64,000 nt of DNA, taken from Oscillospiraceae bacterium. GTDB lineage: Bacteria > Bacillota > Clostridia > Oscillospirales > Oscillospiraceae. The stretch spans positions 1,503 through 65,502 of the forward strand of contig CAJTEA010000002.1 of the NCBI GenBank assembly GCA_910575265.1, given 5' to 3'. Below, one piece after another: positions 1-64,000 of the stretch (position 1 is its first letter; the number at the start of each line of letters is the position of its first letter). The position numbers and the translations under genes are program-made. The notes beneath the pieces are model-generated. The model was given only the letters and a program-made list of their open reading frames with translations, was not told the DNA's origin and searched no databases.

Positions 1-2
1 TA

Positions 3-20
3 GGCCTTGTTTGAAAAATA
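3..20 (+). repeat. Terminal inverted repeat of the IS5-family element, left copy
   Basis: Reads GGCCTTGTTTGAAAAATA. Its reverse complement at 832-849 differs at one base. These are the transposase binding ends. Confidence 0.88.
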
Positions 21-32
21 GCGAGGAGTAGG

Positions 33-476
33 CTAAATCAACAAAATAGCAATAGAAGCCAAGTAAACGAAGGCAAGAAAAGAAGCATCTAACTTGTCAT
101 ATCTGGTGGCAATTCTGCGAAACCATTTAAGCTTTTGGAAGAAGCATTCAACCAAATGGCGCTCTTTGTATAACCACCAATCTACCGGCCATGGCTCAGA
201 AACATTGCTCTGCGGCGGGATCACATAGCAGGCTCCTTGTTCTGAAATGTAAGTTCGAATATTCTTTGCCCCATAAGCACGATCTGCCAATACATTACTA
301 CCTCTGATCGTGACCTTTTCCAGCAGTTCAACGGCATGGACTGAATCATGGTCATTCCCCGCAGACAGCATAAATTCAACCGGGTTCCCCAGCCCGTCCA
401 CAATTGCGTGCAGCTTTGTATTTAACCCACCTCTGGTTCGCCCAATTGCCTTATTCGCCGTTTTTTCCCCCTCCAT
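33..476 (-). CDS. IS5-family transposase, OrfB (DDE catalytic part)
   Basis: C-terminal 147 residues of a DDE transposase. They carry the second catalytic Asp in the ADRAYG motif and the Glu in VECFFQKLKWFRR, with the Y-(2)-R-(3)-E-(6)-K style signature of the IS4/IS5 superfamily. The first Asp (LDST) lies at the end of OrfA, so neither frame alone is complete. OrfB lies in the +1 frame relative to OrfA and overlaps it by 26 bases across a G5-A6 run (461-471 on the plus strand). Functional enzyme therefore needs ribosomal or transcriptional slippage there. The classical -1 heptamer AAAAAAC is present but would lead into a different frame. Confidence 0.88.
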   Translation of the reverse strand: MEGEKTANKAIGRTRGGLNTKLHAIVDGLGNPVEFMLSAGNDHDSVHAVELLEKVTIRGSNVLADRAYGAKNIRTYISEQGACYVIPPQSNVSEPWPVDWWLYKERHLVECFFQKLKWFRRIATRYDKLDASFLAFVYLASIAILLI

Positions 477-792
477 TGGCGCTTTCGTGAACCTTAACGC
501 AAGTAGAGTCCAAACTCAGATTTTCCATATCCGCATCTTCGGACAAGGCGTGAAATATCGCTTCCAATGTACCATCATCCCGCCATTTGGCAAATCGGGC
601 ATAAACGGACTGCCAGGGGCCATACACCTCCGGCAGTTCCCGCCACTGCGCTCCGCTGCGGGCAATCCATAGCATTCCATTGAGCATTTTTCGGTCATCT
701 TTCCGAGGCCGGCCTCGTTTCCCTGTCTTTGGGGGCGGAAGCACTGCTTTCACTCGTTCCCATTGTCCTTTTGTCAATTCATATCTCTTCAT
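451..792 (-). CDS. IS5-family transposase, OrfA (N-terminal part)
   Basis: 113 residues of the DUF4096-type N-terminal domain (helix-turn-helix DNA-binding part) of IS5/IS427 transposases. It starts MKRYELTKGQWERV and contains the conserved stretch RSGAQWRELPEVYGPW. The first catalytic Asp is near the end, in LSLDSTCVKVHE. The frame closes with TAA at 451 inside OrfB. Together with OrfB it would give a full-length transposase of about 250 residues after a frameshift in the G5-A6 tract. Confidence 0.87.
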   Translation of the reverse strand: MKRYELTKGQWERVKAVLPPPKTGKRGRPRKDDRKMLNGMLWIARSGAQWRELPEVYGPWQSVYARFAKWRDDGTLEAIFHALSEDADMENLSLDSTCVKVHESANGGGKNGE

Positions 793-808
793 TCCTCTAT
801 TTTCGCAC

Positions 809-1048
809 TTACCATCGATTTGTGCAATATTTATTTTTCAAACAAGCCCTAATAGCACACTGCCAATATTTTTGCGACGCATAACTTGCCCATTCGGCGG
901 CACTAAGAATTTCAATTTTTGAGATGTTGTTGTATTCCTGAATATTCATCCATAAGCCTGGGAGTTGTAAAAGTGTCGCAACTAAAACAACCCATTTATG
1001 CCACGGTCGCTTCCAATATATAAATTCAGTGCGTTTTTTATCGAGCAT
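809..1048 (-). pseudogene. Small membrane protein gene truncated by the IS element
   Basis: The frame starts at ATG 1048 behind a good ribosome site (GGGAGG, 8 bases upstream) and encodes a short basic N-terminus followed by one hydrophobic segment (about residues 19-33, WVVLVATLLQLPGLW). Native sequence runs to base 850. The last residues, ending CTNRW, are read from inside the IS. The original C-terminus is lost and the family was not recognised. The strong start signal argues that it was a real gene before the insertion. Confidence 0.55.
832..849 (-). repeat. Terminal inverted repeat of the IS5-family element, right copy
   Basis: On the minus strand it reads GGGCTTGTTTGAAAAATA, matching the left end at 17 of 18 positions, and is flanked by the TA duplication at 850-851. 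Confidence 0.88.
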
Positions 1049-1280
1049 TGAGTTTTCCTCCCATCTGGCCTAGGGATAAGTCCCTATTTGTCGAGTTGTT
1101 TCCATGAAGAGTATAGCATAACAGCGCAATCAAATCAACCAGCCGAAGCGGAAACTTTTTCAGCCTCCTTTGCGGCCCGCTGTGCCCCCTCACCCGGTGC
1201 ATACGAGGCCCGTCCACTGAAAAAAGTAGTGGACGCAACCGCATGGCTGTGGTAGAATGAAGTGAAAGAAGGTGAGAACG

Positions 1281-2234
1281 GTGGACGGGGAAACAACAAT
1301 CGCCCAGGGGTTGCACGTCACTGATGACAGTGCGGGCTATGATGCCGCCTGCAAGCGTGTCCTGTCTGAAAAGGCAATCCTGGCGCGGATTATGAAGTCC
1401 TGCCTGGAAGAATACAAAGAGTGCGATGTCAACGACATTGCCGAAAAGTACATAGAGGGCCACCCCCAGGTGTCCGCCGTCCCGGTGCTGCCGGACGAGG
1501 GCGGTACAGTCATCAATGGCATGGACACCGAGGACAAATCGGTACATGAGGGGACAGTCACCTATGACATTCGCTTCCGGGCCATCGCCCCCGGCTCCGA
1601 GGAACGGATTGCTCTCATCATCAACGTGGAAGCGCAGAACGATTTTTACCCCGGCTATCCACTGATAAAGCGGGGCATATACTATTGTTGCCGGATGATT
1701 TCTTCCCAGTATGGTCGGGAGTTCACTGGCCCCCACTATGAGAAAATCAAGAAGGTTTACTCCATCTGGATTTGTATGAAACCTCCGCAGTATCGGGAGA
1801 ACACCATCACCCGGTATCGGCTGGTGGAGGAACATTTGGTAGGTGAGGGCAAAGAACCCGTCAGGAATTATGATTTGCTGTCCATCATCATGCTGTGCCT
1901 TGGCGGGCCGGATGGGGAAAACTATGACGGCGTACTTCGGATGCTGGATGTGCTTCTCTCCAACGAAACCAGCGAGGCGGAGAAGCGGAAGATTTTGCAG
2001 GACGATTACGACATTCAAATGACGCAGACAATGGAAAGGGAGGTGTCGGTCATGTGCAATCTGAGCAAGGGCGTTAGGGAAAAAGGTCGGGCAGAAGGTC
2101 ACGCAGAGCGAGCGTTGTCCGATCTCCGCAACCTCATGGAAACATTGGGCCTGACGATTGAACAGGCTATGGCGGCGCTGAAAGTCCCAGAGGGTGAACG
2201 GCAGAAGTATATGGATTTGCTGGAACGGCAGTAG
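1281..2234 (+). CDS. Rpn-family PD-(D/E)XK nuclease / putative transposase
   Basis: A 317-residue protein of the Rpn/YhgA-like recombination-promoting nuclease family, usually annotated as PD-(D/E)XK nuclease family transposase. The central region has a predicted beta-strand with an acidic-glutamine signature (IINVEAQNDFYPGYPL), typical of the catalytic core. The C-terminal third is helical and charged (KGVREKGRAEGHAERA), as in family members. The GTG at 1281 is preferred because AGAAGG lies 7 bases upstream; an in-frame GTG at 1272 lies within that ribosome site. These genes are frequent cargo in Clostridia mobile regions. The gene ends against a convergent terminator shared with the recombinase. 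Confidence 0.8.
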   Translation: MDGETTIAQGLHVTDDSAGYDAACKRVLSEKAILARIMKSCLEEYKECDVNDIAEKYIEGHPQVSAVPVLPDEGGTVINGMDTEDKSVHEGTVTYDIRFRAIAPGSEERIALIINVEAQNDFYPGYPLIKRGIYYCCRMISSQYGREFTGPHYEKIKKVYSIWICMKPPQYRENTITRYRLVEEHLVGEGKEPVRNYDLLSIIMLCLGGPDGENYDGVLRMLDVLLSNETSEAEKRKILQDDYDIQMTQTMEREVSVMCNLSKGVREKGRAEGHAERALSDLRNLMETLGLTIEQAMAALKVPEGERQKYMDLLERQ

Positions 2235-2238
2235 CAAT

Positions 2239-2275
2239 GAAAACGCCACGGACTATTATTGTCCCTGGCGTTTTC
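2239..2275. terminator. Bidirectional intrinsic terminator between convergent genes
   Basis: Stem GAAAACGCC / GGCGTTTTC with an inner GGAC / GTCC extension. A run of T follows on the plus strand and A-rich sequence precedes it, so it can serve both the Rpn gene and the recombinase gene (stop at 2288). Confidence 0.75.
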
Positions 2276-2287
2276 TCTGCATCTGCG

Positions 2288-4654
2288 TTAGCTGGCTTGG
2301 GCGGCTTCGGCCTCGGCCTGCTTCTTCCTGTGGTAGTTCTCCCGCCTTACGGCAAGGAAACGCTCATACCGGGCCTGGGCTTCGGGATCTCCGGCGGCGG
2401 CGTCCGCATACATCTTCTGGCGGGACTTCTTCACCGCTTCGGATTGCTGCGTTCTCTGCTGTGCCAACTCCGCCGCCGCTTCCGGGTCGGTTTCGGCGCG
2501 GGCTTTCAAATCCTGCAAGGCCGCCTTTTTCCGATTACGATGGGCTTCCAGCCGTTCCACTTCTTCCGGGGTGAGGGGCAATCCCGCCTCGGCGCATTCG
2601 GCAAGTTCTTGCAGTGTCCGCTGCTGGGGCTTCGGGGGCTGTGCGGCTTTCTGCTTCTCCCTGCACCGCTTCACCGCCTCGGCCTTTCTCTGCTTGTATG
2701 CGGCAAGCCGCTCCGTTTCCTCCGAGGTGAGGTCGGCTCCGGCCCTGTCCAGCTTGGCAAGTTCCTCCAATGACCGCTTGCAGGGCTTCTCCGGCTGGCT
2801 GGCCTTTTTCTTATCACGCTGTTTCTTCTGATAGGCCCGGTTGCGCTCTAACCGCCGTTCTTCCTTCGCCTGTTCCTCCGGGGTCAACAGGCCCGCCCGC
2901 TTCCTGGCGGTAAACTCTCGGCGCTCCTGTTTGTACCTCTCATACCGGGCCTGGGCAAGTGCCTGGGAGCGTTTCTCTTTCTCGGCCTGTTCCTCCTGCT
3001 GGCGGCGTTTTTCCTCCTGCTCCATGGGGGTCACAATGTCGGCGGGAACCTCAAACGCGCCGATAAAATTGAAGTAAAAATCCAACCGCTGGCGGCGCTG
3101 TTTCCCTCGGCCCTCACCCTCGTGGACAACGATTCTCTCGATAAATTCATTGAGCATGGGCGTGGTCAGTTCTGAAAAATCCGTGTACCGCTTGGCAAGG
3201 TCGATAAACTCCGCCATTCTCACCCGGTCGGCGTTCCAGTTGTCAATCATCTTCTGCCACTCCGTCATGGAGGCTTCCAGTGCGGCCTGTTCCTCGTCAT
3301 ACGCGGCAAGGAGGCGGCTAAAGTGCTTGTCCGGCAGCTTGCCTGTGGCGTTTGCCTCGTACAGCTTCTTCACCAGTCCGTCCAGTTCGGTGTGGCGCTT
3401 CTTCGCCTGGGCAATCTGTTTCCGGCAGTCCTTGACCGCTTCCTCCTGACGCAGACTGGACGCCTCCCGGACACGCTGAACAAACTCCTGCTCGTTGTTG
3501 CGGACATACCAGCTTATCCGCTGAATGGCAGAGAGGATCGCCGCCTCCAGCTTTTGCGTCGCAACATAGTGAATGGTACAGTCCTCCATAGGCGTCCGGT
3601 ATCTGGAACAGGTAAAAGCATCGTCAATGTACTTGCCTTGAACAAGGCTGTTGTGGTGGGTCAGTTTCGCACCGCAGTCGGCGCAGTAGAGCAATCCAGT
3701 CAGGCGGTTAGGGCCGCTGCTCCGCTTGGGTGTCCGGCGCATGGTTTCCCGCAAACGCTGAACATTGTGCCACGTTTCCTCGTCAATGATGGCGGGGACG
3801 GCTCCCTCGAATACAAATTGTTCCTCCGGTGCTGTCCTGCGGGTGCTTTTGGTCTTGTAGTTCTCGCAGACGGTTTTGCCCAGCACCTTGCGCCCCAGGT
3901 ACTCCGGCCTTTTGAGGATATAACCCAGGGTGGTAGCAGACCAGGCGTAGGGGTCACGGTAGCTGCTGGTGCGGACAGAACAGCCGATGCGCTTCCAGTG
4001 TTCGGAGGGGATGGGGATTTGCTCGGCCCGCAGTGTCCGGGCGATGCCGTTGATGCTCTGGCCGTCCATGACCATCTGGAAGATGCGGCGCACAACGGCG
4101 GCAGCTTCCTCGTCAACTACCCACTCACCCTTGTCCTCCTTGGAGGCGAGATAGCCATAGGGGACAGCCCCCGAACAGCGCAAGCCCTTTTCCATTCTGG
4201 ACTTGAAAACGCTTTTGATTTTGCGGCTGGTGTCGGCAACGTACCACTCATTTATCACGTCCCGGAAGATGGACATAATATCAAATCCGTTGGCGGTGTC
4301 CAGGTTGTCATTGGCGGCAATGAAGCGGACATTGTACTCGTCAAAGGTGCGCTTGAGCAAGCCGACCTCCACCACGTCACGGCCTATTCTGCTCTGGTCT
4401 TTGACAATGACGGTAGCCACATTCCCGGCAAGTATCTCGTCCACCATAGCGTCCAGTCCGGGCCGCTTGAAGGTCGTTCCCCGCACTCCGTCATCGGTGT
4501 AGTGGCGGATGTTAGTGAAGCCATTTTTTCGGGCGTAGTCCTCCAGGACGCGTTTTTGATTTTCAACGGACACGCTCTCATCTGACCGCCCATCGTCGTG
4601 GGATAACCTCTCGTACAATGCTGTGATTTTGCCCTTTTGCTCCTGTTTCCTCAT
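2288..4654 (-). CDS. Large serine recombinase with long charged C-terminal tail
   Basis: 788-residue large serine recombinase (TnpX/TndX-like integrase of transposons and conjugative elements). Residues 10-160 are the resolvase catalytic domain with nucleophile Ser18 in YERLSHDD and the conserved Arg in QSRIGRDV. This is followed by the recombinase domain, a zinc ribbon (LLYCADCGAKLTHH, later TCSRYRTPMEDC), a coiled coil and a DUF4368-like domain. Unusually, about 220 extra residues follow: a Lys/Arg/Glu/Gln-rich tail with about three imperfect repeats of some 47 residues built around LTPEE, ERL and R.RK.A. An AGGAGG site precedes the ATG at 4654. The gene interrupts the coupling-protein gene at 4700. 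Confidence 0.9.
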   Translation of the reverse strand: MRKQEQKGKITALYERLSHDDGRSDESVSVENQKRVLEDYARKNGFTNIRHYTDDGVRGTTFKRPGLDAMVDEILAGNVATVIVKDQSRIGRDVVEVGLLKRTFDEYNVRFIAANDNLDTANGFDIMSIFRDVINEWYVADTSRKIKSVFKSRMEKGLRCSGAVPYGYLASKEDKGEWVVDEEAAAVVRRIFQMVMDGQSINGIARTLRAEQIPIPSEHWKRIGCSVRTSSYRDPYAWSATTLGYILKRPEYLGRKVLGKTVCENYKTKSTRRTAPEEQFVFEGAVPAIIDEETWHNVQRLRETMRRTPKRSSGPNRLTGLLYCADCGAKLTHHNSLVQGKYIDDAFTCSRYRTPMEDCTIHYVATQKLEAAILSAIQRISWYVRNNEQEFVQRVREASSLRQEEAVKDCRKQIAQAKKRHTELDGLVKKLYEANATGKLPDKHFSRLLAAYDEEQAALEASMTEWQKMIDNWNADRVRMAEFIDLAKRYTDFSELTTPMLNEFIERIVVHEGEGRGKQRRQRLDFYFNFIGAFEVPADIVTPMEQEEKRRQQEEQAEKEKRSQALAQARYERYKQERREFTARKRAGLLTPEEQAKEERRLERNRAYQKKQRDKKKASQPEKPCKRSLEELAKLDRAGADLTSEETERLAAYKQRKAEAVKRCREKQKAAQPPKPQQRTLQELAECAEAGLPLTPEEVERLEAHRNRKKAALQDLKARAETDPEAAAELAQQRTQQSEAVKKSRQKMYADAAAGDPEAQARYERFLAVRRENYHRKKQAEAEAAQAS

Positions 4655-4699
4655 GTGTGTAACCTCCTGTTTTGTATTTTCACGACCTTTCTATCCTTA

Positions 4700-5233
4700 T
4701 TATAGTGACCCTTTCGGGTCTGTGACAACATAGCTGCTGTGCATTTGCATAAGCGACGGTTTGACGAAAAACCTTGTCTTGCCGCTGCCGGAACCGCCGA
4801 TCACCAGCACATTCTTGTTCCGGGCGGTCTTGGGGTCTTTGGGCCTGCCGTTCATCGTCAGCCGTTCGGTCTGCGTGAGCAGGATGTTGCTTTCAAATAC
4901 GGGGTCGATGTAGGGCGCTATGTCCTTGGCGTTTCCAAATCGGGCGCTGCCGTACTCCATGCCGTGGCGGTATTTCTTGGCGTTTTTGCCCTTCATGTAG
5001 ACCGCCAGCCGCACCAGGGCCGCGCCCACCACGCCGATGCACAGGTCAAAGGGGTGGAAGCTGGGCAGGCCGTTGGCGAACGCCGCCGCCAGGCTGTCCA
5101 TGAAGTGGAGCATCTTTTGTGAGGCGTCTGCCCCCGCCGCCAGCCGCCATGCCTCGCCCATCTTGCCGAACAGCCACACGAACAGCAGATAGGGCAGGTT
5201 GGTGATTATCAGCTTTTTCAGGTCAGGCTTCAC
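4700..5233 (-). pseudogene. VirD4/TraG-type coupling protein, 5' fragment
   Basis: N-terminal 177 residues of a type IV coupling protein that would normally be roughly 600 residues and would couple relaxosome DNA to the conjugation pore. Two hydrophobic segments near the N-terminus are followed by GMEYGSARFG and the Walker A loop GGSGSGKT (about residue 146). The frame stops right after the conserved VTDPKG motif, where the neighbouring serine-recombinase element begins. The Walker B part is absent from the window, so the remainder was lost or lies left of base 1. The start overlaps the end of pcfB by 4 bases (ATGA), the usual order in these elements. Confidence 0.85.
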
Positions 5234-5700
5234 AGTTCAATCCCCCTTTCCCTGATTTTCTCCTTGGCCCGCTGGACATTCCGGCCAGCCGCTTCCCGCA
5301 AGACAGACAGCGCCTTGCGGATGGAGGGCTTGGCCTCCTGCGACAGCTTCTTGGCGGTGAACTCCTTGAAAGCCTGTTCCAGATTGTCCGCGTCCCGGCT
5401 CTTGAAAATGACGATGTAGTGGGGCGGCTGGGTGGTCTTGTCCTTTCGCAAGGTGAAGTCCACGCCGTATTTCTTGGCGCAGGGCTTGAAAGCGGCGATA
5501 TTGGCGTCCGTGATCTCAATGTTGGACAGCGCCGCCCCGTGCTGCTTCAACTGCTTTAGGCTCTGCTGGCCGTGGTGGAGCTTGGGGCCGTGCTTCCGGG
5601 CCTCCAAATACTTTTTCAAGGCCATTTGCAGCACTTGGGCCGTCAGTTTCCCGGTTTTCATAGACAATGCGATAGTTTTTTGAGTGACTTCCTCCTGCAA
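5230..5700 (-). CDS. PcfB-like conjugation protein (DUF3801)
   Basis: 156-residue protein of the PcfB/DUF3801 family, an accessory conjugation factor encoded directly before the VirD4-like coupling protein in Firmicutes integrative and conjugative elements. Family hallmarks are the N-terminal stretch TIALSMKTGKLTAQVL, the block IEITDANIAAFKPCAKKYGVDF, and the basic C-terminal helix. PcfB of pCF10-type systems is thought to link the relaxase complex to the coupling protein. It overlaps the coupling-protein start by 4 bases, implying translational coupling. It appears intact, although the next gene in the operon is broken. Confidence 0.85.
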   Translation of the reverse strand: MQEEVTQKTIALSMKTGKLTAQVLQMALKKYLEARKHGPKLHHGQQSLKQLKQHGAALSNIEITDANIAAFKPCAKKYGVDFTLRKDKTTQPPHYIVIFKSRDADNLEQAFKEFTAKKLSQEAKPSIRKALSVLREAAGRNVQRAKEKIRERGIEL

Positions 5701-5775
5701 GCGTCATACCTCCTTTGCCAGAAGTCGGAAAGGGCGGCTACGGTGGAACCACCAGCCGCCGCAGATAGATACGCC

Positions 5776-5988
5776 TCAAATCCTCACCCGCAGGCCGTTC
5801 AGGTCGTCGGCCTGGATGCCCACCAAATACCAGTCGGCGGCGTACTCAATCCGGGTGGGCCTCCACCTGCCGCCCACCAATACGTCGAAGCACTGTCCAC
5901 ACTGCAAGCCGCCGTAGTAGTCGGCCAGGTCAAAGCGGATGTCGTAGCGATCTGTCCGCTCATCGAAGATCAATGCGCCCTGTTTCAT
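5776..5988 (-). CDS. DUF5348 small protein of conjugative elements
   Basis: 70-residue acidic protein with the DUF5348 pattern (RYDIRFDLADYYGGLQCGQCFDVL, then RWRPTRIEY). Function is unknown. It is found almost only between the replication initiator and pcfB of Clostridia conjugative elements, as here. Possible translational start at 5988 with a purine-rich stretch upstream. Confidence 0.75.
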   Translation of the reverse strand: MKQGALIFDERTDRYDIRFDLADYYGGLQCGQCFDVLVGGRWRPTRIEYAADWYLVGIQADDLNGLRVRI

Positions 5989-6009
5989 AGTCGGGGCCTC
6001 CTTGTCAGA

Positions 6010-6888
6010 TTAGATTTTTCCCTCCGCCATATCGTGGGCGACGAGGGCGGTATAGTAGCTTCCCATGGTGCTGGGGGCGTTGAACAGCACCGCCAGCAGG
6101 TATTTCTTGATGTTGCGGATTTTCGTGGTGTTCTCCCGCATACAGTCCATGACGAACTCAATGTGGCCGCTGTTGAGTTTCAGCAGCTTGGCCTTTACCA
6201 GCTCGGCGGGGTAGTCATCACCGGCCACCCGGATAGACTTGCGGGCCGTGCAGACGGTTTCCACCAACAATTCCACGATGCCGTCCAATTCCTCCGGGTC
6301 GATTTTGGAGTGGTGCAGGAGATGGTCGTACTCGATATTCTCCTTGATGATGTCCCGATAAATCTCAACGGCGCTCTGTGTAGCCGCTTCCGTTCCGTTC
6401 CTTTCCGGCGGCGAAGCCGCAACAGCCCCAGCGGGAGGGGGCGAAAGGGAGGGAAGGGAATGGGTAATTGATGGGTCAGTAATAGCTTGGTCTTTAGTTA
6501 CTCTATCTTTATTTATTTGCGTTGGATTTTCCGACGGCGGTTTTTCCGTTGTCGGGTTTTCCGACGACGGTTTATCCAACGACGGCGGCAAAGAAATGGG
6601 CTGTTCGTGGATGATGTACTCGTTGCTGCTGAACTTGCCGCCCTCGTCCGTGGTCTGGTGGCGCTCGATGTACCCGGCCCGCTCCAATTCGTTGACGGCG
6701 GAACGAATAGCGTCCTTGCTCTCCCGGTTGATATAGCACAGGCCGGACAAGGTATAATCCCAATCTTCCGGGAGTGACAAAATCTGCGACAGCAGGCCCT
6801 TGGCTTTCAGGGACAGGGACTTGTCCCGCAGGTGATGGTTCGACATCACCGTGTACCCCTTGTTCCTCTCCACGCGGAATACTGGCAT
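6010..6888 (-). CDS. Replication initiator-like helix-turn-helix protein (RepA N-terminal type, DUF6017)
   Basis: 292-residue protein. The N-terminal 100 residues form the winged helix-turn-helix found in RepA_N/DnaD-like initiators of Firmicutes plasmids and conjugative elements (MPVFRVERNKGYTVMSNHHL, then LSLKAKGLLSQILSLPEDWD). A Pro/Ser/Thr-rich linker (about residues 105-160) follows. The C-terminal part resembles DUF6017 (HSKIDPEELDGIVELLVETV; NIKKYLLAVLFNAP). It probably binds an origin in the element. An upstream in-frame ATG (6918) exists, but AAGGAG sits 9 bases before the ATG at 6888, which matches family members. Confidence 0.85.
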   Translation of the reverse strand: MPVFRVERNKGYTVMSNHHLRDKSLSLKAKGLLSQILSLPEDWDYTLSGLCYINRESKDAIRSAVNELERAGYIERHQTTDEGGKFSSNEYIIHEQPISLPPSLDKPSSENPTTEKPPSENPTQINKDRVTKDQAITDPSITHSLPSLSPPPAGAVAASPPERNGTEAATQSAVEIYRDIIKENIEYDHLLHHSKIDPEELDGIVELLVETVCTARKSIRVAGDDYPAELVKAKLLKLNSGHIEFVMDCMRENTTKIRNIKKYLLAVLFNAPSTMGSYYTALVAHDMAEGKI

Positions 6889-6969
6889 GGTTCTCTGCTC
6901 CTTTCGGTGTCTGGACATGAAAAAACGCCGCAGATTTTGGAAACCTACGGCGCAGAAAATCCCCCACTT

Positions 6970-7014
6970 AAAAACGCCATATCAAGGCTTGTCCAACCTT
7001 GCTACGGCGTTTTT
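6970..7014. terminator. Strong inverted repeat near the right end of the conjugative element
   Basis: AAAAACGCC at 6970-6978 pairs with GGCGTTTTT at 7006-7014, with an inner CAAGG / CCTTG stem. It resembles an intrinsic terminator on either strand and lies upstream of the initiator gene, about 80 bases before the junction with the collagen-like fragment. It could insulate the element from neighbouring transcription. Confidence 0.6.
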
Positions 7015-7086
7015 GGTGTAATTATAGGGGCTGTTTAATTGTCTTTAAGATGTGTGAAATTCGCATGATTTCAGGGATTACCCTTG

Positions 7087-7103
7087 TTGTGCATATATTG
7101 ACG
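7087..7103 (+). other. Candidate right end (attachment half-site) of the integrated element
   Basis: The 17 bases TTGTGCATATATTGACG match 13 of 17 positions of TTGCGCATAAACCGACG at 18733-18749, the right end of the recombinase-only element. In both places the GACG is the first base group of a Gly-X-Y coding frame. This suggests that a related recombinase placed both elements in collagen-like genes. The left end of this element would lie outside the window. Confidence 0.45.
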
Positions 7104-7729
7104 GCTCTACTGGCGCCACCGGCGCCGCCGGCGCTCAGGGCCCCACCGGTCCTGCCGGCGCTACTGGCGCCACAGGCGCCACCGGCGCTCAGGGTCCCGC
7201 CGGTCCCATTGGTCCTACCGGTCCCACCGGCGCTACGGGTGCCACCGGCGCCACCGGCGCTCAGGGTCCCGCCGGTCCCATTGGTCCTACCGGTCCCACC
7301 GGCGCTACGGGTGCCACCGGCGCCCAGGGCCCCACCGGCCCTGCCGGCGCTACTGGCGCCACCGGCGCCACCGGCGCTCAGGGTCCCGCCGGTCCCATTG
7401 GTCCTACCGGTCCCACCGGCGCTACGGGTGCCACCGGCGCCGCCGGCACCCAGGGCCCCACCGGCCCTGCCGGCGCTACTGGCGCCACCGGCGCTCAGGG
7501 TCCCGCCGGTCCCATTGGTCCTACCGGTCCCACCGGCGCTACGGGTGCCACCGGCGCCGCCGGCGCTCAGGGCCCCACCGGCCCTGCCGGCGCTACTGGC
7601 GCCACCGGCGCCACCGGCGCTCAGGGACCCGCTGGTCCTGTTGGCCCCACCGATCCTGTACTATATGCGCAACCCGGCCCTGCTGGGCCGGGTTACTTTG
7701 CGTCCGCCGGTCTGTCGTACCGGCTGTAA
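7100..7729 (+). pseudogene. Collagen-like (Gly-X-Y) repeat protein fragment lacking its start
   Basis: From 7103 to 7651 the frame reads uninterrupted Gly-X-Y triplets ([23 protein letters not shown] type, Thr/Ala/Pro-rich, as in BclA-like spore-surface proteins). No ATG, GTG or TTG precedes the repeats in this frame; the frame is closed by TGA at 7055. The head was therefore removed when the element to the left integrated. The tail after 7651 ([11 protein letters not shown], stop at 7727) lacks the usual C-terminal domain and runs into the LysR gene's end, so the 3' end seems lost too. Repeat blocks recur at 72, 117, 117 and 126 bases, all multiples of nine. Confidence 0.8.
7187..7650 (+). 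repeat. Higher-order tandem repeats in the collagen-like region
   Basis: A block beginning GCTCAGGG starts at 7187, 7259, 7376, 7493 and 7619 and is nearly identical over about 65 bases in the first four copies. Spacing is always a multiple of 9 bases, keeping the triplet frame, which points to copy-number change by slippage or recombination. Confidence 0.8.
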
Positions 7730-8631
7730 AATTCACGGATCCGGTCAATAAAGGTTCTCGCGGCGGGAGAGAGAAAACCGTTTTTCTTATAGACCACCAC
7801 CAGCGGACAGGTCAGCGGCGGCTCTCCCACCGTAAAGCAGGCCAGCCGGTCCAGATATGGAGTACGGGGAACGCCGCTCTCCTGCAAAAAGGCAAACCCC
7901 ATCTTCTCCGCCGCCAGGTTGATGGCGGTGGTGGTATTGGTGGTGACCAGGATGTTCTGAGGCTCCACGCTGTGGACGGAGAAGGTGTTGTAAAGCAGCC
8001 TGGACAGCCGCCACTCAGGAGGCAGCATGATAACCCGCTCATGTTCCAGCAGGCGCAGATCCGGAAATGGTCTGGGGGCATCATAGGTGCTGTCCAGCCC
8101 CTGAAGCAGAGGGTGATCCCGATGGCCCACCAGAAAAACACGCTCCCGCATCACCGGCTCATAGGTCAGTTCGGTCAGGTCAGCGGGGGTCTGCATCACG
8201 CAGAAATCAATCACATTGGCCGCCGCCAGCTCTCCCAGCTCGGGCACTGGGGCCTCATGGAGGACCACCTGGACATCAGGGTACTGCTCCGCGAACAGGG
8301 GCAGAATGTCGGGCACCAGGTTGGATCCCCGCCAGGGGGACACTCCGATGTGGAGCACTGGCCGCTTTTTGTCCTGGAGGTCCCGCAGGTCGCTGACCAG
8401 CTGACGGTCCAAAAAGCCTTGCCGCTCCAAATAAGCGTGGAACAGCTCCCCCGCCGGCGTCAGCTTCAGCGGAGAGTGGGAGCGGTCCAGCAGGATCACC
8501 CCAAGGCTCCCCTCCAGCTTGGCCAAATACTGGCTCAGGTAGGGCTGGGACAGGTAGAGCCGCTCCGCCGCCTTGGAGATGCTCCGCTCCTTGACGATGG
8601 TAAGGAAATACTCCGGATTTTTGACGAACAT
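7693..8631 (-). CDS. LysR-family transcriptional regulator
   Basis: 312-residue LysR-type regulator. The N-terminal winged helix-turn-helix (residues 1-60, [36 protein letters not shown]) is followed by a periplasmic-binding-like effector domain (about 90-300). The target and ligand cannot be told from sequence. It starts 7 bases after the stop of the HIT gene and has no good ribosome site of its own, suggesting translational coupling. A 10 bp perfect stem (7671-7694) overlaps its stop codon but lacks a clear T run. Confidence 0.88.
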
Positions 8632-8638
8632 GGCCGCG

Positions 8639-8977
8639 TCAGCCCGGAGGCCAGGTCATGTCCCGGCCCGCCAGGACGTGGAAGTGGAGGTGAGGCACGC
8701 TCTGCCCCGCCTGGACCCCGATGTTGGACACCACCCGGTAGCTGTCCAGCCCCAGCTTCTTCGTCTGCCGGGCAATCACCTCAAAAATGTGGGCCACCAC
8801 CGCAGCGTTGTCTCCGTCCACCTCGGCCACCGAGCCGATGTGGGCTTTGGGGATGACCAGGAAATGGGTGGGAGCCTGGGGGTCGATGTCGTAGAAGGCC
8901 AGGCACAGCTCGTCCTCATAGACCTTGTTGGACGGAATCTCCCCGGCGATGATCTTGCAGAATAAACAGTCGGACAT
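8639..8977 (-). CDS. HIT-family nucleotide hydrolase (HINT-like)
   Basis: 112-residue histidine-triad protein. The signature HLHFHV near residue 98 provides the nucleophilic histidine for nucleoside phosphoramidate hydrolysis, and the N-terminal CLFCKIIAGEIPSNKVYEDE is typical of bacterial HinT. The start at 8977 is set by AAAGGAGG seven bases upstream. It is first in a two-gene unit with the LysR gene. A promoter (9044-9071) and a hairpin with T run (9003-9025) lie in its leader, so expression may be attenuated. Confidence 0.9.
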   Translation of the reverse strand: MSDCLFCKIIAGEIPSNKVYEDELCLAFYDIDPQAPTHFLVIPKAHIGSVAEVDGDNAAVVAHIFEVIARQTKKLGLDSYRVVSNIGVQAGQSVPHLHFHVLAGRDMTWPPG

Positions 8978-9002
8978 GGGAAAACCTCCTTTGTAATAAA
9001 AA

Positions 9003-9025
9003 GAGCCCCGCCGCAGGCGGGACCC
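9003..9025 (-). terminator. Terminator-like hairpin in the HIT gene leader
   Basis: On the minus strand GGGTCCCGCC pairs with GGCGGGGCTC across a 3-base loop (10 bp including two G-T pairs) and is followed directly by TTTTTATT. It lies between the promoter and the ribosome site of the HIT gene, which is the position of a transcription attenuator. No antiterminator or T-box motif was found. Confidence 0.6.
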
Positions 9026-9043
9026 TTTCCTTGCGGTAATTCC

Positions 9044-9071
9044 ATTGTACCCGATTTTCCCAGGATTGCAA
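9044..9071 (-). promoter_or_regulatory. Sigma-A-type promoter of the HIT-LysR unit
   Basis: Minus strand TTGCAA (9066-9071), 16 bases, TACAAT (9044-9049). The inferred transcript begins about 60 bases before the HIT start codon. Confidence 0.65.
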
Positions 9072-9112
9072 GAACTACTTTTCCAGTCTATCGCGCATCC
9101 TGTCGAATATTG

Positions 9113-9190
9113 GTATAATGACTGTGCTGCCCCTCCCCAGACTGGCAACAGGAAGGGGGTGAGTGAATGGAATTCTACTCAATTTCTTAG
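9113..9190 (+). other. Orphan start region: TATAAT, ribosome site and 7-codon frame
   Basis: A TATAAT at 9113-9118 is followed by GGAAGGGGGTGAGTGA and ATG at 9167, but the frame ends after seven codons (MEFYSIS, TAG at 9188-9190). This looks like the surviving head of a deleted gene or a leader peptide. Nothing else recognisable lies between here and 9310. Confidence 0.3.
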
Positions 9191-9310
9191 CTGAGGTCAC
9201 TATACCACAGCCGCTCTAGTATATGTAAGAGGGGATTTACTGGATCGGTGGCAACATGTGTTCAACGCGCAAAAAGCGGATTATCCGGTAATTCAAATAA
9301 AGTGCTCAGC

Positions 9311-10123
9311 CTATATCACAAACTCCAGGTTCCCGGCGGAGCCCGCGGCAATGCTGTATTTCGCGAAGCATACGATGACCTTGCCATCCTCCCGGACATA
9401 AAAGCTGGTGTTTTCGTCCACGGTTGTAAAGCCGCCTTGATCGGGCGGGAAAAATTCAGTGATACCATCTGTTCCCACGCCATCGGCAATCTGTTTTTGA
9501 ATGGCGGCATTACAAATCGCTACCCAATCGTCTCCTAAAAGGTCCTGAAGCGTAAGCTCCCGATTTTCAGCAAAATCCAGATTATAGTAATAGCGTTCTT
9601 CATAGGAGGACACCCAGCCCTCCGCGAAGGATACCACAAAGGATACTCGATTTTCTGTCTGGCTTTTTATTTCATAGCTGATGATAACATCCATTTCACG
9701 GTTGCCCCACTCATCCTCGGTGCCGCCAGTAGCGAAAAAGGCTTCCCGATAGTCATCCCAATCACGCTGTGCTTTGGCAAGGTGCTGGTCAGTTTTTTCC
9801 TGGATAGCAACATTGATTTTTTCCGCCAGAGCTCCCGTCGCCTCCACTCTGGGGGCAGAAACGCTATAGTCAATGCCATCCTCCGATTCGTAGTATTCCT
9901 CAAAGGCCAGCACTTGGAACAGCTTGTCCAGAACTGGCACGCCAGCGGCGGCGCAGGAGATCACCATCAGCGCGGCGGCGATGGCGACAACGGTCAATTT
10001 TTTCAGCTTTTTCACAGGGAAAACCTTCCTTTCCGTTCGGAGAAGGCGGTCCAGCCCGGCCTGTTCCTGCTCCGGGGTGGGAGCAAGCGCGTCAAACATG
10101 CGGTTTAAATCACGTGGTTCCAT
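9311..10123 (-). CDS. RsiV-like anti-sigma factor (DUF3298)
   Basis: 270-residue membrane protein encoded right after an ECF sigma factor and overlapping it by 14 bases. A cytoplasmic N-terminus of about 40 residues (MEPRDLNRMFDALAPTPEQE) would bind the sigma factor. One transmembrane segment (about 43-62, LTVVAIAAALMVISCAAAG) follows, then an extracellular region matching DUF4163/DUF3298, as in RsiV (FVVSFAEGWVSSYEERYYYNLD; NRELTLQDLLGDDW). In Bacillus and Clostridioides RsiV releases sigma-V when lysozyme binds. Whether this paralogue senses lysozyme is not shown by the sequence. Confidence 0.82.
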   Translation of the reverse strand: MEPRDLNRMFDALAPTPEQEQAGLDRLLRTERKVFPVKKLKKLTVVAIAAALMVISCAAAGVPVLDKLFQVLAFEEYYESEDGIDYSVSAPRVEATGALAEKINVAIQEKTDQHLAKAQRDWDDYREAFFATGGTEDEWGNREMDVIISYEIKSQTENRVSFVVSFAEGWVSSYEERYYYNLDFAENRELTLQDLLGDDWVAICNAAIQKQIADGVGTDGITEFFPPDQGGFTTVDENTSFYVREDGKVIVCFAKYSIAAGSAGNLEFVI

Positions 10124-10601
10124 AGCCCTCCGCCTCCAATCGTAATTTCAGCTTTTTTCTTGCCTGGACCAGCCGGGAGCGCACAGTGGAGGGGTTGTCC
10201 CCCAGCACGCGGGCAATCTCGTCGGTGGTGTAGCCCTGGTAGTAGTGGAGAAACAGCACCAGCCGGTGCTTGTCCGGCAGCGCGGCCACCTGCTCCCAGA
10301 CCAGACCGTCCGACCGCTCCTCCCAGACCAGGGTATCCAGGGCGGAAGCGTCCTCCCGGCACCTGCGCCACCAGTGCTTGAGCTGATCCCGGCACTCGTT
10401 CCGGGCGGTGACGATCAGCCAGGCCTTCTCATGCTCCGGATCACGGAAAGGTCCACCCCGCTCCATCACCTTGCGAAAGACAGTCTGGGCGGCATCCTCG
10501 GCGTCGGGCGCGTTCTTCATCAGTACCAGGCAAATTTGATACACCAGCTTGAAATTCCGCCGGTAAATGACCTCAATCTCTTCCCGATTGCTCGCTCCCA
10601 T
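10110..10601 (-). CDS. ECF RNA polymerase sigma factor (SigV-type partner)
   Basis: 163-residue extracytoplasmic-function sigma factor. Region 2 includes VYQICLVLMKNAPDAEDAAQTVFRKVM; region 4 includes LFLHYYQGYTTDEIARVLGDNPSTVRSRL with a helix-turn-helix. The start at 10601 is preferred because AAAGGAGG lies 10 bases upstream. A longer frame reaches 10718 but has no start signals and includes the preceding terminator. The stop overlaps the anti-sigma gene, implying coupled translation and stoichiometric control. Confidence 0.88.
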   Translation of the reverse strand: MGASNREEIEVIYRRNFKLVYQICLVLMKNAPDAEDAAQTVFRKVMERGGPFRDPEHEKAWLIVTARNECRDQLKHWWRRCREDASALDTLVWEERSDGLVWEQVAALPDKHRLVLFLHYYQGYTTDEIARVLGDNPSTVRSRLVQARKKLKLRLEAEGYGTT

Positions 10602-10683
10602 CCGACCGCCGCCTCCTTTCTGTCCTTCTGCCTGATACACGATTGGGGAACGGATTTTGTTGAGATCCTTCCAAAAAATTTTT

Positions 10684-10711
10684 AACCGGCTGACCCTCCG
10701 GCCAGCCGGTT
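10684..10711. terminator. Bidirectional intrinsic terminator
   Basis: AACCGGCTG (10684-10692) pairs with CAGCCGGTT (10703-10711). T runs flank it in both directions. It ends the alaS operon after the DUF4272 gene. Confidence 0.8.
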
Positions 10712-10717
10712 TTTTCA

Positions 10718-11980
10718 TTAAGTAGATAAATCCACATCGTCCCAGCCGCGCATCCCGTCACAGCCCGCCAGCCAAAACAGAGCCCGGTGGCGCTCCATGA
10801 CCACGCCCTCCTCCAGCTCCTGGGGGGCGGGCATATTCATCACCCGGGCGTCCACGCAGACCCAGTGGATACGGTAGATCAGGTCGGCCTGGTCCAGCAG
10901 CTCTTTCCGGGGGCGCGGTCTGGCCGCCGCCGCCAGCTCCGCCATGGAGGGGTACTCCCGCATCATTCGGACGGACTGGGGCACGTCACAGATACGGGTG
11001 GGCCAGAACAGGTCGTCGGTGAGGCCCAGGGCCCACTCCATCACCCACAGATTCTCATACTGCCAGGCGTACTGGATCTGGGTTTTCTCGTCGGAGTTGG
11101 GGTCGTTCAGATACGCCCACTCCTCGGGGGAGAAGAAGGATTCCTCCGCTCCGTAGCTCTCAATGATGGGGTCCACAAATTCCCGGGCCTTCTCATAGGA
11201 CAGGTGATCCCCTACCCGGCACTCGGAGTACAGCGACACAATCAGCAGGGCCGCCGCCCGGCGGCAGACCTCCTCCACGGTACGGCCCGGTTCCTCCGCC
11301 CGCTCGTGGAGCAGGGGCAGCCAGGGGGTGACATAGATGCGCTTCTCCCGCAGCAGCGTCATGGACTTGTCCCGCCGCTTCACACTCTCCGCCGGCGCGT
11401 CCTTGGCCCAGTCCTCCGGGACAGGGCGCTCGGCGGGCAGATACCAGTCCAGTTCGGATTTGCCCTCTTTATTCAGGATGACCTGCCCCCGGCTGTTTTG
11501 CAGGCTCATACCATCCCCAAAGGTAATCACCCCCTGGAGCTGCTCCGTGATGTCGAAAAGGGGGGCCTTGACCTGTTTTTCCTTCTCCGCTGTCTCCGCC
11601 GGACTGGCGCTGTCGAAGGAATAGACAATTTGAATCAGGCTCTTGCACTGGCGCAGATGGTAGAACAGATTGCGCTTGATCTCCAGCTGTTCAGTCTGGT
11701 TCTGGTAGACGTATCCGGCCACCCCCTGGAGCTGCTCCTTGGCGTACTGGCCGTTCTCTCCCTCCTCGTCGGGGGAGGCGGACAGGAGGATGATCTCCAT
11801 ATCGTCCTGACACAGGGTGATATGGTTCCGGTCGCCTACCGTCTCAATCTGGAACAGCTCCCCAATCCGGTCCAGCGCTTTTTTCGGATCGGGCTCCGGG
11901 CAGAACAGCATCGCCGCCCCCTTCACCCGCCGGGGACCCTGGGGCTCCTTGGGTTTCTTGAACTTGTCGAACAGTCCCAT
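10718..11980 (-). CDS. DUF4272 domain-containing protein
   Basis: 420-residue soluble protein of unknown function with the DUF4272 pattern: a C-terminal half rich in Trp and acidic residues (SFFSPEEWAYLNDPNSDE, QYAWQYENLWVMEWALGL, DLIYRIHWVCVDAR). The N-terminal half carries GLFDKFKKPKEPQ and a mixed alpha/beta region. A longer open frame extends to 12088, but AAGGAGG precedes the ATG at 11980. It is the last gene of the alaS operon, 14 bases after the DUF4250 gene, so it is probably co-transcribed with tRNA-charging functions by position rather than role. Confidence 0.78.
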   Translation of the reverse strand: MGLFDKFKKPKEPQGPRRVKGAAMLFCPEPDPKKALDRIGELFQIETVGDRNHITLCQDDMEIILLSASPDEEGENGQYAKEQLQGVAGYVYQNQTEQLEIKRNLFYHLRQCKSLIQIVYSFDSASPAETAEKEKQVKAPLFDITEQLQGVITFGDGMSLQNSRGQVILNKEGKSELDWYLPAERPVPEDWAKDAPAESVKRRDKSMTLLREKRIYVTPWLPLLHERAEEPGRTVEEVCRRAAALLIVSLYSECRVGDHLSYEKAREFVDPIIESYGAEESFFSPEEWAYLNDPNSDEKTQIQYAWQYENLWVMEWALGLTDDLFWPTRICDVPQSVRMMREYPSMAELAAAARPRPRKELLDQADLIYRIHWVCVDARVMNMPAPQELEEGVVMERHRALFWLAGCDGMRGWDDVDLST

Positions 11981-11994
11981 ATGGCGTCTCCTCC

Positions 11995-12168
11995 TTACAG
12001 AAAACGGTTTTTGTCCTCGTCGTAGGTATAGCCCACAGCCTCCAGCCCGCGGACAAGCTCCTCCCGGTCCGCGTCCAGGGCGGCGCACAGCTCGTCCAGA
12101 CTGGGATACTCGTCCCGCAGCTTGGTGTTCACATAGCTGAGTAAAATAATCGGATCCTGGGGAAGCAT
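11995..12168 (-). CDS. DUF4250 small protein
   Basis: A 57-residue protein that begins MLPQDPIILLSYVNTKLRDE and ends YDEDKNRFL. It matches the DUF4250 family: a conserved MLP.DP..LLS.VN.KLRD head, a Leu-rich middle and a helix-turn-helix-like GYTYDE tail. Function is unknown. The start at 12168 has AGGAGG 7 bases upstream. It sits between the unknown gene at 12181 and the DUF4272 gene, all tightly spaced on the minus strand. Confidence 0.85.
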   Translation of the reverse strand: MLPQDPIILLSYVNTKLRDEYPSLDELCAALDADREELVRGLEAVGYTYDEDKNRFL

Positions 12169-12180
12169 GGGAAAACCTCC

Positions 12181-12720
12181 TTACTGGGGCCGCTCCAGGC
12201 CCAGCACATCGTAATATTCGTCGGAGAAGCGCAGCACCGAAGGGTCGAAGCTGGCCTGGAGAGCTTTTACTTTCTCAAAGGGGTCGGCGGGGGCCAGGTC
12301 AAACTCCCGTGCGATGGCAGACAGGGCAGCATTCTTTCGGGTGAAATACTCCTCACAGCCGGGCCAGGTTCGTTCAGCATCTTCCCGGAGCAGCTGACGA
12401 AACCTCGCCTCGTCCATCCACCAGATTTGGGAGAGGGGGTTGGCGTCCCGGCAGAAGACGACAAAGGAGAGAAATTCTCGGAAGTCCCCGGCCGCAGGAA
12501 GGACAAACTTTCCCTCCTCCCCCATAGCCGGGTCCACACAGAACACCCGCTCGTCCCCAGGCAGGAGAATGAAGTGGACCCCGTCACAGCCGATGGCCCC
12601 CACCGGCTCCGCATCTATAGGAGTACAGAAGTAATCGCAGAACTGGCCGCCCCACTCCAGGCCAATGGCGGAAAAATCAATGTCCAGCGCCTGGAAGCGT
12701 TTTAAATCATCTCTGGTCAT
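12181..12720 (-). CDS. Conserved hypothetical protein, possibly SMI1/KNR4-like
   Basis: 179-residue acidic soluble protein not confidently recognised. The middle (GCDGVHFILLPGDERVFCVDPAMG, then FREFLSFVVFCRDANPLSQIWW) is reminiscent of the SUKH (SMI1/KNR4) fold, where a Gly-rich strand pair is followed by an F..FL helix, but key motifs are not clear enough to call. The start is 3 bases after the alaS stop, so it is translationally linked to alaS. Confidence 0.6.
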   Translation of the reverse strand: MTRDDLKRFQALDIDFSAIGLEWGGQFCDYFCTPIDAEPVGAIGCDGVHFILLPGDERVFCVDPAMGEEGKFVLPAAGDFREFLSFVVFCRDANPLSQIWWMDEARFRQLLREDAERTWPGCEEYFTRKNAALSAIAREFDLAPADPFEKVKALQASFDPSVLRFSDEYYDVLGLERPQ

Positions 12721-12723
12721 GGC

Positions 12724-15408
<2,685 letters not shown>

Positions 15409-15458
15409 AGTGATTACCTCCGTTTTATTGTGATTTGGCGGACGGCCAACGGCCGCCC

Positions 15459-15884
15459 TTACTGTATTTTGACCTGGATGCCCATCAGCTCCATATCGGT
15501 GCTGTAGGCGACGCGGTAGATCACGGATTTTTTCTCGTGCTTACAGTAGAGCACCGCTGTGCCGTACTCCTCGCCGGTGTCCTTCAGGGCCTGGCCGGTA
15601 GCCATGGCTTCGTCTTCCTTTTGATAGGCCCCGGCCTTGGACAGGTGCTCCTCCATATAGGACCGGATGGCCTCCGGGCTGGAGGTCTCCCGGGCGTCGG
15701 ACCGGAGGAGGTCGTAGACCTCCCGCCACTCCCCGGCGTTGAGCATAGCGACCACCTCCCTCCCCTGTTCCAGAACAGCGTCCTCCTCCATTCCCTCGGG
15801 CAGAGGATGGCCGGATACCTTACAGCCAGCCAGCAAAAGCAGCGCCGACAGCACAGTCAGTGCCAGGACAAGCTTTTTCCTCAC
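15459..15884 (-). CDS. DUF3887-like lipoprotein
   Basis: 141 residues. A lipoprotein signal peptide ends at the lipobox LAGC (Cys20). The mature part looks like the DUF3887 / nuclear-transport-factor-like fold (VVAMLNAGEWREVYDLLRSDAR) with alternating strands after it. Role unknown; likely tethered to the outer face of the membrane. It overlaps the phzF stop by 4 bases (ATGA) and precedes alaS by 50 bases, a stretch that contains only a GC-rich inverted repeat. Confidence 0.75.
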   Translation of the reverse strand: MRKKLVLALTVLSALLLLAGCKVSGHPLPEGMEEDAVLEQGREVVAMLNAGEWREVYDLLRSDARETSSPEAIRSYMEEHLSKAGAYQKEDEAMATGQALKDTGEEYGTAVLYCKHEKKSVIYRVAYSTDMELMGIQVKIQ

Positions 15885-16669
15885 GGCATATCCTCCACCA
15901 TCAGCTCAGACCGGGCGTACAGAACCGCTTTTCCCGCTATCTTTACTCGGTCTCCCTCCAGACGGCAATACAGAGTGCCGCCCCGGACGGAGACCTGCCG
16001 GGCCACAAACTCCGTCTTTCCGGTTCGCGCCGCCCAATAGGGGATAATGTGACAGTGGCCCGACCCGCACACCGGATCCTCCGGAACCCCCGCCTTTGGC
16101 GCGAAGGAGCGGGATACGCAGTCAAACCCGTCCATGCCGGGGGCGGTCACCTGACACAGCGCCCCCCTGAGTCCCTTCAGCTTCTCCATATCAGGTTTCA
16201 TCTCTAAAATATCCTCCGCCCGGTCAAAGACGCACAGCAAATCCCGGGCCCGCCAGACCTCTTTGGGCCGAACTCTCAGGGCGTCGGCAATCTGCTCTGT
16301 CACCTCCAGGGGCTCTAGGGTATAGGCGGGAAAATCCATCTCATACAGTTCTCCCCGGCGCTTCACGGTCAGCGTTCCGCCAAGCGTTTCAAAACGAATG
16401 TTCTCCCCGCCGGGCTGGATAAACCGGTCAATCACATAGGCCGTAGCCAGGGTGGCGTGTCCACATAAATCAACTTCCCCTCCAGGCGTAAACCACCGCA
16501 GCCTCCAGCCCTCCCCCTCCGGATGGGCAAAGGCTGTTTCCGACAGGTTGTTTTCCCGCGTGATCGCGGCCATCAGCTCGTCCCGGATTGGACGCTCCGC
16601 CACGATCACCGCCGCCGGGTTGCCCTCGAAAACACGGTCAGCAAAGGCGTCCACCACATATTGCTTCAT
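15881..16669 (-). CDS. PhzF-family isomerase/epimerase
   Basis: 262 residues, the usual PhzF length. Hallmarks are the catalytic Glu region NNLSETAFAHPE, GGEVDLCGHATLATAYV, and the C-terminal mirror motif EDPVCGSGHCHIIPYW. The family has a diaminopimelate-epimerase-like fold and carries out isomerisations; the substrate here is unknown and phenazine synthesis is not implied. The start at 16669 follows AAAGGAG; a longer frame to 16741 runs into the T-box terminator and is not credible. First gene after the Ala T-box. Confidence 0.9.
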   Translation of the reverse strand: MKQYVVDAFADRVFEGNPAAVIVAERPIRDELMAAITRENNLSETAFAHPEGEGWRLRWFTPGGEVDLCGHATLATAYVIDRFIQPGGENIRFETLGGTLTVKRRGELYEMDFPAYTLEPLEVTEQIADALRVRPKEVWRARDLLCVFDRAEDILEMKPDMEKLKGLRGALCQVTAPGMDGFDCVSRSFAPKAGVPEDPVCGSGHCHIIPYWAARTGKTEFVARQVSVRGGTLYCRLEGDRVKIAGKAVLYARSELMVEDMP

Positions 16670-16690
16670 CAAACAGTTTCTCCTTTCCAC

Positions 16691-16916
16691 AAAAAACCGC
16701 CCCTGACCATATGTCAGGGGCGGAAATTTCCACGGTACCACCCTGATTATCCCCGTAAACGGGGCGTCTCAAGCTGTCCGGTCACGGGGACAGGCCGTCC
16801 CGGTCGTCCCGGGCCGCTCGGGAGTGGCTGGCACAGCCGGCTTGGCCGAGGGCTTCCACCATCCCCTCTCGCTCGCGGCCGCGGCGCTTGTGCTTGGCTC
16901 CGTCATCACATTTTAC
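16691..16916 (-). promoter_or_regulatory. T-box leader, probably tRNA-Ala specific
   Basis: On the minus strand the leader contains the T-box sequence AGGGTGGTACCGTGG (16730-16744) and, 6 bases downstream, a terminator stem CCGCCCCTGAC / GTCAGGGGCGG (16697-16723) followed by TTTTTT. Upstream lies a long stem I region with GGATGGTGGAAGCC, and a candidate specifier GCC followed by A (within CCAGCCACTCCC), an alanine codon. alaS two genes downstream supports this assignment. Uncharged tRNA-Ala would stabilise the antiterminator and allow transcription of phzF, the lipoprotein gene, alaS and the following genes. Confidence 0.9.
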
Positions 16917-16922
16917 CGGGTT

Positions 16923-16950
16923 ATTGTATCATATTTTCCCGGCTTGTCAA
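16923..16950 (-). promoter_or_regulatory. Sigma-A promoter of the T-box/alaS operon
   Basis: Minus strand TTGACA (16945-16950), 16 bases, TACAAT (16923-16928). Transcription would begin near 16916, at the 5' end of the T-box leader. Confidence 0.85.
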
Positions 16951-17034
16951 CCGGTTTTCTGAAAATATCTGCCCAAACATGTCCCGTGATACCTCCCTGC
17001 CCCGGCGCATAAACATCAGATGGAGGTGACTTAC

Positions 17035-17094
17035 ATGATAAACCAGTCTACTTGTGTCGTTCAGGGCGGCAGTAAAACCGCCTGTCCAAGCTGA
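17035..17094 (+). pseudogene. Collagen-like protein, separated N-terminal piece
   Basis: ATG at 17035 sits behind a very strong ribosome site (GGAGGTGA, 5 bases away) but the frame ends after 19 residues (MINQSTCVVQGGSKTACPS, TGA 17092-17094). Right at that stop lies the 7-base repeat GACGCGC that recurs where the Gly-X-Y frame resumes at 18746. I read this as the head of the collagen-like gene whose body is at 18746-19009, interrupted by the recombinase element. The A4 run at 17074-17077 may hide a one-base shift: with three A the head would join the collagen frame without a stop. Confidence 0.6.
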
Positions 17095-17099
17095 CGCGC
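17093..17099 (+). repeat. Direct repeat / candidate attachment core, left copy
   Basis: GACGCGC, identical to 18746-18752. It includes a GA dinucleotide, which is the crossover core of TnpX/TndX-type recombinases in the literature. Confidence 0.5.
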
Positions 17100-18745
17100 G
17101 GAATGGCAAGAATCCGGAAACCGCACGAAAGCCAGACCGCCCCCCAGCAAACCGTCTGGAAGGTGGGAAAGTACATCCGCCTCTCCCGGGATGACGGAGC
17201 TGCCGTCTCTGAGTCGGTGGTCAATCAGGATAAAATCTTACAGGATGAACTCTCCGGTTTTTTTGAAGACGGCCTGTATGAGGTTGTGGACACCTATATC
17301 GACGACGGGACCAGCGGCACAACCGACCTGGAGCGGCAGGACTTTCAGCGGATGGTCCAGGACGTGAAGCGCGGGCGGATCAACTGCGTCATCGTAAAGA
17401 ACCTGTCCCGGGCTTTCCGCAACAGCGCGAATCAGGGGCGCTTTCTGGAGGAGTTCATCCCCCTCTACAACACCCGCTTCATCTCTCTGTACCAGCCAAG
17501 GCTCGACACCTTTCTGGACCCGGAAATCGTGCACAGCCTGGAGGTCAGCATCACCGGCTTTTTAAACGAACAGTACGCCTACAAGACCTCTGTGGATGTG
17601 CGCCGCACCTTTCAGCACAAGCGGGAACGGGGCGAGTTTATCGGGGCCTTCGCCCCCTACGGCTACCGCAAGGACCCTGAAAACAAAAACGCCCTGCTCA
17701 TCGACGAGGAGGCCGCGCGGACCGTTCGGGACATGTTTGGCTGGTTCGTTCTGGAGGGGATGAGCAAGGCGGGAATCGCGAAACGCCTCAACGGGTATGG
17801 AATCCCCAATCCGGCGGCCTACAAGCGCGCCAAGGGCCTGCGCTATGAAAATCCCCATTGCAGGCACAATGATGGCCTGTGGTCGCCCTCCACTGTCTCG
17901 CGTATGCTCCAGGACCCTCTATATATCGGAGTCCTGCGCCAGGGGCGGCAGAAGGTCATCAGCTATAAGATCCACAGACGGATCTCTGTACCGGAACAGA
18001 ACTGGTTTGTGGTGGAGAACGCCGTACCCGCCATTATTGACCGGGAGACCTTCCAGGCGGCGCAAGCCCTGCACCAGAGGGACACCCGTGCCGCGCCGGG
18101 CAAAGGGGAGGTGTATCTCTTTTCCGGCCTTCTCCGCTGCGCCGGCTGCGGAAAAAGCATGGCGCGCCACACGGCCAAAGGGCTCGTATACTACCAGTGC
18201 AGGACCCGCCGGGATAAATCCAAAACCAGCTGCGCCAAACACAGCATCCGGCTGGACGCGGTGGAGGAAACGGTTTTGGCCGCGATCCAACGTCAGATCG
18301 ACCTTGTGGGTTCTCTTGACCAGCTTATCGGCGAGCTCAACCGCGCCCCCGCGCCTCCCTCCGAGACCCCGCGGCTGGCCACGCTGCTGGAGCGGAGGAG
18401 TTCGGAGCTGGAAAAAGCGGCGGATACCCTGGACGGCCTCTATGTGGATTGGAAAAACGGGGAAATCAGCCATGAGCAGTACCTCCGTATGAAGCTCAGG
18501 CTTGAGGAACAGTACCAACGGCTCCAGGAAACGATTGTCCGCGTCCAAAGCGAGTGTGACGCGGCCTCCCAGCCGTCTGGAGCTGTGCACCCAGACCTGG
18601 CCGCGTTTTTGACGCGCCGCAATATTACCGGCTTATCCCGCGGACTTCTGACCACGCTTGTCAAGGTGATCTTCGTCCATGAGGACAAAAGCATTGACAT
18701 CGAATTCAGCTTCGCGGACCCATGCCGTCCGGTTGCGCATAAACC
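17093..18745 (+). mobile_element. Recombinase-only element inserted in a collagen-like gene
   Basis: The interval between two copies of GACGCGC (17093-17099 and 18746-18752) is 1653 bases and holds almost nothing but one serine recombinase frame. The start codon is 3 bases after the left repeat. The frame has no stop inside the element and terminates only at TAG 18774-18776 in host sequence. There is no room for a promoter or ribosome site, so expression must come from the host gene. 1653 is a multiple of three, so a circle closed at the repeat would be one endless frame. Boundaries are inferred from the repeat and the split frames. Confidence 0.65.
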
Positions 18746-18776
18746 GACGCGCCCACCGGGCCTACCGGCCCCGTAG
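17103..18776 (+). CDS. Large serine recombinase without its own stop codon or ribosome site
   Basis: 557 residues. Catalytic domain about residues 20-170 with nucleophile Ser28 in YIRLSRDD and the conserved NLSRAFRN segment; recombinase domain (AFAPYGYRKDPEN; LWSPSTVSRMLQDPLYIGVL); zinc ribbon (CAGCG, then C-X9-C in the CRTRRDKSKTSC stretch); coiled coil (about 430-480) and a DUF4368-like end (LVKVIFVHEDKSIDIEF). The final residues (THRPP-like Pro-rich end) are read from the collagen gene. No AGGAGG precedes the ATG; the stop of the collagen head ends 8 bases before it, so reinitiation is the likely translation route. It would excise or move the element. Homology is certain; the developmental role is inference. 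Confidence 0.9.
   Translation: MARIRKPHESQTAPQQTVWKVGKYIRLSRDDGAAVSESVVNQDKILQDELSGFFEDGLYEVVDTYIDDGTSGTTDLERQDFQRMVQDVKRGRINCVIVKNLSRAFRNSANQGRFLEEFIPLYNTRFISLYQPRLDTFLDPEIVHSLEVSITGFLNEQYAYKTSVDVRRTFQHKRERGEFIGAFAPYGYRKDPENKNALLIDEEAARTVRDMFGWFVLEGMSKAGIAKRLNGYGIPNPAAYKRAKGLRYENPHCRHNDGLWSPSTVSRMLQDPLYIGVLRQGRQKVISYKIHRRISVPEQNWFVVENAVPAIIDRETFQAAQALHQRDTRAAPGKGEVYLFSGLLRCAGCGKSMARHTAKGLVYYQCRTRRDKSKTSCAKHSIRLDAVEETVLAAIQRQIDLVGSLDQLIGELNRAPAPPSETPRLATLLERRSSELEKAADTLDGLYVDWKNGEISHEQYLRMKLRLEEQYQRLQETIVRVQSECDAASQPSGAVHPDLAAFLTRRNITGLSRGLLTTLVKVIFVHEDKSIDIEFSFADPCRPVAHKPTRPPGLPAP
18746..18752 (+). repeat. Direct repeat / candidate attachment core, right copy
   Basis: GACGCGC at the point where the Gly-X-Y frame resumes. 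It is preceded by TTGCGCATAAACC, similar to the sequence before the other collagen-like fragment at 7100. Confidence 0.5.
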
Positions 18777-19009
18777 GTCCCGCCGGCGCGGCTGGCGCTG
18801 AGGGCCCCACCGGGCCTGCCGGGCCTGCCGGCGCGGCTGGCGCCGCCGGCGCGGAGGGGCCCACCGGGCCCACGGGACCCGCCGGACCCGCCATCACTCC
18901 CGGCCCCGCTGTGGCCAATCTGGATGACGGCACCGGAACCCCGGAGACTGTTGACAAGATCAACGAGCTGCTGGCCTCTCTGAGAACCGCCGGCGTCATC
19001 GCAACCTGA
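18746..19009 (+). pseudogene. Collagen-like protein, body and C-terminus (interrupted gene)
   Basis: In the frame starting GAC at 18746 the sequence reads DAPTGPTGPVGPAGAAGAEG and further Gly-X-Y triplets up to about 18897, then a non-collagen tail ITPGPAVANLDDG and a helical end VDKINELLASLRTAGVIAT, stop TGA 19007. TAA lies directly upstream in frame (18740), so it cannot be translated on its own. The tail type (ITPGPAVANL) is common at the end of Clostridia collagen-like proteins. Rejoined to the head at 17035 it would give a compact protein of about 106 residues. A terminator follows at 19020. Confidence 0.8.
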
Positions 19010-19019
19010 TTTCAGCCTT

Positions 19020-19054
19020 CCGGCGCTCCCATCCGGGGGCGCCGGTCTTTTTTT
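19020..19054 (+). terminator. Intrinsic terminator after the collagen-like gene
   Basis: CCGGCGC pairs with GCGCCGG and is followed by TCTTTTTTTT. It lies between the collagen-like gene and the glycosyltransferase gene. Confidence 0.8.
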
Positions 19055-19067
19055 AAAGGAGACTTTT

Positions 19068-20180
19068 ATGGGAACGTACAATGTATGCGTCTACGCTATC
19101 TGCAAAAATGAGGCCCAGTTCGCGGACCGCTGGATGGACTCCATGTCCGAAGCGGACTACATTGTGGTACTGGACACCGGCTCAGAGGACGGGACGGCGG
19201 AACTCCTGCGGGCCCGGGGGGCGGAGGTGACGGTGGAGGCGATCTCCCCCTGGCGGTTTGACACCGCCCGCAACCGCTCTCTGGAGCTTGTGCCGGAGGA
19301 CGCGGACATCTGTGTCTGCACCGATCTGGACGAGGTCTTCCGCCCCGGCTGGCGCGAGGCTCTGGAACGGGCCTGGACTCCCGGAGCGGGTCAGGCCTCC
19401 TACCAGTATACCTGGTCCTTCAACGCCGACGGCTCGGAGGGGGTGGTGTTCTGGTATGAGAAAATCCACACCCGCCACGGCTACCAGTGGGTTCACCCGG
19501 TCCATGAGGTGCTGAAATGGGTGGGCGAGGGCAGCCCCGGCCCCATCGTGACGGCCGAGGGGGTCCGGCTGGACCACCACCCAGACCCCGCCAAATCCCG
19601 AGCCCAGTACCTGTCTTTGCTGGAGTTGTCCGTTCAGGAGGAACCGAACGATGACCGCAACGTCCACTACCTGGGGCGGGAGTACATGTACAGAGGCCGC
19701 TGGGACGACTGCGTCCGCACATTGAAAAAGCATCTGAACATGGCCACCGCCGTGTGGCGGGACGAGCGGGCGGCTTCCATGCGGTATATCGCCAGGGCCT
19801 GCTGGAACAAAGGGGACACGGCCCAGGCCAGGGACTGGTATCTCCGGGCCATCACCGAGGCCCCCCATCTGCGGGAGCCCTATATCGACCTGGCTGTCAT
19901 GCTCTACGCCCTGGAGGAGTGGGACGGCGTACTATACTTCACCTCCTGCGCCCTGTCCATCACCATCCGGCCCCGGAGCTACATCTGCGAGGCCGCCGCC
20001 TGGGGCAGCCTGCCTCACGACCTGCGGTCCATCGCTTTTTACCACACCGGAGCCTATTCGGAAGCCCTGGCGGAGGTCAAAAAGGCTTTGGAGCTGGAGC
20101 CGGAGAACCAGCGCCTCCAAGCCAACCTGGAACTGATGGAGCAGGCCGCGAACAGGTCACAATTTACAGAAAAGACATGA
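19068..20180 (+). CDS. Glycosyltransferase family 2 with TPR-like C-terminal region
   Basis: 370 residues. N-terminal GT-A fold: VCVYAICKNEAQFADRWMDS, then VVLDTGSEDGTAELL and the metal-binding acidic motif CTDLDEVF. A helical, TPR-like region (about 215-360; YLGREYMYRGRWDDCVRTL, YIARACWNKGDTAQARDWYLRAI, YSEALAEVKKALELEPEN) probably binds the acceptor. Genes of this type lie beside collagen-like/BclA genes and glycosylate the threonine-rich repeats on spores in other Firmicutes. The same is likely here, as it follows the collagen-like gene by 59 bases. AAAGGAG precedes the ATG. Confidence 0.85.
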   Translation: MGTYNVCVYAICKNEAQFADRWMDSMSEADYIVVLDTGSEDGTAELLRARGAEVTVEAISPWRFDTARNRSLELVPEDADICVCTDLDEVFRPGWREALERAWTPGAGQASYQYTWSFNADGSEGVVFWYEKIHTRHGYQWVHPVHEVLKWVGEGSPGPIVTAEGVRLDHHPDPAKSRAQYLSLLELSVQEEPNDDRNVHYLGREYMYRGRWDDCVRTLKKHLNMATAVWRDERAASMRYIARACWNKGDTAQARDWYLRAITEAPHLREPYIDLAVMLYALEEWDGVLYFTSCALSITIRPRSYICEAAAWGSLPHDLRSIAFYHTGAYSEALAEVKKALELEPENQRLQANLELMEQAANRSQFTEKT

Positions 20181-20250
20181 TTCCGCCGAGACGCTCTGCT
20201 ATGATGGACCTGTCCTCCCACCGCGGCGGAGGACAGGAAAGGAGAATCCA

Positions 20251-20922
20251 ATGAAACGAACGTTTGCGATCGCCTGCGCTCTGGCGCTGGCCCTGACCGC
20301 CTGCTCCGGCGGCAGCTCATCTTCCTCTCAGAACGGCGGCACGTCCAGCGCCCAGTCTGGTCCGGCCGGGTCTGAGAGCATGTCCGGCTCCCAGTCCACC
20401 CCGGCAGGGTCCGCGGGCGCGTCCAGCTCCCAGCCCGATCCGGCCGGGGCCGAGAGCGCGTCCAGCTCCCAGCTGGGAGAGACGCGGACCGCCACCCTGT
20501 ATATCGGGATGGACGGCCAGTTTTCCGAGTATCCCCTGGAAACCAGCGAGGAAATCACCCCCACGCTTCTGGTGGAGGAGATGGCCAGACTGACCGGCTG
20601 GAATCTGGACCTGGATGATGAGGTCATCAGCGGCAAGGGCGGCATTACCGTCACCTTTGCGGATACCTGTGCCCTCTTCGCGGGCCCGCCCGACCCACAG
20701 AAGGACGAGTTTCACGTATTTGCCGCCGACGAGCTGGATCGGAAAATTCTGGACAGCGTGAAAAAGACGCTGCAAAACTGGGCGGTGGTCCCCGGCCTGG
20801 GCGACCCGGACAGCGTGGATATCTACTTCTCCGCTCCCGGCGGCGGCGATTTGGTGCTGGAAAACATCGGGGTGACCATCCCCTTCACCGAGCCCTACCG
20901 GTCCTTCCCCAATCCTCAGTAA
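20251..20922 (+). CDS. Ser-rich lipoprotein, possible GerMN-like domain
   Basis: 223 residues. Signal peptide with lipobox LTAC (Cys18), then a low-complexity Ser/Gly/Ala/Gln linker to about residue 76 built of four imperfect repeats (PAGSESMSGSQ, PAGSAGASSSQ, PAGAESASSSQ), then a folded domain starting TATLYIGMDGQFSEYPLE. The domain's strand-helix pattern resembles GerMN but is not convincing. AAAGGAG lies upstream. It is followed by a bidirectional terminator. Confidence 0.7.
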   Translation: MKRTFAIACALALALTACSGGSSSSSQNGGTSSAQSGPAGSESMSGSQSTPAGSAGASSSQPDPAGAESASSSQLGETRTATLYIGMDGQFSEYPLETSEEITPTLLVEEMARLTGWNLDLDDEVISGKGGITVTFADTCALFAGPPDPQKDEFHVFAADELDRKILDSVKKTLQNWAVVPGLGDPDSVDIYFSAPGGGDLVLENIGVTIPFTEPYRSFPNPQ

Positions 20923-20924
20923 AC

Positions 20925-20957
20925 AAAATCAGGCCCGCCGGCGGCGGGCCTGATTTT
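20925..20957. terminator. Bidirectional intrinsic terminator
   Basis: AAAATCAGGCCCGCC and GGCGGGCCTGATTTT form a 15 bp perfect stem between the convergent lipoprotein and hydrolase genes. Confidence 0.85.
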
Positions 20958-21883
20958 TATGTCAGCTTGCTCTCGATCCAGGCCAGCAGATCGTCAAAGA
21001 CCTCCTGCCGGTTGATCTCGTTGAACATCTCATGGCGGCCGCCGGGATAGAGCTTTACCGTCACATCCCCGCACCCGGCGGAGCGGAACATCTTCTCCAC
21101 CTTCCGCACCCCGGCGCCCATGGAACCCACCGGGTCGCGGTCACCGGACAGGAAATAGACTGGGGTGCCCTTGTTCATTTTGGCCAGATTCCCCTTGTCG
21201 GCGATAAACTGAAGGCCCCCCATCATGTCCCGGAACATGGCGACCGTTGGCATAAAATTGCACAGCGGGTCGGCCAGAGCGAGGTCCACCTGGGCCTCGT
21301 CCCGGCTGAGCCAGTCAGAGGGGGTGCGGTTGGGCCTGAAGGCCCGGTTGTAGGCCCCCAGGGACAGGTCGTTGACCAGCCCGCTCACGTGGTCGGGACC
21401 CCGGAGCCTGCACAGGGTCCCGGACAGAGCCTTGCCCGAGGCCACGGCGGCGGCGGACTCCTGGCCCGTTCCGGACAGGACGGCGGCGTCCACCGTGCCC
21501 GGCCAGCGGATCAGGTAGGTCCGGGTCAGGAAAGAGCCCATGGAGTGACCCAGAATCACATAGGGCAGCTTGGGATACTTCTCCCCCTCCAGTTCCCGCA
21601 GGCGGCGGATGTCCCGGGCCACCAGATCCCAGCCGTTTTTAGGCCCGAAATAGCCAAACTTGCCACCGGCGGTGAGGCCGTGGCCCAGGTGGTCCTCTCC
21701 ACAGACCACATATCCATGGGCGGCCAGGAACCGGGCCACCGGATCGTAGCGTCCGATATGCTCCGCCACTCCGTGGACGAGCTGCGCCACGCCCCGGGGT
21801 GTTCCCTCCGGCACCCACTCTCTGGCGTGAATGGTGTGGATGCCGTCGGAGGAGGGATAGGAAAATTCCATGGTCTGGATCAT
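20957..21883 (-). CDS. Alpha/beta hydrolase, monoacylglycerol lipase-like
   Basis: 308 residues of the serine aminopeptidase S33 / lysophospholipase type. Oxyanion-hole region QLVHGVAEHIGRYDPVARFL, the cap-entry motif GEDHLGHGLT, and the nucleophile elbow GHSMGS (Ser about 115). Asp in SGDRDPVG and His in PGGRHEMFNE complete the triad. Likely a cytosolic esterase acting on lipid esters; no signal peptide. Its start follows a weak upstream region (ATGAT, 21883) without a near neighbour, so it is probably monocistronic. Confidence 0.88.
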   Translation of the reverse strand: MIQTMEFSYPSSDGIHTIHAREWVPEGTPRGVAQLVHGVAEHIGRYDPVARFLAAHGYVVCGEDHLGHGLTAGGKFGYFGPKNGWDLVARDIRRLRELEGEKYPKLPYVILGHSMGSFLTRTYLIRWPGTVDAAVLSGTGQESAAAVASGKALSGTLCRLRGPDHVSGLVNDLSLGAYNRAFRPNRTPSDWLSRDEAQVDLALADPLCNFMPTVAMFRDMMGGLQFIADKGNLAKMNKGTPVYFLSGDRDPVGSMGAGVRKVEKMFRSAGCGDVTVKLYPGGRHEMFNEINRQEVFDDLLAWIESKLT

Positions 21884-21945
21884 GTGTTACCTCATTTCCG
21901 CTCCAAGAGCGTTTTTTCCTAGTTTACCCCAGAAGCGGAGCGCCG

Positions 21946-22809
21946 TCAAGCCATCTGTTCCAGCAGCGAACGGATGGTCCCGGCGTGAAACGCCCCCTCC
22001 TGTGCCAGCTCCAGGTAGAGCTCCTTCAGACAGGGGTCGGAGGTGTCTTGAGCTGCCTGTCTGTTGTTCCGCTCCCACCGCTGCTCCCAGACGAACTGCT
22101 GGCGCAGGGCCAGGGACAGAGAGGAGGGCAGCCTGGCCTCAGGGCATTTGGGGCTGTACCGTTTGCCAGTGATGAGGAAATAGGCGGCGGACAGCCGGCG
22201 GAAGGCCATACGGTGGTCGCCGGCCAGAGCGGACAGGGCTTTGGCGCAGGAACCGCTGGCGCGGCGGGCCATGGCCTGAGCGGCGGCGGCTCCTTCCCGG
22301 GCCAGCGTCATCAGCCCCTCCAGCTGCCCGCTGTCCCCCTGGGAGGCCTCCCCCAGGCACAGGTCCGGCTGTTCAGGGAGGGTGCGCTCCCCGGACAGCC
22401 TCGGGCACGCGGGACACTCCGGGCACGGGGGACAGCCCAGGCACTCCTGGCAGTCAGGCACCTGGGGCTGCGCCGGGCATTCCGGGACAGGCGGCTGGGT
22501 CGGACACTCCGGGACAGGCGGCTGGGTCGGACACTCCGGGACAGGCGGCTGGGTCGGACACTCCGGGATGGGCGACTGGGTTGGGCATTCCGGGACGAGC
22601 GGCTGCGTTTGGCACTCCGGGACAGGCGGCAGATCGGGATTTTCCGGCTGTTCTCCCTGGGACGGCTCCGCGGGCAGAGCGGCTTCCGGAGGGATGGAGG
22701 GCTCGGCCGGAACGGCCTGACCGGGCATCACCCGGTCCCAGACGCGCCGGAAGGCCGCCGGGTCCACATTCTGCCCGGCCAGCGCGGGCATATCAACTTT
22801 CAGTTCCAT
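21946..22809 (-). CDS. Ferritin-like protein with Cys-Pro tandem repeats
   Basis: 287 residues in three parts. N-terminal about 60 residues (MELKVDMPALAGQNVDPAAF). Then about 7 tandem 9-residue repeats of the form PPVPECPTQ (about residues 60-120), followed by more Cys-rich sequence (CQECLGCPPCPECPACP). The C-terminal 125 residues look like a helical ferritin-like domain seen in Clostridia coat-type proteins (LMTLAREGAAAAQAMARRA, HRMAFRRLSAAYFLITGKRY, YLELAQEGAFHAGTIRSLLE). Metal ligands are not obvious. The Cys-Pro repeats suggest a cross-linked coat or surface protein. AAAGGAG stands before the ATG. Confidence 0.7.
   Translation of the reverse strand: MELKVDMPALAGQNVDPAAFRRVWDRVMPGQAVPAEPSIPPEAALPAEPSQGEQPENPDLPPVPECQTQPLVPECPTQSPIPECPTQPPVPECPTQPPVPECPTQPPVPECPAQPQVPDCQECLGCPPCPECPACPRLSGERTLPEQPDLCLGEASQGDSGQLEGLMTLAREGAAAAQAMARRASGSCAKALSALAGDHRMAFRRLSAAYFLITGKRYSPKCPEARLPSSLSLALRQQFVWEQRWERNNRQAAQDTSDPCLKELYLELAQEGAFHAGTIRSLLEQMA
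22457..22630 (-). repeat. 27 bp tandem repeats encoding a 9-residue Cys-Pro unit
   Basis: Starts of the GGGACAGGCGG-type unit fall at 22484, 22511, 22538, 22565, 22592 and 22619, exactly 27 bases apart; the second and third are identical and the others have diverged. The unit encodes PPVPECPTQ on the minus strand. Confidence 0.88.
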
Positions 22810-22875
22810 ATTTTAAACTCCTTTGCTTGCAGATGTATGGCGGGGACTATCTCATTCTATGTTCTTCCCCGGGGC

Positions 22876-22904
22876 TTGCGCGGCGGAACAAAACGTGATA
22901 CAAT
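22876..22904 (+). promoter_or_regulatory. Sigma-A promoter of the thioesterase gene
   Basis: TTGCGC (22876-22881), 17 bases, TACAAT (22899-22904), about 35 bases upstream of the start codon. Confidence 0.6.
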
Positions 22905-22944
22905 ACCTGAAATTTCCCAAAACCGCGGAAAGGATGGAGCAGGT

Positions 22945-23352
22945 ATGGAACAGGAACGGAGCTCGCTTTTTCACATCATCAACGCGGAGCACCAATTCAA
23001 CTATGAAAACGGGATCACCCTTACTTACGTGGAACCCGGCCTCACCCGCGGAGTCCTTCGGGCCGGACCGGATTCCGTCAACCCGGAGGGACATATCCAT
23101 GGCGGGGCCATCGCCACCCTGGCGGATACGGTGGCCGGCTGCTGCGCCTGCTCAACGGGCGGCGACTGCGTGACCTCCTCCAGCACCCTCGAATACCTGC
23201 GCCCCGCCACAGGCGACCTGTTCTGCCAGGCCGTCCCCAAAAAGCTGGGTCGGCACCTGTCCGTCATTCAGGTGACGATTACGGATACAGCGGAAAAAAC
23301 AGTGGCAACCGGCACCTTCACTTTCTTTATGACCGAACCGGGACAGGAGTGA
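22945..23352 (+). CDS. PaaI-family hot-dog thioesterase
   Basis: 135 residues, typical of PaaI/YdiI-type acyl-CoA thioesterases that hydrolyse acyl- or aryl-CoA. The signature GHIHGGAIATLADTVAGCCAC holds the catalytic region, followed by the hot-dog strands (SSSTLEYLRPATGDLFCQAVPKKLGRHL). The start at 22945 is chosen for similarity to the family; GGAGCAGGT lies just upstream. A much longer open frame continues upstream on this strand but only mirrors the ferritin-like gene. It faces the NSS transporter gene across a hairpin. Confidence 0.88.
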   Translation: MEQERSSLFHIINAEHQFNYENGITLTYVEPGLTRGVLRAGPDSVNPEGHIHGGAIATLADTVAGCCACSTGGDCVTSSSTLEYLRPATGDLFCQAVPKKLGRHLSVIQVTITDTAEKTVATGTFTFFMTEPGQE

Positions 23353-23386
23353 CGGCCAACTCTATCAGGCGGGATTTATACAGATG

Positions 23387-23421
23387 AGCAGCCCCCGCGC
23401 CGTAACGGCGCGGGGGCTGCT
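23387..23421. terminator. GC-rich hairpin between convergent genes
   Basis: AGCAGCCCCCGCGCC and its complement form a perfect 15 bp stem. T runs are weak, so it may work as a transcription roadblock rather than a classic terminator. Confidence 0.55.
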
Positions 23422-23425
23422 GTGC

Positions 23426-24811
23426 TCACTTCGGTCCAAATTGATTCCAGTACCCCATCACAAAGATGAACAGCACGATCAGGGGCAGGACATAGCTGAC
23501 ATAGACGCGAACTCCCTTGGGGAAGCGCGGGCCGTCTCCCTGGTTGGCCTCCGCCAGGAACCGCTCCCAGCCCCAGCCCCTCTTCCGGGTGCAGAACAGC
23601 AGATAGACCAGCGAGCCCAGGGGCAAAATGTTCTGCGATACCAAAAAGTCCTCAATTCCGGACACGTCCATCCCAAGCACAGTAAAGCCGGACCACAGGT
23701 TAGAGCCCAGCACGCAGGGCATGGACAGCAGGAACACCCCCACCAGATTGATCAGCACCGCCTTTTTGCGGCTGACCCACCAGCGGTCCATGGTAAAGGA
23801 AATAATATTCTCAAACACGGCGATTACTGTGGACAGAGCGGCGAAGGACAGGAACAGGAAGAAGGCGCCGCCCCACAGCCGGCCCATAGGCATGGCGTTG
23901 AAGATGTTGGGCAGGGTGACAAAGACCAGAGCGGGGCCCTCCCCGGTGGACACGCCGAAGGCGGAGCAGGCGGGGAAAATAATCAGGCCCGCCACAAAGG
24001 CCACGCAGGTATCCAGCACACCGACGCGCAGGGCTTCCCCCGCCAGCCGGTGCTCCTTGCCGATGTAGCTGCCGAAAATCGCGATGGCCCCGATGCCCAG
24101 GGACAGGGTGAAGAAGGCCTGCCCCATAGCGGCAAAGACCGCCTCCCCTAAAATAAATCTGCCCTCCGCGTCGTAGACCAGATCGCGGAAATTGGGCCGG
24201 AGATAGAACCGCAGACCCTCTCCCGCCCCCTCCAGCAGGACAGAGTTCACCGCCAGCACCACCATCAGGGCCAGCAGGCAGATCATCATCACCTTATTAA
24301 CCCGTTCCACGCCGTTGCGCAGCCCCTGGGCGCACACCAGCATGCCGATGGCGATTACGACGGTCATATAGACCGTCATAGTGACCGGCCGGCTCAGCAG
24401 GTCGCTGAATTTGTCCGCCACGCCCGAGGCGTCCAGACCGGCAAAGCCGCCCCGAAGCATTTCCACAAAGTAGTACAGCAGCCACCCGGCGATAACGGTG
24501 TAGAACATCATCAGCAGATAGTTCCCGGCAAAGCCGACGTAGCTGTACCAGTGCCATCGGCTCCCCTTCGGCTCCAGGCGCTGAAAGGACAGGGCGATGC
24601 TCCGCTGGCTGGCCCGACCTACGGCCAGCTCCATAACCATGACGGGCAGCCCCAGAATCACCAGAAACAGCAGATACAGCAGCACAAAGGCCGCTCCGCC
24701 GTACTTCCCCGTGATATAGGGAAACCGCCACACATTGCCCAAACCGATGGCACAGCCCGCCGAGATGAGCACAAAGCCCAGGCGGGACGAAAAGGTCTCT
24801 CTTTTATCCAA
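23426..24811 (-). CDS. Sodium-dependent transporter, NSS/SNF family
   Basis: 461 residues with about 11-12 hydrophobic helices. The first helix carries the family signature (SRLGFVLISAGCAIGLGNVWRFP) with the unwound substrate/Na+ site, followed by GKYGGAAFVLLYLL. Bacterial members such as LeuT import amino acids with Na+. The substrate cannot be assigned. The ATG at 24811 is followed by MDKRETFSSR; an AGGAGG-like site lies before it. The gene is divergent from the radical SAM repair gene. Confidence 0.9.
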   Translation of the reverse strand: MDKRETFSSRLGFVLISAGCAIGLGNVWRFPYITGKYGGAAFVLLYLLFLVILGLPVMVMELAVGRASQRSIALSFQRLEPKGSRWHWYSYVGFAGNYLLMMFYTVIAGWLLYYFVEMLRGGFAGLDASGVADKFSDLLSRPVTMTVYMTVVIAIGMLVCAQGLRNGVERVNKVMMICLLALMVVLAVNSVLLEGAGEGLRFYLRPNFRDLVYDAEGRFILGEAVFAAMGQAFFTLSLGIGAIAIFGSYIGKEHRLAGEALRVGVLDTCVAFVAGLIIFPACSAFGVSTGEGPALVFVTLPNIFNAMPMGRLWGGAFFLFLSFAALSTVIAVFENIISFTMDRWWVSRKKAVLINLVGVFLLSMPCVLGSNLWSGFTVLGMDVSGIEDFLVSQNILPLGSLVYLLFCTRKRGWGWERFLAEANQGDGPRFPKGVRVYVSYVLPLIVLFIFVMGYWNQFGPK

Positions 24812-24900
24812 ATGATTTGCCTCCTTTTATGACACAGTGCTTCTATTTTACCCATTTGTCCGCTGTGGGTCAATACCCTCTTTTTCTGAGAATTTTCCTC

Positions 24901-24928
24901 TTGACAGAGAAATTTTTCGCGCTATAAT
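24901..24928 (+). promoter_or_regulatory. Sigma-A promoter of the radical SAM repair operon
   Basis: Consensus TTGACA (24901-24906), 16 bases, TATAAT (24923-24928). Confidence 0.85.
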
Positions 24929-24947
24929 GATAGTACATAAGTTCTAT

Positions 24948-24961
24948 CGAACGTAGTTTCG
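24948..24961 (+). promoter_or_regulatory. LexA (SOS) operator
   Basis: CGAACGTAGTTTCG fits the Firmicutes SOS box CGAACN4GTTCG except for one base (T for G at position 10). It lies 20 bases downstream of the -10 box and 14 bases before the start codon, a position where LexA would block transcription. Confidence 0.7.
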
Positions 24962-24975
24962 TCTGGGAGGACTCT

Positions 24976-26241
24976 ATGGAACTGTTGGACAAACTGAACA
25001 TCCTGGCCGACGCGGCCAAATACGACGCGGCTTGTACCTCCAGCGGACTGGACCGCTCCGGCCGGCCCGGGACCATCGGAAACACCACCCTGGCCGGATG
25101 CTGCCACTCCTTTTCGGCGGACGGGCGGTGCGTCTCTCTGCTGAAGGTGCTCCAGACCAATTTCTGCGTCTACGACTGCCAGTACTGCGTCAACCGCCGG
25201 TCCAACGACGTGCCCCGGGCGGCCTTCACTCCGGAGGAGCTGTGTGAGCTGACTATGGGCTTCTACCGCCGCAACTACATTGAGGGGCTGTTCCTCTCCT
25301 CGGCGGTGATCCAGAACCCGGACTACACCACCGAGCTGATGATCAAAACGCTGCGCATTTTGCGGGAAACACACCGCTTCGGCGGCTATATCCACGCCAA
25401 GGCCATCCCGGGGGCGGACCCGCTGCTCACCCGGCGGCTGGGGCTGCTGGCCGACCGGCTGAGCGTGAATATTGAGCTGCCCTCCTCCCCAAGCCTGGCC
25501 CTGCTGGCTCCAGATAAGAAAAAAGAGGCGATCCTCACCCCCATGGGCCAGATTCGGGACGGCATCTCCCAGTCCAGGCAGGAGCTGGCCGTCTACCGCC
25601 ACGCCCCCCGGTTCGCCCCGGCGGGGCAGTCCACCCAGATGATCGTGGGGGCCACCCCGGAGAGCGACCGGCACATTCTCACCCTCACCCAGGCCCTCTA
25701 CGACCGCTATCAGCTCAAGCGGGTGTTTTACTCCGCCTACATGCCCGTGTCCTCCAGTCCGCTGCTGCCAGTGCCGGAGGGCTTTCAGCCTCCGCTGCTC
25801 CGGGAGCACCGGCTGTACCAGGCGGACTGGCTGCTGCGCTACTATCACTTCCGGGCGGAGGAGATCCTGGACGAGACTCAGCCCGACCTTGACCCCCGGA
25901 TGGATCCAAAGTGCTGCTGGGCCCTGCGGCACCTGGAATTTTTCCCGGTGGAGGTCAACAGGGCTGACTACGAGGCCCTGCTCCGGGTCCCCGGCCTGGG
26001 GGTGCGGTCCGCCAAGCGCATTTTGACCGCCCGGCGGGTGGGGCCTCTCAGCTTCGAGGGGCTGAAGCGCCTGGGGGTGGTGCTGAAACGGGCCCAGTAT
26101 TTCCTCACCTGCTCCGGAAAAATGATGCGAGGGCTCCAGGTCAATGAGGACGGGCTGCTCCGCCATCTGGTCTCCCTGGAGGCCCCCGCCCTGGCACCGC
26201 CCATGCCGGAACAGCTTTCGCTGTTCGGCGACGCTGTATAG
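24976..26241 (+). CDS. Putative DNA modification/repair radical SAM protein
   Basis: 421 residues, the TIGR03916 type found with uracil-DNA glycosylase-linked clusters and distantly related to spore photoproduct lyase. The radical SAM cluster motif is CVYDCQYC (CX3CX2C, about residues 64-71). A C-terminal helix-hairpin-helix (VPGLGVRSAKRILTARR) should bind DNA. Expected role is radical chemistry on damaged DNA; the substrate is unproven. GGGAGG precedes the ATG, and the promoter carries a LexA box. The next gene starts 3 bases after its stop. Confidence 0.9.
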   Translation: MELLDKLNILADAAKYDAACTSSGLDRSGRPGTIGNTTLAGCCHSFSADGRCVSLLKVLQTNFCVYDCQYCVNRRSNDVPRAAFTPEELCELTMGFYRRNYIEGLFLSSAVIQNPDYTTELMIKTLRILRETHRFGGYIHAKAIPGADPLLTRRLGLLADRLSVNIELPSSPSLALLAPDKKKEAILTPMGQIRDGISQSRQELAVYRHAPRFAPAGQSTQMIVGATPESDRHILTLTQALYDRYQLKRVFYSAYMPVSSSPLLPVPEGFQPPLLREHRLYQADWLLRYYHFRAEEILDETQPDLDPRMDPKCCWALRHLEFFPVEVNRADYEALLRVPGLGVRSAKRILTARRVGPLSFEGLKRLGVVLKRAQYFLTCSGKMMRGLQVNEDGLLRHLVSLEAPALAPPMPEQLSLFGDAV

Positions 26242-26244
26242 GAG

Positions 26245-27039
26245 ATGATGTTCGTGCCCTGGACCCAGGTTTCCTGCCAATACGACGGCACCTACCCCGG
26301 CTTTCTCTCCTGCGTGTTCGACTGCTACGTCAACCGGGAGGAGCCGGTGGAGTTTCACACGCCGGAGGATATGTGCTGCTCTCTCTACCCCCTGCGGGCG
26401 GTGGAGACGGACGAGGCCCGCGCCCGGCGGGTATACCGCTCCTTCGCCAGGTTCGGCCAGGAGGGGCAGCGGCTGGCGGCGCGGTGCTTTCTCACCTGTC
26501 TGCCAGACAAGGAGCTGTGGCTGTGGCGCTTTCTCCGCCTGGGCTACGAACAGGGTCCCAGGGTAGGCCGGAATCTTACCGACCCCACTGTGGACAGGGT
26601 GCGCAAGGCGGTTTGGCATCTGGAACATGAGGCCCACCAGTACAAGGGCTTTACCCGGTTCTCCGAGCTGGAGGGGGTTCTGGTGGGGGAGATTGAGCCT
26701 AAAAATCAGGTCCTTCCCCTCCTGCGGCCCCACTTCTGTTCCCGGTACCCCCAGGAGCGCTTTGTTCTTTACGACCGCGCCCACTCTATGGCCCTGTTTC
26801 ACCAGCCCGGCCCCCGCGGCTGGGCCATCCTGCCCGTGGAGGATTTCCAAATGGGCCCCGCTGGGGAGACCGAGCTGGCCTACCGCAGGCTGTGGCGCTC
26901 CTTTTACGACACCATCGCCATCGAGGGCCGGTACAACCCCAAATGCCGCATGACCCATATGCCCAAGCGCTACTGGGCCATGATGACCGAGTTCCAGAAG
27001 GACTGGGATACCGCTCCGCCCGAGGTCCGCGCAGAATAA
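26245..27039 (+). CDS. TIGR03915-type DNA metabolism protein (DUF4130)
   Basis: 264 residues, the constant partner of the radical SAM repair protein. DUF4130 features: [21 protein letters not shown] at the start, [22 protein letters not shown] in the middle and [21 protein letters not shown] at the end. Often annotated as probable DNA metabolism protein; in other genomes it is fused to or paired with uracil-DNA glycosylase. It is in the same SOS-controlled operon. Mechanism unknown. Confidence 0.88.
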
Positions 27040-27046
27040 AAAAGGC

Positions 27047-27075
27047 TTGTGCGCCACTGTATATTGTGGTATAAT
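27047..27075 (+). promoter_or_regulatory. Promoter of nrdR
   Basis: TTGTGC (27047-27052), 17 bases, TATAAT (27070-27075), with the nrdR start 41 bases downstream. Confidence 0.65.
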
Positions 27076-27115
27076 GGGCAGAAGGTGCCCCCCAATACTA
27101 CAGGAGGTATGCCAT

Positions 27116-27571
27116 ATGAAGTGTCCCTATTGCGGCTACTTAGAGAGCAAGGTGGTAGATTCCCGGCCCGCTGACGAGGGAGCCAGCATCCGCCGCCGCC
27201 GGGAGTGTCTGTCCTGTCACAAGCGCTTCACCACCTACGAAACCGTAGAGAGCCTTCCCCTTATGGTCATCAAGAAGGACGGCAGCCGCCAGAGCTTTGA
27301 CCGCAGCAAGGTCATGGGCGGCGTAATCCGGGCCTGTGAGAAGCGGCCCGTCCCCTACCAGTCCATGGAGGCGCTGGTGGCTGAGATCGAACAGGTCCTC
27401 CAAAACCAGATGGACCGGGAAATCAGCTCCGCCCAAATTGGCGAGCTGGTGATGGAGCGGCTGAAAAAGCTGGACGAGGTGGCCTATGTCCGCTTTGCCT
27501 CGGTCTACCGCCAATTTAAGGATATCAACACCTTTATGACCGAACTGAACAAGCTGCTGGAGGATAAATAA
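27116..27571 (+). CDS. nrdR: Transcriptional repressor NrdR
   Basis: 151 residues, the normal length. N-terminal zinc ribbon ([16 protein letters not shown], then [12 protein letters not shown]) followed by an ATP-cone domain ([21 protein letters not shown]). It senses ATP/dATP and represses ribonucleotide reductase genes through NrdR boxes. The ATG at 27116 has AGGAGG 7 bases upstream; an upstream in-frame start (27047) lies within the promoter. Adjacent to the SOS-controlled repair pair, which fits a nucleotide/DNA-maintenance neighbourhood. Confidence 0.96.
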
Positions 27572-27606
27572 ACACACGCCGCTGGGATCACCCAGCGGCG
27601 TGTGTT
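27571..27606. terminator. Bidirectional intrinsic terminator
   Basis: AACACACGCCGCTGGG, a 4-base loop, then CCCAGCGGCGTGTGTT: a 16 bp perfect stem between nrdR and the convergent dehydrogenase gene. Confidence 0.9.
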
Positions 27607-27619
27607 TTATACCGTTACA

Positions 27620-28456
27620 TTACTTGCTGTAGTCGTAAAAGCCCTTGCCGGTCTTGCGGCCCAGCAGGCCGCCCCGGACCATCTTGCGGATGAGCAGGGA
27701 GCAGCGGTACTTGGAGTCGCCGGTCTCGTTGTACAGGGTGTCCATGATGGCCTGACACACGTCCAGACCCACCAGGTCGCCCAGAGCCAGGGGGCCCATG
27801 GGGTGGTTGGCGCCCAGCTTCATGGCGGTGTCGATGCCCTCGGCGGAGGCCACGCCGGTGTACAGCAGGTCGGCGGCCTCGTTGATCATGGGGATCAGGA
27901 TCTTGTTGACCACAAAGCCGGGGGCCTCGGCCACCTCAACCGGCTCCTTGCCGATCTCCTTGGACAGGTTGAAGATGAAATCAAAAGTCTCCTGGTCGGT
28001 GTTGGCGCCCCGGATGACCTCCACCAGCTTCATGTTGGGCACGGGGTTGAAGAAGTGCATGCCGATGACGGGGTGCTTCAGGCCCAGGGCCATCTCGGTG
28101 ATGGACAAAGAGGAGGTGTTGGAGGCGAAGATGGCGCCTTCCTTGCACATGGCGTCCAGCTCGCCCAGCAGCTCTTTCTTGGTGGCCATGTCCTCCTTGA
28201 CGCACTCGATAATCAGGTCGGCGTCGGCCGCGGCGGACTTCTCCTCCACCAGCACGCGGGCCATCAGCTCGTCCTTGGCGGCCTGGTCCATCTTGCCCTT
28301 GTCCACCCGCTTCTGGAGGGATTTGTCCAGATTATCCTTGTGCCGCTGGGCGGAAGCCACGCTGCTGGCGTACATCAGGGCGGTGTGGCCCTTCGCCGCG
28401 AAAACCTGGGCAATGCCGCTGCCCATGGTGCCGGCGCCGAAAATCGCTACTTTCAT
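27620..28456 (-). CDS. 3-hydroxyacyl-CoA (3-hydroxybutyryl-CoA) dehydrogenase
   Basis: 278 residues, the size of clostridial Hbd, which reduces acetoacetyl-CoA to 3-hydroxybutyryl-CoA with NAD(P)H in butyrate formation. Rossmann motif [15 protein letters not shown] at the N-terminus; SNTSSLSIT and [15 protein letters not shown] carry the catalytic Ser/His; the C-terminal helical domain starts at [15 protein letters not shown]. It stands alone, without crotonase, thiolase or acyl-CoA dehydrogenase genes nearby. AGGAGG upstream at 28466. Confidence 0.9.
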
Positions 28457-28597
28457 AACTGTGTTCCTCCTAAAATATGTGGTTTGCCGGCCTCGCCGGC
28501 GGGACTGGCCGGTTTCCCGGCCCCGCTCTCTTGTCCCCTAGTATAACCGCTTTTCTTCTGGAACGCAAGAGGGGGGCGGGGAAATTTTTGGAGGATG

Positions 28598-29785
28598 TCA
28601 GGGCTCGTCCAGCGGGGCAGGCAGGGTGTTGTAGGTTTCGTAGATTTCGCCGCGGCGCAAATTGCCATAAAACCGTCTTTGCCCCTCCTGCTCGTAGGGG
28701 AAGTACATGTCGGCGGTCAGCTCGCCGGTTCCAAATCCCTCCTCACGGGCCTGGAGGGTAAAGCAGTCCACCATCCCCTCCGGGTCGCACTTTTCCTCGT
28801 TGCGGGTCAGGGAGAGGACCCGCCAGCCGGCGGGGTCGTTGGTGTAGTCAATCAGCCAGCGCAGAGCGTCGAAGTAGACGGGCATGGGCAGCTCCCCGGC
28901 GGAGCTGGGGTCGTGCCAGAACGTCTCGCCGCTCTCCAGCCGCCATATGTTCCAGGGGTCCTCCTGGCCCCATTCAAACGCGGGGTTGACAGTGTAGATA
29001 TCCACCCCGCCGGGGGCCATGACCGCGTAACGGCCGTTCCAATACTCCTGATACGGTTCCCGGGCTCCGGCCACCGCCTGGACGCCATTTTGGGGATAAC
29101 ACACATTCCCCTCCACCGGCCATGTCCAGGTCATATCGCTCCCATAAAAGCGGACCACCCCCGCCTCGCCGGTGTACTGGCCGTTCATCTGGCCGTTGAA
29201 GGTGTACAGCAGGCAGTCCGCCCCATCGTAGTCCTGGAATATGACGGTGCTGAGTACGCCGACGTGCTGGTCACAGCGGAACACAGAACCGGTCAGCTCG
29301 TGGGTCTCCCGGTCCATGATACCCAGAATCAGGGTGTTGGCCAGATAGTCCTCCACAAAGACCGCGCCCAGGACATAGCCGTCCTTTTGGATGCTGTGTA
29401 CCAGCCGGGACTTGGGAATCTGGAACTCTTGCTGCTCGTTGGCGGCCAGGAACAGGGCCTGAAGCAGCCATTCCTCCTCCGCAGACTGGGGCTGGTAGTC
29501 CGGGTCAACGCTGACTGCCCGAACTGCGTGGTCCTCGACCTCGAAGGTCTGTGGAACGCTGTAGTCCCCGGGAGCGGGCAGCTCGCTATCCGTATGTCCC
29601 GCTTCGGTCACATTGCAGGACACCAGATTGCCGCAGAACACACAGATGGTGAACATCAGAATCAGAAAGAGGACGGGCGGGCGCTTTTTCGGCCCGGAGA
29701 AGATATTTTTTAAGCGGATTTCCGTTTCCTTCGCCGACCCGGACAGGTGGGTGGAGAAGGGGGTGCGGGGCATTTTTTTGTTCAT
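28598..29785 (-). CDS. Sensor-type lipoprotein C with shared N-terminal module
   Basis: 395 residues. Residues 1-57 are the shared module: MPRTPFSTHLSGSAKETEIR, then KNIFSGPKKRPP, one transmembrane/signal helix and the lipobox-like LVSC. The rest is a unique extracellular domain, beta-rich with many aromatic and acidic residues (FYGSDMTWTWPVEGNVCYPQNG), unrelated by eye to the other two. It is the last gene of a row headed by blaI and the M56 protease, separated from the lipoprotein gene by 16 bases. Function is inferred from that context: a detached BlaR1-like sensor domain. Confidence 0.7.
   Translation of the reverse strand: MNKKMPRTPFSTHLSGSAKETEIRLKNIFSGPKKRPPVLFLILMFTICVFCGNLVSCNVTEAGHTDSELPAPGDYSVPQTFEVEDHAVRAVSVDPDYQPQSAEEEWLLQALFLAANEQQEFQIPKSRLVHSIQKDGYVLGAVFVEDYLANTLILGIMDRETHELTGSVFRCDQHVGVLSTVIFQDYDGADCLLYTFNGQMNGQYTGEAGVVRFYGSDMTWTWPVEGNVCYPQNGVQAVAGAREPYQEYWNGRYAVMAPGGVDIYTVNPAFEWGQEDPWNIWRLESGETFWHDPSSAGELPMPVYFDALRWLIDYTNDPAGWRVLSLTRNEEKCDPEGMVDCFTLQAREEGFGTGELTADMYFPYEQEGQRRFYGNLRRGEIYETYNTLPAPLDEP
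29617..29785 (-). repeat. Shared 5' module of sensor genes, copy C
   Basis: Third copy, most diverged of the three, at the 5' end of sensor C. The identity stops abruptly after the LVSC codons. Confidence 0.75.
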
Positions 29786-29801
29786 GGGCGCTCCTTTCTA
29801 A

Positions 29802-30668
29802 TCACGTCAGGGCGGAAATGCTCGCCTCGGTCAGATCCCAAAGGGGCAGCTTCATGGGGGAGACGTTGTGGAAGTAGCCCTCCCACCAGTCCCGGTAGTA
29901 GCTCAGGTCCACGGGGTCGGAGTAGCTGCCCTCCTCGTCGATAAAGTAGTAGACAAAGCCGGCGTTGCTGGTGTCAGCCTCCTGGGGGTACTGGTCCAAA
30001 AAACCGTTGTCCTCGGCGAGCTGGCGGTCAAAGGCGTCCACATTGCCCGCTGGGCTGTATACCCGGTAGGCCGGGCTGTAGCGGTAATGGATGTAAGGCC
30101 AGAAGCGCCCGCCCTTCCCCGCGTTGTGGGACCACGCGACCACGGCGGAACCGTTTTGAAAGAAGAGGATGTTGGCGCTCTCCTCCAGCACGCGCTCCAG
30201 CGTCCCGGATTCCGGGAAGTAGCTGTACACCTTGCAGACATCGCCCTGGAACAGGATCAGGTCCTCTGTCCCCAGGCCAGTCACGCCGCACAGGGCGAAC
30301 TGGCCGCCCTCTGACAGACGTTCCTCCAGCAGCGCCGCGAAAGCGGCCCGGGCGGCGGGGTCTGGGTCCACGGCGGGCGGGTCCACACTGGGTTGGGCGT
30401 TGAAGCTGTTCCAGCCCAGGTCCGGCTGGACAGCCTGGGGGGCCGGAGGGGTTTGCTCCACCGGAGCGGGGGTGTTGTCCGGCTGCTGGGCGTTGTCCTC
30501 CTGCTGGGGCACCTCGCCCTTCCGCCGCGGCGCGGCGGGCTCCGGCTGGGATACGCCGGCGCTCTGGGAGGAGGCGTCCGGGAGGGTTACCTCCGGCGGT
30601 TTGGCCCGGCAGGCGGCCAGCAGACATACGGCGCAGACCAGCGCCCCAAAAAGCGTTTTTTTCATCAT
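29802..30668 (-). CDS. Pro-rich lipoprotein in the BlaI/M56 operon
   Basis: 288 residues. Signal peptide with lipobox LAAC (Cys20), then a Pro/Gln/Ala-rich linker to about residue 90, then an acidic extracellular domain (FALCGVTGLGTEDLILFQGDVCKVY; FYHRY-type aromatic strands). It lacks the shared module of its neighbours. Its start overlaps the stop of sensor B by 4 bases, so it belongs to the same operon. Family not recognised. Confidence 0.65.
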   Translation of the reverse strand: MMKKTLFGALVCAVCLLAACRAKPPEVTLPDASSQSAGVSQPEPAAPRRKGEVPQQEDNAQQPDNTPAPVEQTPPAPQAVQPDLGWNSFNAQPSVDPPAVDPDPAARAAFAALLEERLSEGGQFALCGVTGLGTEDLILFQGDVCKVYSYFPESGTLERVLEESANILFFQNGSAVVAWSHNAGKGGRFWPYIHYRYSPAYRVYSPAGNVDAFDRQLAEDNGFLDQYPQEADTSNAGFVYYFIDEEGSYSDPVDLSYYRDWWEGYFHNVSPMKLPLWDLTEASISALT

Positions 30669-32596
30669 TCGTTTCCTTCCCTCAAAATGATTCGGCTGAG
30701 GATATTGTCCTCAAAGTAAAATTCCATCACCGCGTCCCGCTCGCCGCGGTAGACCCAAGCCCCGGTGACGAGATCGTCGCGCAGCTCAGGGTAGTCGGCC
30801 CGGACCTTGTCCAGGCTGTCCCCAATCACGGTACCCCGGATGGTGGGCAGGCGGCGGGTGGTGTCCAGATACTCAGTAAACCGCCAGCCCCAGCCGCCCT
30901 CGCTGCCGGGGACGGCGCGGAACCGCGCCTCAAAGAGCCGGCCCGTTCCGGTCCAGACGCCGCCGCCATCCGCCAGGCCCTCATCCTGAACGGTGAGGAA
31001 AAAGTCCCGGTTGGCTCCCGGCCCCACGGCGGAGGCGTAGTGAGGCATCTGGCTCAGGTCCCACAAGGCGACCTCAGAGTCGAGGAGTCCCCAGTAGGCG
31101 GACAGAGCGGCCTTTTCCAGGCTGGACACGCCATTTTCCGGGCGGACGGTAAGGCAGCTGTCAAACATACGGAAGTCGGATATCTCAAAGAAAGCCAGAT
31201 ACTCCCCGTTCATCCGGTACACCGCCACCCAGCCGGGCTGGGTGGTCACCACCGCCACCGGCTCCAGGCGCTCCGCCGTCAGGCCCTCCTCCGGGTGGTT
31301 TTCGCACCAGCCTGAGGCCAGCCTCCACGCGGCCTGGGGGACAGGGGTCCGCGTGATGGCGTTGGCCATCCGGGGCAGGGCGGTGAGGTATCCCGCCTCC
31401 GTCAGGGCCACCGAGGCGTACCAGTTATAAGGGGAAAGCGCGGCCAGATACTCCGGTTCGGGGCTGACGTCCAGAGGGGAGCCGTCGTAGAAGGTGGTCA
31501 GGAAGGTCAGCTCCTTTCCCTCCTTGAGGAACAGAAGATGGGTTTGGCCGTGCGTGTAATAGCTGTCCCCAGGGTTGCCAAACTCCAGGTCCCAGGCAAC
31601 CAGGGTCAGGTCCTCCTTCCCCTGCCACTCCGGACACAAGGAACAGCCGATAAAGTTAGTCCACTCCACTACCTGCTCCAGCCGGAGGATGGGCGTTCCG
31701 GCGTTGGGGACGCCTTCCCAGTCGGATTGGTCAATGTAGCTCCGGGCGATGTCCCGCGCAACGGCGGGCACCGGGTCCACTTGGGCGGTGGAGAGGGGAA
31801 CCGTTCCCTGATACTCCCACTGAGGCACCCCCTGCCACTCCGGCTGGAAGGACATCCACCCCTCGGCGCGCTTGTAGACCTCCACCGCGCCGGGGAGGGG
31901 GAGAAATTTGTGCTCCGTCCCCCACTCCGAAAGCCGCTGGGGCATGGCCGGGGCGGACATAGAGCTGACCGGCACCTCGTCGATCGCGGCCAGCGTCTTG
32001 CCGTCAAAGCGGAAGTGCATGGGCGGGCCGCCGCTCTCATCGCCCTGCCAGGTGACGGTGTTAGTACACAGCAGATGCAGGCCGTCCGCCTCCTCCCAGG
32101 AGGACCAAAGCCCGGCGTCGCCGGGGATTTCGTAAAAGTCCACCAGCCCGCCCTCCTGGTCGAAGCTGCCCAGCAGCAGATTGCGGAAGCCGCCCGCGTG
32201 CGCGCCAGGGGACCAGGCGCACAGGAGCAGGTTGACCTCCTCCCCGGTCACGTTGAGCAGGCACTCGCCGCCGCCGTACTCCGGGAAGTAGTCCTCCCGC
32301 TGTTCAAACAGGGTCTGGGCGGCGTCCTCCCAGTAGAGCGTCCAGCGGGCGCTGTCGTCCGCCAAGCCGGGATGATCCAGCTGGACGCTGTGTTCATCCT
32401 CCGGCTCCTCCGCCGGTCTGGTCTGGCAGGACACCAGATTGCCGCAGAAGACGCACACGGAGAACATCAGCGCCAGAAACAGCGCCGGGGGCCGCTTTTT
32501 CGGCCCGGAAAAGATGTTTTTCAGTCGGATTTCCGTCTCCTTCACCGACCCGGACAGGGGAGTGGAGAGGGGCGTGCGGGGCATTTGTACTTTCAC
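30665..32596 (-). CDS. Sensor-type lipoprotein B with shared N-terminal module
   Basis: 643 residues, starting at GTG 32596 with AAAGGAG six bases upstream; the open frame continues to 32725 but without start signals. Residues 5-61 are the shared module (MPRTPLSTPLSGSVKETEIR, KNIFSGPKKRPP, hydrophobic helix, LVSC). The remaining 580 residues form a large extracellular part that looks like repeated beta-propeller-like or immunoglobulin-like strands, with a C-terminal segment containing GTVIGDSLDKVRADYPELRDD. No enzyme motif was seen. Position in the blaI-M56 operon suggests an accessory or alternative sensor. Confidence 0.68.
   Translation of the reverse strand: MKVQMPRTPLSTPLSGSVKETEIRLKNIFSGPKKRPPALFLALMFSVCVFCGNLVSCQTRPAEEPEDEHSVQLDHPGLADDSARWTLYWEDAAQTLFEQREDYFPEYGGGECLLNVTGEEVNLLLCAWSPGAHAGGFRNLLLGSFDQEGGLVDFYEIPGDAGLWSSWEEADGLHLLCTNTVTWQGDESGGPPMHFRFDGKTLAAIDEVPVSSMSAPAMPQRLSEWGTEHKFLPLPGAVEVYKRAEGWMSFQPEWQGVPQWEYQGTVPLSTAQVDPVPAVARDIARSYIDQSDWEGVPNAGTPILRLEQVVEWTNFIGCSLCPEWQGKEDLTLVAWDLEFGNPGDSYYTHGQTHLLFLKEGKELTFLTTFYDGSPLDVSPEPEYLAALSPYNWYASVALTEAGYLTALPRMANAITRTPVPQAAWRLASGWCENHPEEGLTAERLEPVAVVTTQPGWVAVYRMNGEYLAFFEISDFRMFDSCLTVRPENGVSSLEKAALSAYWGLLDSEVALWDLSQMPHYASAVGPGANRDFFLTVQDEGLADGGGVWTGTGRLFEARFRAVPGSEGGWGWRFTEYLDTTRRLPTIRGTVIGDSLDKVRADYPELRDDLVTGAWVYRGERDAVMEFYFEDNILSRIILREGNE
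32435..32596 (-). repeat. Shared 5' module of sensor genes, copy B
   Basis: Second copy of the module; begins at the GTG start of sensor B and ends at the CGGCAGGACACCAG-type sequence coding LVSC. Confidence 0.8.
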
Positions 32597-32609
32597 GATA
32601 AGCTCCTTT

Positions 32610-33836
32610 CTACATATTAGAGAAGAATCCATAGCCTGACGCAAGACTGTGCAGCCCCCAGCAGTCCAGGGTGTCGCCATAGGGACCCCAGCCATGCTTG
32701 TTGGGCCACCAGCTCCAAAACTCATATAACTGGGAGCTTGGGTCCTCTCCGTTCATTCCATACAGGTCGTCCGTGGGGGCGTAGCCCTTGGCGTCGGGAG
32801 AGTAGAGCATAAACCGCGCGCCGGGTTCCAGCGCGCCGTCCTCCGGGGTGTCAAAGCCGTAGGGGATGCTGGAGATGTAGTGGTAGGGGGGCTCGTCCCA
32901 CTGGGTTCCCACGGGGTACTTAGTATCCAGGACCAACTCCTCCAGAGTCATGGACCAGGACGTGCCGGTGACCTGGGTGACCTCCCCAAACCGCCCGTGG
33001 AACTGGCAGACATAGCGGACCGTCATATCCGCGTCCTCATAATTGCCTTCAAAGGAGCCGTCTGGGTGAATCCGCAGGTCGGTGGACCAGGCTCCGGCGC
33101 CGCTTAAAAAGTACAGCTCCATAGGCCGGTCAAAGGGCATGACGCCTTCCTCCGGAGGCCGGCTGTCCACCTCTTTTTTGTATTCCTCCGCCGCACGCAT
33201 GAGGTAGTCCAGCGTTCGGGCTATTTCGACCAGCTCCCCGTCGGACAGCTCCCCGGTCACACCGTCGCGCTGTACCGTCCCCCGTTCCAAATTTACGGTG
33301 AAGCCGCCATAGGGTTGGTCTGTCAGCGACCAGCTGACACGCAGGGAATCCCAGCCGTTGCCCGTCCGGGCGGCGCTTCCTTGGCCGGAATACTCCTCCA
33401 GATAGGGGCTGAGAAAGGCGGCGTCCTCAAAAAACAGGCTTCTTTGGGAGGGGGACCACTCCAGAGAGCGGGCGGCCAGGCCGTCCAGGTTTACCCCGTA
33501 ATGCCAGCCATCGGAGAAGGAGAGATTTTCCAGCCCCGCTGGGGTCCATTCCTCGGGCTGGTCCTCCGGGAGGGACGGGTCCGGGAGCGCGGGAAGGCCG
33601 GACAGAATGCCGGAGAGGACGGTGAGATTTGTGGGAATGTCGGAAATTTCCGCCTCCTTCACCTGACAGGACACCAGATTGCCGCAAAAGACGCACACGA
33701 AGAACATCAGCGCCAGAAACAGCGCCGGGGGCCGCTTTTTCGACCCGGAAAAGATATTTTTCAGCCGGATTTCCGTCTCCTTCGCCGAGCCGGACAGCGG
33801 TGTGGAAAAGGGGGTGCGGGGCATATGGCTATTCAT
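32610..33836 (-). CDS. Sensor-type lipoprotein A with shared N-terminal module
   Basis: 408 residues. The first 58 residues are the shared module (MNSHMPRTPFSTPLSGSAKE, RLKNIFSGSKKRPPALFLAL, LVSC). The extracellular domain has a DUF-like pattern: SDGWHYGVNLDGLAARSLEW, a DGELVEIARTLDYLMRAAEE helix and strands to the C-terminus. Its start overlaps the end of the M56 protease gene by 8 bases, so translation is coupled. In ordinary BlaR1-like proteins the matching segment is the C-terminal continuation of the protease chain. Confidence 0.7.
   Translation of the reverse strand: MNSHMPRTPFSTPLSGSAKETEIRLKNIFSGSKKRPPALFLALMFFVCVFCGNLVSCQVKEAEISDIPTNLTVLSGILSGLPALPDPSLPEDQPEEWTPAGLENLSFSDGWHYGVNLDGLAARSLEWSPSQRSLFFEDAAFLSPYLEEYSGQGSAARTGNGWDSLRVSWSLTDQPYGGFTVNLERGTVQRDGVTGELSDGELVEIARTLDYLMRAAEEYKKEVDSRPPEEGVMPFDRPMELYFLSGAGAWSTDLRIHPDGSFEGNYEDADMTVRYVCQFHGRFGEVTQVTGTSWSMTLEELVLDTKYPVGTQWDEPPYHYISSIPYGFDTPEDGALEPGARFMLYSPDAKGYAPTDDLYGMNGEDPSSQLYEFWSWWPNKHGWGPYGDTLDCWGLHSLASGYGFFSNM
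33665..33836 (-). repeat. Shared 5' module of sensor genes, copy A
   Basis: About 165 bases at the 5' end of sensor A nearly repeat at 32435-32596 (sensor B, roughly nine tenths identical by eye) and at 29617-29785 (sensor C, somewhat more divergent), while the rest of the genes is unrelated. The module encodes the MPRTP..., KNIFSG.KKRPP, membrane helix and LVSC parts. Confidence 0.8.
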
Positions 33837-34755
33837 TGTGTTCTCCTTTCGGTTCTCTGTTTTGTAACCGGGCCACCGCGTTGAGGATGGTCTGCCCGTA
33901 GGCGGAGTAGTCCTCCGGCGGCAGGCGGCGCAGGGCTTCCTCGTCGCAGGCCAGCTCGGTATCCCGCTCCAGCAGGCGGACCATGAGCCACATGAGGGGG
34001 TTGAACCAGTGCAGGGCGTTCACCCACAGGGCCAGCAGCTTGCGCCAGATATCCCCGCGGCGGTAGTGGGTCAGCTCATGGAGGAGGGAAAATGCCAGCT
34101 CCCCGCCTGTCACAGCCTCCTGGGGCAGAAGGATAGCGGGGCGAAACGCCCCGGCCAGCATAGGGACCTTCAGTCCCTGGCACACCAGTAGACGGGGCCG
34201 TTTGTCCAGACACAGCTGGTCCCCCAGGCGGTTGAAGGCGGCGATGGCCTCGTCATCCTCCACCGGGGCGGACCACCGGCGCAGATAGCGCAGAAAACGC
34301 AGATGGGCGGCGATGTTCCAGACCAGCACCGCCGCCGCGCCCAGCAGCCACAGGGCAAAGACAATCTGAGCGGGAGTGGGCCGGAAGGCGGGATAGGCGT
34401 TCCCAGAGGCAGGCTCCTCCAGCGGAAGGGAGGCATCCGATTGTTTCGGAGGCTGTTCCGGGGAACTGGACGGGAGCGCGTTTTCTTCGCCGCCACTCCC
34501 AGGCGGAGTGGTGGGGGAGATGGGCAGAACAGCGGCGGGCGGGTCTGGGATGTCCACCTGAATGGGCGCCCGGGTCTGTACCTGGGGGATCAGAGGGACC
34601 GGAACGGCCAGCCGCAAGCACAGCAGCAGCCACCCCCAGCACCGCCAGCGGGCGCCGTACCGGCCCCGGGTGGACCGGCCCACCCAGGCCAGCAGCAACA
34701 CAGCGGCGGAGCCGCCTAACGTGAGCGCCCCCAAGGTGAGAAGGACTTGATTCAT
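33829..34755 (-). CDS. M56-family (BlaR1/MecR1-like) membrane metalloprotease, sensor domain missing
   Basis: 308 residues. Transmembrane helices near residues 3-25 and 38-60, a Pro/Ser-rich extracellular loop, a third helix (about 128-147), then the cytoplasmic M56 domain with the zinc motif HELTH and the third ligand in ELACDEEAL. The chain stops at GEHNE right after LNAVARLQNREP, where BlaR1-like proteins normally continue into a linker, a fourth helix and the extracellular sensor. That continuation resembles the shared module of the three downstream proteins. It should cleave the BlaI-type repressor or a co-repressor upon signalling. Confidence 0.88.
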   Translation of the reverse strand: MNQVLLTLGALTLGGSAAVLLLAWVGRSTRGRYGARWRCWGWLLLCLRLAVPVPLIPQVQTRAPIQVDIPDPPAAVLPISPTTPPGSGGEENALPSSSPEQPPKQSDASLPLEEPASGNAYPAFRPTPAQIVFALWLLGAAAVLVWNIAAHLRFLRYLRRWSAPVEDDEAIAAFNRLGDQLCLDKRPRLLVCQGLKVPMLAGAFRPAILLPQEAVTGGELAFSLLHELTHYRRGDIWRKLLALWVNALHWFNPLMWLMVRLLERDTELACDEEALRRLPPEDYSAYGQTILNAVARLQNREPKGEHNE

Positions 34756-35138
34756 CGGGCCTGTCCTCCGTTCAGCTGGTCCAAAAGGGCTTGCAGCTCC
34801 TCCAGCTCGCCCCGGTGCAGCCCCTCCCGGGCCAGGGCGGCCACAAAGTTCCGGGGAGAGCCGTACAACCGGTCCAGAACGGCCCGGCTGTCGAAGGCCT
34901 GGTACTCCTCCTGGCTCACCAGAGGGGTATACAGGTTGCTCTTACCCTCCCGGCGGATGGTCACAAAGCCCTTGTCCGCCAGGCGGGCGAGGTAAGTGTT
35001 GATGGTATTGGCGGCCCAGCCGAAGGGAGTGAGCCGGTCCTCCAAAACGGAGCGGGGAGTGTCCGGTCCGGTGGTCCACAGGGCTTTCATAACCTCTAAC
35101 TCAGTGTCGGGCAGTCGTTTCATATCATTCACATCCAC
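34752..35138 (-). CDS. BlaI/MecI/CopY-family repressor
   Basis: 128 residues with the winged helix-turn-helix (LPDTELEVMKALWTTGPDTP, then WAANTINTYLARLADKGFVTIRREG) and a C-terminal dimerisation helix pair. It represses its own operon and is inactivated by the partner M56 protease. The stop overlaps the protease start by 4 bases (ATGA). The ATG at 35138 has a weak GAAGTGG upstream; an ATG five codons later is an alternative. Two TACANNTGTA-like operators overlap its promoter. Confidence 0.9.
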   Translation of the reverse strand: MDVNDMKRLPDTELEVMKALWTTGPDTPRSVLEDRLTPFGWAANTINTYLARLADKGFVTIRREGKSNLYTPLVSQEEYQAFDSRAVLDRLYGSPRNFVAALAREGLHRGELEELQALLDQLNGGQAR

Positions 35139-35143
35139 TTCAA

Positions 35144-35173
35144 TTGTAGTTAATTCTTATACTACACTTGTCG
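35144..35173. promoter_or_regulatory. BlaI-type operators (two half-conserved TACANNTGTA sites)
   Basis: TTCAATTGTA (35144-35153 region) and TACACTTGTC (35164-35173) each match seven of eight conserved bases of the BlaI/MecI operator TACANNTGTA. They are about two helical turns apart and cover the -10 and start region of the blaI promoter. A third, weaker site (GTTACAATGTAA) is at about 35198-35209. Confidence 0.55.
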
Positions 35174-35187
35174 TAAACACCAGTCAA
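35159..35187 (-). promoter_or_regulatory. Promoter of the BlaI-M56-sensor operon
   Basis: Minus strand TTGACT (35182-35187), 17 bases, TAGTAT (35159-35164), overlapping the operators. The rest of 35190-35423 shows no gene; it holds the start region of the tagA-like gene on the plus strand. Confidence 0.6.
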
Positions 35188-35423
35188 GTTACAGATCGGT
35201 TACAATGTAAAAATGGCATATCTGTCCAAGGATCCGGAGAAACCTTAAAAAATCCTTCACGGAATTTTCATAGACTTTTCCAGTGTTCCATGATAAAATA
35301 TGAGCCAGTATAAGGAAACGTATATCCGTCTGTGTTTGAGCGACTGTCCAACTGGGAAAGCTTTCCCGGAGGGACAAAACAGCGGCGGAGCGGAAAAGCG
35401 CTGACAGGCGTGTGGAGGTTGGA

Positions 35424-36143
35424 TTGAAACGAGAAATTTTAGGCATCGCCTTTGACGACCTTACCCGGGAGGAGGCCGCCCAGGCGGGCGCGCGCCTTCT
35501 GGAGGAGGACAGGTTCCATTATGTGGTCACCCCCAATCCGGAGTTCATCCTGGCCGCGGAAAAGGACGAGGAGTTCCGCCAGGTGCTCAACGGGGCGGAC
35601 CTGGTGCTGCCCGACGGCATCGGGGTGGTGTACTCCGCCAGAATCCAGGGCACACCGCTGAAGGGCCGGGTGCCCGGCATTGAGTTTGCCGCGGATATGC
35701 TCTCCTGCCTCAACAGGCGGGGCGGACGGCTCTATCTGCTGGGGGCCAAGCCTGGCGTGGCTGAGGAGGCCGGGCGGCGGATTATCGGGCAGTATCCCAA
35801 TATTGAGCTGTGCGGCGCCCAGGACGGCTATTTCCGGGATGAGGAGGCGGCGCTGCTGAAGGTGTCCGCCGCCCGGCCCGACCTGCTGTTCGTCTGCCTG
35901 GGAGCCCCCAAGCAGGAGAAATGGATGGCCCGGTGGGGCAGGCACACCGGCGCCCGGATGGCCATCGGCCTGGGAGGCGCCCTGGATGTGTTCGCCGGTA
36001 AGGTGGAGCGTGCCCCGGAGCGCTGGCGGAAGCTGGGCCTGGAGTGGGCCTACCGCCTGAAAAAGGAGCCCCAGCGGGCCGGACGTATGGCAAAGCTCCC
36101 CCTGGTCCTGGTGAAGGCGGCGGGGGCCCGGCTGAAAAAATAG
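35424..36143 (+). CDS. WecB/TagA/CpsF-family glycosyltransferase
   Basis: 239 residues of the GT26 family, which transfers N-acetylmannosamine or related sugars onto lipid-linked acceptors in wall teichoic acid or exopolysaccharide synthesis. Conserved TPNPEFI, DLVLPDGIGVVYSARIQG, and VCLGAPKQEKWM...GLGGALDVFAG. It starts with TTG at 35424 behind GGAGG (5 bases away); the in-frame GTG at 35412 lies within that site. Membrane-peripheral enzyme. The DJ-1-like gene follows 10 bases later. Confidence 0.9.
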   Translation: MKREILGIAFDDLTREEAAQAGARLLEEDRFHYVVTPNPEFILAAEKDEEFRQVLNGADLVLPDGIGVVYSARIQGTPLKGRVPGIEFAADMLSCLNRRGGRLYLLGAKPGVAEEAGRRIIGQYPNIELCGAQDGYFRDEEAALLKVSAARPDLLFVCLGAPKQEKWMARWGRHTGARMAIGLGGALDVFAGKVERAPERWRKLGLEWAYRLKKEPQRAGRMAKLPLVLVKAAGARLKK

Positions 36144-36153
36144 GAGGATTTCT

Positions 36154-36693
36154 ATGGTATACATTCTCTTGGCCCCCGGCTTTGAGGAGGCGGAGGCCCT
36201 GGTCCCCGCCGATTTGCTGCGCCGGGCGGGCATCGAGACAGCCCTGGTGTCCCTCGCGGGGGATACCGTCGCTGGCAGCCACCAGATTACAGTGGCCGCC
36301 GACCTTGCGCTGGACAAGCTGGACCTGTCCCAGGCGGAAATGATTGTTCTGCCCGGCGGCGGTCCCGGCTGGAAAAATCTGGGTAAGGAGCCCCGGGTGG
36401 AGCGGCTGGTCCGTCAGGCTGTGGAGCGGGACATCTGGGTGGCCGCCATCTGCGCCGCCCCCACCCTGCTGGGCCGCTGGGGCCTGCTGGAGGGCAAACA
36501 CGCCGTCTGCTTCCCCGGCATGGAGGACGGTCTCACCGGCGCCCGGGCTCAAATGGACCAGCGCGTGGTGGCGGACGGCAAACTCATCACCGGTCGGGCC
36601 GCCGGATCCGCCTTCGACTTCGGGCTGGCCCTGGTGGAGGCCCTGAAGGGGAAGGACGAGGCGGGAAAAGCGCGCGAAGCCATCCACTATTAA
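36154..36693 (+). CDS. DJ-1/PfpI-family protein
   Basis: 179 residues, the DJ-1/ThiJ length. Glu in APGFEEAEALVPADLLRRAG and the nucleophilic Cys in AAICAAPTLLGRWG form the family's active site. Possible activities are glyoxalase III/deglycase or chaperone; the sequence alone does not decide. AGGAGG lies upstream of the ATG, 10 bases after the glycosyltransferase stop, so the two are probably co-transcribed. Confidence 0.88.
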   Translation: MVYILLAPGFEEAEALVPADLLRRAGIETALVSLAGDTVAGSHQITVAADLALDKLDLSQAEMIVLPGGGPGWKNLGKEPRVERLVRQAVERDIWVAAICAAPTLLGRWGLLEGKHAVCFPGMEDGLTGARAQMDQRVVADGKLITGRAAGSAFDFGLALVEALKGKDEAGKAREAIHY

Positions 36694-36767
36694 AGAAGGC
36701 CTGTCCCCCCTGGTGAATGGAAAAGGGCGGGAGACCACTCTCCCGCCGGTTTCCGCTGTGTGTAGCC

Positions 36768-36959
36768 TCAGCAGCCGCAGTCGTTGTCGCAGCCACAGCC
36801 GCAGTCGTTGTTGCAGCCGCAGTTGTTGCAGCCACAATTGTTGCAGCCGCAGTTGTTGTTGCAGCCGCCGCTGTTGCCGCCCCAGCCGAACAGGATGATG
36901 ATCAAAATGATGATCCACAGCGCGCTGTTGCCGCCCCAACCGTTGTTCCCACAGAACAT
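36768..36959 (-). CDS. Small Cys-Asn-rich membrane protein, YjcZ-like
   Basis: 63 residues: MFCGNNGWGGNS head, one hydrophobic helix (ALWIIILIIILFGWG) and a tail of CGCNN repeats (about six) ending CGC. The layout (short hydrophobic helix plus Cys-rich repeat) resembles YjcZ-type sporulation proteins and some coat peptides. AGGTGA upstream (about 36968) is a fair ribosome site. It lies between convergent and divergent neighbours and is probably monocistronic. Function unknown. Confidence 0.65.
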   Translation of the reverse strand: MFCGNNGWGGNSALWIIILIIILFGWGGNSGGCNNNCGCNNCGCNNCGCNNDCGCGCDNDCGC

Positions 36960-37071
36960 AGATATTTCACCTCACTTAAATCTGCCGCCGGGACGCTGTC
37001 CCCGCGTTCTGTATCATTCTATGGCCCCTCCTTGTCCCGGGTGACAGAAAAAATGTTAGGAGCTGACCCCT

Positions 37072-38289
37072 ATGTCCCAAGACCGTTATTATGAGCCAAG
37101 CCCCCGGCGGAACGACCGCCGCTCCTCCGGAGAGAGCCGGGAGCGGAGCAGGAGCTCCCGCCCCTCCGGCCAGCAGGAGTACGGCGGCAGTCACACGGGA
37201 GATTACGGCGCTCCCCGCCGCCCGCGAAAGAAAAAGCGGCGCTCCGCCGGCCGCGCCGCGGCCCTGGTTTTGCTCTATGTGACGGCGGTGATTGGCGCAT
37301 CCATTCTTTTGGCCTGTGTGGGCTGGGTGGCCGCCGAAGATGTGCTGGCGCTGGATAAGCCGGAAAAAACCGTCACCTTCACCGTAACCGCCGAGGACGA
37401 CTTCAGCTCCATCACCGACCGGCTGAAGGAGGAAGGGCTGATCGAGTATAAGCTGCTGTTCAACCTGTTCGCCTCCTTTACCCACAAGAAAGATACCTTT
37501 GCCATTGGCACCTACACGTTGAGCACCGACATGGACTACCGGGCTCTGCTGGCCGGCATGCAGGCCAACTCCGCCAACCGCTCGGTGGTGACGGTGGTTA
37601 TCCCAGAGGGCTACAACATTGACCAGATTTTCCAGCTTCTGGTTGACAAAGGCGCGTCCTCGTCGGTGGACGAGCTGCGTCAGGCCGCGGCGACCCACGA
37701 CTACGCATTCGACTTCCTCCAGGATATTCCTCTGGGGGACTACCACCGGCTGGAGGGCTATCTCATGCCCGCCACCTATGAGTTCTATACTCCCCACGAC
37801 CCGGTCTACGCCCTGAACAAGCTCCTGGTCCACTTCTATGAGCAGACTGAGGAGACCGTTCTGTCCCAGGTGGAGGAATCCGGCTACTCCCTGCGGGAAA
37901 TCCTCACCATCGCCTCCCTGATCGAGCGGGAGACCACCGGCGACGACCGGGAGGAGATCTCCGCCGTCATCCACAACCGTCTGGACAATCCGGACGCCGG
38001 CACCCAGGGCTACCTCCAGGTGGACGCCACCCTGGTCTATATCAACGGCGGCAAGGAGCCCACCGAGGCGGACCGGAACATCGACTCCCCCTACAACACC
38101 TATCTGTACAAGGGCCTGCCCCCCACCCCCATCGCCAACCCGGGCCTGGAATCCATTGTAGCCGCCCTGAATCCGGCGGACAGCAGCGATTTCTACTATG
38201 CCCTGGGCGACGACGGCGAGCACCATTTCTTCCGCGCCTATGACCAGCTGCAAAGCTTCCTGGCCAGTCAGGAGCGGTATCAGCGCTAA
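37072..38289 (+). CDS. mltG: Endolytic murein transglycosylase MltG
   Basis: 405 residues. A basic, disordered cytoplasmic tail (residues 1-62, Arg/Ser-rich), one membrane helix (about 63-90), a LysM-like region and the YceG catalytic domain with the Glu in ASLIERETTGDDREEISAVIHNR and downstream LQVDATLVYI, DSPYNTYLYKGLPPTPIANPG. It cleaves nascent glycan strands and helps end chain elongation. It is followed by the U32 peptidase gene, a conserved Firmicutes order. The ATG at 37072 has AGGAG 8 bases upstream. Confidence 0.95.
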   Translation: MSQDRYYEPSPRRNDRRSSGESRERSRSSRPSGQQEYGGSHTGDYGAPRRPRKKKRRSAGRAAALVLLYVTAVIGASILLACVGWVAAEDVLALDKPEKTVTFTVTAEDDFSSITDRLKEEGLIEYKLLFNLFASFTHKKDTFAIGTYTLSTDMDYRALLAGMQANSANRSVVTVVIPEGYNIDQIFQLLVDKGASSSVDELRQAAATHDYAFDFLQDIPLGDYHRLEGYLMPATYEFYTPHDPVYALNKLLVHFYEQTEETVLSQVEESGYSLREILTIASLIERETTGDDREEISAVIHNRLDNPDAGTQGYLQVDATLVYINGGKEPTEADRNIDSPYNTYLYKGLPPTPIANPGLESIVAALNPADSSDFYYALGDDGEHHFFRAYDQLQSFLASQERYQR

Positions 38290-38293
38290 TCTG

Positions 38294-38319
38294 AAAGCCC
38301 CCTTGAAAAAGGGGGCTTT
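38294..38319 (+). terminator. Intrinsic terminator after mltG
   Basis: AAAGCCCCC, 8 bases, GGGGGCTTTTTT. The stop of mltG is 5 bases upstream. The U32 gene starts 16 bases later, so partial readthrough is possible. Confidence 0.75.
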
Positions 38320-38334
38320 TTTAAGGAGACCATT

Positions 38335-39549
38335 ATGAAAAAAATCGAGCTGCTTTCCCCCGCGGGGGACATGGAACGCCTGCAAATGGCGGTGGCCTAT
38401 GGGGCCGACGCCGTCTATCTGGCGGGGAACACCTTCGGGATGCGCTCCTTCGCCGGAAACTTTTCCCCCGAAGCGCTGAAACAGGCGGTGGAACTGTGCC
38501 GGGCCCACGGCGTCCGGGTCCACGTCACCTGTAACACCATGCCCCGGAACAGTGAGGTCAGCCGTCTGCCGGAGTGGCTGGAGTACCTGGAGGCGCTGGG
38601 AGTGGACGCCGTGATCCTGGCGGACGTGGGAACGCTGGCCCTGGCCAGACGGTATGCCCCTCATGTCCAGCGCCACATCTCCACCCAGGCCAGCATTGTC
38701 AACTACCAGTCCGCCCGGGCCTGGCACGACCTGGGAGCCAGCCGGGTGATTCTGGCCCGGGAGCTGTCTCTGGAGGAGGTCCGGGAGATTCGCGCCAGGA
38801 CCTCCCCGGAACTGGAAATAGAGGTCTTCGCCCACGGGGCCATGTGCGTCAGCTACTCCGGGCGGTGCCTTCTGTCCAACTACATGACCGGCCGGGACTC
38901 CAACCGGGGGGCCTGCGCCCAGCCCTGCCGCTATCAGTACGCCCTGATGGAGGAAAAGCGGCCCGGGGAGTATTTTCCCGTTTATGAGGAACACGGCGAG
39001 ACCTACATCATGAACTCCCGTGACATGTGCATGATTGACCACATCCCAGACCTTCTGGACGCCGGGGTGGACTCCATCAAGCTGGAGGGGCGGGCCAAAT
39101 CCGCCTACTACGCCGCCATCGTCACCGGGGCCTACCGCCACGCCATCGACGCGGCGGCGGCGGGGGGGCCTCTGGACCCGGTGTGGCGGGATGAGGTGGA
39201 GCACATCAGCCACCGGCACTACTCCACCGGCTTCTTCTACGGTCAGCCGGGGCAGTTTACCGAAAACGCCCGGTATGTCCGGGACTGGCAGATCGTGGCC
39301 AAGGTGATGTCCTGCGATGGGGAGGGGAACGCCGTCCTTACCTTAAACAATAAATTCGCCGTGGGCGACACGCTGGAGCTGGTGGGGCCGGAGGTCCGGC
39401 CACAGGCCCTGACTGTGGAGGCGCTTTGGGACGGGGAGGGTACGTCCCTGGACGAGGTCCGCCATCCCCAGATGGTCTTTCAGATGAAGCTGCCCCGGCA
39501 GGTCCCACCCCTGTCCCTATTGCGGCGGCAGGCCGATTTATCACCCTGA
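38335..39549 (+). CDS. U32-family peptidase / RNA hydroxylase-like protein
   Basis: 404 residues. Starts MKKIELLSPAGDMERLQMAV, has the U32 signature around EIEVFAHGAMCVSYSGRCLLS, and a Cys cluster (MCVSYSGRC, CAQPC) that in homologues (RlhA, TrhP/YrrN) binds an iron-sulfur cluster used for RNA C- or U-hydroxylation. I therefore suspect tRNA wobble-uridine hydroxylation rather than proteolysis; collagenase activity is an older label. It follows mltG and precedes a small zincin gene by 10 bases. Confidence 0.92.
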   Translation: MKKIELLSPAGDMERLQMAVAYGADAVYLAGNTFGMRSFAGNFSPEALKQAVELCRAHGVRVHVTCNTMPRNSEVSRLPEWLEYLEALGVDAVILADVGTLALARRYAPHVQRHISTQASIVNYQSARAWHDLGASRVILARELSLEEVREIRARTSPELEIEVFAHGAMCVSYSGRCLLSNYMTGRDSNRGACAQPCRYQYALMEEKRPGEYFPVYEEHGETYIMNSRDMCMIDHIPDLLDAGVDSIKLEGRAKSAYYAAIVTGAYRHAIDAAAAGGPLDPVWRDEVEHISHRHYSTGFFYGQPGQFTENARYVRDWQIVAKVMSCDGEGNAVLTLNNKFAVGDTLELVGPEVRPQALTVEALWDGEGTSLDEVRHPQMVFQMKLPRQVPPLSLLRRQADLSP

Positions 39550-39559
39550 GGAGGATGTT

Positions 39560-39937
39560 ATGGTACCCACCTACGATCAAATGGGCGACTGGCTGGAGGA
39601 GATCGCCGGCCAATTCCCGGAGGCGTTTTTCGAGGACCTGGACGGCGGCATCCAGCTGGAGGAACAGGCCCTGTCCGACCCGGACTTCCCTCCGGGAGAG
39701 ATGTACGTAATGGGTGAATATGTCCACGACATGCTGGGCCGGTATATTTTGCTGTATTACGGCTCCTTCGCCGCTCTGCTCTCCGGCGAGGACGAGGAGG
39801 GCTGGAAGGACGAGATCTTCGCCACTGTGGCTCACGAATTTACCCACCATCTGGAGGAGACCGCCGGCCTTCACGCCCTGGACGACAAGGATATGGAGTT
39901 TTTGCGGGAGGCGCTGGCGGAATATGGGGACGAATAA
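39560..39937 (+). CDS. Small zincin-like metallopeptidase family protein
   Basis: 125 residues with the zinc motif HEFTHHLEE (HExxH) near residue 96. Matches the PF06262-type (minimal zincin) family; protease activity is unproven. The N-terminal half is acidic. It overlaps the start of gluQRS by 14 bases, so the two are translationally coupled; GAGGATG... precedes the ATG. Confidence 0.82.
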   Translation: MVPTYDQMGDWLEEIAGQFPEAFFEDLDGGIQLEEQALSDPDFPPGEMYVMGEYVHDMLGRYILLYYGSFAALLSGEDEEGWKDEIFATVAHEFTHHLEETAGLHALDDKDMEFLREALAEYGDE

Positions 39938-40865
39938 GGTGGTAGGAAGGTTTGCTCCCAGCCCCAGCGGGCGGATGCACCTGGGCAACCTGTGGTCCTG
40001 TCTGCTGGCCTGGCTGGCGGCCCGGAGTGAGGGCGGCGGGATGGTTCTGCGCCTGGAGGACCTGGACCCGGACCGGTGCCGGCAGGAGTACCGCGACCAG
40101 ATCATGCGGGATCTGGAGTGGCTTGGCCTGGACTGGGACGGCGCGCCGGTGTATCAATCCCGGCGGACAGAGGTATACGAGCAGGCATTTCAGATGTTGA
40201 AACAACAAGGGATTATCTATCCCTGCTTCTGTACCCGGGCGGAGCGGCTGGCCGCGTCAGCCCCCCACCGGTCCGATGGGGTCACCGTCTACGACGGCCG
40301 CTGCGGACGGCTGTCCTTGGCGGAACGGGAGGCACGGTCCAAAACCCGCCGTCCCGCCTGGCGGGTCCGGGTGCCTGAGCGGGAGATCTCCTTTCCGGAT
40401 CTGCTCCAGGGGGTGTTTTCCGAGCACCTGGCCCGGGACTGCGGAGACTTTATCCTGCGCCGTTCCGACGGGGTATATGCCTACCAGCTGGCTGTGGTAG
40501 TGGACGACGCCGCCATGGGCGTGACCCAGGTGGCGCGGGGAAGCGATTTGCTCTCCTCCACCCCCCGTCAGCTCTGGCTCCAGGAGCGGCTGGGCCTGCC
40601 TCACCCGGAGTATGGCCACCTGCCCCTTCTGCTGGCCCCTGACGGCCGCCGGCTGGCCAAGCGGGACCGGGACCAGGAGCTGGGCCAGCTTCAGGAGCGG
40701 TTCACCGCCCGGTCACTCGTGGGACAGCTGGCCTGCGCCGCCCGCCTGATCGACCGGCCCGAGCCCATTACCCCCCAGGAGCTGCTGCCCCTCTTTTCCT
40801 GGGAAACGCTCCCAAAACAGGATATCGCAACAGAGTATTTGCCAAGGGGGATTTCGCAAAACTGA
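39924..40865 (+). CDS. gluQRS: Glutamyl-Q tRNA(Asp) synthetase
   Basis: 313 residues, the short GluRS paralogue that adds Glu to the queuosine base of tRNA-Asp. N-terminal HIGH-like motif GRFAPSPSGRMHLGN, zinc ligands in YPCFC and GRC (CFCTRAE ... DGRCGR), and the KMSKS counterpart AKRDRDQ. The start at 39924 overlaps the zincin gene; an upstream open stretch in this frame mirrors the zincin gene and is not coding. No anticodon-binding domain, as expected. Confidence 0.9.
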   Translation: MGTNKVVGRFAPSPSGRMHLGNLWSCLLAWLAARSEGGGMVLRLEDLDPDRCRQEYRDQIMRDLEWLGLDWDGAPVYQSRRTEVYEQAFQMLKQQGIIYPCFCTRAERLAASAPHRSDGVTVYDGRCGRLSLAEREARSKTRRPAWRVRVPEREISFPDLLQGVFSEHLARDCGDFILRRSDGVYAYQLAVVVDDAAMGVTQVARGSDLLSSTPRQLWLQERLGLPHPEYGHLPLLLAPDGRRLAKRDRDQELGQLQERFTARSLVGQLACAARLIDRPEPITPQELLPLFSWETLPKQDIATEYLPRGISQN

Positions 40866-40939
40866 ATTGGACAAGACCACAAATAAATTTATGAAACAAA
40901 CTGCCGGCACTTTATGCTTGATGATAGCCGCAAAAAAGA

Positions 40940-40975
40940 GACGGGTAAATCACGCTGACGCGCGGTTTACCCGTC
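40940..40975. terminator. Intrinsic terminator between convergent genes
   Basis: GACGGGTAAA (40940-40949) pairs with TTTACCCGTC (40966-40975), followed by CTTTTTG on the plus strand. It ends gluQRS and faces the acetyltransferase gene. Confidence 0.75.
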
Positions 40976-41024
40976 CTTTTTGTTTGGAGATCAGCGCTCA
41001 AGCGCGCCTTTTCACTTCGGTCAT

Positions 41025-41666
41025 TTAAGGTTCAAGCGCTTCAGCCAACGCTTCCAAATCTCCGGACTGAATCGCGTCTATGCCCGCGGCAATCTTTTCC
41101 ACAGGCCAGTCCCACCATTTCAGCTCCAACAGCCGGGCAATCTCCGCGTCGGAGAACCGTTTGCGGATGGGCTTCGCGGGGACGCCGCCTACGATGGTGT
41201 AGGGTGGAACATCCCTGGTTACTACCGCACGGGCACCGATGATGGCTCCGTCCCCAATGGTGACGCCGGCCAGGACTACCGCCTCATAGCCGATCCACAC
41301 ATCGTTTCCTATCACGATATCTCCCTTGTTGTCCCAGGCCTCAGGGATACGCTCCACATCCAGCCCCCACTCCTCAAAGAGGACGGGGAAGATGTAGGTG
41401 GACAGGGAGCGCTGGGTGTGGTTGGCGCTGTTAAAGAGGAACCTCGCCCCACAGGCGATGGAACAAAACTTGCCAATCACCAGACGTTCCTGGTTGATCG
41501 GGTAGTGGTAGAGGACGTTATTGCGCTGAAAATCTCTGGGGTCGTGGACAAAATCGTCATAGATTGTATAGTCCCCCACGATAATAGAGGGGTCAGTCAC
41601 CACGTTTCGCAGATAGACTGTGCTGTGCCCCTGAGAACGGGGGTATAATTTCCATTGCGGGATCAT
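41025..41666 (-). CDS. CatB/Vat-type O-acetyltransferase (left-handed beta-helix)
   Basis: 213 residues of the xenobiotic acetyltransferase (hexapeptide) family, similar to CatB chloramphenicol and Vat streptogramin acetyltransferases. Hexapeptide-repeat coils are seen in [20 protein letters not shown] and [14 protein letters not shown], the catalytic His in NSANHTQRS, and the family tail [15 protein letters not shown]. Whether it confers resistance is not evident. The start at 41666 has AGGAGG 6 bases upstream; an upstream frame to 41717 is unlikely. Confidence 0.85.
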
Positions 41667-41753
41667 TTCAAACCTCCTGAATCTTGTGTTATCTGTCCAT
41701 GATCCCGCTGAGGACAATGCACCGCTTCACCGCGTACCACCTCCTTTCCGCCG

Positions 41754-43127
41754 TTACTGCCGCCGGATTCCCCGGTAATTTCCGCGGCTCCGGGCGCCCG
41801 CGCCGACCCTGGCCCCGCCGCGCTTTTTCCGAAACACGGCCAGCTTCAGTACCACCAGAGCAATCAGCAGCGCCGCGGCGCCCAGAGCCAGCTTCACCCC
41901 GGTGGTCTGGAAAAACGCGAAGAACTGCTGCTTCTTATACAGAAGCTCGGACCGCTCCACCGACGTAACGGCCACCAGGTCCAGGGTACCGTAGACCTCC
42001 CCCTCATAGGACAGCGTCATAACGCCCATCAGCTGCCCCTCCTTCACCGGGGCCTCCACCTCCTCGGCAAACAGGCTGATCCGACTTTCGATGTCGTCCG
42101 GGTCCATGGATTTGGGCAGGGTACGGACGATGGACCCCTGGGCCTTCAGGTTTACCTCGTCGGTCTGACGGGACATGGTGACCTTCACCTTGGCCACCGG
42201 CTCACTGTCCCGGGTGATGGTCACCCGCTGAAAGTTGTTGAAGCCGTACTCCAGCAGCCGGGTGCTCTCCCGGAACTGACCCTGCTGAAGCTGCTCCTTC
42301 CCCTCCACCTCCATGGGGCCGGAGCCCAGCACCACAGAGATCAGCAGCTCGTCCCCGTCCTCGGCGGCGGCCACCAGGCAGCGGCCCGCGTCATCGGTGG
42401 TGCCTGTCTTGCCGCCGATGCACTTGTCATAGTAATATCCCGAGTAGTACAGGTTTGAGATCAGGGCGTTTTTATTGTAAAAGAACCGCTCCCCCGACAG
42501 GTTGGTGGCCGGAACGGTATACTGGGCCGTCGCAATCACGGCGCGGAACTCGTCATATTCCAGGGCGGCCTTCATCCACAGAGTAATGTCGTACGCGGTG
42601 GAGTAGTGGTTTTCATCGTGGAGACCGTATGTATTGGTAAAGTGGGTGCCCTGACACTCCAGTTCCCCCGCTTTCCGGTTCATGTGGGCCACAAAATCCG
42701 CAACCGAACCGTCCACCGCCTCAGCCAAAATGTTGCTGGCATCGCAGTCCGACTCCAGCATCATACAGTACAGCAGCTGCTCAACCGTTACCTGCTCTCC
42801 CGCCTGAAAGCCCCCCTTGACATACTCAATGGGGATCGATTGTATCGCTGACTCACTCACCGTAACCACCGTGTCCAGAGACAGCTGCCCCCCCTCAATG
42901 GCCTCCATCACCAGGAGGGCGGTCATTACCTTGGTAATGCTGGCGGGGTAGGCCCGTTCCCGGGCTCCCATGTCATAGAGCAGATCGCCGTGGTTGACGT
43001 CCAGCAGGGCCGCGTTGGTACAGAACAGGTCCAGATCCTCCTGTTTCCCGATGGCGGACACCGGGAGAAGCATGGAAAGCGCCATGGGCAGGGCCAAAAG
43101 CAGGAAAAGAAAAGAATATTTTTTCAT
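41754..43127 (-). CDS. D-alanyl-D-alanine carboxypeptidase (DacF-like, PBP5 family)
   Basis: 457 residues. Signal peptide of about 25 residues, then the S11 peptidase domain. Nucleophile Ser in the SXXK motif PASITKVM, KTG in GGKTGTTDDAG, while the SXN position reads SDC (LESDCDASN) instead of S-x-N, unusual. A C-terminal PBP5-type domain and an anchoring helix (about 425-445, ALGAAALLIALVVLKLAVF) with a basic tail follow. It trims the terminal D-Ala of peptidoglycan stem peptides at the outer face of the membrane. Often important in sporulation as DacF. Divergent from the comEA-like gene. Confidence 0.92.
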   Translation of the reverse strand: MKKYSFLFLLLALPMALSMLLPVSAIGKQEDLDLFCTNAALLDVNHGDLLYDMGARERAYPASITKVMTALLVMEAIEGGQLSLDTVVTVSESAIQSIPIEYVKGGFQAGEQVTVEQLLYCMMLESDCDASNILAEAVDGSVADFVAHMNRKAGELECQGTHFTNTYGLHDENHYSTAYDITLWMKAALEYDEFRAVIATAQYTVPATNLSGERFFYNKNALISNLYYSGYYYDKCIGGKTGTTDDAGRCLVAAAEDGDELLISVVLGSGPMEVEGKEQLQQGQFRESTRLLEYGFNNFQRVTITRDSEPVAKVKVTMSRQTDEVNLKAQGSIVRTLPKSMDPDDIESRISLFAEEVEAPVKEGQLMGVMTLSYEGEVYGTLDLVAVTSVERSELLYKKQQFFAFFQTTGVKLALGAAALLIALVVLKLAVFRKKRGGARVGAGARSRGNYRGIRRQ

Positions 43128-43281
43128 AGGAAAATCTCCGTATGTATGTTATAATGGGGAATTGTACAGCTTCAGTGTATAATACCCGGGTTGAAAAGGC
43201 AATTAAGACTTCTTAAAATTTTTATGAACCGTTTTAGATTATATCAAAATGTGACCAAACACGCAAGAGGAAGGTGATCGC

Positions 43282-43698
43282 GTGGCCGGAATTTCCAAAT
43301 ACACAAAAGCGGTCCTGGCTCTGACGGCGGGCTTTACCCTGTTCTGCGGCGGCTGGTTCGGCCATCAGTTCAGCGTGCCGGCGCCCTATCAGGTGAACAC
43401 CGCCCAGCGTGTTCCGGAGGCGGACTACAGCGGCCTGGCAGACGCCGCCGGGTCCTCGTCCGGGGCGGACGCCCGCCCGGACAGCCTGCTCCCCGGCGAG
43501 CGGATCAACGTCAATACCGCGGATTCCTACGACCTCCAGCGCCTGCCTGGCATCGGGGAAAAGCGGGCGCTGGATATTATCACCTACCGGGAGGAGCACG
43601 GTCCCTTCCAGACGGTGGACGAGCTGACCAATGTTTCGGGAATCGGGCCGGTTATTTTAGAAAACCTGCGGGAATACGCGGCCACAGGAAATGAGTGA
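43282..43698 (+). CDS. ComEA-like helix-hairpin-helix protein
   Basis: 138 residues. One N-terminal membrane helix, a disordered Ser/Ala/Asp linker, and a C-terminal double helix-hairpin-helix (INVNTADSYDLQRLPGIGEK, VSGIGPVILENLREY) that binds DNA. ComEA receptors bind incoming DNA on the cell surface; here no other competence genes are seen in the window. It starts with GTG behind GAGGAAGGTGAT. It precedes the response regulator by 9 bases and may be in the same operon. Confidence 0.82.
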   Translation: MAGISKYTKAVLALTAGFTLFCGGWFGHQFSVPAPYQVNTAQRVPEADYSGLADAAGSSSGADARPDSLLPGERINVNTADSYDLQRLPGIGEKRALDIITYREEHGPFQTVDELTNVSGIGPVILENLREYAATGNE

Positions 43699-43707
43699 GG
43701 ATTCAAT

Positions 43708-44394
43708 ATGGCAAAAATTTTAGTTGTAGACGACGAGCAGGTGCTGGTCAAGGGGATTAAATTCAATCTGGAGCGGGAGGGCTACCAGGTAGAGGTGGGC
43801 TGGGACGGCGAGCAGGCGGTGGAACTGGCCCGGGAGGGCGGCTTCGACCTGATCCTGCTGGACCTGATGATGCCAAAAATCGACGGCCTCCAGGCCTGCA
43901 TGCGCATCCGGGAGTTCTCCAACGTCCCCATCATCATGCTCACAGCCAAGGGGGAGGACGCGGATAAGATCATGGGCTTTGAGTGCGGGGCTGACGATTA
44001 CATCACCAAGCCCTTCAACCTTCTGGAGCTGAAGGCGCGGGTCCGGGCCCTGCTGCGCCGCTCCGGCGCGGCGGATCAGGGCAGCGGCATCGGCGTGCTG
44101 ACGGCGGGCCACATCAAGCTGGACACCGGCGGCCGGGCCGCCTGGAAGGACGGCGTCCCGGTGGAGCTCACCGCCAAGGAGTTTGACCTGATGGAGCTGC
44201 TGCTGCGCAACCCGGGCCGGGTGTACAGCCGGGAAAACCTGCTCAACGTGGTGTGGGGATATGAGTATATCGGAGACTACCGCACCGTGGATGTCCACGT
44301 ACGCCGCCTGAGGGAAAAGCTGGAGCTGGACCCCGCCAATCCGGAGTATATCCGCACCAAGTGGGGCGTGGGCTACTACCTGGCCAAGCTATGA
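43708..44394 (+). CDS. OmpR-family response regulator
   Basis: 228 residues. Receiver domain with acidic pocket VDDE (Asp8-Asp9) and phosphoacceptor Asp52 (LILLDLMMPK), Lys in AKGEDADK...FITKPF-like region (GADDYITKPFN). C-terminal winged helix-turn-helix (FDLMELLLRNPGRVYSRENLLNVVWGYEYIGDYRTVDVHVRRL). Resembles the WalR/PhoP branch. ATGA overlap with the histidine kinase gene shows coupled translation. Confidence 0.93.
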   Translation: MAKILVVDDEQVLVKGIKFNLEREGYQVEVGWDGEQAVELAREGGFDLILLDLMMPKIDGLQACMRIREFSNVPIIMLTAKGEDADKIMGFECGADDYITKPFNLLELKARVRALLRRSGAADQGSGIGVLTAGHIKLDTGGRAAWKDGVPVELTAKEFDLMELLLRNPGRVYSRENLLNVVWGYEYIGDYRTVDVHVRRLREKLELDPANPEYIRTKWGVGYYLAKL

Positions 44395-45878
44395 GCCGAA
44401 AAAACAAGGTCCCCTTTTTCGCCTCCCTCCAGGTGAAATACGCCCTGAGCTATCTGGTCATCTTCGCCGTGGTGCTGGTGCTGCTGAACACCTATCCCGT
44501 GCTGGCCTCCCAGGACCTGCTGTTCGCCTCCAAGCGGGACTCCCTCAAGAGCCAGACGGCGGTGATGGCCTCCGCCCTCATGGAGCTGGAGTCCCTGTCT
44601 TCCGACCAGGTGGCCCGGGTGATGAACATGCTGGACAGCATGGGATTAAGCCGCATTTTGGTCACCGACCCGGCTGGGCTGATTCTTTACGACAGCACCT
44701 GTCAGCCCCAGGAGGAGGGGGAACCCCCGCCGGGCGAGGAGGAGACTCCCCCGGCGGAGTACCGCTACGCCCTGTATCAGGAGGTAGTCTCCGCTCTGCG
44801 GGGGAACGACGTGTTCTACTCCCGGTACGCCGACCGGGTGTTCACCTCCACCGCCGCCATGCCCATCGTATACCGGGGGATGGTCATCGGATCCATCTAC
44901 ATTCTGGAGGTGGACCGGGCCCAGGGAGAGCTGCTGTACAGCCTTCAGCAGAATCTGCGCACCATCTCTCTGGTGATCGCGGTGGTGACGCTTGTCATGT
45001 CCGCCCTCTTCTCCAAAATGCTCACTGCCCGCATCGCCGCTCTGCTGCGGGCCATCCGGATTGTGGGCGAGGGGGAGTACGGCCACCGCCTCCAGCCGGT
45101 GGGCCGGGACGAGCTGGCCCAGCTGGCCGGGGAATTCAACCACCTGACCGACCGCCTCCAGACCACGGAGGAGATCCGCCGCCGCTTCGTCTCCGACGCC
45201 AGCCACGAGCTGAAAACCCCGCTGGCCTCTATCCGTCTGCTGGCCGACTCCATTTTACAGGCCGGTGAGATGGACCTGGAGATGGTGCGGGATTTTGTGG
45301 GGGACATCGGCTCTGAGGCCGAGCGCCTCACCCGGATCACTGAGCATCTGCTGGCCCTCACCCGGCTGGACAGCCTGCCCGCCGGCGAGCGGTGGGCGGT
45401 GGATGTCTCTCAGGTGGCGGAGCGGAGCGTCGCCCTGCTCCAGCCGGTGGCCGACACCGCCGGGGTGACGGTGGAGCAGAATTTAAAGCCCGGCTGCACC
45501 GTTCTGTGTACTGAGGACGATCTGTCGCAGATCTGCTTTAATCTGGTGGAAAACGCTATTAAATACAACTTCCGCGGGGGGAAGGTCTTTGTCTCGGTAT
45601 ACCGGGACGGGGACCAGGTTCTGCTGGAGGTAGGCGACACCGGCGTGGGTATCCCGGAGGAGGACCTGCCCAAGGTGTTCAACCGTTTTTACCGGGTGGA
45701 CAAGGCCCGGTCCCGGGCCGCGGGGGGCACTGGGTTGGGGCTGTCCATCGTCCGGGACACCGCCCGCCGCCACAACGGCTGGGTCACCGCCCGGCCCCGG
45801 AATCCGGAGGGGAGCCTGTTTACGGTGGGCTTTCCCCAATATATTCCTGAAACAGGCGGAAAGGGGGCGGAGCAATGA
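44391..45878 (+). CDS. Sensor histidine kinase (WalK/PhoR type)
   Basis: 495 residues. Two membrane helices (about 20-40 and 190-210) flank an extracytoplasmic sensor of about 150 residues; then HAMP, HisKA with the phosphoacceptor His272 in SDASHELKTPLASIRL, and HATPase_c (NLVENAIKYNF; GDTGVGIPEEDLPKVFNRFYRVDKARSRAAGGTGLGLSI). The ATG at 44391 overlaps the response regulator stop; a longer upstream frame is not credible. Its signal is unknown; gene order with comEA-like and GerMN genes suggests an envelope signal. Confidence 0.92.
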   Translation: MSRKNKVPFFASLQVKYALSYLVIFAVVLVLLNTYPVLASQDLLFASKRDSLKSQTAVMASALMELESLSSDQVARVMNMLDSMGLSRILVTDPAGLILYDSTCQPQEEGEPPPGEEETPPAEYRYALYQEVVSALRGNDVFYSRYADRVFTSTAAMPIVYRGMVIGSIYILEVDRAQGELLYSLQQNLRTISLVIAVVTLVMSALFSKMLTARIAALLRAIRIVGEGEYGHRLQPVGRDELAQLAGEFNHLTDRLQTTEEIRRRFVSDASHELKTPLASIRLLADSILQAGEMDLEMVRDFVGDIGSEAERLTRITEHLLALTRLDSLPAGERWAVDVSQVAERSVALLQPVADTAGVTVEQNLKPGCTVLCTEDDLSQICFNLVENAIKYNFRGGKVFVSVYRDGDQVLLEVGDTGVGIPEEDLPKVFNRFYRVDKARSRAAGGTGLGLSIVRDTARRHNGWVTARPRNPEGSLFTVGFPQYIPETGGKGAEQ

Positions 45879-46390
45879 GAAAACGGCGCGGAATTTCCGC
45901 TCTGCTGGCGATCGTCCTCCTTCTGGCCGCCTGCGGCGGGGGGGAGGCGAATACGCCGGAGAGCGGTTACGTCCTCTGGTTCTGCGCTCCCGCCAGGGAG
46001 GAGCACGGCCCCGCCCTGATCCCCCAGCCCTATGTGGGGGAGGACCCCGGCCCGACGGAGCTGCTGTCCGCCCTGCTGGCCGGTCCCGTCCAGGAGGGCG
46101 GGAGCTCCCCCTTTCCCCGGGGGGTCACACTGCGCCAATGCGCGGAGGACGAGGAACGGCCGGGAGTCCTCCTGGTGGATCTGTCCGAGCAGTACAGCGC
46201 CTTGGCCGACATCTCCCTTACCCTGGCGGACTACTCCATCGTCCTCACCCTGTCTCAGCTGGAGGGGGTAGAGGGGGTGGAGATCACCGCCGGGGGCCAC
46301 TATGTCAGCTACCGCAGCCACCAGCTTCTAACCGCTCAGGAAGCGGTGCTGTGGGACGAGCTGGCGGAGGAAGCGGCCCTTTCCCAATGA
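45875..46390 (+). CDS. GerMN-domain lipoprotein
   Basis: 171 residues. Lipobox LAAC (Cys20). One GerMN domain (GPTELLSALLAGPVQEGGSS, PFPRGVTLRQC, GVLLVDLSEQYSALADISLT), as in GerM and LpqB-type proteins that stand near sensor kinases. It overlaps the kinase stop by 4 bases. As with LpqB, the lipoprotein may tune the adjacent kinase. Exported and membrane anchored. Confidence 0.83.
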   Translation: MRKRRGISALLAIVLLLAACGGGEANTPESGYVLWFCAPAREEHGPALIPQPYVGEDPGPTELLSALLAGPVQEGGSSPFPRGVTLRQCAEDEERPGVLLVDLSEQYSALADISLTLADYSIVLTLSQLEGVEGVEITAGGHYVSYRSHQLLTAQEAVLWDELAEEAALSQ

Positions 46391-46414
46391 TGACCAGCTT
46401 CCCTGACTGGAATA

Positions 46415-46796
46415 GGAGGGTTTGCAGCGCTGGATGGCGCATTGTCAGAGGTGGACGCAGAGACGCTCCAAGCCAATTTCAAACGAGGAATTGACAACAG
46501 GACCTGCGGCTTTAATATTGAGAGACCGACAGATACCTCCTATGACAGCTTCACCTGGGCTGATTCATAAGAAAAATTACTTCCGGGCTCTGGATTTGGA
46601 ATATCCGGGCGGCGACTTCGAGTTTGCGTTTCAATTCCTGTCCCAATATTTCAACCTGGAAGAAAACAGCCTGGATTATCTGTGGGTGGATGATACAGAC
46701 TGGGTGTACTCCGCGGAGGATATAATGTGGCTGAGCCGTCAGCCCTATCACCCGGAGTGGCACTATAAAAAGCTCACAGCCTCGGAAAACACTTGA
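46415..46796 (+). pseudogene. Remnant of an unidentified gene in two frames
   Basis: One frame (46427-46570) reads ALDGALSEVDAETLQANFKR and ends DSFTWADS; the next frame continues from about 46569 (KKNYFRALDLEYPGGDFEFA) to TGA 46794-46796, ending HYKKLTASENT. Both look like real protein, acidic with Trp/Tyr, so a single one-base indel near 46565 and loss of the head explain it. The family is unknown. Confidence 0.5.
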
Positions 46797-46821
46797 CAAT
46801 GGAGCCAATTCCCGATACTCT
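46793..46821 (+). promoter_or_regulatory. Promoter of metY
   Basis: TTGACA (46793-46798), 17 bases, TACTCT (46816-46821), 34 bases before the start codon. No SAM riboswitch or S-box hairpin was seen in the short leader. Confidence 0.65.
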
Positions 46822-46854
46822 TATCTGTGATTTTAACGAAAGAAGGCGTTCATA

Positions 46855-48138
46855 ATGAGCGATTACCGCATCAATACCAAATGCGTCCAGGGGGGCTACA
46901 CCCCCGGCAACGGCGAGCCCCGGCAGATTCCCATTGTTCAGTCCACCACCTTTAAATACGCCACCAGCGAGGACATGGGCAAGCTCTTCGACCTGGAGGC
47001 CAGCGGCTACTTTTACACTCGGCTCCAGAACCCCACCAACGACATGGTAGCCGCCAAAATCCGCGACATGGAGGGCGGTACCGCCGCCATGCTCACCTCC
47101 TCCGGCCAGGCGGCCAACTTCTACGCCGTGTTCAACATCGCCAACTGCGGCGACCACGTGGTGGCCTCCTCCACCATTTACGGCGGAACCTACAACCTGT
47201 TCCACGTCACCATGCGGAAGATGGGCATCGACTTCACCTTCGTTTCCCCCGACTGTACCGAGGGGGAGCTGAACGCCGCCTTCCGGCCCAACACTAAGGC
47301 CGTGTTTGGCGAGACCATCGCCAACCCCGCCCTCACCGTGCTGGACATTGAAAAATTCGCCAAGGCCGCCCACGACCACGGCGTACCCCTGATTATTGAC
47401 AACACCTTCGCCACCCCGGTAAACTGCCGGCCCTTCGAGTGGGGCTGCGACATCGTCACCCACTCCACCACCAAGTATATGGACGGCCACGGAGCCGGGG
47501 TGGGCGGCTGCATCGTGGACAGCGGTCGGTTCGACTGGATGGCCCACAAGGAAAAATTCCCCGGCCTGTGTACCCCCGACGACAGCTACCACGGCATCAC
47601 CTACGCCGAGAAATTCGGCCAGAGCGGGGCCTTTATCACCAAGGCCACCGCCCAGCTCATGCGGGACTTCGGCTCCATCCAGTCCCCACAGAACGCCTTT
47701 TTGCTGAACCTGGGACTGGAAAGCCTCCACGTCCGGATGCCCCGCCACTGTGAGAACGCCCTGGCGGTGGCGAAGTTTTTGAAAAACCACCCCAAAATCA
47801 GCTTTGTCACCTATCCGGGCCTGGAGGGGGACAAGTACTACGAGCTGGCCCAAAAGTATATGCCCAACGGCACCTGCGGAGTGGTGTCCTTCGGCTTCCG
47901 GGGCGGGCGGGCCGCCGCCGAGACCTTCATGAGGCACCTGAAGCTGGCCGCTATTGAGACTCATGTGGCCGACGCCCGCACCTGCACCCTCCACCCCGCC
48001 TCCGCCACCCACCGGCAGATGAACGACGAGGAGCTTGCCGCCGCCGGAATCACCCCCGATCTGGTCCGCTTCTCCTGCGGCATTGAGGACGCCGCCGACC
48101 TGATCGCCGACATCGAACAGGCCCTGGCCCAGGTATAA
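46855..48138 (+). CDS. metY: O-acetylhomoserine aminocarboxypropyltransferase / cysteine synthase family enzyme
   Basis: 427 residues of the Cys/Met metabolism PLP enzyme family (MetY type by length and motifs). N-terminal VQSTTFKYATSEDMGKL, cofactor-phosphate region TSSGQAANFYAVFNI, Asp in PLIIDNTFATP, PLP lysine in THSTTKYMDGHGAG, and C-terminal ETHVADARTCTLHPASATH. It converts O-acetylhomoserine and sulfide to homocysteine. It is followed by a DUF3783 gene 12 bases later. AAGAAGG precedes the ATG. Confidence 0.93.
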   Translation: MSDYRINTKCVQGGYTPGNGEPRQIPIVQSTTFKYATSEDMGKLFDLEASGYFYTRLQNPTNDMVAAKIRDMEGGTAAMLTSSGQAANFYAVFNIANCGDHVVASSTIYGGTYNLFHVTMRKMGIDFTFVSPDCTEGELNAAFRPNTKAVFGETIANPALTVLDIEKFAKAAHDHGVPLIIDNTFATPVNCRPFEWGCDIVTHSTTKYMDGHGAGVGGCIVDSGRFDWMAHKEKFPGLCTPDDSYHGITYAEKFGQSGAFITKATAQLMRDFGSIQSPQNAFLLNLGLESLHVRMPRHCENALAVAKFLKNHPKISFVTYPGLEGDKYYELAQKYMPNGTCGVVSFGFRGGRAAAETFMRHLKLAAIETHVADARTCTLHPASATHRQMNDEELAAAGITPDLVRFSCGIEDAADLIADIEQALAQV

Positions 48139-48150
48139 GGAGGTCCGACC

Positions 48151-48531
48151 ATGAAAAACGCGGGAATCATTCTGATGTACAACTGCTCCGGGGAGAAGTT
48201 CTCCAAGCTGAAGCAGATTTTTGCCATGCTCCGCCTGCGCATGCGTGTGGTGGAGCCGGACCGCTACCACATCTCCCTGGGAGAGCTGGCCCAGGGAAAG
48301 GGAGAGCCCGGCGAGGCGGCGGAGCCCCTGCCCGAGCCCATGCTGGTGTTCTGTTATCTGCCCCAGGCCCTGCTCAACCAGGTGCTGGAGGTCATCCGGG
48401 TGGCCAAGCTCCCCCCGATCCCCCTGAAAGCGGTGCTTACTGAGACCAATCAGAGCTGGGACACCCATCAGCTCCACCAGGAGCTGCTCAAGGAGCGGGA
48501 CTCTTTCGCGGCGCGGGAATCGGAACCATAA
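48151..48531 (+). CDS. DUF3783 domain-containing protein
   Basis: 126 residues. The DUF3783 pattern is recognisable: MLVFCYLPQALLNQVLEVIR and PLKAVLTETNQSWDTHQLHQELLKER, plus an N-terminal MKNAGIILMYNCSGEKFSKL. Function unknown. Co-transcribed with metY by spacing (12 bases) and AGGAGG before its ATG. Cytosolic. Confidence 0.8.
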   Translation: MKNAGIILMYNCSGEKFSKLKQIFAMLRLRMRVVEPDRYHISLGELAQGKGEPGEAAEPLPEPMLVFCYLPQALLNQVLEVIRVAKLPPIPLKAVLTETNQSWDTHQLHQELLKERDSFAARESEP

Positions 48532-48551
48532 AACCAGTCCTCGCCCCTCTC

Positions 48552-48578
48552 TTATTTTTTCGGTCAATTTGCCGATAG
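48552..48578 (+). promoter_or_regulatory. Candidate sigma-D (FliA-type) promoter
   Basis: GCCGATAG at 48571-48578 matches the flagellar sigma -10 consensus GCCGATAT in seven of eight bases. TTAT lies 15 bases upstream, the position of the TAAA -35 element. It is 53 bases before the flagellin-like gene start. Confidence 0.5.
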
Positions 48579-48631
48579 TTAAGGTAAACGGGACAACGAC
48601 TTTAACGGTCCAATGAGAGGAGGCGCCAGCG

Positions 48632-51600
48632 ATGGGTGAGCTGGATATTCGCAGAATCACAGGCTCCGCCGTTCCACAGTATCCCAGCGTCAGCAAAGCG
48701 GAGAAGACGGCCGGCGGTACGGAACCCCAAAAGGCGGCCGGACAGCCGGGCTGTACAGTCTCAGACACCTTGCGGCAGCTGATGTCCGGAACTGCGGCGG
48801 ACCAGGTGCGGGACAGCCGCCGGGTGCTCCAGACAGGTGAGACGGTGCTGGCTGAGGTGCAGGAGCGTCTGGGCCGGATGAAGGAGCTGGCCCAGCAGGC
48901 CGCTGACGGGAGCGGGTCTGACCGCGCCGCCCTCCAGGCGGAGCTGGAGAAGCTGCGGGCGGACATCGACCGAATGATCCGCGGCGCCTCCGCGGGCGGC
49001 ACGCCGCTGTTTCTTGATGGGGACCCGGGCATGGACGAGGGGATGGACGAGCTTTTGGACGCCGTCAGGAATGAGGCCTCCTCCAGTGAGGAGGCCGGCC
49101 AAGCTCTCCCCGACTGGCTGATGAAGGGGCTTGCTCAGGGCGCTCCCTCCGCCGAACGGCTGCTGGCCTCTCTGGGGCTGGACAAAACCGCCGGCGGCGC
49201 GGAGCTTCTGGCCGCCGTGGCCGGACGTTCGCTGGAGCGCGACCCCGCCGCCGGCTATCTGGCCACCCTGTATCTGGGCGCTGTCCTGGCCGGCGGGGAC
49301 CCCAGCGAGGGAGTTGATCCCCAGCAGGCTATGGAGGGCATCCAGCGGCTGCTGGAAAAGCTGGACGCGGGCGTCCCGCTGGACCAGGCCATTGAGGAGC
49401 TGACCGGCGGGGAGTTCACCAGCCTTGCGGATTTCCAGCTCCAGTTCACCAGCGGGACCGCCCCGGGGCTTCAGGACTTTCTCGTCCACCTGCTGCTATC
49501 GGACAGCGAATCCCTTCTCACCGCCGACACCCCTCTGCTGGCGCTCCTCGTGGGCTTTGGGGGAGGCGGCTTTGATCTTCTGATGAGCCTGATGTCCGTC
49601 CCGCGAAGCTTGGAAACCGGCCCTGAACCCGCGCTTGCGCCGGATCCCCAAACAACTGATTCCCAGACGGCTGATCCCCAGGCGGCTGTGGTGCCGGGCG
49701 CGGCAGAGACCCCCGATCCGCAGACCTCTGTTGTCCAGTATGGAAACGTGCAGGTACTGGGCCGGGACCTCTCCGGCGTGTCCTATGATGAGGCGTCCGG
49801 GACGCTGACCGTGGGCGGGACGGCGGACGTGGTCATCCAGGGAACGGAGCGGGGCGCGCGGGGGAACCAAGTCATCCTGCTCACCGGCTCCGGGACGGCG
49901 ACATTGCAAGATGTGACCGGCTCCGCGCTGGTTGTGGACTCCGCCGCGGCCCGCCTGCTCAGCGCCGGCCAGAATGAGCTGGCTGAGGTATCCCTGCGGC
50001 AGGACGCGTCCCTCACCTTCAGCGGCGGCGGGCTGCTGAAAATCGGCGTCCTCCACGCCAACGAATCCAACACCCTGCGTCTGGCCGGGGGCGCGGTATT
50101 GGTTGAGGAGGAGAGGAGCGGAGCCGCCTCAAGAGCCATTACCGCCTCTGTCCTTCTGGACGGCGCGGCCTCCCTGGCCGCGCGGGCCGCTCATGTGACC
50201 AGCTTTGACGGAAAACCTCTGGAGGCCTTTGACCTGGTCTGGAAAGCGCTGTTGCCAGGCTGGAGCGGCATCACCTCCCTGACGGTGGACGGCCAGCCGG
50301 CGAAGATGAATCTCAAAGGCGGCGACACCCCCGACCCGGCGCGCCTGTGGCTGGACAAGGGGGACCCCACTCACGGCTTTTCCCTCCACTCCCTGATTTT
50401 CCGGGGGAGGGACCGGGCGGGCCAGCTCCAGACCCGGTACGCCTACCTGCGCTGGAGCCAGAGCATGAAGCGGTTCCAGACCCTCTCCATGTACCCCAAT
50501 CCCTTCACCATCACCGGCGGCGAGGAGGGGCAGGACTGGCACTATGAGGAGGAAACCCACACCCTGCGCATCCTCACCGCCCAGGTGACCGCCATTTCCG
50601 GCGGCAGAGGGCGGAACGCGGACCAGACGCCTTTCAGCGGCCGGGTCGCCCTGGCCGACCATATCGGCACAATGGCTCTGGCCCTGGCCGGCGTGGTCTG
50701 CCGGGTGTCCTCCGGTCCGGCCCTGGACCTGGGCCGGGCAAACGACGTGACCCTGATTCTTCAAAGCGGGAGCAGCAACCGCTTTGAGAGTGGAGCGGGC
50801 TGCGCGGGTATCTCGCTGGGAGACGGTACCACCCTGAGCGTTGACCGCGCCAAGGCCCAGGACGACCGCACCCCTGTCGGGGCCCTCACCGCCACCGGAA
50901 CCGGCGGCGGCGCGGGCATCGGGCGGGACAAGGGCGCCGGCCGGGATGAGAGCAGCCATATTTTGATCCGCGGCGGAACGATCACCGCCACCGGCGCGGG
51001 CGGAGGAGCCGGCATTGGTGCGGGAAAACACAGCGGCATCGGCCCGATCATCATTACCGGTGGTTCCATCTCCGCCGAGGCTGGCTATCACGCCGCCGCC
51101 ATCGGGGCGGGAGTGCACGGAAGCTGCGGCGACATTCTGATTTCCGGGACCGCCCGAATTGTAAAGGCCGCCGGAGGCGACCCCGGCGCGGACATCGGGG
51201 CCTGTCTCTTTGGAACCTGCGGAGAGGTCCAGATTGCCGGCGGCGCGGACATCGGCAGCGCCAGGCTCCGGCGGAAAACAGGGCTGTCTCTGCAAATGGG
51301 GGACGACACGGTGACGCTGCCCCAGTTCCGCCTCTCCTCCCGGACCTTGCGGCTGGACAATCTCCAGGTAACCACCCGGGAATACGCCCGGTCCGCCAAA
51401 ATCACCATCGACGCGGACCAGCGCATGGTCGCCCAGGTTCAGGAGGCCTACAGCGCCCTGTATGGCCGGCTGGAGGAGAGCTTCAGCGGGCTGTATAGCT
51501 TCCGCCAGTACGTCCATGTTCCGGAGGAGCCGCTGCGGGACAACGCCGCGGCCAACGCGCTGCTTCAGGAGTCCATCCTGCTCCAACCCGCTCAGGCTGT

Positions 51601-51652
51601 ACGCACCCACAGCAGACGGGGGTCTGAGGATGTACAACAGCTTCTGCGATAA
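48632..51652 (+). CDS. Giant flagellin-like protein with beta-helix insert
   Basis: 1006 residues. Residues about 44-130 look like a flagellin D1 helix region (QTGETVLAEVQERLGRMKEL, AALQAELEKLRADIDRMIRG). The last 40 residues match the flagellin C-terminus (DNAAANALLQESILLQ, ending VQQLLR). Between them lie some 800 residues: a helical part, a Pro/Gln/Thr linker (about 340-370) and a long Gly-rich region that reads like a right-handed beta-helix (GGGAGIGRDKGAGRDE, GGTITATGAGGGAGIGAGKH, GGSISAEAGYHAAAIGAGVH). It could be incorporated in a flagellar filament or be a secreted relative. GAGGAGG upstream and the sigma-D-like promoter agree with a flagellar link. No signal peptide is evident. Confidence 0.7.
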   Translation: MGELDIRRITGSAVPQYPSVSKAEKTAGGTEPQKAAGQPGCTVSDTLRQLMSGTAADQVRDSRRVLQTGETVLAEVQERLGRMKELAQQAADGSGSDRAALQAELEKLRADIDRMIRGASAGGTPLFLDGDPGMDEGMDELLDAVRNEASSSEEAGQALPDWLMKGLAQGAPSAERLLASLGLDKTAGGAELLAAVAGRSLERDPAAGYLATLYLGAVLAGGDPSEGVDPQQAMEGIQRLLEKLDAGVPLDQAIEELTGGEFTSLADFQLQFTSGTAPGLQDFLVHLLLSDSESLLTADTPLLALLVGFGGGGFDLLMSLMSVPRSLETGPEPALAPDPQTTDSQTADPQAAVVPGAAETPDPQTSVVQYGNVQVLGRDLSGVSYDEASGTLTVGGTADVVIQGTERGARGNQVILLTGSGTATLQDVTGSALVVDSAAARLLSAGQNELAEVSLRQDASLTFSGGGLLKIGVLHANESNTLRLAGGAVLVEEERSGAASRAITASVLLDGAASLAARAAHVTSFDGKPLEAFDLVWKALLPGWSGITSLTVDGQPAKMNLKGGDTPDPARLWLDKGDPTHGFSLHSLIFRGRDRAGQLQTRYAYLRWSQSMKRFQTLSMYPNPFTITGGEEGQDWHYEEETHTLRILTAQVTAISGGRGRNADQTPFSGRVALADHIGTMALALAGVVCRVSSGPALDLGRANDVTLILQSGSSNRFESGAGCAGISLGDGTTLSVDRAKAQDDRTPVGALTATGTGGGAGIGRDKGAGRDESSHILIRGGTITATGAGGGAGIGAGKHSGIGPIIITGGSISAEAGYHAAAIGAGVHGSCGDILISGTARIVKAAGGDPGADIGACLFGTCGEVQIAGGADIGSARLRRKTGLSLQMGDDTVTLPQFRLSSRTLRLDNLQVTTREYARSAKITIDADQRMVAQVQEAYSALYGRLEESFSGLYSFRQYVHVPEEPLRDNAAANALLQESILLQPAQAVRTHSRRGSEDVQQLLR

Positions 51653-51656
51653 AGGC

Positions 51657-51690
51657 CCGAGGGCCGCGGGGATATCCCGCGGCCCTCGGT
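51657..51690. terminator. Intrinsic terminator between convergent genes
   Basis: GAGGGCCGCGGG, 5 bases, CCCGCGGCCCTC, followed by GGTTGTTTTGTTT. It ends the flagellin-like gene and probably the MATE fusion gene on the other strand. Confidence 0.8.
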
Positions 51691-51698
51691 TGTTTTGT

Positions 51699-53663
51699 TT
51701 ATCTTCGGCTGATGTAGTCGCAGATCAGCTCCGCGGTCTTTTCCGCGCCGATGGAGCTGTCTACACTCAGCTCGTACTGGTGGATATCCCCCCACTCCTG
51801 GCCGGAAACGCTCTTATAGTACGCGCTCCGGGCGGAGTCGGAGCGGGCGACGCTCTTCCGGCCTTCGGCCTCCGTATCGCCGTACATCTCCATAACCTTC
51901 TTTACCCGAAAATCCTTGGGGGCGTGGATGAAGACGCGTACCAGGTCCTCCCGGCCGCACAGGACGTAGTCCGCCGCACGGCCGATGATGACGCAGGACC
52001 CCTGATCCGCGATCATGTTGATGGCCTTCTCCTGCGCCGCCACCGCCTGCCGGACTGCGCTGGTGCTCAGATACAGCTCCCGCATAACGGCGTTTTCATC
52101 GGAGTTGAGGCCGGAGATAAACTCTCGGGACAGGCCGCTCTCCTGGGCGGCCAGGGCAGTCATTTCCTTGTAATAGCAGGGGAGGCTCAGCTTCTCCGCG
52201 ACCAGCTGTCCAATGTGCTTGCCGGCCGTGCCGTGCTCCCGGGCGATGGTGATGATGACGCCGGGGCGGGACTGTTTCAGCACCGTTCCGGAGCCCTCCG
52301 CCGCCGCGTCCGGCTGGCTGAGGCGCTTCCACACCCGCGCGACCACCGCCGCTGTGATGACCATGGCGATGAGGTCGGCCACAGGCGCGGACCACAGGAT
52401 ACCCATGATCCCCATCCGCGTGGGCATGGCAATTGCCAGCACAATCAGCAGGATGTCGCGAAGAACGGACAGGGGTACGGCGGCCTTGGCGTGGCCGATG
52501 GACTGGAGGAACATGGCGCAGGCCTTTTGCAGGCAGGTGAAGATAACCAGCGACAGGTAGATCCGCAGACAGCCGGTGGCGAAGGCGGAATACAGCTCGC
52601 CGCCGTCGCTGCCGAACATGCGCACAAAGACCATGGGTACGCTCTCAAACAGGACGGTAGCAATCACGCAGACCGTCAGCGTGGACAACACCACCAGCTT
52701 GAAGGTCTCCCTGACCCGGCTGTACAGCTTGGCGCCGTAGTTGTAGCCCATGATGGGCAGAGCGCCGGCGGTGATGCCGCAGGCGATGTTCAGGATGATC
52801 TGGAACAGCTTGATAATGACCACAAAGGCGGACAGAGGAATATCCGGGCCATACACGCTCTGAGCGCCGTAGGACTTGAGCAGGATATTGTTCACGATGG
52901 TGGTGGCCACAATGCACAGCTGGGTTAAAAAGCTTCCGCAGCCAAGAGGCAGGACGGGCTTGATGTGCTTCCAGCTGGGAATAAAATCGGAGGCCTTTAC
53001 CCGGAACACCCGGCTCCGGCGCAGGTAGGCGATGCAGATCAGGAAGCTGACAAACTGGCCCAGGATGGTGGCAAGGGCCGCGCCCTTGATGCCCCAGCGC
53101 AGCACAAAGATGGCCACCGGGTCGCCGATCATGTTGATCACCGCGCCCACCATCATGGCGGCCATGGAATATTTGGGGCTGCCGTCGGCGCGGATGATGG
53201 AGGCCATCGTATTCTGGACCAGAGCCAGGGGCATCATAATAAAGATGATCCGGCCATAGTCCCGGGTCAGCTCAATGGTGGCCTCGGTAGCGCCCAGGGT
53301 GTACAGGATGCTGTCTCCCAGGGCGTAGCACACCGCGATAATAACTACGCCGGAGAAGAAGGAGCCCAGAATGCTGTTTGCCACAGACCGTCCGGCCCCG
53401 GCGGTGTTTCCCTGCCCCTGAGACAGGCTGAGAAAGGTAGCCATACCGTCGCCAAACAGCACGGACGCGCCCCAGCCCACCACCGTGATGGGGAAAATAA
53501 TTCCGGTGGCGGCGTTGCCCAGATAGCCGATGCCGTTGCCCACGAAGATCTGGTCTACGATGTTGTAAAGACAGGAGATGATCAGCGCCAGGGTGCTGGG
53601 AATCGCGAATCGCAGCAGCAGCCGGCTTACCTTTTCCTGCCCAAGATAGTTGTTTTCTTCCAT
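51699..53663 (-). CDS. MATE-family efflux transporter fused to a cytidylate kinase-like domain
   Basis: 654 residues. Residues 1-440 are a MATE transporter (about 12 helices; PSTLALIISCLYNIVDQIFVGN, ASIIRADGSPKYSMAAMMVG). Residues about 455-650 are a cytidylate-kinase-like domain (GVIITIAREHGTAGKHIGQLVAEKL as P-loop-like start, CVIIGRAADYVL, ELSVDSSIGAEKTAEL). MATE proteins export cationic drugs by Na+ or H+ antiport; the kinase-like part may sense or modify. The start at 53663 has AAGGAGG 7 bases upstream; the frame extends further but reads from the leader hairpin. Confidence 0.9.
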   Translation of the reverse strand: MEENNYLGQEKVSRLLLRFAIPSTLALIISCLYNIVDQIFVGNGIGYLGNAATGIIFPITVVGWGASVLFGDGMATFLSLSQGQGNTAGAGRSVANSILGSFFSGVVIIAVCYALGDSILYTLGATEATIELTRDYGRIIFIMMPLALVQNTMASIIRADGSPKYSMAAMMVGAVINMIGDPVAIFVLRWGIKGAALATILGQFVSFLICIAYLRRSRVFRVKASDFIPSWKHIKPVLPLGCGSFLTQLCIVATTIVNNILLKSYGAQSVYGPDIPLSAFVVIIKLFQIILNIACGITAGALPIMGYNYGAKLYSRVRETFKLVVLSTLTVCVIATVLFESVPMVFVRMFGSDGGELYSAFATGCLRIYLSLVIFTCLQKACAMFLQSIGHAKAAVPLSVLRDILLIVLAIAMPTRMGIMGILWSAPVADLIAMVITAAVVARVWKRLSQPDAAAEGSGTVLKQSRPGVIITIAREHGTAGKHIGQLVAEKLSLPCYYKEMTALAAQESGLSREFISGLNSDENAVMRELYLSTSAVRQAVAAQEKAINMIADQGSCVIIGRAADYVLCGREDLVRVFIHAPKDFRVKKVMEMYGDTEAEGRKSVARSDSARSAYYKSVSGQEWGDIHQYELSVDSSIGAEKTAELICDYISRR

Positions 53664-53701
53664 AAATATACCTCCTTCGATCAACGGAACACAGTCAAAA
53701 A

Positions 53702-53723
53702 GACACATGCCTCCGCATGCGTC
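53702..53723. terminator. Hairpin with T run in the leader of the MATE fusion gene
   Basis: GACACATGC, 4 bases, GCATGCGTC, followed by TTTTTT on the plus strand and, on the minus strand, TTTTT (53697-53701) as in an intrinsic terminator. On the minus strand it lies 38 bases ahead of the start codon, where it may attenuate transcription. Inverted repeat CGTAATCAGATTTACG lies further upstream. Confidence 0.45.
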
Positions 53724-53861
53724 TTTTTTCCGTAAAAACGACACACGCAAGCATTACCGTACCGTAATCAGATTTACGTGCAATGCACCACATGTGTCGT
53801 TGAATGACCGTATTCAATTTACAGGCTTTAGTATAACAAAACGGATGTTTGATTTCAAAGG

Positions 53862-55298
53862 TCAATTTTCACAAAATTTGAGGGGTCCGGAGGTGTGGGA
53901 AGAGGCGCCGGTCCCCAAAGTACGACAGGTGTAAACAATCACCGCGCCGCAGATCACAAAGGTCAGAATGTCGGAGGCGGGCATGGAATACAGCACGCCG
54001 TCCAGCCCGAAGAACCGGGGCAGCAGCAGAGCGAAGCCCACGCCGAACAGCACCTCGCGAACCATGGAAATGGCGGTGGAGGCAAAGGCTTTGCCCAGAG
54101 ATTGCAGATAAATGAAGGTCCCCTTGTTCACGGTGGCCAGAATGGTCATACACAGATAGACCCGGAAGCACTTAACACCGTATTGGGTATAGTAGACACT
54201 TTCGCTGGCCGCGCCGAAAATGCCGATGAGCTGTTGGGGGAACAGCTCCACAATGAGCAGAGCGACGCCGCCCACGATGGCCTCCGCCGCCAGCAGACGG
54301 ACAAACAGAGCTTTGGCCCGGTCCTTCCGCCCCGCGCCGATGTTGTAGCCCACCACCGGGATACAGCCCGCGGCCAGACCCACCGCGATGGAAATGACAA
54401 TCTGGAAAAACTTCATCACAATGCCCAGCACCGCCATGGGAATCTGGGCGTACCGCGTCTGACCGAAGACAGGGTCCAGGGCGCTGTACTTCAGCGTCAT
54501 ATTCTGGATCGCGGCCATGGCCATAACCAGGGAAATCTGAGACAGAAAGCTGCAAATCCCCAGCGGAAGATAGCGCTTCGCCAACGCTCTGTGAACACGG
54601 AAGCTGCTCTTTTCCAGCTTGACCGCCTTCATATGGCGCAGGTACCAGACCGACAGGACGGCGGTGAAAATCTGGCCCATCACCGTGGCCACCGCCGCGC
54701 CCATCATGCCCCAGCGGAACACATAGATGAAAACCGGGTCCAGCACCATGTTGACAAACGCGCCCGCCAGCGTGGAGGCCATGGCAAACTTGGGACTGCC
54801 GTCCGAGCGGATAATAGGGTTGAGGGCCTACCCGAACATATAGAAGGGGACGCCCAGGGTGATCCAGAAGAAGTACTCCCTGGCCTGACAGAAGGTCTCC
54901 TCATTGACCCGGCCGCCAAACATGGTGAGAATGGGTTCCTGAAACACCAGGTAGACAGCGGTCAGCACCAGACCGGAAGCGACGCACAGCAGCACGGCGC
55001 TGCCGATGCTTCTGTGAGCGGCGTCCCTGTTGTTGGAGCCCAGGCTGATGCTGACGAAGGCGCAGCAGCCGTCCCCGATCATAACGGCGATGGCCAGGGC
55101 CACCACGGTCAGCGGAAAGACCACTGTGTTGGCGGCGTTGCCGTAGGAGCCAAGGTAGTCGGCGTTGGCAATGAAAATCTGGTCCACGATGTTATAGAGG
55201 GCCGCCACCAGCAGCGAAATGACGCAGGGAACGGCATACCTGAGCATCAGTTTGCCCACCGGCTCTGTTTCTAAAAACGCGTTGGATTTTTTGTCCAT
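53862..55298 (-). pseudogene. MATE-family transporter broken by an in-frame amber codon
   Basis: Two stretches in the same frame (55298-54828 and 54827-53862) make a normal-length MATE protein of about 478 residues, except for TAG at 54828-54830 in the sequence MFG-stop-ALNPIIRSDG, where relatives have Gln (CAG to TAG is one change). Nothing else seems damaged, so the mutation is recent or a sequencing error; suppression is possible. Homology with the MATE fusion gene next to it (NIVDQIFIANADYLGSYGNA) suggests a tandem duplication. Confidence 0.85.
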
Positions 55299-55384
55299 CT
55301 CTGTTATCTCCTGAACATGAGCATAAAAAACAACGGGCAGCGGTCAACCGGAATTACGCGGTGACGCTACACGTTGTATAAAAC

Positions 55385-55414
55385 AGTATACCAGACAGGG
55401 TCTCAAAAAGTCAA
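55385..55414 (-). promoter_or_regulatory. Promoter of the broken MATE gene
   Basis: Minus strand TTGACT (55409-55414), 18 bases, TATACT (55385-55390). It overlaps the end of the mogA-like gene on the same strand. Confidence 0.5.
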
Positions 55415-55924
55415 GTCCCCATTTTTCGGGGAATCTGTCCCCGCGCAGTCAGCCGGTCCGCCGGACAGCATTTCCAGGCCGTGCCTCAGTGTGGGCAGTA
55501 CGGCCTCCAGGTTCTCCCTGGCCGCCTTGGGGGAGCCAGGCAGATTGACAATCAGTGTCCCGCCCCGTATGCCCGCCTGGGCCCGGGAAAGCATGGCCCG
55601 GGGAGTAACGCGCGAAGAGGCGTACCGCATGGCCTCCGGGATGCCGGGGGCCATGCGCCGGCAGACGGCCAGGGTAGCCTCCGGCGTCACATCCCTGGGG
55701 GAAAACCCGGTTCCCCCGGTGGTGATCAGCAGCTGGACCTCTCCGGTGTCCGCCAGCTCCCGCAGGGCCGCCTCGATTTGGGGCTGGTCGTCCGGCACAA
55801 TGGCAGTTTTGACAACCGGGTATCCGGCCTCCTCCAGACACGCACACACCAGCGGACCGCTGGCGTCCGGGCGTTCCCCCCGATAACCGCGGTCGCTGAC
55901 GGTCAAAACAGCGGCTTGAAACAT
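55403..55924 (-). CDS. MogA/MoaB-family molybdopterin adenylyltransferase
   Basis: 173 residues of the MoaB/MogA family, which activates molybdopterin with AMP before molybdate insertion. Conserved VLTVSDRGYRGERPDASGP, TTGGTGFSPRDVTPEAT and LPGSPKAARENLEAVLP. The ATG at 55924 overlaps the modC stop by 1 base (TGATG) with GGAGGG upstream. A TTG at 55927 is an alternative start. It is the last gene of the molybdenum operon. Confidence 0.9.
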   Translation of the reverse strand: MFQAAVLTVSDRGYRGERPDASGPLVCACLEEAGYPVVKTAIVPDDQPQIEAALRELADTGEVQLLITTGGTGFSPRDVTPEATLAVCRRMAPGIPEAMRYASSRVTPRAMLSRAQAGIRGGTLIVNLPGSPKAARENLEAVLPTLRHGLEMLSGGPADCAGTDSPKNGDLTF

Positions 55925-56994
55925 CAATCATCCCTCCATTCTTTTTCAAAAAGCAGAAGATCCCGGGGATCAATCCGGATGTAGAGCCGTTCTTGTTCCG
56001 GAATGGCCCGCCAGGCCATTTTCTCCAGCTCCATCCGCAAAAGCGGGCCCCCAGAGGGGGCGTCCTCTGGCCGGAGGAGGACAATCGTTGTAAACGCGTC
56101 CTCGATCACCCGGATCACCCCGCAGGGGAACGTGTTCTCCCCCGGCCCCTCCGCCGGACGGACGAAATGAGCCCGTATCCCCACCCGCTCCACACGGTCC
56201 GGGACCGGACGGCCGCAGGAAAGAGTCAGGTTCCATTCCGGCAGAAAAACGTTTTCCCCCTGTGGGACAGCGTCGGCGAAATTTTTACAGCCGGACAGCC
56301 GCGCGGCGGCCTCGGTGCTCGGGGTGTGAAACAGCTGGGAGAGCGCCTGCACTGGGCAGGAACGCCCCTGGTCCACCACACAGACCCGCCGGCAGTTGCG
56401 GAACACCTCGCCCCGGTCGTGAGAAACCCAGAGCACCGTACCCTGAAACCGGTCCAGGACATCCATCAGCTCCAGCTCCAGCTGATATTTCAGATAGCTG
56501 TCCAGGGCGGAGAAGGGCTCGTCCAGCAGCAGGGCTTTGGGCTCCGAAGCCAGAATCCGGGCCAGTGCCGTCCGCTGCTGCTGTCCGCCGGACAGCTGGC
56601 CCGGCCTCCGCCCGGCGGATTGTTCCAGCTGAAACTGCCGGATCAGCCGGTTTGTGGTCTCTTCCCGGGCGCTCCGGTCCCGGACGGCGGCGGAAATGTT
56701 CTGCCGGACGGTCATATTGGGAAACAGAGCGTACTGCTGAAAGAGGTAGCCCACATGGCGGCGCTGGGGCGGGAGATCGATCTTCGCCGCGCTGTCGAAC
56801 AGGGTTACGCCGTCCAGGACAATTTTCCCCTCGTCCGGCCGCAGGATTCCGGCAACGCAGCGCAGGGTGACCGACTTTCCGCAGCCCGAGGCCCCCAGCA
56901 GGGCCAACCGCTCGTCCCTGGCCTCAAATTGAACCTGAAGGCGGAATTTGCCCAGGTTCTTCTGAATGTCAACAGACAGAGCCGTATCCCTCAC
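55924..56994 (-). CDS. modC: Molybdate ABC transporter ATP-binding protein
   Basis: 356 residues. Walker A GASGCGKS, signature LSGGQQQRTALARIL, Walker B LLLDEPFSALD, switch His SHD. C-terminal regulatory domain of about 115 residues, TOBE-like. Energises ModB. It starts 4 bases before the modB stop (GTGA-type overlap). Confidence 0.9.
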   Translation of the reverse strand: MRDTALSVDIQKNLGKFRLQVQFEARDERLALLGASGCGKSVTLRCVAGILRPDEGKIVLDGVTLFDSAAKIDLPPQRRHVGYLFQQYALFPNMTVRQNISAAVRDRSAREETTNRLIRQFQLEQSAGRRPGQLSGGQQQRTALARILASEPKALLLDEPFSALDSYLKYQLELELMDVLDRFQGTVLWVSHDRGEVFRNCRRVCVVDQGRSCPVQALSQLFHTPSTEAAARLSGCKNFADAVPQGENVFLPEWNLTLSCGRPVPDRVERVGIRAHFVRPAEGPGENTFPCGVIRVIEDAFTTIVLLRPEDAPSGGPLLRMELEKMAWRAIPEQERLYIRIDPRDLLLFEKEWRDD

Positions 56995-57656
56995 CTCCCC
57001 GCTCTCTGCCGGGTCTCCAGCAGATTGATGGCCAGCAGGAAGACCGCGGAAATGGCGATGTTAATCAGAACCCACCGCAGGGCTCCCGCGTCGTCGTTGG
57101 TGCGCCAAAGCTGATAGACGGTGGTGGAGATGGTGGCGGTGCGGCCCGGGGTGTAGCCCGCCACCATGGAGGTGGCGCCGTACTCCCCCAGCCCCCGGGC
57201 GAAGGCCAGGACGGTTCCTGCCAGGATGCCCTGCCCGCAGCAGGGCATCTGAACCCGCCAGAATACCCAGGCTTCCGACCGGCCCAGGGTACGGCCCGCG
57301 TCGGCCAGATTTTTGTCAAAGCTCTCGAACGCCCCCCGGGCGGTGCGGTACATCAGGGGGAACGCCACCACCACGGTGGCAAAGACAGCCGACCACCAGG
57401 TCATCACCAGCCGCGTACCGAATACACTCTGGACCCAGGACCCCAGGGGCCGCCTGGGTCCCAGCAGCAGCAGCAGCAGCCAGCCCACCACCGTGGGGGG
57501 CAGAACCAGAGGCAGGGTAAGCGCTACATCCAGCGTACCCTTGAGCAGAGGGGGCAGCTTGGCAATCCATTGGGCCGCGCGGATGCCCAGGAAAAATACC
57601 ACCACGGTAGAGACCGCCGCGACGCGCAGGGAGTTCATCAGAGGATACCAGTCCAT
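56991..57656 (-). CDS. modB: Molybdate ABC transporter permease
   Basis: 221 residues with about five membrane helices. The EAA loop (SFDKNLADAGRTLGRSEAWVF) and PLVLPPTVVGWLLL are typical of the molybdate/tungstate permease. Operates with the modA product and modC. Starts 24 bases after the modA stop on the minus strand. Confidence 0.9.
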   Translation of the reverse strand: MDWYPLMNSLRVAAVSTVVVFFLGIRAAQWIAKLPPLLKGTLDVALTLPLVLPPTVVGWLLLLLLGPRRPLGSWVQSVFGTRLVMTWWSAVFATVVVAFPLMYRTARGAFESFDKNLADAGRTLGRSEAWVFWRVQMPCCGQGILAGTVLAFARGLGEYGATSMVAGYTPGRTATISTTVYQLWRTNDDAGALRWVLINIAISAVFLLAINLLETRQRAGR

Positions 57657-57680
57657 AGACGCCCTTCTTTCCGACTGCTG

Positions 57681-58475
57681 TTATGAAAGGGGAGCGAAGC
57701 CGACCCCCTCAAAGACCTGAGAACAGGCGGTGGTCCGGAGGTAGTCCAAAAAGGCCTGGGCCTCGCTGGCATGGGCGCTGTCCGCCAAAACGGCGGCGGG
57801 GTAGATCACCTGGCCGCACATCTCGGCGGTGGCGGTGTCCACCACCGTCAGATTGGCGGAGGCCGTGTCCGTCCCGTAGATAATGCCGCAGTCCACGGTG
57901 GCCTCCGACACCTGAGTGGTGACCTCCTTCACGTTGGAGCCGTAGGTCAGGACCCCCGCGCCGGCCATAGCCGCCTCGTCCAGCCCGTAGTAGTCAAAGA
58001 TTTTCTGGGTATACTGGCCCACCGGCACATCGCTGTTGCCCATGGCCAGCATCACATCTCCGGCTTTCAGCAGCTCCGCCAGCTGGTCGAAGCTCTCGAT
58101 CCCCTTGGGGTTTCCATCCGGGACAGTCAGCGCCACCTTGTTCTCCAGCAGGTCCACGCGGCTGCCTTCCAGCAGCCCGCCGCTCTCATCCAGGGTGTTC
58201 ATCTGGGTCTGGGCGGCGGAAATGAACAGGTCGCAGTCCGCCCCCTCCTGGATCTGGGTAAGCAGGGTGCCGGAGGAGTCATATGTGGGGATGATGGTCA
58301 CATTGGGGGCCTCCGTCTTATAATTTTCGATGATCTCATCCATGGTCTCGGTCATGGAGGCGGCGGCGAAGACATAGAGCTCCACCGAATCGGTCTGAGG
58401 AGCGGCCTGGGGTTTGGAGGAGCATGAAGTCAGGCCCAGAATCAGGGCAAGCGCAAGCGTCAGCATTTTTTTCAT
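57681..58475 (-). CDS. modA: Molybdate-binding lipoprotein
   Basis: 264 residues. Lipobox LTSC (Cys18). Solute-binding fold with conserved FAAASMTETMDEIIENYKTE, YDSSGTLLTQIQEGADCDLF and PVGQYTQKIFDYYG. It captures molybdate or tungstate and delivers it to ModB. AAGGAAG precedes the ATG. Upstream of it a 60-base gap to the MoeA-like gene shows no riboswitch. Confidence 0.92.
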   Translation of the reverse strand: MKKMLTLALALILGLTSCSSKPQAAPQTDSVELYVFAAASMTETMDEIIENYKTEAPNVTIIPTYDSSGTLLTQIQEGADCDLFISAAQTQMNTLDESGGLLEGSRVDLLENKVALTVPDGNPKGIESFDQLAELLKAGDVMLAMGNSDVPVGQYTQKIFDYYGLDEAAMAGAGVLTYGSNVKEVTTQVSEATVDCGIIYGTDTASANLTVVDTATAEMCGQVIYPAAVLADSAHASEAQAFLDYLRTTACSQVFEGVGFAPLS

Positions 58476-58534
58476 AAATATACTTCCTTTCTTTTTTCCG
58501 TTGTTCTATTATTTTAAGCATCGCTGTTTAAAAC

Positions 58535-59554
58535 CTATTTTCCAAAGGGGCAGACAGGGTACCGGCAGGGCTCGCAGCCCAGACACAGCCCCCCTTCGCC
58601 CATGGAAGCCAGATCGGCCTTTGTGACAGGCACGTCCGCAACAATACGGGGCAGGATCAGGTCAAAGATGGTGGCTCCGGCGTACATGACACAGCCGGGC
58701 AGGCCCAGCACGGGGGTTCCGTCCTCGAAATAGCCCAGCAGGAACATGGCTCCGGGCAGAACGGGCGCTCCGTAGGAAATAACATTGGCGCCGGCAGCCC
58801 TGATGCCGCCCGGGGTGCTGTCGTCCGGGTCCACACTCATACCACCGGTACAGAGAATGATGTCCGCCCCGGTCTTCCTGGCTTCCGCTATCCCGCCGGA
58901 AATCTGTTCTGTCCCGTCTCCGGGGCAGGTCACAGATGTTGTTTCCACACTGTAAGCGGCCAGCTTGTCCACCACTACGGGGGAAAAGGTATCCTGAATC
59001 CGTCCTGAGCTCACCTCGTTTCCGGTAACCACAATGGCGGCGGTTTTCCGCTTCCATGGCCTCAGAGACAGCAGGGGCGTCCTCCCGGCGGCCGCCTCAG
59101 CCCGCCTCAGAACCCGATCCGGAATGGTCAGCGGGATCACCCGGGTGCCCGCCAGCTTATCCCCCTTGCGGACCGCCGTATTCCCATGGCGGGTCGCGAT
59201 CATCACATCCTCCACCGAGTTGACAGCGGTAAGCCGCTGAGAATCCACCTGAAACAGGCCGTCACAGCTGGCGGTGACCTCGATTTTTCCCTCCTTGGGC
59301 GCGGAGAGGACCATATTTTCCCCCCGGCACAGCGCCGCCAGCCGGGCGGCCCCCTCGTCCTCATGGAGCATACCGGGGGACAACTCCCAAACATATAAAT
59401 GCTCCTTGCCCATAGACAGCAGGACCGGAATGTCCTCTTCCGTCACCACATGTCCCTTGCGGAACCGGGCATCCTTATATTGCCCTCTGATAATTTGGGT
59501 CATATCGTGGCACAGCACATGTCCCACGGCGTCCTCTGTTCTGATTTGTTTCAT
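58535..59554 (-). CDS. Molybdopterin-binding protein (MoeA/CinA-like) with C-terminal Cys tail
   Basis: 339 residues. MoCF-binding domain (AAIVVTGNEVSSGRIQDTFS; CTGGMSVDPDDSTPGGIRAAG; LGLPGCVMYAGATIFDLILP). The N-terminal half resembles MoeA domain I/II only in part. The end carries a cysteine cluster CLGCEPCRYPVCPFGK, which may bind a metal. Probably involved in molybdate insertion or cofactor handling for molybdenum hydroxylases. Stop of MOSC gene overlaps its start by 4 bases. Confidence 0.85.
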   Translation of the reverse strand: MKQIRTEDAVGHVLCHDMTQIIRGQYKDARFRKGHVVTEEDIPVLLSMGKEHLYVWELSPGMLHEDEGAARLAALCRGENMVLSAPKEGKIEVTASCDGLFQVDSQRLTAVNSVEDVMIATRHGNTAVRKGDKLAGTRVIPLTIPDRVLRRAEAAAGRTPLLSLRPWKRKTAAIVVTGNEVSSGRIQDTFSPVVVDKLAAYSVETTSVTCPGDGTEQISGGIAEARKTGADIILCTGGMSVDPDDSTPGGIRAAGANVISYGAPVLPGAMFLLGYFEDGTPVLGLPGCVMYAGATIFDLILPRIVADVPVTKADLASMGEGGLCLGCEPCRYPVCPFGK

Positions 59555-59985
59555 AGCAGCACCTCAATTTCATCCCCGGCCCGAACCGTCCCCTCCTTCA
59601 CCACCACGGCGAAGATACCCTCTGTAGGCATGACGCACCTGCCAACCGCCTGTTTGATGGCGCAGTCGTTGTGGCACTCCTTGCCAATCTGGGTCACTTC
59701 CACTTCAGCCGGTCCGACGCGCAGGCGGGTCCCCACAGGCAGGCTCTTCAGATCGATGCCTTTTGTGTTGATGTTTTCCGCGAAAATCCCGCTGTCCAGC
59801 GGGATTGGACAGCCGGCGCGCATAGAGTCGATACTCTCCTCCGCCAGCAGACTGATCTGACGGTGCCAGTCCCCGGCGTGAGCGTCCCCTACAATGCCGT
59901 GGCGCGGCTTCAGACGGAGCTCCGGAACCGGATGCTTCCGCTCTCCCTTTTTTTCGCTGATGTTGACCGAAACAACAGCTGCCAT
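59551..59985 (-). CDS. MOSC domain protein
   Basis: 144 residues of a MOSC domain (KPRHGIVGDAHAGDWHRQISLLAEE; KECHNDCAIKQAVGRCVMPTEGIFA) with the conserved Cys for sulfur handling. MOSC proteins carry sulfur to molybdenum cofactor or act as sulfide carriers. The start at 59985 follows AAGGAG; GTG at 59994 lies in that site. Lies between moaC and the MoeA-like gene. Confidence 0.87.
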   Translation of the reverse strand: MAAVVSVNISEKKGERKHPVPELRLKPRHGIVGDAHAGDWHRQISLLAEESIDSMRAGCPIPLDSGIFAENINTKGIDLKSLPVGTRLRVGPAEVEVTQIGKECHNDCAIKQAVGRCVMPTEGIFAVVVKEGTVRAGDEIEVLL

Positions 59986-59990
59986 AGCTC

Positions 59991-60470
59991 TCACTCCTTG
60001 ATTCGATAGTCGCCGCTTTTTCCGCCGGACTTGGACAGCAGGCGGATGTGTTCAATACGCATGTCCTTCTGTACCGCTTTGCACATGTCATAAACAGTCA
60101 GGGCCGCGGCGGAGACCGCTGTCAGCGCCTCCATCTCCACCCCGGTGACCCCGGCGCAGGTGACCTGGGCGGTAATCTCTACCCGGCAGGGATCCTCCAG
60201 CAGGGCAAAGCGGATGTCGATTCCCGTCAGAGGCAGGGGATGGCACATGGGGATCAGCTCCCAGGTATGCTTGGCCGCCTGGACGCCCGCTACCTGGGCC
60301 ACCGCCAGCACGTCCCCCTTTCGGATGGCGCCCTCGCTGATTTTTTCCAGGGTACCCCGGTTCATATGAACCTCACCGCGAGCCGCGGCGGTCCGGTAGG
60401 TGACGGCCTTCCCGGTCACATCCACCATACAAGCCCGCCCCTGGGTGTTAAAATGGGTCAGCTCCTCCAT
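59991..60470 (-). CDS. moaC: Cyclic pyranopterin monophosphate synthase
   Basis: 159 residues, the normal size. Motifs [34 protein letters not shown] and the Lys in [10 protein letters not shown]. It converts the MoaA product to cyclic pyranopterin monophosphate. Start 3 bases after the moaA stop. Confidence 0.95.
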
Positions 60471-60473
60471 AGT

Positions 60474-61412
60474 TCATCCTCCAATCTGGTTCATGCTCCG
60501 ACCGGCCTCACTGCGTCCGGTCTCGGTCATATGGTGCCGTTCCGGTTTGGCGGCGATGCCCTCCTGAATGGCCCACCGCAGGTCCTCTCCATGGAGGCCC
60601 CGAAGGGGCAGCTCCCTGTCCGAATGGAGGCAGGGCTTCAGCGTTCCATCCGCCGTCACCCGGATGCGGTCACAGCCGGCGCAGAAGCGGTGGCTTATGG
60701 GCTCGATGAGTCCCACCAGCCCCCGTCCGCCGGACGGACGGTAGCGTCGGGCGACACCGGAGCCCTCCGCGGGGCGCAGGTCCCGGCAGACCTCCAGCAC
60801 CGTCTCTGCCGGGAGAAACGAGGCGTTTCCGCCCTCCCCAATGGGCATCAGCTCGATAAAACGAACCTCGATGGGATGCCGTCGGGCGATGTCAACAAAA
60901 TCCGGGATCTCGTCGTCGTTGAAGCCTTTCATCAGGACCACGTTCAGCTTAGTGTGGAGAAAGCCCGCCCCGTTCGCGGCGGACAATCCCCGGCGGACAT
61001 CCTCCAGCCGTCCCAGCCGGGTTATGGCGGCGAAGCGCTCGGGCCGCAGGGTGTCCAGGCTGATATTCAGCCGGTCCACCCCCGCCTCCCGCAGGGGACC
61101 GGCCAGCTCCGGCAGGAGGGAGGCGTTGGTGGTCAGGCACAGCTCCCTGATCTCCGGAATCGCGGAAATACCCCGGCAGATGTCCAGAATGCCCCGTCTC
61201 ACCAGCGGCTCCCCGCCGGTGAGACGGACCTTGGTCACGCCGCATCGCGCCGCCGCCTGGGTAATCTCCACGCACTCCTCCACGGTGAGAATGTCCTGAT
61301 GGCTCCGCTTGCGGACCCCCTCCGCCGGCATGCAGTACTGGCACCGGTAGTTGCACAGGTCGGTCACTGACAGGCGCAGATAATCCACTGTCCGGCCAAA
61401 CCGGTCCACCAT
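60474..61412 (-). CDS. moaA: GTP 3',8-cyclase
   Basis: 312 residues. N-terminal radical SAM cluster CNYRCQYC (CX3CX2C); second cluster near the C-terminus (CAGCDRIRVTADGTLKPC) that binds GTP; the chain ends in the required GG (NQIGG). First step of molybdenum cofactor synthesis. The ATG at 61412 overlaps the xdhC stop by one base (TGATG). Confidence 0.95.
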   Translation of the reverse strand: MVDRFGRTVDYLRLSVTDLCNYRCQYCMPAEGVRKRSHQDILTVEECVEITQAAARCGVTKVRLTGGEPLVRRGILDICRGISAIPEIRELCLTTNASLLPELAGPLREAGVDRLNISLDTLRPERFAAITRLGRLEDVRRGLSAANGAGFLHTKLNVVLMKGFNDDEIPDFVDIARRHPIEVRFIELMPIGEGGNASFLPAETVLEVCRDLRPAEGSGVARRYRPSGGRGLVGLIEPISHRFCAGCDRIRVTADGTLKPCLHSDRELPLRGLHGEDLRWAIQEGIAAKPERHHMTETGRSEAGRSMNQIGG

Positions 61413-62257
61413 CAGGGCGCCTCCTTTACCAGACCGCCGGCCCGCTCCAGGATCATCTGGGCGGTAACGCTCACCGCGATCTCAGCGGGAGTCTCTGACC
61501 GGATCGGCAGGCCGATGGGAGCCCAGACCTTTCGGAAATCCTCGTCGGAAAACCCCATTTCCCGCAGCTTCGCTGTGACGGCGGCGGTCTTCCGCTGGGA
61601 GCCGATTACCCCGATATACCGGACCGGGAGCCCCATCACCTGGGACTGTACCAGCAGGTCCGCCTCGTGTCCCCTGGTCATAATGACCACCCAGTCCTCC
61701 TCGGTGAGGGTAACAAAGTCCGTTACACGGGCGTTATCAATCAGTAAAAGCTCCTCCGCGTCCGGAAACAGCTCCGGCTGGCAGAACTCCGCGCGGTCCT
61801 CCAGTACCACACACCGAAACTCCACCGCTGTCAAAGCGGGGACCAGAGCCCGGGCCACATGACCACCGCCGAAGATATAAACCCTTCCCGGCGGCAGCCT
61901 CCGCTTCTGTGCCTGCCTGACCCAGGCAGCATCGGAGCCGCTGCCGCCGGCCAGATAACGGAAGCTGACCTGTACCTCTCCCCCGCAGATCATCCCCAGA
62001 TCGCGCGCCTGAGCGGGACGCAGCAAAAAGGTCTCTTCCCGGGACTGGCCGGATTGAAGCACCTCCAGCGCGATCCGCTCACCGCGGTGCTCCACCGCTC
62101 CGCCCCCGATGGTTCCGGCGACGCGGCCCTTCGCTGTCACCGCCATACAGGCCCCCGGCCCCCGGGGCGTGGAGCCGCTGCTGGATTCAATGGATACCAG
62201 CACCGCGTCCTCTCCCGCGGCCAGTGTCTGAAGCAACTGTTGAAATACTCTGTTCAT
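61412..62257 (-). CDS. XdhC-family molybdenum hydroxylase maturation protein
   Basis: 281 residues. N-terminal XdhC_CoxI domain (DAVLVSIESSSGSTPRGPGACMAV; GTIGGGAVEHRGE) and C-terminal Rossmann domain (RVYIFGGGHVARALVPAL; YIGVIGSQRK). XdhC sulfurates the cofactor and inserts it in xanthine-dehydrogenase-type hydroxylases. The start at 62257 has GGGAGG 5 bases upstream. Fits the selenium-dependent hydroxylase theme. Confidence 0.9.
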   Translation of the reverse strand: MNRVFQQLLQTLAAGEDAVLVSIESSSGSTPRGPGACMAVTAKGRVAGTIGGGAVEHRGERIALEVLQSGQSREETFLLRPAQARDLGMICGGEVQVSFRYLAGGSGSDAAWVRQAQKRRLPPGRVYIFGGGHVARALVPALTAVEFRCVVLEDRAEFCQPELFPDAEELLLIDNARVTDFVTLTEEDWVVIMTRGHEADLLVQSQVMGLPVRYIGVIGSQRKTAAVTAKLREMGFSDEDFRKVWAPIGLPIRSETPAEIAVSVTAQMILERAGGLVKEAP

Positions 62258-62271
62258 ATTGTCCTCCCAAA

Positions 62272-62967
62272 CTAGATCAAACCGTTCCAGCCGCTTTGCT
62301 CCTCCCCTTTTGGCAGGAGGGTAAACCGGTTTTTCCAAAAGCGTATCAGCCCTTCCCGCTCCATCAGGCTCAGCTCATGGGACAAGGCGCTGCGATTGAC
62401 GCAGAGGAAATCGGCCAGCTCCTCCCGGGAAAAGGATATCTGAAAGCTGTCCTCCTCCCTCCGGACGGCCTGAAGCATCAAATACGTGAGAATTCGGTTC
62501 CGGAGGCTCCGCTGGGAAAGCATGGACAGCCGGTTGTGCTTTCGCATATTTGCCTGAGAAAGCATGGTCAGCAGCCGCTGCCATACCAGCATCCGCTCCG
62601 TTTCCGTCAGCGGACCCGGCCGCGTCAAAACGCGGCTTGGAAACACCATCACCCGCGACGGGGCGGCGGCAACAGCCCAGTAAGGAGATTTCCGGCTCTT
62701 TGTAAAAATCAAGTCGGTTCCCACCGCGTAGGAGGGAAACAGGTTCTCCATCAGACTGCTGTCACCGTTGGAAAAAATCTGGACGATTTGAATCCGGCCC
62801 TCCAGAACGACCCCAAACCATTCCACCGGTTCCCGGATGCCGATCAGCTCCTCGTTCCTGGAAAACTGTCTTATCGTTCCCTGGGGAAGCAGCGCCTGTT
62901 GGATACGTTCCTCCCCCAAATCGCTGAAAAGTGGACAGGTCCTCAGGATCTCTGCGCAGTTGTCCAT
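62272..62967 (-). CDS. Crp/Fnr-family regulator of the molybdenum locus
   Basis: 231 residues. cNMP-binding-like beta-roll (residues about 15-115) without a full cAMP-binding signature or the four FNR cysteines, dimer helix, and C-terminal helix-turn-helix (FSREELADFLCVNRSALSHELSLMEREGLI). The start at 62967 follows GAGGAGG. Its operators (62985 and 63050) and the divergent yqeC promoter suggest it represses itself and activates yqeC-yqeB. Effector unknown; redox, molybdate or purine are possibilities. Confidence 0.88.
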   Translation of the reverse strand: MDNCAEILRTCPLFSDLGEERIQQALLPQGTIRQFSRNEELIGIREPVEWFGVVLEGRIQIVQIFSNGDSSLMENLFPSYAVGTDLIFTKSRKSPYWAVAAAPSRVMVFPSRVLTRPGPLTETERMLVWQRLLTMLSQANMRKHNRLSMLSQRSLRNRILTYLMLQAVRREEDSFQISFSREELADFLCVNRSALSHELSLMEREGLIRFWKNRFTLLPKGEEQSGWNGLI

Positions 62968-62984
62968 ATGGCCCTCCTCAAAAA

Positions 62985-62998
62985 GTTGTTTGAACAAC
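62985..62998. promoter_or_regulatory. Crp/Fnr-type operator O1 over the regulator's start site
   Basis: GTTGTTTGAACAAC: perfect 6 bp half-sites with a 2-base centre, followed by ATATTT. It lies directly downstream of the regulator's -10 box, so binding should repress. Confidence 0.75.
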
Positions 62999-63001
62999 AT
63001 A

Positions 63002-63030
63002 TTTATACCACTACTCCAGCACGCTGTCAA
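63002..63030 (-). promoter_or_regulatory. Promoter of the Crp/Fnr-led molybdenum operon
   Basis: Minus strand TTGACA (63025-63030), 17 bases, TATAAA (63002-63007). Confidence 0.85.
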
Positions 63031-63049
63031 CCAGATTCCTTAAATTTTT

Positions 63050-63063
63050 GTTGTCGAGACAAC
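63050..63063. promoter_or_regulatory. Crp/Fnr-type operator O2 upstream of yqeC
   Basis: GTTGTCGAGACAAC, same half-sites as O1 and followed by ATATTT. Its centre is 41.5 bases upstream of the predicted yqeC start site (63098), the class II activator position; 65 bases from the centre of O1. Confidence 0.78.
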
Positions 63064-63085
63064 ATATTTTTCCCCGTCCATGTTC

Positions 63086-63091
63086 TATAAT
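63086..63091 (+). promoter_or_regulatory. -10 box of yqeC-yqeB
   Basis: TATAAT with no good -35 hexamer; the operator replaces it, as in activator-dependent promoters. Confidence 0.65.
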
Positions 63092-63115
63092 AAATTTCAC
63101 CTTGGAGGTACGCTT

Positions 63116-63799
63116 ATGAAGCTGTCACAGGCGCTTGAGATTCACCGGGGCGTCACCGCTGTCATCGGCGGAGGCGGAAAAACCTCTCTTTTACGCGCGT
63201 TGGGGGAGGAATTGGCTGGTGAAACGCGCACGGTCCTGCTGTGCACCACCACCAAAATCCGCCCGTTTCCAGGTCTGGTCAATCTCAGTTCCCCCTCAGA
63301 AGCGGAGCTGCGCCGGGCGCTTCGGGACAGCCGCCTGATCGCGGCGGGTACTCCTGTCCCCGGAACGGATAAGTGGGGCGCTCCAGAGCTGCCTATGAAC
63401 TGTCTGGCCGCTTTGGCGGATTATGTGTTGGTGGAGGCCGACGGCTCCGCTGGGAGGCCGATGAAGGCCCACGCCCCCCATGAGCCAGTCATCCCCGCTC
63501 AGGCCAGCCAGACCGTTCTGGTGGTAGGCGCTTCCGGCTTTGGACGCCCTATCACTCAGGCGGCCCACCGGCCGGAGCTCTACGCAAAACTGGCCGGTGT
63601 CCCCCCGGACGCGCCTGTCAGCCCGGAGCTGGCGGCCGCGGTTCTGCGGGCGGAGGGCCTGCACGATAGAATCTATGTTAACCAGGCGGACACGGATGAA
63701 CGGCTGTCCGCCGGAAAACATCTGAAAAATATGCTTTCCTGCCCAGTGACGGTGGGAGCGTTGTCAGGTAAAGGAGGTCCCGTATTATGTTGGTCGTAA
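63116..63799 (+). CDS. yqeC: Selenium-dependent molybdenum hydroxylase accessory protein YqeC
   Basis: 227 residues. P-loop GGGGKTSLL near residue 17, TTTKIRPF and EADGSAGRPMKAHAPHEPV, the YqeC signature. Associated with maturation of selenium-dependent molybdenum hydroxylases with EF2563/yqeB. Overlaps yqeB by 13 bases. GGAGG precedes the ATG. Confidence 0.9.
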   Translation: MKLSQALEIHRGVTAVIGGGGKTSLLRALGEELAGETRTVLLCTTTKIRPFPGLVNLSSPSEAELRRALRDSRLIAAGTPVPGTDKWGAPELPMNCLAALADYVLVEADGSAGRPMKAHAPHEPVIPAQASQTVLVVGASGFGRPITQAAHRPELYAKLAGVPPDAPVSPELAAAVLRAEGLHDRIYVNQADTDERLSAGKHLKNMLSCPVTVGALSGKGGPVLCWS

Positions 63800-64000
63800 T
63801 CCGCGGAGCGGGCGATATCGCCACCGGAATTGCCCTTCGGCTTTGGCGGGCGCGTATTCAGGTCGTTATGACCGATCTGGAACGCCCCACCGCCATCCGG
63901 CGGACGGTGTGCTTCTCCCAGGCTATCCCCCTGGAGCGCGCGACGGTAGAGGATGTGACCGCCCAGCGGACAGAAACCGCGGCCCAGGCTCTGGAACGAT
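63787..64000 (+). CDS. yqeB: EF2563/YqeB-family selenium-dependent hydroxylase system protein (partial)
   Basis: First 71 codons, cut by the window end. MLVVIRGAGDIATGIALRLW, then TDLERPTAIRRTVCFSQAI, typical of EF2563-type proteins with an N-terminal Rossmann motif. Coupled to yqeC by a 13-base overlap; AAAGGAGG lies in the end of yqeC. Confidence 0.88.
   Translation, partial: MLVVIRGAGDIATGIALRLWRARIQVVMTDLERPTAIRRTVCFSQAIPLERATVEDVTAQRTETAAQALER

Follow-up and report, generated by a model that had tools for sequence, protein, structure and literature searches.

In the sigK and spsM elements, DNA that bears a recombinase splits a host gene, the reading frame of which can be restored. Serine recombinases more generally can run in reverse when a directionality factor is present. 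The gin element, as described in the portion of the published account drawn on here, divides gerE of Bacillus cereus in a likewise restorable manner, and is the nearest regulated analogue that we found (PMC5595907). The nearest named kin of the integrases considered below are the large serine recombinases (LSRs) of the TndX/TnpX type, from conjugative and mobilisable elements, which have Resolvase, Recombinase and zinc-ribbon domains in common with recA, the recombinase that is our main subject. According to the sections used here of a catalogue of LSRs, DUF4368 is present in 63% of those of a multi-targeting clade, TndX-like ones included, and there are LSRs that disrupt a target gene family, with a 2-bp core that aligns across targets (PMC10083194).

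The locus described here lies in a stretch of 64,000 nucleotides (the window) from a draft genome of an Oscillospiraceae bacterium (G000; 111 contigs, 3.6 Mb). Unlike gin, sigK and spsM, the element that carries recA has relatives that are ICE- or IME-like with varied cargo, and what it targets is a repeat that many genes contain. It differs from the TndX/TnpX type in that DUF4368 was not matched in recA at E<=0.1 and in that the recA family has a recurrent collagen-codon target. In contrast to the LSR catalogue, from the main text of which the word collagen is absent in the version consulted (PMC10083194), the recA family strikes many different genes because these share a repeat codon pair. 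Among the literature matches listed for collagen terms, titles and abstract openings contain no description of a collagen-codon target of serine integrases, and so far as searches of that kind reach, the target appears to be absent from print.

Results

A collagen-like gene in three pieces

The interrupted gene, which may or may not belong to sporulation, is collagen-like, with a match to Pfam Collagen. Two insertions, elements A and B, divide it, the order being 5' piece (on contig C17), element B, middle piece, element A and 3' piece (Table 1). The Gly-X-Y frame that reaches 19009 has no start of its own, as the preliminary description had noted. The true 5' part, beginning MRRYHTSDW..., lies on C17 of the same genome, beside a second recombinase gene, recB, toward which it reads; the 19-codon frame previously taken for the collagen 5' end thus loses that role. 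A collagen frame at 7058-7726, with one arm at each end, is the middle piece, for which reason our first view, that the window was an inversion splitting the gene between contigs, was dropped. Joining the three pieces at their AC cores gives a protein of 429 amino acids with 102 consecutive unbroken Gly-X-Y triplets.

The uninterrupted gene of relatives begins MxRYYASDWEQ... and lies upstream of the glycosyltransferase/TPR gene, a match to which was present in 55 of the 64 genus genomes searched, our own counted. Of the 20 loci that we compared, 6 gave a match to the antiporter upstream of the collagen gene (L051, L055, L063, L065, L066 and L067), and in one of these (L055) an insertion with another recombinase type is present; the collagen gene of G002 holds a recombinase of another type. 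The insertions in the present gene probably inactivate it.

Only the left portion of element B is in the window, and its other end, with recB and the right arm, is at G000:C17:2574-4317; we infer that the ends on contigs C17 and C2 belong together. Element B sits antisense to the collagen gene, its arms agree at 16 of 22 positions, and its left arm resembles the arm at the far end of three ICEs of named isolates. The recB product is 51% identical to that of recA, and a DUF6870 gene (Pfam) lies just upstream; similar small frames, judged by eye, precede other recombinases. Within element B, a 788-codon serine recombinase of DUF4368 type abuts the truncated T4SS coupling-protein gene as if inserted there (2291-4654, 4703-5161), and two adjacent frames at 36-792 are transposase-like, as named from their sequence.

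Table 1. Coordinates of features in the window
Feature	Position	Strand	Basis or remark
Element B (ICE-type), left portion, continuing off the window	1..7086	.	Pfam: DUF6017, DUF3801, truncated T4SS coupling-protein gene beside another serine recombinase
Element B left arm, TTGTGCATATATTGACGGCTCT	7087..7108	+	followed by core AC, 7109-7110
Middle piece of split collagen-like gene	7109..7650	+	in Gly-X-Y phase with the 5' piece on C17 and with 18755-19009
Element A, 11,104 bp	7651..18754	.	22-bp arms, each beside dinucleotide AC in the collagen-like gene
Element A left arm, TTGCGCATATAGTACAGGATCG on the - strand	7651..7672	-	core AC, 7649-7650
Chromosomal alaS locus	7696..16669	-	Pfam, NCBIfam; colinear with relatives such as G010
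LysR	7696..8631	-	alaS locus
DUF3298	9314..10123	-	alaS locus
Sigma factor	10113..10718	-	alaS locus
DUF4272	10721..11980	-	alaS locus
alaS (alanyl-tRNA synthetase)	12724..15408	-	NCBIfam equivalog match
PhzF-like	15881..16669	-	alaS locus
19-codon frame with its own RBS	17035..17094	+	not the collagen 5' end
Large serine recombinase recA, 557 codons + stop	17103..18776	+	Pfam, alignment; frame extends beyond the core and ends within collagen DNA
Element A right arm, TTGCGCATAAACCGACGCGCCC	18733..18754	+	arm rule
Core dinucleotide AC, common to a collagen Thr codon	18755..18756	+	arm rule, joined frame
3' piece of split collagen-like gene	18755..19009	+	Pfam Collagen match, AC join
Glycosyltransferase/TPR gene	19068..20180	+	conserved; follows the collagen gene

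Element A and its recombinase

The arms of element A agree at only 12 of 22 positions. Judged from sequence only, its ends have the make-up of an attP, with two inverted arms and a 2-bp core shared with attB. The recA product matches the Resolvase N-terminal, Recombinase and zinc-ribbon domains above the Pfam curated cut-offs and keeps its catalytic serine, S28, which is invariant across nine aligned homologues and lies in a YIRLS motif that we take to be the catalytic serine motif of large serine recombinases. Against NCBIfam, only Ccr and XisF models were matched, all far under their cut-offs. Ten PDB sequence matches were headed by two YokA (SPbeta) chains, with TnpX and a putative conjugative-transposon recombinase behind them; among plasmid matches, TndX was 30.6% identical and the best (42.5%) was a 'recombinase family protein' from an Oscillospiraceae plasmid. 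The genome as a whole gave 65 serine recombinase matches, fragments included.

No relaxase or mobilisation gene was present among the nine open reading frames of element A that were run (five against Pfam, four against NCBIfam); the window part of element B has the T4SS coupling-protein fragment. Element A is without the small gene, promoter and ribosome-binding site (RBS) found ahead of related recombinases, the host alaS locus being there instead, and the likeness of the window to G051 ends at the ATG. Consistent with what had been reported earlier, there is no Shine-Dalgarno sequence ahead of 17103; of the 11 further recombinase loci displayed from the genus set, 9 have GGAGG before the start, L101 and L105 being the exceptions.

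A stretch of ten bases, GCGCATAAAC, is common to the element A right arm and to 17005-17014, just ahead of the 19-codon frame, where no AC or GT core follows it at the expected distance. The leader at 16700-16950 was first guessed to be a T-box, a reading not backed by Rfam, none of whose models reached its gathering score within 16000-20000. An orphan DUF6870-like gene on C14, considered as the lost half of element A, has instead a downstream context of its own.

An alanyl-tRNA synthetase locus within the element

The alaS gene of element A is the single match in the genome at E<=1e-100. In G010 the locus is placed between birA and cysS; on contig C13 of G000 these two genes have a spacing of 5.3 kb and no alaS between them. 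Nothing att-like is recognisable there as a donor scar, and in further relatives the locus is bordered by different genes, so that the recombinase may, at most, have moved it. About as probable as not, in our estimation, is that alaS entered element A after its insertion, by an unrelated chromosomal rearrangement in which the recombinase took no part. Such a rearrangement is in keeping with the missing scar and the varying neighbours, with the absence of the usual element DNA ahead of recA, and with the situation in G061, where chromosomal DNA likewise abuts an apparent decayed recombinase 3' end. It is harder to reconcile with the two arms, 11.1 kb apart, that flank the segment, the junctions of which both look like one integration event, and with the proximity of birA and cysS here when set against the position of the locus between them in G010.

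A rule for the attachment sites

Inspection by eye of G019, G054, G051, the window and C17 gave the attachment rule; the first three of these are contained in the scan described below (L130, L134 and L129). An arm of 22 nucleotides, starting TTGYGCATA or similar, is followed by AC or GT and then by collagen DNA, AC facing the 3' piece in sense and GT facing the 5' piece in antisense. The attP accordingly comprises 46 bp, with two 22-bp arms in inverted orientation around a 2-bp core of AC or GT, and the target is ACN GGN, divided after AC, a Thr-Gly codon pair of Gly-X-Y repeats. Guesses of GC or CC as the core were superseded by this 22-nucleotide rule.

The genome scan for related recombinases yielded 75 loci. 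Gly-X-Y DNA (a run of at least 6) lies at most 500 bp away in 45/75 and within 250 bp past the recombinase stop in 42/74, compared with 2/73 for the 500 bp upstream, 32/884 for 500-bp windows elsewhere in these loci and 0/17 for less related recombinases of our own genome (L004-L020, being those of the 65 matches with loci that follow the three closest). A recognisable arm was present in 52 of the 75 loci, followed by AC in 34, GT in 11, CA in 3, AG in 3 and CT in 1. That 45/75 loci have an arm followed by AC or GT, and as many have Gly-X-Y DNA nearby, therefore argues for a family of integrases with collagen-like genes as a frequent landing place, although many loci are near-identical ICE copies, so that the locus counts are not independent and overstate the independence of the cases. 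A looser arm rule gave 54 loci with 36 distinct arms (by distinct arm, AC 22, GT 9, CA 3, CT 1 and AG 1) and left 21/75 without a recognisable arm.

A phase test, for which at least 5 of 7 Gly had to be in phase, was applied to the 54 loci with an arm and passed by 36: 22 with AC in sense, 5 with GT in antisense, 3 with GT in sense, 1 with AC in antisense, 3 with AG and 2 with CA. The 18 that missed it start, in about two thirds of cases, with Thr-Gly or at the end of a Gly-X-Y run and soon leave the repeat. There is no clear collagen target at L141, L159, L162, L163, L170 and L190, and that at L177 is doubtful. Within the genus set, collagen DNA directly follows the recombinase, by eye, in 10 of 12 loci (not L104 or L003), and L107 and L108 have a different arm sequence. 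At L152, after 6632, two element ends are only a few collagen codons apart, a nested insertion like that of the window.

Related elements in other genomes

Five further elements, from two relatives and three named isolates, have both ends resolved and leave a joined gene in Gly-X-Y phase over the junction; counting elements A and B, the frame is restored in all six joined collagen genes (seven elements). The G054 element (3,716 bp, AC core) carries a chemotaxis-receptor gene (Pfam) and the recombinase. That of G019 (L117; 14,796 bp, AC core) has phosphonate-type cargo, a PEP mutase/cytidylyltransferase and an aminotransferase (Pfam), together with a gene that, going by its sequence, is presumably flagellin-like. 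The elements of Hungatella hathewayi DSM 13479 (28.7 kb), Clostridium fessum (37.2 kb) and [Clostridium] citroniae (50.4 kb) have an identical left arm and interrupt three different collagen genes, which on joining give frames of 530, 316 and 867 residues, respectively. A relative at a collagen site in G006 (L120) has Relaxase and NikA/MobC.

By eye, the 3' collagen piece gains an in-frame ATG from the element end in G051, G054, G061 and G019 (L058, L052, L062 and L117), in the first three as TAA-ATG. G061 further has, in GT-forward orientation (L062, ~8650-8870), an apparent decayed recombinase 3' end, an arm, core AC and a collagen 3' piece; the truncated gene that abuts the decayed end is, we assume from its sequence, of MATE type.

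Discussion

Our reading, with a probability of about 0.88, is that recA encodes the integrase at the right end of the 11.1-kb element A, which lies in a collagen-like gene; that it belongs to a family with a 46-bp attP often found at the Thr-Gly target; and that elements A and B have cut one gene into three. What the sequences show directly is where the junctions lie, that the frame can be rejoined across them, and that the arrangement recurs in other species. Most likely, ICE/IME-type elements would be inserted by their integrase at a codon pair that is repeated many times in collagen genes. The recombinase probably catalysed these insertions, with AC the likely crossover dinucleotide. Orientation would be set by the core, such that a right arm with AC mostly meets the 3' piece and a right arm with GT mostly the 5' piece.

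A different role for the same arms would be that of a regulated switch, in which elements excise, or invert between their arms, and so restore the collagen protein. Both the restored frame in all six joined genes and the reversibility of serine recombinases would suit such a switch. Any element at a Thr-Gly codon pair, however, restores the frame on excision, so that restoration is not evidence of regulation. Moreover, elements A and B would both have to leave, and loss of the element A circle should be lethal because the only alaS match of the genome lies in it. We regard a switch as unlikely.

Far less probable still is the model of the preliminary description, a minimal recombinase element of 1,653 bp between GACGCGC repeats that is excised in development, with the transcript of the collagen gene itself yielding the recombinase that repairs this gene. 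Much of what it drew on is real: GGAGGTGA precedes the ATG at 17035, the 19-codon frame ends at TGA 17092-17094, GACGCGC occurs at 17093 and 18746 with a spacing of 1653, and the recombinase frame starting at 17103 stops at TAG 18774-18776 within Gly-X-Y DNA. The gin element, moreover, offers a precedent for gene repair by excision, as far as the part of that study consulted goes (PMC5595907). The repeat is nevertheless at chance level, since 271 of 2000 random pairs of 46 nucleotides share a word of at least 7, and GACGCGC, of which the + strand of the window has 11 copies, is not conserved in homologues; an exact crossover in it would leave a TGA, as was conceded at the time. The real ends are the 22-bp arms, at 7651 and 18754, so the element is not minimal, and the uninterrupted gene of relatives fits neither of the junctions first proposed. 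Homologues have larger boundaries too, with the start, usually an RBS and, at nearly every locus examined, the stop within element DNA. Both of these findings are outcomes that the preliminary description had itself named as refuting it.

The circuit of transcript and repair fails at this locus, where what lies upstream of the recombinase does not belong to the collagen gene. Nor is the 19-codon frame a collagen start: when 300 family genomes were searched at the DNA level for 16900-17110, 8 gave matches, our own and 7 others, the latter aligning within 16901-16977 only. That the recombinase has no stop of its own is correct for this locus, where the stop is in collagen DNA, but as a general trait it does not hold and is a local oddity: among the 52/75 related loci with a recognisable arm, an automated listing gave a stop beyond the core for L200 alone, an artefact, as its translation has an earlier stop, and L131, outside the 52, reads through into collagen DNA as the window does. 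What endures is the kernel of that account, namely that a serine-recombinase element splits a collagen-like gene, the frame of which exact recombination would restore.

That the collagen neighbourhood reflects chance or an assembly error, as a draft of 111 contigs might invite one to suppose, is refuted for the family, since junctions of this type are found again in named isolates and in many other assemblies, and is very improbable for the local case.

With the integrase reading, frequent landing sites of a widespread integrase family can be predicted by a compact rule, namely a 22-bp arm and a core of AC or GT at Thr-Gly codons, a rule that would account for broken collagen-like genes in several bacteria. 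It also provides naturally divergent attP/attB pairs, each of which can be checked by a simple plasmid assay. More tentatively, and on balance we doubt that the whole of it holds, the collagen-like genes of Clostridia may be shared landing pads for a serine-integrase family, in which a recombinase that keeps little but its arms can take up a chromosomal segment, here the sole alanyl-tRNA synthetase locus carried into a collagen gene, such that the host could no longer lose the element. An essential gene caught in this way between attachment sites that look functional would plainly make the host dependent on an element.
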